Source: Candidatus Termititenax sp. (GTDB lineage: Bacteria > Margulisbacteria > Riflemargulisbacteria > GWF2-35-9 > DYQY01). From it: a stretch of 19,535 bases of DNA. The translations under genes were made by a program, and so were the position numbers. Location: positions 1 to 19,535 of the forward strand of contig DYQY01000015.1 in the NCBI GenBank assembly GCA_020719045.1, given 5' to 3'. Of this stretch, positions 1 to 19,535 are shown one piece after another (within the stretch, counting starts at the first letter, position 1; each line of letters begins with the position of its first letter). Below the pieces are notes generated by a model, which saw only the letters and a list, made by a program, of their open reading frames with translations, made no database searches and was not told the origin of the DNA.

Positions 1-1
1 A

Positions 2-481
2 AACTTTCCCTCCAGTAGGTTACCCCGTGGCAAGACCACAGGGAATATTTTCATTAAACATAATAATTATATTAAAATTCTTGAGAACACTGGCGTCACA
101 GTGATAAAAGGAAAATTCAAACAAGTTGAAAAGCAATGCCGAGCTACCTGCAAACAAATATACTCAACACATGAAGAAAAAGAAACAGACGTTAATATCG
201 CATTATATTTATTAAATGAAGCTTACAAAAATACTTTTGATAAAGCACTTATCATTTCTGGAGATAGTGACCTTTTGCCTGCTGTAAAATTAGTTAAAAC
301 ACTTTTTCCAAATAAAATAATAAGTGTAGTTGTCCCTAAGAATGGTAACACAATGCTTAATATAGGTGATAAAGGAACAAGTTGCCGTCTATCTGAAAAT
401 AATCTTAAAAACAGTCTGATTGAAAACCCTTACAAACTTAAAGATGGAACTTCTCTCCAAGCTCCTATTGGTTGGATTTAA
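2..481 (+). CDS. NYN-domain (DUF88-like) nuclease, 5' end missing
   Basis: The reading frame is open without a stop from base 2, so the gene begins upstream of the window and the GTG at 101 is an internal codon. The piece visible from 101 is 126 residues. It has hallmarks of NYN/PIN-like putative ribonucleases: HEEKETDVNIAL, an acidic metal-site motif, and then ALIISGDSDLLPAVKLVK, the second acidic motif with the conserved SGDSD. A cysteine pair (C-RATC) precedes the first motif, as in relatives that may bind zinc there. The end, LKDGTSLQAPIGW, matches the usual C-terminus of this family, so the 3' end looks intact. The codons before 101 (reading NYIKILENTGV) also fit the family and support a true start outside the window. 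By family, such proteins are presumed RNA-cleaving enzymes; the substrate is unknown. It converges with the ribF operon across a 300-base gap. Confidence 0.8.
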   Translation, partial: NFPSSRLPRGKTTGNIFIKHNNYIKILENTGVTVIKGKFKQVEKQCRATCKQIYSTHEEKETDVNIALYLLNEAYKNTFDKALIISGDSDLLPAVKLVKTLFPNKIISVVVPKNGNTMLNIGDKGTSCRLSENNLKNSLIENPYKLKDGTSLQAPIGWI

Positions 482-781
482 TTCTCATATAACCAACATT
501 TTTCTGGTTTTGGTTTTTTGTGAATATCGGCCTAATAGGTCTAATAGACAAAAATCCTTAATAAGTGGGTTTGTAATTATGACTTCCTATTCCTTAAATA
601 CATTTTTCGTATTTGATTAAACGAGTGCGGAACCTGAGCAAGATGCCTTTGTAGTAATTTTCAAGCATTTAGCTCCACGCAGTGGTGCGAAGAAAATTAC
701 CCAAAAGTCACGCAGAGAATTGGAGCACTCTTGATTTTTGGTTACTTTTAATGAGCCATGTTAGTCCACTAGCTAATAAAA
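482..781. other. 300-base gap between convergent genes, structured and locally GC-rich
   Basis: No convincing gene lies here. About 620-735 is clearly richer in G+C than its surroundings and full of inverted repeats. The minus strand across about 620-760 is open for some 47 codons but has no start codon or ribosome binding site. The segment may be a remnant of a dispersed repeat or lost gene. A 6-bp inverted repeat (GCTAAT at 772-777, ATTAGC at 781-786) overlaps the ribF stop codon but has no following T-run on the minus strand, so I do not call it a terminator. Confidence 0.5.
654..700. repeat. Inverted repeat with nested hairpin
   Basis: GTAATTTTC at 654-662 is perfectly complementary to GAAAATTAC at 692-700. 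The 29-base interior holds a second small hairpin, CCAC (675-678) with GTGG (682-685). Just outside, CCAAAAG at 701-707 can partly pair with TTTTTGG at 735-741. There is no T-run typical of an intrinsic terminator on either side. Function is unknown; it could be a repeat element or an RNA structure at the 3' ends of the two convergent transcripts. Confidence 0.55.
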
Positions 782-1660
782 TTAGCCTACAGCCTGAACA
801 TCAATAGCTATCTGGCTCTTCAATTCTTCATGAGAAGCAAACTTTTGAGAGTGACGCAAAAACCTTAAAAAGACTAACTTAACTTTCTGACCATATAATT
901 CACCAGAGAAATTAATTAGAAAAGCTTCTAGTTCTAATTTACCTTCTCTGTCAAGCAAACTTATTGCTACCTTATATTCACGGTTATCACTTAAAAACAC
1001 CTTTCCAGCATACACACCAGGGACAGGGAGTTGCTTCCTTTCATCTATAACTAGATTAATAGTTGGAAAGCCCAATGTTCTTCCAAAGCCTTTACCTTTA
1101 ACTACTTCTGAAATACAAAAAAACTCATATCCCAGCATATGATTAGCTTGAGTTAACCTACCGGCAACAAGATGGTCACGAACTGAAGTGCTTTTGGCAA
1201 TGTCGCCATCAACTAAAACAGGGGGGATTACTATAAGCTTAGTATTCAATTTTCTTTTAAGGATATATTGCTCTATTTCAATAACTCCACCCTCGAGTCT
1301 TCTTCCAAAACAAAAATCCCATCCAACAACTATCTTCTTTGGAGTAAATGTTTCCTCAATAAACTTCATAAAATTATCAGCTGATTGTGCTGCAAACCTT
1401 TTATCAAACTCAACAAAAATAAAATTATTATACAGGCTCCTCTTTTCTTCCATTACTGTTAAGCATTTAATATCTTTTGAAAACAAGGTCTTTGGTAATG
1501 GCCAAAAAGCAAGCGCATAATCTGCCTTCTTAAGTAACTCCATATGTCCTAAGTGACAACCATCAAACGCACCGATTGCAATAGATTTACCTCTAATTTT
1601 AGCTAAATCTAAGTCTGGGTTGTACTTACTTAACAGCTTTATATACTGCTCTTCACTCAT
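782..1660 (-). CDS. ribF: Bifunctional riboflavin kinase / FAD synthetase RibF
   Basis: RibF phosphorylates riboflavin to FMN and adenylates FMN to FAD in the cytoplasm. The N-terminal nucleotidyltransferase half shows AIGAFDGCHLGH (about residues 28-39) and KSTSVR (about 156-161, the ISSTxIR-type motif). The C-terminal riboflavin kinase half shows GKGFGRTLGFPTIN (about 189-202), with PTIN in place of the common PTAN, then PVPGVYAG and LYGQKVKL. The start is chosen at 1660 (MSEEQYIK), giving 292 residues. An in-frame ATG at 1675 exists, but AGGAG at 1672-1668 lies seven bases before the 1660 ATG and would sit inside the longer reading. The gene overlaps the truB stop by 8 bases, so it is probably translationally coupled as the last gene of the nusA operon. 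Identification is firm; only the start is a choice. Confidence 0.95.
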   Translation of the reverse strand: MSEEQYIKLLSKYNPDLDLAKIRGKSIAIGAFDGCHLGHMELLKKADYALAFWPLPKTLFSKDIKCLTVMEEKRSLYNNFIFVEFDKRFAAQSADNFMKFIEETFTPKKIVVGWDFCFGRRLEGGVIEIEQYILKRKLNTKLIVIPPVLVDGDIAKSTSVRDHLVAGRLTQANHMLGYEFFCISEVVKGKGFGRTLGFPTINLVIDERKQLPVPGVYAGKVFLSDNREYKVAISLLDREGKLELEAFLINFSGELYGQKVKLVFLRFLRHSQKFASHEELKSQIAIDVQAVG

Positions 1661-2339
1661 TCTTTTTCTCCTCATAATAGGAAGTCAGCTCTTTAGAGTC
1701 CTTAAGCAAAAAATCCCCAACAGCTGTCCTTACTAGTTTACTACAAACACCCACTGTTCCCAAAGCAACACCCAAATCATACGCTAACGAACGAACATAT
1801 GTACCTTTAGATACTTTTGCCCTAAAACAGGCTTTCGGATACTCTGCTTCTTCATAACTTAATAGCTCAAATTCATATATCGTAACAGCTCGAGACTTAA
1901 TCTCTACTTCAATCCCTGCTCTTGCATATTCATATAATTTCTTACCGTCTTTTTTAATTGCCGAATACTTTGGAGGGAACTGATCTATCTGCCCCACAAA
2001 CTTTTTCATAGCTTCTTCTATCTTTTCTTTTGTTATACCAACTGGTGGCACTTGGCTAACTACCTCACCTGCTAAATCATGACTTTCTGTCTCAATGCCA
2101 AAAGTTACTTCAAACTCATATTCCTTATCCACACCAGAAAGTTCTGTTAACTTCTTAGTAAACGCTTTGCCTACCGCGACCACTAATACACCAGTTGCTA
2201 GTGGATCTAACGTGCCTGCATGCCCAATCTTCTTCTCGTTGGCAATATGCTTGAATTTATTCACAACATCAAATGATGTCCAGTCTTTTGGCTTATTTAT
2301 ATTATAAAATCCATGTGGAATTTTAGGTTTATCTTGCAT
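1653..2339 (-). CDS. truB: tRNA pseudouridine(55) synthase TruB
   Basis: TruB isomerises U55 in the T-loop of tRNAs to pseudouridine. The 228-residue protein shows the N-terminal GFYNINKPKDWTS, the catalytic block GHAGTLDPLATGVL with the nucleophilic aspartate at residue 45, KYSAIKKDGKKLYEYARAG, and the SKGTYVRSLAYDLG motif. It is shorter than E. coli TruB and appears to lack a full C-terminal PUA domain, as in many compact bacterial versions. Its ATG overlaps the upstream nrnA stop as TAATG, so translation is likely coupled; the Shine-Dalgarno sequence is weak. The TGA stop lies inside the start of ribF. Confidence 0.96.
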   Translation of the reverse strand: MQDKPKIPHGFYNINKPKDWTSFDVVNKFKHIANEKKIGHAGTLDPLATGVLVVAVGKAFTKKLTELSGVDKEYEFEVTFGIETESHDLAGEVVSQVPPVGITKEKIEEAMKKFVGQIDQFPPKYSAIKKDGKKLYEYARAGIEVEIKSRAVTIYEFELLSYEEAEYPKACFRAKVSKGTYVRSLAYDLGVALGTVGVCSKLVRTAVGDFLLKDSKELTSYYEEKKNE

Positions 2340-3304
2340 TAAAAATTCTCTGAGTACTCTTTAACAATCTTTCTAATTTCTGCAATTTGTTTTGTTAAGT
2401 CAGTTAAAGGCAAAGTAGCTCCAGATGCTCCAGGATGACCACCGCCACCAAACTTACCAGCTAGTTCTCTAACGCTAACTGTTTTATCTTTAGAACGAAA
2501 ACTTATCTTAACCATGTTATCAACACGCCTAGCCAAAACAGCTACTTTTACGCCCTTGATAGCTCTTATCTGGTCAATAAGACCCTCTGTTAAAGTAGCA
2601 TTATCTTCAATATACGAAAAAGCCACACCATTGCCAAAAAATTCTACATTGGCAATTGCTTTACCTAACAGCTGTAATTTAGATAAGGTTACTTCCTCAT
2701 ATAAACCTTGCACAATCTTAAAATATTCTTCCATACCACAGATATCGACTATCTTTGCCACGATTGCAAAAAGTTCAGGATGAGTATTAACGTATTGAAA
2801 CCTACCAGTATCAGCCAAAATAGCAGTCATAGTAGCTTTAGCTGTAACCGCATCCATTTGCCAACCCAACTCCTTATATATATTATAAACAACCTCACCT
2901 GTAGCTGCTGCCTCTTTAACAATATTCAATGCACCAAAAAAATTATTGTCACCATGATGGTCAACGTTTACAACCGTTTTGTATAAAGATACTTGGCCCT
3001 GTAGCGGTCCCATTCTTTCAGGGTTACTACAATCTAAAACAACAAGCAAATCTGCACCGTATGCAGTAATATCTTCTACCTTAAGTCTATTCTTTGAATT
3101 AACTGGAAGTAACTCGTTCCATAATTCTTCATCAAAATTACTAAAACAAAAACGATAGTCTTTGCCTAATGAAGATAAGTAGCCACTAAACGAATATAAG
3201 GAACCAACTGCGTCTCCATCTGGGAAATCATGAGTTAAAAGCAAAATCTTGTTAGAATTAGAAATAACATTTACTAACTCAACTATCTCTTGTTTCTGAA
3301 TCAC
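2339..3304 (-). CDS. nrnA: DHH-family oligoribonuclease / PAP phosphatase NrnA
   Basis: This is a DHH/DHHA1 phosphoesterase of the NrnA type, which degrades nanoRNA from the RNA tail of mRNA decay and dephosphorylates 3'-phosphoadenosine 5'-phosphate. The 321 residues contain the metal motifs in order: LTHDFPDGDAVGS (H25, D29, D31), VVLDCSNPER (D91), NVDHHGDN (D115, H116, H117) and ADTGRFQYVNT (D165). Near the end is the DHHA1 substrate motif GGGGHPGASGATL (286 onward). The start is a GTG overlapping the rbfA stop as TAGTG, preceded by GAGGAG. This position between rbfA and truB is common in Gram-positive and other bacteria. Confidence 0.93.
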   Translation of the reverse strand: MIQKQEIVELVNVISNSNKILLLTHDFPDGDAVGSLYSFSGYLSSLGKDYRFCFSNFDEELWNELLPVNSKNRLKVEDITAYGADLLVVLDCSNPERMGPLQGQVSLYKTVVNVDHHGDNNFFGALNIVKEAAATGEVVYNIYKELGWQMDAVTAKATMTAILADTGRFQYVNTHPELFAIVAKIVDICGMEEYFKIVQGLYEEVTLSKLQLLGKAIANVEFFGNGVAFSYIEDNATLTEGLIDQIRAIKGVKVAVLARRVDNMVKISFRSKDKTVSVRELAGKFGGGGHPGASGATLPLTDLTKQIAEIRKIVKEYSENF

Positions 3305-3660
3305 TACTTGTTCTCCTCTTGATTCTCCTCTGGAACATCTAAGGCATTAATTTTCTCTATCAAATCTGCCCCATTTTTAATGGACTCATCCATCACAAAT
3401 ATTAACTCAGGCACTTTCCTTAATTTAAGTTGTTTTGATAATCTGCTACGGATAAAGCCTTTTGCATTGAGTATCCGTTCAAAGTCTTTATTATGATTCT
3501 TGGAAAAAAAACTTAAATATATTTTAGCAAAAGACATGTCTCTAGTTAAATCAACATGAGGGATACTAAATAGGGTGACTCTCTCTTTAAGCTCTTTGCT
3601 AATAACTTCTGAAACTATGCTTTTGATGTCTTCAGCTACACGAAGGTGTCTTTCAACCAT
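3304..3660 (-). CDS. rbfA: 30S ribosome-binding factor RbfA
   Basis: RbfA is a KH-type protein that binds immature 30S subunits and helps 16S rRNA 5'-end processing and late small-subunit assembly. The 118 residues match the family in length and pattern: an N-terminal helix RHLRVAEDIKSIVSEVI, a middle strand FAKIYLSFF and the typical end RKVPELIFVMDESIKNGADL. A short acidic tail (PEENQEENK) follows. The gene starts 4 bases after infB with little Shine-Dalgarno signal, so it probably depends on ribosomes finishing infB. Its TAG stop overlaps the nrnA start by one base. Confidence 0.93.
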   Translation of the reverse strand: MVERHLRVAEDIKSIVSEVISKELKERVTLFSIPHVDLTRDMSFAKIYLSFFSKNHNKDFERILNAKGFIRSRLSKQLKLRKVPELIFVMDESIKNGADLIEKINALDVPEENQEENK

Positions 3661-3664
3661 AATA

Positions 3665-5710
3665 TTATTTAGGTTTTACCTCTTTAAGTGTAAATACCTT
3701 AATTAAATCGCCTTCAACATAATCCTCAAAACCGTCAATAACAATACCACACTCAAACCCACTAGATACTTCTCTTGCATCATCCTTAAACCTCTTAAGT
3801 GAATCTAAGCTTCCATCATATATCATAGTATTTCCACGATATATTTCTATATCATTTCCTTTTACTACTTTACCTTCAGTAATAAAACAACCTGCAATTG
3901 CTCCAACTTTAGAGAATTTAAAAAGTTGCCTAACTTCAGCAGTACCTGTAAGTTCCTTTTGATATACTGGCTTTATCATACCTTTTGCGGTAGACTCTAT
4001 GTCTTCTAACATTTTGTAGATAATACTGTATAGCTTAACAACTACACCGTCATCTTCTGCCTTGTTCTTTATCTCAACTGGGATACCAACATGGAAACCC
4101 ATAAGTATTGCACTGGAAGCATTTGCTAACATAACATCAGATTCCGTAATAAGACCTATTGCACTATGTACAACATGGATATTTGCGTCTTTAACATCAA
4201 TCTTATTAATTGAACCAATTATTGCTTCCAAAGAACCTTGAGCGTCTGCTTTAATAATCAAATTCAAGGTAGTCATTTCTCCAGCATTAATCTTTCTGGA
4301 GAACTCATCTAAACTAACGGTCTTCTTCTGTTGACGCTTAAGATCAATAAGCTCATCAGCACGACTAGTAGCTATTTTCTTTGCTTCCTTATCAGAAGTT
4401 ACGACCTGCATAACATCTCCAACACCAGGAACATCAGAAAGACCCAGAATCATTACTGGAGTAGATGGACCTGCTTCCTTAATTTTATTACCAGCATCAT
4501 CAATAAGTGCTCTTATTTTCCCATGTACTGGACCTATAACAAATGGATTACCCACCCTTAACGTTCCACTCTTAACTAGTACAGTAGCAATTGGCCCTGT
4601 ATTTTTAGACAAATTAGATTCAAGAATAATTCCTGTAGCTTTCTTGTGTGGATTAGCTTTTAATTCTTCAGTTTCTGCAACCAAAAGAACCATTTCTAAA
4701 AACTCTTCGATACCTATTCTTTCTTTTGCAGAAATGTTTACAAATATTGTTTTGCCACCCCATTCTTCAGGAATAAGGTCATAATCAGCAAGTTGTTGTT
4801 TAACCCTGTCAGGATTAGCGTCTGGTTTATCTATTTTATTAATTGCTACAATAATTGGTACTTTTGCAGACTGTGCATGATGAATTGCTTCCTTTGTCTG
4901 AGGCATAACTCCATCATCTGCAGCTACCACAAGAATAACAACATCAGTAACATTCGCACCTCTAGCACGAATCTCGGTGAAAGCCTCGTGACCTGGAGTA
5001 TCAATAAAAGTAATCTTTTTATGATTTACTTCAACTTGATAGGCACCAATATGCTGGGTTATTCCACCAGCTTCACCATCTACAACGTTTGTTTTTCTAA
5101 TTGCATCAAGTAGCTTTGTTTTACCATGGTCAACGTGACCCATAACAGTAACCACTGGTGGTCTTTCTTTCAAAAATCTTTCATCTTCATCTATCTCTGA
5201 AAGGTAAATTTCTTCTCTTCTTTGTTGTTTCTTCTGTGAAACATCAGAACTCTTTTGTTCAAGAACAATGTTATATTCCTGAGCAATCTCTGACGCTAAT
5301 TCTAAATCAATACTTTGATTAAGGTTAAGCATCATCCCTTTTTGTAAAATCAAGGTCATTACTTGTTTTAAAGGAATATTTATAAGGTCACAAAAATCTT
5401 TTACAGTAATTGTGTCAGAGTTAATATGAACAATTTTTATTTCTACTTCTTCAGCAACTTCTTCTTTGCTAGAATTCTTCTTTGTTTCTTCTACTTCTAT
5501 TGGTTGTGGTTGCTCAGGGATTATTATTTCTTCTTTTGACTCTTCTACTTTTGGCTTCTCTAAATCTTCAAGATACTTGATTACTTTTTTGATATCGTCC
5601 TCGCTAAGCACAGAGGCATGACTCTTTACATCTACACCAACTTTTGACAAAACACCTAATAGTGCCTTATTTGTTAGTTCTAATTCTTTAGCTACCTCAT
5701 GTACTCTCAC
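3665..5710 (-). CDS. infB: Translation initiation factor IF-2
   Basis: IF-2 is the GTPase that brings initiator fMet-tRNA to the 30S subunit and drives 50S joining. GTPase motifs are clear: GHVDHGKT (about residues 191-198), GITQHIGAYQV, DTPGHEAF (about 237-244) and NKID (about 291-294). Domains II-IV follow to the end. The N-terminal part holds two IF2_N-like modules (about 1-50 and 100-150) separated by a charged linker. The start is set at the GTG at 5710 (reading MRVHEVAKELELTNK) because AAGGAG lies five bases upstream and IF-2 proteins commonly begin with this motif. A longer open frame reaches 5764, but its first 18 codons do not resemble IF-2. Length is then 681 residues, on the short side for bacteria. 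It lies 114 bases after nusA; ylxR and ylxQ, often found there, are missing. Confidence 0.96.
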   Translation of the reverse strand: MRVHEVAKELELTNKALLGVLSKVGVDVKSHASVLSEDDIKKVIKYLEDLEKPKVEESKEEIIIPEQPQPIEVEETKKNSSKEEVAEEVEIKIVHINSDTITVKDFCDLINIPLKQVMTLILQKGMMLNLNQSIDLELASEIAQEYNIVLEQKSSDVSQKKQQRREEIYLSEIDEDERFLKERPPVVTVMGHVDHGKTKLLDAIRKTNVVDGEAGGITQHIGAYQVEVNHKKITFIDTPGHEAFTEIRARGANVTDVVILVVAADDGVMPQTKEAIHHAQSAKVPIIVAINKIDKPDANPDRVKQQLADYDLIPEEWGGKTIFVNISAKERIGIEEFLEMVLLVAETEELKANPHKKATGIILESNLSKNTGPIATVLVKSGTLRVGNPFVIGPVHGKIRALIDDAGNKIKEAGPSTPVMILGLSDVPGVGDVMQVVTSDKEAKKIATSRADELIDLKRQQKKTVSLDEFSRKINAGEMTTLNLIIKADAQGSLEAIIGSINKIDVKDANIHVVHSAIGLITESDVMLANASSAILMGFHVGIPVEIKNKAEDDGVVVKLYSIIYKMLEDIESTAKGMIKPVYQKELTGTAEVRQLFKFSKVGAIAGCFITEGKVVKGNDIEIYRGNTMIYDGSLDSLKRFKDDAREVSSGFECGIVIDGFEDYVEGDLIKVFTLKEVKPK

Positions 5711-5785
5711 AATAACTCCTTGCCTCTCCAACCTCACCTGGCGTAAAGCTGCTTTAATCTTCAAAACAAACTATCTCCACACGCC

Positions 5786-5807
5786 ACCCTCTCCTAAAAG
5801 AGAGGGT
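5786..5807. repeat. Perfect 8-bp hairpin in the nusA-infB spacer
   Basis: ACCCTCTC (5786-5793) and GAGAGGGT (5800-5807) are perfectly complementary with a 6-base loop. In the nusA-infB transcript this forms a GC-rich stem-loop, but no U-run follows in the direction of transcription, so it is not a typical terminator. It may be an RNA-processing or stability element, or a copy of a short dispersed palindrome. Confidence 0.6.
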
Positions 5808-5824
5808 TTATAAATCATAATTTC

Positions 5825-7123
5825 TTATAAACTCTCTTTAACCTTATCAAAAATCTCAACATCTATGTTGCTTGTAGAACTTTTAACCTTATGTCCTAGC
5901 TCTTCAAGCTTTGCCATAAAATCATTTACTTCCATTCCCAAACCTAGTGCTGCTTCATTTACCTTTATCTTCTTTGATTCTTCTTGCTCTTCTTTAACTT
6001 CAGCAACTGGTGCTTCAACGACTGCTGATGCATCAGGTTGAACACTGTTCTTTTCTGCCATCAACTTTTCTAGCAAGTTAGACTCCATGTCACCTTTTTT
6101 AGTTACATCAATGCTCCATCCTACCAATTTAGAAGCTAATCTTACATTTAATCCACCTTTACCAATTGCTAAAGATAATTGCTCATCATCAACTAGCGCT
6201 CTTGCTTTACGATCTGATTCACTAATAATCTCCACCTTAACAACAGTAGCTGGCTTAAGAGAATTAGCAATAAACACTTCTGGATCATCACTCCACTCAA
6301 CTATATCTATCTTCTCACCATTAATTTCTTTTAAAATCGTCTGAATTCTTGCACCCATTCTACCAACACAAGTTCCTACTGCGCCAACTTGCTCATCATT
6401 GGACTTAACAGCTATTTTCGTTCTATATCCAGCTTTTCTGGAAACTGCCTTTATCTCGATAACTCCTTGCCCAATTTCTGGAACTTCAAGTTCAAACATC
6501 TTCTTAACAAAACCTTCGTGAGATCTTGATACAATAACTTCTGGACCTCTGTTAGTTTTAACTATCTCAACAAAAAACAACTTTATCCTATCTTTAATTC
6601 TGTATTCTTCACCAGGAATCTGGTTTCTTACATCAAGGATAGCTTCTGTTCTACCAAGATTTATTAGATAATTCTTACCTTCTTTTCTCTGAACAACACC
6701 AATAATTAAGTTACCAATTCTGTCTTTATATTCTTCAAAAATTGAGTTCTTTTCGCTCTCAATAATTCTTTGCATAATCACTTGTTTAGCTTTCTGAGCA
6801 GCAATTCTGCCAAATTCTGGCGGATTAAAAGCAATCTCTAAATCCTGTCCGTTTTTTACTTTAGGATCATATTCCTTAGCTTCTTGAAGTGATATTTCAA
6901 ACATAGGATCTTCAACTGTCTTAACAACAGTTTTAGTCACAAATATCTGACCTTCTCCTTCTTTTTCATCCAAAACGGCTCTAAGATTCTCTTCTGTTCC
7001 ATGGTATCTTTTTGCTGCCATAACTAAAGCATCTCTAATAGCTTGCAAAACATCTTCCTTCGGGATACCTCTTTCAGCTTGTATCTGGTTTACTACTTCA
7101 TGCAAACCCGGTATTTTTATCAT
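5825..7123 (-). CDS. nusA: Transcription termination/antitermination factor NusA with IF2_N-like tail
   Basis: NusA binds RNA polymerase and nascent RNA and modulates pausing, termination and antitermination. The 432 residues show the RNAP-binding N-terminal domain (about 1-125, with PPEFGRIAAQKAKQVI at about 101-116), the S1 domain (about 135-200), KH1 with GRMGARI (254-260) and KH2 with AIGKGGLNVRLASKL (319-333). An acidic, Glu/Ala-rich linker (about 350-384) leads to a C-terminal module at about 386-432 that looks like an IF2_N domain: KIKVNEAALGLG, then LEELGHKVKSS. The start of this genome's own IF-2 has the parallel pattern RVHEVAKELEL, then VGVDVKSHAS. This is not the acidic-repeat C-terminus of E. 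coli NusA. AAGGAG lies 7 bases before the ATG. It is the first gene of the operon; the usual upstream rimP is absent and a terminator separates it from comEC. Confidence 0.95.
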   Translation of the reverse strand: MIKIPGLHEVVNQIQAERGIPKEDVLQAIRDALVMAAKRYHGTEENLRAVLDEKEGEGQIFVTKTVVKTVEDPMFEISLQEAKEYDPKVKNGQDLEIAFNPPEFGRIAAQKAKQVIMQRIIESEKNSIFEEYKDRIGNLIIGVVQRKEGKNYLINLGRTEAILDVRNQIPGEEYRIKDRIKLFFVEIVKTNRGPEVIVSRSHEGFVKKMFELEVPEIGQGVIEIKAVSRKAGYRTKIAVKSNDEQVGAVGTCVGRMGARIQTILKEINGEKIDIVEWSDDPEVFIANSLKPATVVKVEIISESDRKARALVDDEQLSLAIGKGGLNVRLASKLVGWSIDVTKKGDMESNLLEKLMAEKNSVQPDASAVVEAPVAEVKEEQEESKKIKVNEAALGLGMEVNDFMAKLEELGHKVKSSTSNIDVEIFDKVKESL

Positions 7124-7158
7124 TTCAATGCTCCTTATTTGTCTTTAATATGTCTTTA

Positions 7159-7190
7159 TAAAATAAAAAAAGTGGGAGAGCCCACCTTTT
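7159..7190 (-). terminator. Rho-independent terminator after comEC
   Basis: On the minus strand GTGGG (7185-7181), loop CTCT, CCCAC (7176-7172) is followed by TTTTTTTATTTT. Flanking A and T runs extend the stem to about 10 pairs. It sits about 60 bases past the comEC stop and about 35 bases before the nusA start, so it should separate comEC from the nusA operon. The A-rich upstream side could also give weak termination on the plus strand. Confidence 0.85.
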
Positions 7191-7247
7191 CTTACAGCTA
7201 AAATATTATATACCTATATAACATATCCTACAAGTTTACATTTATTT

Positions 7248-9185
7248 CTATTGATATATCTGATATTTACCGCTTTTGAAAAATATTCCTACCACTCGTT
7301 TTCTGCTAGATACAACCTGTCCCTCTGATTCTTTGCATGGCAAAACAAAAATATCGGTGACCTGAGACTCCATTTTCTTTGATACTTTTTTAGCCTTTGG
7401 ATAATAAACGATACCAGGCAACTCGGTTGCTGTACTTTGAAGAACAATATTTATTCTAATATTTTTGTCTTGAAGGACTATTAACTCATCATTATTAGTT
7501 ATCTTTACATCACCCCAAGTTATCCCTTTCTGCATTGCAAGGTACTTCCCTTTATCCTCTTTGGAAGATATATCAATTTTTATAGAAACGTCTGGCTTAT
7601 GAATTTTCTTAAGCAAATACCTTTCATTCTCTGAATTCTGCTCCGAAACAAGCATAAGGCTTTTATCTTTATATATGTAAACAACGGAAAACCATTTATC
7701 GTTATTATAAAAACAAAACTCCTTCTCCGGTAACTCTTGGATAAACCACCAATTAATCCCCACGGTTACTATTATTATTGCAATAAAAGCACTCCAATAT
7801 TTGCGAAAAAGATCCTTTTTATACAACCAAACAAAGAACAACAAGTAATAGACAGCTACATTAATAAAGAAAGCTTGGCTAAAATAGATGCTTCTTCCTG
7901 GCAGAGAATACAGCAAGTCTGCAACAACTTTCATAACAACCATTAGTCCAAACACAAACTTTAGTAGCGGCCAAGCAAGTAAGCCAAAAAATGCTGAAAA
8001 CAACATCCCGGCAAAACCCACAATAACCACAATCTCTACCACTGGAGCAAACAACATATTCGCAAAGAGCGCAAAAACATCAAACCTATAATTAATCAAA
8101 AATATAATGGGAGAAGTTATAAGTATTGGACCTAAAGAAATGCCAAGTGGCTCCCTAATTATTGCTGGGATTGACTCGTTTTGATCTAACATTTTCTGAA
8201 TAAGTGGAGAAACCTCTACAACAGCAAATGTCGCACAAAAAGACATAATAAAACTAAGCGAGAAAAGCATTCCTGGAGAAAAAAGAAGCATAACAATCCC
8301 TGTTAAGGATAATACTTGTAATGAGGTTTTAGCTCGATTATCATAATTCAGAAAAATAGTTATCTGCATCATAATAACCGCTCGAAGCACAGATATCTCG
8401 CCACCAACAAACAACAAAAATATCATATTAAACAAAAGAACAATAATAAATTTAGTGGTTTTTGATAAACGAAACAACCCTAGCAATTGTAATAGCACAC
8501 TAGTTAGTAACGCTACCTGTGCGCCAGAAACCACCAGCATATGTAATAAGCCTAAATTAAGGAAAGTATTTTGAAGGTCAGAGTCTAAGTCTATTCCATT
8601 AACTCCAATTAATAGCCCAATCAAGAAATTAGAGTAGTATTCTGGCAAATAGCTTTTAACGCCCTGAATGAACCTATTCTTAAGTTGATAAACCCAAGCT
8701 AAACTACTATCACTTACCTTAATTATCTGCCTGGGCAGAACTGAGGCAATTGGTTTACTTAACAATTCTAATCTTGTTGGGGTTTTATCAACTAGCAGAC
8801 TCCCTGAAACACTTAACTTATCACCAAATGCAAAGCCGTGGTTTTTCTTATACACCAACATCTTCTTGCCTGCGAACTTTTTATCTCCTGTTACTTTATA
8901 CAAAAATCCATAGCTGTACACTGTATCTACATAACCACTTAAATATACATTCTTTGGAAGATGACTTAGTTCCTTTGCAAAATCTTGCCTTATCTGAATT
9001 GCAAAATAGGCATAAAAGAAGAAAAAACCAAAAACTAAAGCTAACTTCAGCAAAAGCATATAGTCTTTTCTTTTATATAACCAAAATACAACTCCAACAA
9101 AAATGACAGCAAACCCTATATATATTGGAGAATATACAGCCGAAATAATCGCGATAATAGCTGTAACGAAAATAGCAATTAACAT
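7248..9185 (-). CDS. comEC: ComEC/Rec2-family DNA-uptake channel, no recognisable nuclease domain
   Basis: ComEC forms the inner-membrane channel that imports single-stranded DNA in natural transformation. The 645 residues begin with hydrophobic segments (about 1-65), then a soluble OB-like DUF4131 region (about 75-160). The Competence domain follows from about 185, with the signature GLLHMLVVSGAQVALL (212-227; the family usually has SGLHV or SGLHI) and GGEISVLRAVIMM, then many membrane segments to about 495. The last 150 or so residues are soluble. They lack the HxHxDH motif and the LDVGQGDA-type start of the metallo-beta-lactamase domain found at the C-terminus of many ComEC proteins, and may be a decayed or replaced version of it. 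A stop codon lies directly before the ATG in frame, so no longer start is possible, and there is no clear ribosome binding site. It is single, with a terminator downstream. Confidence 0.88.
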   Translation of the reverse strand: MLIAIFVTAIIAIISAVYSPIYIGFAVIFVGVVFWLYKRKDYMLLLKLALVFGFFFFYAYFAIQIRQDFAKELSHLPKNVYLSGYVDTVYSYGFLYKVTGDKKFAGKKMLVYKKNHGFAFGDKLSVSGSLLVDKTPTRLELLSKPIASVLPRQIIKVSDSSLAWVYQLKNRFIQGVKSYLPEYYSNFLIGLLIGVNGIDLDSDLQNTFLNLGLLHMLVVSGAQVALLTSVLLQLLGLFRLSKTTKFIIVLLFNMIFLLFVGGEISVLRAVIMMQITIFLNYDNRAKTSLQVLSLTGIVMLLFSPGMLFSLSFIMSFCATFAVVEVSPLIQKMLDQNESIPAIIREPLGISLGPILITSPIIFLINYRFDVFALFANMLFAPVVEIVVIVGFAGMLFSAFFGLLAWPLLKFVFGLMVVMKVVADLLYSLPGRSIYFSQAFFINVAVYYLLFFVWLYKKDLFRKYWSAFIAIIIVTVGINWWFIQELPEKEFCFYNNDKWFSVVYIYKDKSLMLVSEQNSENERYLLKKIHKPDVSIKIDISSKEDKGKYLAMQKGITWGDVKITNNDELIVLQDKNIRINIVLQSTATELPGIVYYPKAKKVSKKMESQVTDIFVLPCKESEGQVVSSRKRVVGIFFKSGKYQIYQ

Positions 9186-9286
9186 TTATATACATTACCA
9201 TTTTCGACAATATTACGTCAAATATTTAATTATATAAATTTAATAACGTACATAATAGTGGCATGGTAGCCTAAGCAAATAAACAG

Positions 9287-9292
9287 TATAAT
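9287..9292 (+). promoter_or_regulatory. Likely -10 box of cmoA
   Basis: A perfect TATAAT ends 9 bases before the cmoA ATG at 9302. No Shine-Dalgarno sequence lies between them and no convincing -35 element is upstream. Transcription would begin within about three bases of the ATG, suggesting a leaderless or nearly leaderless mRNA. In AT-rich DNA a chance match is possible. Confidence 0.45.
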
Positions 9293-9301
9293 AATCATAA
9301 G

Positions 9302-10006
9302 ATGAAAAAAGATGATATTTACGCTAAACCAATGGACCCACTTCCTTCATTCTCTTTTAATGAAAAAGTTGCCGATGTCTTTGATGATATGATCTCAAGA
9401 TCCGTACCTTGCTACAAAGAAACTCAAATGTTAATTGCGAACTCCGCACTTAACTTCTATCAAGAAGGCACTACAATATACGATCTTGGTTGCTCTACTG
9501 GTGAAACACTTAAAACCATAAGCCAACTATCCTCTAAAATTAATAAAATGATTGGTATTGACTACTCTCTACCAATGATAGAAAAAGCAAAAATAAAATG
9601 TAAAGACATAAGCAATATCCGCTTTGTTTATGACGATGTTCTTAATATTAAATTTGAAAATACATCTGTTGTGATTCTTAACTATTTACTTCAATTTATG
9701 ACCATACCAAAGCGTGTTGAACTATTAATAAACATTAAAGAATCTCTACTTCCAAATGGGGCTGTAGTTATTTTCGAAAAAATAGTTAGCAAGAATTTTA
9801 AAAATGATTTTATTAATATCCATGAACTATTTAAAGAACAACAGGGCTACAGCAAAATGGAAATAAAACAAAAAAGAGAAGCCCTTGAAAACGTTCTTGT
9901 GCCTCTAACCTACGAAGAAAATAAAAAACTCATCCAAGATGCTGGCTTTACTAAAGTTGAAAAATGTTTTCAATACCTTAATTTCTGCGGAATTATGTGT
10001 AGTTAA
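9302..10006 (+). CDS. cmoA: Carboxy-SAM synthase CmoA
   Basis: CmoA converts S-adenosylmethionine plus prephenate to carboxy-S-adenosylmethionine (Cx-SAM), the donor that CmoB uses to make 5-oxyacetyl-uridine at tRNA wobble position 34. The 234 residues follow E. coli CmoA along their length: SFNEKVADVFDDMISRSVP (18-36), the SAM motif YDLGCSTGETL (60-70), IGIDYSLPMIEKA, VVILNYLLQF, NGAVVIFEK and QGYSKMEIKQKREALENVL (181-199). The arginine in that last motif matches the one reported to hold the Cx-SAM carboxylate in E. coli CmoA (from memory). The neighbouring downstream methyltransferase is the natural partner. It is transcribed away from comEC. No Shine-Dalgarno sequence is visible. Confidence 0.92.
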   Translation: MKKDDIYAKPMDPLPSFSFNEKVADVFDDMISRSVPCYKETQMLIANSALNFYQEGTTIYDLGCSTGETLKTISQLSSKINKMIGIDYSLPMIEKAKIKCKDISNIRFVYDDVLNIKFENTSVVILNYLLQFMTIPKRVELLINIKESLLPNGAVVIFEKIVSKNFKNDFINIHELFKEQQGYSKMEIKQKREALENVLVPLTYEENKKLIQDAGFTKVEKCFQYLNFCGIMCS

Positions 10007-10012
10007 ATAATT

Positions 10013-10053
10013 CCCCTGATGCTATCGCATCTTTCCCCCTTTGATAAAGGGGG
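10013..10053. repeat. Twin hairpins after cmoA (repeat copy 1)
   Basis: GATGC (10018-10022) pairs with GCATC (10027-10031). CCCCCTTT (10035-10042) then pairs perfectly with AAAGGGGG (10046-10053) around the loop GAT. The element begins 7 bases after the cmoA stop and ends 23 bases before the next start. The first 14 bases (CCCCTGATGCTATC) recur at 10928-10941 with one mismatch. The second stem may act as a cmoA terminator, although only CTTATC follows it rather than a T-run. Confidence 0.6.
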
Positions 10054-10070
10054 CTTATCACTAGTATAAT
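10041..10070 (+). promoter_or_regulatory. Promoter of the CmoB-like methyltransferase gene
   Basis: TTGATA (10041-10046) and TATAAT (10065-10070) are 18 bases apart, a good sigma-70-type pair. The ATG at 10077 lies six bases past the -10 box, about where transcription would begin, and there is no Shine-Dalgarno sequence. This suggests a leaderless mRNA. The -35 box lies within the hairpin of the upstream repeat element. Confidence 0.55.
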
Positions 10071-10076
10071 GCCATT

Positions 10077-10907
10077 ATGGACTTCATCGATAAAGATTCT
10101 ACCTATCTTACAAACGATACTCGTCAAAAAAGATGGGCAATACCTTATTCATATGAAGCGACTAACTCTAGAGCTGATGTTTTGCTCTATAAGAATAAAA
10201 AGTATATTGAAAACAAAACTATTCTAGATTTAGGATGTCACTTTGGGACAATGGCCTATATTTGCTCACAGCTACATGCAACAAGTGTCTTAGGCGTCGA
10301 CGGTGATAGTAACTTAATCGCCCAAGCTAATGCCTTCAAACAAGAAACAAACCTAACAAATGTCGAATTTATACAAAAAGATGTCATAGAATTACTTACT
10401 AATCTTGAGGAAAACTCGTTTGATACTATTCTTTGTTTTGGGCTTCTCTACTATATTCCAGACAACTATCATCTACTTAAACTAATGAAAAAAGTCGCTA
10501 AAGAAACTATCATCCTAGATACCTTTACTGCCTACTACAATGCAATCCAAGGAAAAGACGGGCCTGCTTTCTTCAACAACTTAAACGATGACTCTTTAGA
10601 ACTACCGATAATGCTACACTCAGTCACAAAAGCAAAAAAACAAAAACACTATGAGTTACAAGAAAACACCTTTAGAAATCAACCAAAGCAGAACCCTCTT
10701 ACTTTACTCACTTGCCCCACAAAGTCACTACTTGAGCTATATCTACAGTCACTAGAATTAGATTATAAACAGTTAAACTGGAAAAAATATTTAGCTAATC
10801 CTGAGATGAAATGGCAAGAATTAGAGCCACCTCAGGCAAAAACTAATTCTCATTGGAGTGATTTGTATTCAACTGAAGTTAGAGTCAGCTATATAGCAAA
10901 AAAGTGA
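10077..10907 (+). CDS. SAM-dependent methyltransferase, CmoB-like
   Basis: This 276-residue class I SAM-binding protein shows motif I TILDLGCHFGTMA (48-60), VLGVDGDSNLIAQA (71-84) with the acidic residue of motif II, and FDTILCFGLLYYIPD (115-129). The last resembles the FDTVFSMGVLYHRRSP segment of E. coli CmoB. A C-terminal segment, CPTKSLLELYLQSLELDY, is placed like the PS-xx-L-xx-WL helix of CmoB. Its position directly after cmoA supports a role as the tRNA U34 carboxymethyltransferase that uses Cx-SAM. Against this, it is shorter than E. coli CmoB (about 320 residues) and the N-terminal RKGPF motif is absent. The alternative is a general methyltransferase of unknown substrate. The stop codon lies inside the downstream terminator stem. 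Confidence 0.65.
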   Translation: MDFIDKDSTYLTNDTRQKRWAIPYSYEATNSRADVLLYKNKKYIENKTILDLGCHFGTMAYICSQLHATSVLGVDGDSNLIAQANAFKQETNLTNVEFIQKDVIELLTNLEENSFDTILCFGLLYYIPDNYHLLKLMKKVAKETIILDTFTAYYNAIQGKDGPAFFNNLNDDSLELPIMLHSVTKAKKQKHYELQENTFRNQPKQNPLTLLTCPTKSLLELYLQSLELDYKQLNWKKYLANPEMKWQELEPPQAKTNSHWSDLYSTEVRVSYIAKK

Positions 10908-10924
10908 GCACAGCTCACTTTTTT
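10898..10924 (+). terminator. Rho-independent terminator overlapping the stop codon
   Basis: AAAAAAGTGAGC (10898-10909) and GCTCACTTTTTT (10913-10924) form a perfect 12-bp stem with loop ACA and a built-in T-run. The TGA stop at 10905-10907 lies in the left arm, so a terminating ribosome would cover part of the stem. The symmetrical A and T runs would allow action in both directions. Confidence 0.9.
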
Positions 10925-10927
10925 AAC

Positions 10928-10961
10928 CCCCTGCTGCTATCTTACCCCCACAGTTTGATAA
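10928..10961. repeat. Repeat copy 2, related to the element after cmoA
   Basis: CCCCTGCTGCTATC (10928-10941) matches 10013-10026 at 13 of 14 bases. As in copy 1, a run of C follows, and then TTTGATAA (10954-10961; copy 1 at 10040-10047). The strong stem of copy 1 is lost here. Each copy lies just past the stop of a methyltransferase gene. Confidence 0.4.
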
Positions 10962-11031
10962 CAGTCCCATATCTATATATTTTTACTATGCCCAATATTT
11001 TGTTTTTTAAACCTTCTTATTTATAAAAGGC

Positions 11032-11385
11032 TTAAGCAACCTTATTCTTTTCATCAATCACACTGAAATAACCAGCTAAGTTCTGTTTAAAATCTCTTTT
11101 TGCGATAACTGGAGCAAACTCTTTATACTCAAGTTCTCCCTCTAAAATACCTAATATACTTTTAGCATTATCAACTGAAGTCCACTTGGAGTTATTTATA
11201 ACAAATTCAACACGACAAACATCTTTGTCTTTAATTATAAGTTCAAGGCTCTCATCACCAATTGAGTTATTGTAACAACTAATCTTGTCTTGCATCTTTC
11301 TTAAGACCATCTCATAAACATCCTTTTTCTCAAAATTAAGCTTACTTACATCATCTTTAGTTAAAACCTTATTTGCCAAACTCAT
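11032..11385 (-). CDS. Hypothetical protein, 117 residues
   Basis: I do not recognise this protein. It is charged and soluble, without a signal peptide or membrane segment, and seems to alternate helices (about 10-35) with strands: LELIIKDKDVCRVEFVINN in the middle and GYFSVIDEK near the end. Two cysteines (C37 and C57) are not arranged as a metal site. A purine-rich GGGGGG lies about 9 bases before the ATG and could serve as a weak ribosome binding site. It is transcribed alone, divergently from the Bax-inhibitor operon and convergently with the methyltransferase gene. Clean boundaries and sensible composition support a real gene. Confidence 0.65.
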   Translation of the reverse strand: MSLANKVLTKDDVSKLNFEKKDVYEMVLRKMQDKISCYNNSIGDESLELIIKDKDVCRVEFVINNSKWTSVDNAKSILGILEGELEYKEFAPVIAKRDFKQNLAGYFSVIDEKNKVA

Positions 11386-11475
11386 TTTATTTACCCCCCA
11401 GTTTTCTTTACATTTACACTATTCCCCTTTTAAAAAGTGTCTAAACATAAAAAATATGAAATTTCTCTGGTTTGT

Positions 11476-11524
11476 CTTTCACCAGGCACCATTCACTATT
11501 TACTATTCACTTTTCACTATTTAG
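11476..11524. repeat. Degenerate tandem heptamer array, seven units
   Basis: Seven consecutive 7-base units occupy this stretch, with consensus YATTCAC. The first three units end in CAC (CTTTCAC, then CAGGCAC, then CATTCAC), followed by TATTTAC, TATTCAC, TTTTCAC and a final TATTTAG. The array ends 3 bases before the -10 box of the downstream operon, so its last units occupy the -35 region. The type resembles the short tandem heptamer repeats known in cyanobacteria and other genomes. Confidence 0.7.
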
Positions 11525-11527
11525 CTA

Positions 11528-11552
11528 TATAATAATCTAAAAATAAGGAGGA
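11528..11552 (+). promoter_or_regulatory. -10 box and strong ribosome binding site of the Bax-inhibitor/leuCD operon
   Basis: TATAAT (11528-11533) is preceded by a weak -35 candidate, TTCACT (11506-11511), inside the heptamer array with 16-base spacing. AAGGAGGA (11545-11552) is an almost ideal Shine-Dalgarno sequence five bases before the ATG at 11558. The leader would be only about 20 bases, leaving no room for a riboswitch or leader-peptide attenuator. Confidence 0.6.
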
Positions 11553-11557
11553 AGATT

Positions 11558-12253
11558 ATGAGAGAATATAATTCAGACGCTTTAATCGGACTACAAAGAT
11601 CTTTTTTTAATAAAGTTTTCACATGGATGACCCTTGGTTTAATGGCTACTGGAGCTACAGCCTTCTATGTTGCATCTTCACCTGCACTAATTAATTTGTT
11701 TCTTGGAAACTCACTACTACTTATTGGAATCTTTATAGTTGAAATAGTACTAGTTGGATTCCTTGTAGCAAAAATCGATAGTTTAAGTGAACAACAAGCT
11801 TCTATGATTTTTCTTGGCTATTCTATTCTTAATGGCATTACGTTGTCTGGTTTACTTCTTGTTTATACCGGTGCTTCTATTGCCCTTACATTTTTCATTA
11901 CTGCTGGTACTTTTGCAACAATGGCAGTTTATGGAGCAACAACTAAAAGCGACCTTTCGCAAATGGGGAAAATAATGTTTATGGGACTCATTGGAATTGT
12001 TATAGCAAGCTTAGTTAACATTTTTCTTAAAAGCAATATGATTGAGTGGATTGTTTCCTATGTTGGTGTTGCGGTATTTACTGGCCTCACTGCCTGGGAT
12101 GTACAGAAACTAAAATTACTTTCTGCAAATGCTAACTCTGAAGAAGAGATAAAAAAAGTAGCAATCTATGGAGCGCTAACGCTTTATATGGACTTTATAA
12201 ACCTATTTATTTTCTTGTTAAGAATAATGGGGAATAGAGACAGAGATTATTAA
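11558..12253 (+). CDS. Bax inhibitor-1 / YccA family membrane protein
   Basis: This 231-residue integral membrane protein has about seven hydrophobic helices and the family's conserved end GALTLYMDFINLFIFLLRI (about 206-224). VGVAVFTGLTAWDVQKLK (about 174-191) is also typical of the BI-1/YbhL/YccA group. Relatives include pH-sensitive calcium-leak channels and FtsH-associated proteins; in bacteria the role is often unclear. The N-terminus (MREYNSDALIGLQRSFF) is cytoplasmic-like, without a signal peptide. It is the first gene of an apparent operon: the TAA stop runs into TAAGGAG, the ribosome binding site of leuC, whose start is only 9 bases on. Why it should share a transcript with leucine genes is not evident. 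Confidence 0.93.
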   Translation: MREYNSDALIGLQRSFFNKVFTWMTLGLMATGATAFYVASSPALINLFLGNSLLLIGIFIVEIVLVGFLVAKIDSLSEQQASMIFLGYSILNGITLSGLLLVYTGASIALTFFITAGTFATMAVYGATTKSDLSQMGKIMFMGLIGIVIASLVNIFLKSNMIEWIVSYVGVAVFTGLTAWDVQKLKLLSANANSEEEIKKVAIYGALTLYMDFINLFIFLLRIMGNRDRDY

Positions 12254-12262
12254 GGAGAAATA

Positions 12263-13558
12263 ATGGGACAAACTATAACAGAAAAAATCTTAGCAAAAGC
12301 AGCAAATAAAAAAACAGTCACACCAGGAGAAAACGTCTGGGTAAAGGTTGATGTTCTTATGACTCACGACGTTTGTGGGCCAGCAACTATCGGTATTTTT
12401 GAAGAAAAGTTTGGTAAAGATGCAGAAGTTTTCGACAAAGAAAACCTAGTAATCATCCCTGACCATTACATACATACTTGCGATACCAAAGCACACAGAA
12501 ACGTAGAAACACTTAGAACTTTTGTTAAGAAACATAACATCCCTAACTTCTACGACCCAGCGGATGATACATACATGGGTGTTTGCCATGTAACAATGCC
12601 AGAAAAAGGACATGTGCGTCCTGGGGAAATAATTCTTGGAACTGATTCACACACATGTACCCATGGAGCACTAGGCGCTTTCGCTACAGGCGTTGGAAAC
12701 ACTGATGCTGCCTTTGCATTAGGCACTGGTAAAACTTGGTTAAAAGTTCCTGAAACTTGTAAGTTCATCATGAACGGAACTATGCCAAAGAACCTTATGG
12801 CCAAAGACCTAATTCTTCATGTTATTGGAGACATAGGCGTTGATGGAGCTACCTACTGCGCAATGGAATTTGAAGGAACAACAATAGATAAACTTTCAAT
12901 TGATGAAAGAATGACCATTTGCAACATGGCAATTGAAGCTGGCGGCAAAAATGGAATCATAGCTGCTGATGATAAAGCAATTAAATATGTTAAATCTAAA
13001 ACTAACAAGAATTATGAAGTATTCAATAGTGATGCGGATGCAACATATAAGCTTGTAAAAACCTATGATGTAACAAAACTAGAACCTTGTGTTGCTGCTC
13101 CTCATTCACCAGATAACAAAAAACTGGTTAGTGACTGTGCTGATGTTACAATCACCCAAGCATATATTGGTTCTTGTACCGGTGGTAAAATAACCGACTT
13201 TATTGCAGCTGCAAAAATTCTAAAAGATAAAAAAGTAAAAGTAACAACCTTTGTTGTTCCTTCTACAACCTTTATTGAAAAAGAAATGAACGAAACAATG
13301 ATAGATGGTAAATCTCTTATGCAAATATTTGCAGATGCTGGTTGTAGCATTGGACAACCTTCCTGCGCAGCGTGCCTTGGTGGTCCAGATGACACTTTTG
13401 GACGCACCCATGACAAAGAGATTGTTATATCAACAACAAACCGTAATTTCCCAGGCAGAATGGGTTCAATGAATTCACAAGTATACCTTGCTTCTCCATA
13501 TACAACAGCTGCAAGTGCATTGACAGGAAAAATAACAGACCCGATTAAGTTTTTATAA
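12263..13558 (+). CDS. leuC: 3-isopropylmalate dehydratase large subunit LeuC
   Basis: LeuC with LeuD isomerises 2-isopropylmalate to 3-isopropylmalate in leucine synthesis, using a [4Fe-4S] cluster. The 431 residues show MTHDVCGPATIG, LGTDSHTCTHGALGAFATG (125-143), IGSCTGGK (cluster ligand C305) and PSCAACLGGP (C368 and C371), plus TTNRNFPGRMGS. The cluster cysteines and substrate-binding blocks are all present. From memory the sequence follows the plant plastid/chlamydia-type large subunit closely, for example PDHYIHTCD, AMEFEGTT and AAPHSPDN. It differs from the roughly 465-residue E. coli type. Homoaconitase-like activity cannot be excluded from sequence alone. It is coupled to leuD, which starts 14 bases after the stop. 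Confidence 0.93.
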   Translation: MGQTITEKILAKAANKKTVTPGENVWVKVDVLMTHDVCGPATIGIFEEKFGKDAEVFDKENLVIIPDHYIHTCDTKAHRNVETLRTFVKKHNIPNFYDPADDTYMGVCHVTMPEKGHVRPGEIILGTDSHTCTHGALGAFATGVGNTDAAFALGTGKTWLKVPETCKFIMNGTMPKNLMAKDLILHVIGDIGVDGATYCAMEFEGTTIDKLSIDERMTICNMAIEAGGKNGIIAADDKAIKYVKSKTNKNYEVFNSDADATYKLVKTYDVTKLEPCVAAPHSPDNKKLVSDCADVTITQAYIGSCTGGKITDFIAAAKILKDKKVKVTTFVVPSTTFIEKEMNETMIDGKSLMQIFADAGCSIGQPSCAACLGGPDDTFGRTHDKEIVISTTNRNFPGRMGSMNSQVYLASPYTTAASALTGKITDPIKFL

Positions 13559-13572
13559 GGAAAGGCATAGTT

Positions 13573-14127
13573 ATGAAAGAAAAAATATCAGGAAAAGTTT
13601 ATGTGCTTGGGAATAATATTGACACTGACCAAATAATTCCAGCTAAATTTCTAAGCTACAACCCTTCTTTGGCAGAAGAAAGAAAATACTTTGGCAAATA
13701 TGCACTGTATGGAGTACCAGAAGGACAACAAGGCCTTCCATCAGGAGATAAGCCTTTTATAAAAGAAGGTTTTAGCTCTGAATACAAAATTGTTATTGGT
13801 GGAGAAAACTTCGGATGTGGATCTTCTAGAGAACATGCTCCTCTTGCACTAAATGAAGCTGGAGCAGAAGTTGTTATTGCTAACTCTTTTGCTAGAATCT
13901 TCTATAGAAACTCTGTTAACGGTGGATACATAATTCCTTACGAAACAGAACTAGCACTTAATAAATCATTCAAAACTGATGACACAGCAGAAATAGATAT
14001 AATTAATAATACGATTAAAAATATAACAACTGGGAAAGTTTTTGAATTAAAATCACTAGGCGGAATATTGCCAATACTTGAAGCTGGCGACATTTTTAAG
14101 TATGCTAAAGAGAATAACATTAAATAA
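13573..14127 (+). CDS. leuD: 3-isopropylmalate dehydratase small subunit LeuD
   Basis: LeuD supplies the swivelling substrate-recognition domain of isopropylmalate isomerase. The 184 residues show NNIDTDQIIPAKFLSYNP (14-31), the signature IGGENFGCGSSREHAPLAL (76-94), and SFARIFYRNSVNGGYIIP (104-121). The specificity loop region after FLSYNP is long (ALYGVPEGQQGLPSGDKPF) and differs from the YLRT/YLRM loops of archaeal small subunits. It resembles the plastid/chlamydia type, in agreement with LeuC. AAAGG lies 7 bases before the ATG. A small membrane-protein gene follows, with AAGGAG overlapping the leuD stop. Confidence 0.92.
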   Translation: MKEKISGKVYVLGNNIDTDQIIPAKFLSYNPSLAEERKYFGKYALYGVPEGQQGLPSGDKPFIKEGFSSEYKIVIGGENFGCGSSREHAPLALNEAGAEVVIANSFARIFYRNSVNGGYIIPYETELALNKSFKTDDTAEIDIINNTIKNITTGKVFELKSLGGILPILEAGDIFKYAKENNIK

Positions 14128-14139
14128 GGAGAGTCAGCT

Positions 14140-14268
14140 ATGGAATTAATGCACATTAAATTACCGCTAATACTTATTTTAATGGTTCTAGTTTTTCTCT
14201 TTATTGGATGTATTAGACAAGATATTAAAGCAAAAAGACCTTTTTTCTTAAGAATTAAAGATAAATAG
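14140..14268 (+). CDS. 42-residue single-pass membrane protein
   Basis: This short gene reads MELMHIKLPLILILM, continues hydrophobic through VLVFLFIGC, then switches to a basic tail (IRQDIKAKRPFFLRIKDK). It has one membrane helix at about residues 8-24 and a positively charged C-terminus, predicted cytoplasmic. AAGGAG (14126-14131) overlaps the leuD stop and lies 8 bases before the ATG, so it is probably translated as the last gene of the operon. I do not recognise a family. The stop is immediately next to the last base of the convergent gene at 14269. Chance is possible for so short a frame, but the ribosome binding site, spacing and composition all fit a real small protein. Confidence 0.65.
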   Translation: MELMHIKLPLILILMVLVFLFIGCIRQDIKAKRPFFLRIKDK

Positions 14269-15348
14269 CTAAATAGACATACCTTTCTTATGCTTGTCTT
14301 TTAACTTTGACACTGCGCCTTCCTGGTTGTAATGCTCTATCTCTTGGTTTAACGGCTTAACTATTGCTTCCTTGTCTTCTTCTACTACTTCTTGAGCATC
14401 CTTCTCAATGTTTTCTAAAACAACAGCTTCTTTTACGACCGTTGTGTCATCAATAAACTCGCCTTTAGTCATCGAAATATTCGTTTCAACAACCTTGGTT
14501 ATTCTGTTTTCTTCTTTATGTGTATCAATTACTTGCTTTTTAGTAGCTTCTTCCAAATAATCAGCATCATCAATTACTTCATTTTCCTGCACATCTATCT
14601 TATTTAACTTTGAATACTTTTGAACTAACTCAACGGCTTCATCCATTTCATCAGAATCAAGTGCTAAAAGACCTTCATCCGATAATTCTGATATCCATTT
14701 ATGGATATCCTCTTTTGAATAATCTGAACTAATAAATGGACCTAACTTCACTGTAATTTCATCCATTTCATCTGCTAACTCTGACTTCTTTTCCATTAAC
14801 TTAGCCAATTGATTACTCAAACTATTGGTTCCTATACTAGCAATTTCATCATTTAAATCGTCTGCTACCTTCATCTCTTTATCTAGCTTAGCTTTATCAA
14901 CCTCTGCCCTAATTTCTTTATTAGCATTAAGTTGGTATTTATACATCGCCAGAAAATGATCAAATTCACCCTTGATGTTATCATTTAGTTTTAAAAAATT
15001 TGATAATTTAACCAATATCTTACTTTGAGGATAGATTTCTACAATTTCATCAATAATTGTTACAGGATAAAACACTAATACATCCTTAAGTTCATCTGCG
15101 GTTGTGGAATCTTTTATTGCCAATGAAAAAGCCTGCACTAAACTTCTATTTAAATGAGACATCTTTTGATTATCATTATGTATCAATTGATTACTCTTAC
15201 TAATTAACGTAACTATCTTTCCTAAGGATTGCATATCTTTAGAAGAATAGACTCGAATACCAGCTGAAATTTTTTTTAACACAAAGTCTATTGCCAACAT
15301 AAAGTTATCTTTATCTTCAATGTTTTTTAACACATTACTTAAATTCAC
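14269..15348 (-). CDS. Hypothetical acidic helical protein, 359 residues
   Basis: I do not recognise this protein. It is predicted to be cytoplasmic, with no signal peptide or membrane segment, and mostly helical. The first 145 residues are amphipathic helices. Residues about 145-205 look like a coiled coil (KAKLDKEMKVADDLNDEI, then LMEKKSELADEMDEITVKL). From about 230 it is very acidic and probably disordered (VLENIEKDAQEVVEEDKEAI), ending in a basic KLKDKHKKGMSI. The start is a GTG that overlaps the stop of the preceding gene by 4 bases (GTGA), so translation is likely coupled. It is the last of three co-oriented unknown genes. It abuts the 42-residue gene with no spacer, and no clear terminator was found. 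Confidence 0.75.
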   Translation of the reverse strand: MNLSNVLKNIEDKDNFMLAIDFVLKKISAGIRVYSSKDMQSLGKIVTLISKSNQLIHNDNQKMSHLNRSLVQAFSLAIKDSTTADELKDVLVFYPVTIIDEIVEIYPQSKILVKLSNFLKLNDNIKGEFDHFLAMYKYQLNANKEIRAEVDKAKLDKEMKVADDLNDEIASIGTNSLSNQLAKLMEKKSELADEMDEITVKLGPFISSDYSKEDIHKWISELSDEGLLALDSDEMDEAVELVQKYSKLNKIDVQENEVIDDADYLEEATKKQVIDTHKEENRITKVVETNISMTKGEFIDDTTVVKEAVVLENIEKDAQEVVEEDKEAIVKPLNQEIEHYNQEGAVSKLKDKHKKGMSI

Positions 15349-16931
15349 TTCTTCATTGACTCCTCTATTACTTTTTGAATTAATCCACTATCTACTAATT
15401 TCAACACAGCCCTATCAACCATTTCTTGAAAATAATCAGGGATATCCCCTGGATTCTCTGGGTCTTTTTTCTCTATTTTACCTTGCGCAACCAACTCGTC
15501 CATTTCCTCTAAAACCTCTTTAGTGATACTCTTATACCCCTCACTAAGTTCGTCCTTCAATACTTCTTGTGCTTGCTCAACTTTCTGCGCATCTTTAACA
15601 ATGTCGTTAAACAAATTCATATCAATATCAGCTACCACATACTCCTTGTCACCAAAAATAGAGTTGGTAAGTACAGGGTCATATTTTCTTAATAAATTTA
15701 CAGGATCTGAAGAAATAATAGCAAAAATACGTTTATAGTCATCTGTCTGTAAAGGGACAACATATCTAGTAGTAAGCTCTAACATCAAATCTGCCCTATC
15801 AAAAATATATTCATCAGTTTGCAAAGAAATATACTTTGCAATATTAACACTATTAATCGGCGTCATAAGAACAGCGTTCCGAAGAAACACTTCTTTATTA
15901 TTATCATCTAAATACTGCTTAACAGCCTCATATCCATATTCTCTTTCTGCTTCTTCAGTATGTTCATCCACTGTCTTAACATCAGAGAAGGTCTTCAACT
16001 CATCAGCTAACTCTTTTAATCTATTTAGCGTATTATGTTTTTTACTAAGTTTTCTTATTATTTCATGAAAAAACTTAGAAGTCTGAGAACTGTCATAGTT
16101 TAAATCTTGCTTATAAATAACGTCGGACAACCCAGCTAAATCTGTTAAATTATTAATAGAGAAATCTTTCTTACATCTCAACAGAAAATCAATATACTTT
16201 TCAATTGCTTGTCGCTCTGACTTATCACTCACCTCATCAATCTTTCCTTTAGATTCTGCAAGTATTTTAAATAAATCGGACATAAATTCTTCAGAATTAT
16301 AAGGACTTAGATATACATCATTTACTCCGCTATATGGAACAAAAACCTTTTTCTCCACATTCTTCCATTCTGGAGCATCTTGATTTGCAACCCTAACCAC
16401 CTTGTTATAGAATTGAACAAATGGCTTTTTATCCAAATAAGGATTAGTCTCATACATCCCCTTCATATTATCTAAAATTCTCATAACTGCTGAAAAATCA
16501 TTCTCGTTTTTTACGATTCTTGTTTGTACCCATTCGTCATTAATAAACAGTGTCATACCCACTATGTTTTGCATAATAACTTCCACCTTATAAATGTGGT
16601 CTTGAATAGAAAACTCAAAAACATCGTTATCAACCTTTGGGTTAAAAGAAAACTCAGACATATCTTCTAGATATTTATTTATTATCTCATCAGAGTATGT
16701 GCCATCTTCATTATGTTGAGTTGATAAATCCAGAAAGTCTTTCATTAACTTATAGAGTTTTTTCCCTTGAGATGGATTCTCACTTATACCAACATTCCCA
16801 AGGTTTTTCAAAATCTCTGTTGTTTGCTTGTTTGGATGAATTCCAAGAGTATGCTCAATCATAAAATTAAGTTCATCTGCTATACGAAGCGCATGTTTCA
16901 TTCTATTATTTAAATACTGTTCCTGATCCAC
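15345..16931 (-). CDS. Hypothetical protein, 528 residues
   Basis: I do not recognise this protein. It is long, charged and mainly helical, with no signal peptide or membrane segment. One region with strand character at about 104-145 (FEFSIQDHIYKVEVIMQN, then MTLFINDEWVQTRIV) may be a small beta domain; the rest looks like helical repeats. SSDPVNLLRKYDPVL (about 409-423) slightly recalls MSDPVNYFDIDKD in the preceding gene's product. The end is acidic, then helical. The start is a GTG 4 bases after the upstream stop; the nearest purine-rich stretch (AAGGAAGAAAGG) is about 10 bases back. The stop overlaps the next gene, so the three genes form one translational unit. Confidence 0.75.
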   Translation of the reverse strand: MDQEQYLNNRMKHALRIADELNFMIEHTLGIHPNKQTTEILKNLGNVGISENPSQGKKLYKLMKDFLDLSTQHNEDGTYSDEIINKYLEDMSEFSFNPKVDNDVFEFSIQDHIYKVEVIMQNIVGMTLFINDEWVQTRIVKNENDFSAVMRILDNMKGMYETNPYLDKKPFVQFYNKVVRVANQDAPEWKNVEKKVFVPYSGVNDVYLSPYNSEEFMSDLFKILAESKGKIDEVSDKSERQAIEKYIDFLLRCKKDFSINNLTDLAGLSDVIYKQDLNYDSSQTSKFFHEIIRKLSKKHNTLNRLKELADELKTFSDVKTVDEHTEEAEREYGYEAVKQYLDDNNKEVFLRNAVLMTPINSVNIAKYISLQTDEYIFDRADLMLELTTRYVVPLQTDDYKRIFAIISSDPVNLLRKYDPVLTNSIFGDKEYVVADIDMNLFNDIVKDAQKVEQAQEVLKDELSEGYKSITKEVLEEMDELVAQGKIEKKDPENPGDIPDYFQEMVDRAVLKLVDSGLIQKVIEESMKK

Positions 16932-16935
16932 TACT

Positions 16936-19535
16936 CTATGCCTTTCTTCCTTCTACCTCATTAAGTCCTCTAAGAATAACCTCATTACCCCTCTTAAGTA
17001 ATGATACACCATTAGTTAAAGAGTCCTCCACTATTTCTCGAAGTTTATCTCTTGTCTTCTTTGATAAATAACTTACTGCCTGACTAACAGACTCGCCCAA
17101 AGTTGGCAATGAAATCATTAAATATTCAATCGCCTTATCATAGCTTTCCCTCAACTTTGAAGTTAGCAGTCTCTGCTCTGACGTCCTCTGATTCATATTT
17201 AATTCATATAAGGCCAATACTTTTAACACTGCAACAAATTTTGCTTGTGGCTCAGTGGTTCCATTAATCAGAGCAAGGAATAATTTATTAAAAACATCAT
17301 CACCTTTGCTTAACATTAGCAAGTTACTTACATTCTCAGCAAAAAGATTGAAACTTTCTTGATTCCATGAACTCATCCTCAAATACTCTGTTATATAGTC
17401 TTGGACATAACTAAGGACTTTCTCATTATTTATAAGCTTAGGACTCTGGTTTAGCTGAGACATTACAGATTTGACCGCTTCTTTGCTATAATCTTTAGCT
17501 AAAACCTCTACTGGAATATTGCTAATAAGCATATCAGTACCCTTTGCAACCTGACTTGATGACGATGAAACACTAGGTATCTTTACCCCATTACTTCTAT
17601 TAATTTCAGGGAAGTTCTGTACAAATAATTGACTTACTGCACCATCACGACCTGAGTTATTCATACCTTCAATTGCTTTGGCAACTATCGCTTGTTGCGC
17701 TTGTTTTGACTCTCTTCTAACAGATGATATTAATTGAGGAATTATTTGTTTCGAAATATCCATATCTATCTGAACAGAAGACACTAATGTATCTAATAAT
17801 GCCAAAGTTTTAGCTACAACTGATTCTGACTGAGTTGACTGCATATTTTTTAAAACATTACTTAACACTTTAACAAAATTATCTTTCTCTTTATTAGTCA
17901 GCTTTAAACTAACAAGTATTTGCTCAGATAATGCCACAAACTTATCCATATCCATAACCACAACTTCTTTTGCAATATATTCCATAATTAAAACCCTATT
18001 CTTATTGGCTATTACTTGATTCTCTATCATAAATTTTAATACAGCTTCTGGAGCTTTTAATTCTAATAATTCTTTCACCTTGTCTTCTGTTAACATTGAT
18101 TGATTATTTAGTATTTCAGCTATCTTCTGATCTTTTCCTCTTGTTTGCTCAATATTCTCTATTAACTCATTAAGTGAAGATAACTTCTCAGAAACGACTG
18201 TTTTCTGTTGAATAGTTAAATTGGAGGAAGTTACCTCTTTTTTAAGCTGATTCACTATTGTTTGTAGCTCATCAAAGCCAAACAAGCCCTTTTCTTTTAA
18301 TTTCCTATATGAAGCTCTAACCTCTTCGGTGATACTTATAACATCTACGCTCTTAAGTTTCTCCAAATTTTTCAAAACATAATTAAAACCATCACGATAT
18401 GACTCATCCAATGCTTTATAAATATTTTCTATTAATGCTGTAAACCCTGCTACTTTATTCGCCTTAACATCTTCTTGATTGATGCTACCCAGTGCTCCAT
18501 CTGACACATAACTTTCTGTAATATTTCCATCAATGATTAAAGGTGGACTAATGACATTCGTCATACCTAACACATCTACTGCTGGAATTGGACTTAAATT
18601 AAATTCTTTTGCTATTAATCTAATTACACTCGTTTTATCTAAAACATTCTCATCATCCTTATCAATATCAAAATAATTAACTGGGTCTGACATTACTGAT
18701 TTGATTAAATCATTAATCTCTTTAGGGCTTCTGGGTATAGGAGAATACTTAATAAGCTCTGCTATTTCTGACATCTTACTTTCTATTTCTTTAATTGAAA
18801 CAGTTCCTTTTCCAACAACCTCATCAAGCAAAGAAATTGCCTTTACTATCGCCTTATCAGCTTTTGACTCTTTTACTATCTTGATTGCAGACAGTAATTC
18901 ATCAATTAAATACTTATGGTCTATTGTCTTAGAAGTCTCTTCTATAGTCTTTACTGCAAATATATTAAACTCAGCCGCATCCTTCATTTTCAGGCTATCT
19001 TCTTGCAATATATAACTAATAAGCGCCTTTCTGTTCTCCATACTTAATAAAGAATCCCTCATCACTACTGGGTTCTCATTAACATATCTAGCTACAGCCA
19101 AAGGATTCTTTAACTCCAACAACTGTTCAGTCTTCTTAGCAACTGGCTCATTGTTGTTAAATATCTTTGCTAAATTACCATCCTTGCTCTTTGTTAAGCT
19201 TATTGTCTCAACTGTTGTCTTTAGGTTAGCTATCGCTGCTTGTACTTGTGGCAATACCTCCACCCTCGTACTAGCACTCTGTTTTGCAACGCTCTCTGTA
19301 ATCTGCTCTACTACCTGTGCTAACGTCTCCATACTCTTCTTGCTACTTAAGTCGTTCTTGCTCACTTGCTGTATTAACTCCGCTGGTATTGGAATGCTCT
19401 TCCCTACCTCTGTTAATGCTGTTGTCAACTGTTTTACTGCTTCTTTCTCTTGCTGCTGCAGCTGCGCAGGACTACTCTTGCTCCTATCTATAAATGGATT
19501 ATGAAACGTCTCTATTATTTGCTGTATATTTGCAA
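16936..19535 (-). CDS. Large hypothetical helical protein with internal duplication, 5' end missing
   Basis: The frame is open from the window edge to the TAG at 16936, at least 865 codons. No ATG occurs in the visible N-terminal part. The TTG at 19428 is a possible start, but the codons before it (reading FHNPFIDRSKSSPAQLQQQ) look coding, so the true start is probably outside. Counting from that TTG, residues about 34-227 and 387-568 are two copies of one module. Each carries a KD-xx-A-I-NN segment, then EQLLELKNPLAVARYVNENP (copy 1) or KELLELKAPEAVLKFMIENQ (copy 2), and ends with a LLD helix. The KSVMS segment recurs downstream of both copies (244-248 and 653-657). There is no signal peptide, membrane helix or known catalytic motif. 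A serine stretch (about 619-625) may be a linker. I do not recognise a family; a scaffold-like helical-repeat role is only a guess. Confidence 0.75.
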   Translation of the reverse strand, partial: ANIQQIIETFHNPFIDRSKSSPAQLQQQEKEAVKQLTTALTEVGKSIPIPAELIQQVSKNDLSSKKSMETLAQVVEQITESVAKQSASTRVEVLPQVQAAIANLKTTVETISLTKSKDGNLAKIFNNNEPVAKKTEQLLELKNPLAVARYVNENPVVMRDSLLSMENRKALISYILQEDSLKMKDAAEFNIFAVKTIEETSKTIDHKYLIDELLSAIKIVKESKADKAIVKAISLLDEVVGKGTVSIKEIESKMSEIAELIKYSPIPRSPKEINDLIKSVMSDPVNYFDIDKDDENVLDKTSVIRLIAKEFNLSPIPAVDVLGMTNVISPPLIIDGNITESYVSDGALGSINQEDVKANKVAGFTALIENIYKALDESYRDGFNYVLKNLEKLKSVDVISITEEVRASYRKLKEKGLFGFDELQTIVNQLKKEVTSSNLTIQQKTVVSEKLSSLNELIENIEQTRGKDQKIAEILNNQSMLTEDKVKELLELKAPEAVLKFMIENQVIANKNRVLIMEYIAKEVVVMDMDKFVALSEQILVSLKLTNKEKDNFVKVLSNVLKNMQSTQSESVVAKTLALLDTLVSSVQIDMDISKQIIPQLISSVRRESKQAQQAIVAKAIEGMNNSGRDGAVSQLFVQNFPEINRSNGVKIPSVSSSSSQVAKGTDMLISNIPVEVLAKDYSKEAVKSVMSQLNQSPKLINNEKVLSYVQDYITEYLRMSSWNQESFNLFAENVSNLLMLSKGDDVFNKLFLALINGTTEPQAKFVAVLKVLALYELNMNQRTSEQRLLTSKLRESYDKAIEYLMISLPTLGESVSQAVSYLSKKTRDKLREIVEDSLTNGVSLLKRGNEVILRGLNEVEGRKA

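What the first reader, a model, noticed from the sequence alone, without database searches (positions are those of the whole stretch)
14269..19535. Three-gene block of large unrecognised proteins with coupled translation
Three co-oriented genes (at least 865, 528 and 359 residues) are spaced by 4 bases and then overlap by 4 bases. That implies one transcript and balanced synthesis. All three are helical, acidic and lack export signals or known catalytic motifs. Their total of more than 1,700 residues devoted to unknown function in a compact genome suggests a dedicated complex. They fill over a quarter of the window and continue beyond it.
Basis: partly seen in the sequence, partly recalled or inferred. 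Interest (0 to 1): 0.6.

Follow-up and report, generated by a model that had tools for sequence, protein, structure and literature searches.

The report
Giant protein and two conserved partners
The three genes are real and always travel together in this order of uncultured bacteria; the first is only the tail of a giant protein of about 3,500-4,300 residues with a protease-like head, and its relatives across the phylum often sit next to genes of a flagellum-type export machine that has no flagellin.

Summary
Observation confirmed. Three minus-strand genes (P1 16936-19533, at least 865 aa; P2, 528 aa; P3, 359 aa) are separated by 4 bases and then overlap by 4. The window ends at a 100-N scaffold gap, not at a gene end. 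P1 is the C-terminal tail of a giant: about 3,541 aa here across the gap, 4,258 aa gap-free in relative G004. All seven genomes of the order (class Marinamargulisbacteria, phylum Margulisbacteria) keep P1-P2-P3 together; P3 is found nowhere else in 74 phylum genomes. P2 and P3 have no known relatives.

P1's head is a transglutaminase-like cysteine-peptidase domain (PF01841, above cut-off, Cys-His-Asp conserved), followed by four ~222-residue repeats with hydrophobic segments. The same domain heads 4,300-7,400-aa giants elsewhere in the phylum. In 11 of 24 genomes these lie within 16 kb of a FlgE/F/G-like gene or its partner gene. FlhA is nearly phylum-wide; flagellin is confined to this class.

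Most likely: P1 is a giant peptidase/membrane-active cargo or component of a flagellar-type export system, with P2 and P3 as dedicated partners. Export, membrane insertion and partnership are inferred. The linkage to export genes is absent in the window's own order.

The parts
16936..19533 (-). P1: last 865 residues of a giant protein (full gene on contig C29 16936-27561, about 3,541 aa across a 100-N gap)
   Evidence: gap-free giant homologue of 4,258 aa in G004
18925..19533 (-). P1 C-terminal helical repeat copy (residues 2677-2879); 78% identical over 181 residues to the copy just beyond the scaffold gap
17878..18471 (-). P1 C-terminal helical repeat copy (residues 3031-3228)
15345..16931 (-). 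P2: 528-aa order-specific protein; helical with a five-strand element around residues 99-139
14269..15348 (-). P3: 359-aa order-specific protein; helical N-terminal bundle, long helix 110-205, low-confidence stretch, conserved C-terminal tail
14272..14334 (-). Conserved C-terminal tail of P3 (HYNQEGAVSKLKDKHKKGMSI; H, Y, H and K invariant in 7 genomes)
15345..15348 (-). 4-base stop/start overlap of P2 and P3
16932..16935 (-). 4-base spacer between P1 stop and P2 start

Best explanation
The block is the 3' end of an operon for a giant protein (P1) and two dedicated partners (P2, P3). SHOWN: P1 homologues are 3,500-4,300 aa, with an N-terminal transglutaminase-like cysteine-peptidase domain with a conserved Cys-His-Asp triad, four ~222-residue repeats with hydrophobic segments, and C-terminal helical repeats (the window part); the trio is conserved across the order; giants with the same N-terminal domain occur across the phylum and are often encoded beside a FlgE/F/G-like gene and its partner genes. 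INFERRED: P1 is a cargo or outer component of a flagellar-type type III export apparatus. It would be exported without a signal peptide, its hairpin repeats would insert in or contact a membrane, and its peptidase head would process itself or a target. P2 and P3, made from the same message, would be cytoplasmic partners (chaperone, pilot or adaptor) that hold the giant in an export-ready or assembled state.
For: Trio conserved and tightly spaced in 7/7 order genomes. P1 in G004 is one gap-free 4,258-aa ORF. PF01841 at 8.2e-9 (36.2 bits, cut-off 23) in G000 and 7.4e-7 in G004; Cys/His/Asp aligned across phylum giants. The TG profile hits 36 of 74 phylum genomes, in ORFs of up to 7,430 aa, at their N termini. 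Four repeats with hydrophobic segments; the repeat profile also hits large ORFs in G007, G023 and G059, and nothing among 1,537 reversed proteins. FHIPEP in 66/74 genomes, two or more matches in each genome of this class; flagellin only in this class, 8/74. 11 of 24 TG-giant genomes outside the order, in 8 families, have the giant within 16 kb of the hook-like or partner gene; in the others they lie on different contigs (loci).
Against: In the window's own order the giant is not next to export genes: in G000 the hook-like gene lies on C1 and the partner gene on C17. No export signal was tested. Similarity of the repeats to T3SS translocators (SseC) is far below the curated cut-off. P2 and P3 have no detectable relatives beside giants in other families and no recognisable chaperone fold. 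The class member G007 has a degenerate triad in its aligned TG domain.
Confidence: 0.4

Rival explanations
1. P1-P2-P3 form a giant internal scaffold: P1 stays in the cell, anchored to the inner membrane by its hydrophobic hairpins, with the peptidase head as a regulator, perhaps near flagellar stators.
For: No known secretion signal; soluble helical partners; in G003 and G004 the trio is convergent with a MotA/MotB/cNMP-binding/PAS-kinase cluster; this class has flagellin and five to ten MotA/ExbB matches per genome.
Against: MotA/B adjacency in only two of seven genomes; giants are as common in families without flagellin.
Confidence: 0.3
2. P1 is a toxin-like or effector-like giant delivered to protists or prey by another route, with P2/P3 as immunity or chaperone proteins.
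For: Protease-like head plus possibly membrane-active repeats; a named relative in this class is an intracellular symbiont of a placozoan (PMC6784892); huge proteins are tied to host association in other phyla (PMC11573180).
Against: A family kept across most of a phylum with conserved layout is unlike fast-evolving toxins; no PADLOC match.
Confidence: 0.15
3. The giant is post-translationally modified and works as a metabolic or RiPP-like system, since YcaO is always beside it where present.
For: All four order genomes with YcaO have it adjacent to the giant gene (G000, G001, G004, G006), with B12-radical SAM and methyltransferase genes in G006.
Against: YcaO is absent from G002, G003 and G005, which keep the trio.
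Confidence: 0.08
4. The giant ORF is an assembly artefact and P1 is an ordinary 865-900 aa gene.
For: A 100-N gap lies exactly at the window end; the C-terminal part is a separate gene in G003 and G005.
Against: Gap-free 4,258-aa ORF in G004, gap-free 4,311-aa ORF in G003, and a 1,316-aa piece in G001 that spans the equivalent of the gap.
Confidence: 0.04

Closest known systems
Transglutaminase-like superfamily (Pfam PF01841; also PF06035 Peptidase_C93/LapG)
   Same: Cys-His-Asp triad with a GGDCEDL motif; weak sequence match to a periplasmic protein of known structure (4fgo, E 0.0023; Legionella LapG by own knowledge)
   Different: LapG is a small periplasmic protease (own knowledge); here the domain heads a giant protein with no known export signal, and the C93 score is below cut-off
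Huge proteins of Margulisbacteria (survey PMC11573180)
   Same: That survey reports this phylum as enriched in proteins over 5,000 aa
   Different: The survey gave no function for them; here a shared domain layout and gene neighbourhood are described
Flagellar-type type III export apparatus (FlhA, FlhB, FliP, FliR, FliN, FlgE/F/G)
   Same: Present across the phylum; G000 FlhA and FlhB exceed the flagellar cut-offs; giants are linked to the FlgE/F/G-like gene outside the order
   Different: Flagellin is not detected outside this class; no giant TG-headed protein is known in flagella (own knowledge)
T3SS hydrophobic translocators (SseC, PF04888)
   Same: Coiled-coil segments with hydrophobic hairpins; several weak hits fall in large ORFs with the same repeats
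   Different: No match over the cut-off in 74 genomes

Membership tests
Transglutaminase-like superfamily (PF01841) | Profile score above curated cut-off | tested here: met
   36.2 and 29.9 bits vs 23
Transglutaminase-like superfamily (PF01841) | Cys-His-Asp catalytic triad | tested here: met
   Conserved in the second G000 copy and most phylum giants; lost in the first G000 copy and in G007
Transglutaminase-like superfamily (PF01841) | Peptidase or transglutaminase activity | not testable with these tools
   Needs an assay
LapG / Peptidase_C93 (PF06035) | Profile score above curated cut-off | tested here: not met
   G004 16.5 vs 27 bits; not listed for G000 P1; a stand-alone 383-aa paralogue does pass (32 vs 27)
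T3SS translocator SseC (PF04888) | Profile score above curated cut-off | tested here: not met
   Best 19.1 vs 30.2 bits in 74 genomes
Export-apparatus-linked giant (as described here) | Giant gene near FlgE/F/G-like or partner gene | tested here: inconclusive
   11 of 24 genomes outside the order linked, the others on separate contigs; in the window's order not linked
Export-apparatus-linked giant (as described here) | Secretion through the apparatus | not testable with these tools
   Needs an experiment
Type III export chaperone (for P2/P3) | Chaperone fold or profile | tested here: inconclusive
   No profile hit; Foldseek best E 0.33 and 0.34, models pLDDT about 65

The most novel reading that the evidence does not exclude
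Margulisbacteria carry a nearly phylum-wide flagellar-type export machine, without flagellin in most lineages, whose principal cargo or distal component is a giant peptidase-headed, membrane-active protein of 4,000-7,400 residues; in this order it has acquired two dedicated partners, P2 and P3.
Probability: 0.3. Interest if true: 0.85.

Novelty: new variant of a known kind. Interest (0 to 1): 0.6.

Why it matters
Huge proteins of this phylum were known only as statistics. A shared layout (peptidase head, hairpin repeats, helical tail) and a recurring location beside export-machine genes give a testable function for a large class of dark proteins, and point to a flagellum relative without flagellin across most of a phylum. 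The trio gives small, expressible partner proteins (P2, P3) as a way in.

Tried and rejected
Pfam, NCBIfam, PHROGs, PADLOC and PDB sequence searches gave nothing significant for P2 and P3. Foldseek on the P2 and P3 models and VIA-align on P2 gave only weak, generic helical or short matches at pLDDT about 65. An SseC translocator identity for the repeats was tested and rejected as a membership claim. Homology of P2/P3 to the small genes downstream of giants in other families was tested with HMM comparison and not found. The middle regions of giants align only weakly between the order and the other families. Phage origin: no match for P2 in phages or viral contigs. Alignments A1 and A2 were too diverse for collection scans. 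Tandem Repeats Finder did not see the P1 repeats at DNA level.

Full report
Observation. The three ORFs, strand, sizes, 4-base spacer and 4-base overlap are as described. The proteins are acidic (pI 4.7-4.8) and P2 and P3 are predicted mostly helical. The window is bases 1-19535 of a 33,629-base contig; base 19536 begins a run of 100 Ns. The first gene continues to 27561, giving a nominal 3,541-aa frame with an unknown amount missing in the gap. The frame passing through Ns is not evidence of continuity. The evidence is that the homologous gene is one gap-free frame of 4,258 aa in G004, that the longest P1 frame in G003 is 4,311 aa, and that a 1,316-aa frame in the sister genome G001 spans the equivalent of the gap. 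The sequences on the two sides of the gap are copies of one repeat, 78% identical, a usual cause of an assembly break.

Taxon. The genome scan returned, for relative G003, a record named 'uncultured Candidatus Marinamargulisbacteria bacterium' (contig CAIUUT010000073.1, 39,824 bases, the length of G003:C73). G003 is in the same order as the window. The window is therefore taken to be from that class, phylum Margulisbacteria.

Conservation. P2 and P3 are found in all seven genomes of the order, in the same arrangement behind a P1 homologue (in G001 the operon is cut by two contig ends that overlap in P2). A P3 profile finds nothing in the other 67 phylum genomes searched. P2 was found only in the order among 38 relatives (a single-sequence search that missed G006, whose P2 was then found by position). 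P3 has a conserved C-terminal tail ending HY..Q..VVS.LK.KHK.G.SI. In G003 and G005 the C-terminal part of P1 is a separate gene.

What P1 is. The part outside the window carries a transglutaminase-like domain above the Pfam cut-off. G000 has two copies: the first has lost the catalytic residues, the second keeps Cys (GGDCEDL), His (QGHVV) and Asp. Next come four ~222-residue repeats with hydrophobic segments, then further helical repeats, two of them in the window.

Phylum-wide family. A profile of the transglutaminase-like domain matches 36 of 74 phylum genomes; many hits lie near the N terminus of frames of 4,300-7,430 aa. The triad is mostly conserved. Outside the order, the giants of families f9, f10, f20, f22 and f24 share further homologous blocks. 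The hairpin repeat profile also reaches large ORFs in G007, G023 and G059, and nothing among 1,537 reversed proteins.

Link to an export machine. FHIPEP (FlhA/SctV) is in 66 of 74 genomes, with two or more matches in every genome of this class. Flagellin_N is confined to the eight genomes of this class. G000's extra FlhA and its FlhB exceed the flagellar, not the injectisome, cut-offs; its FlgE/F/G-like, FliM/FliN-like and FlhB genes lie together on contig C1 with FliP- and FliR-like genes (FliP and FliR assigned by resemblance to the G007 set tested). A profile of the FlgE/F/G-like gene matches 71 of 74 genomes, though it also reaches ordinary flagellar rod and hook proteins. In G020, G042, G043 and G049 the giant is encoded beside the FlgE/F/G-like gene and three further conserved families; in G007 two of those families follow the giant. 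Among 24 genomes outside the window's order with a TG-headed giant, 11 from eight families have it within 16 kb of the FlgE/F/G-like gene or the 362-aa-type partner gene; for the remainder the genes lie on different contigs, as can be expected of fragmented assemblies. A random coincidence within 16 kb has a probability near 2% per genome. The table was compiled by hand.

Limits. In the window's order the linkage is broken, so assignment of this P1 to the export machine rests on homology to linked giants. SseC-type translocator identity fails its cut-off. The function of P2 and P3 is unknown: no profile or fold match, low-confidence models. Export, membrane insertion, peptidase activity and complex formation are all inference.

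Literature. A survey reports Margulisbacteria as enriched in proteins over 5,000 aa, with no COG assigned to them (PMC11573180). A member of the class is an intracellular animal symbiont (PMC6784892). Searches of the held library for Margulisbacteria with type III secretion, giant or huge proteins found no description of this locus; subscription papers are not held.

Verdict. A real, conserved three-gene unit; part of a giant protein family with an identifiable peptidase-like head; best guess a cargo or component of a flagellar-type export system with dedicated partners.

Noticed in passing
L020:13766-15316, L069:7340-8890, L023:1300-2811, L068:778-2328, L022:2594-5730: A YcaO protein lies beside the giant gene in every order genome that has YcaO (two extra copies beside P3 in G001); G006 also has B12-radical SAM and methyltransferase genes there. 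Possible modification of the giant.
   Followed up: partly
L133:9564-13046 (G000 contig C28): The second FlhA gene sits directly beside an apparent ATP synthase operon (subunits recognised by eye) and a sigma-factor-like gene.
   Followed up: partly
L131:15348-16499 and L140:1602-2765: A stand-alone transglutaminase-like protein (383-387 aa) lies close upstream of the flagellar FlhA gene and shares an N-terminal IGID..GG.G-like motif with the giant.
   Followed up: partly
phylum-wide: Outside this class 58 of 66 genomes have a FlhA-type export gate and most a FlgE/F/G-like protein, but none has a detectable flagellin.
   Followed up: partly
L025:5481-8471 and L023:18760-19901 with L030:1-1688: A cNMP-binding / MotA / MotB / PAS-kinase cluster is convergent with the trio in G003 and G004 only.
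   Followed up: no
window 9302-10006 and 10077-10907: CmoA-type carboxy-SAM synthase (above cut-off) and a second methyltransferase; look-alikes lie near the trio also in G001, G003, G004 and G006.
   Followed up: partly
L141:6251-11709 and L027:4756-9141, L024:10848-15050: Large unknown proteins (1,195-1,461 aa) starting with similar MNKVIS-like N termini, one beside a third transglutaminase-like gene in G000.
   Followed up: no
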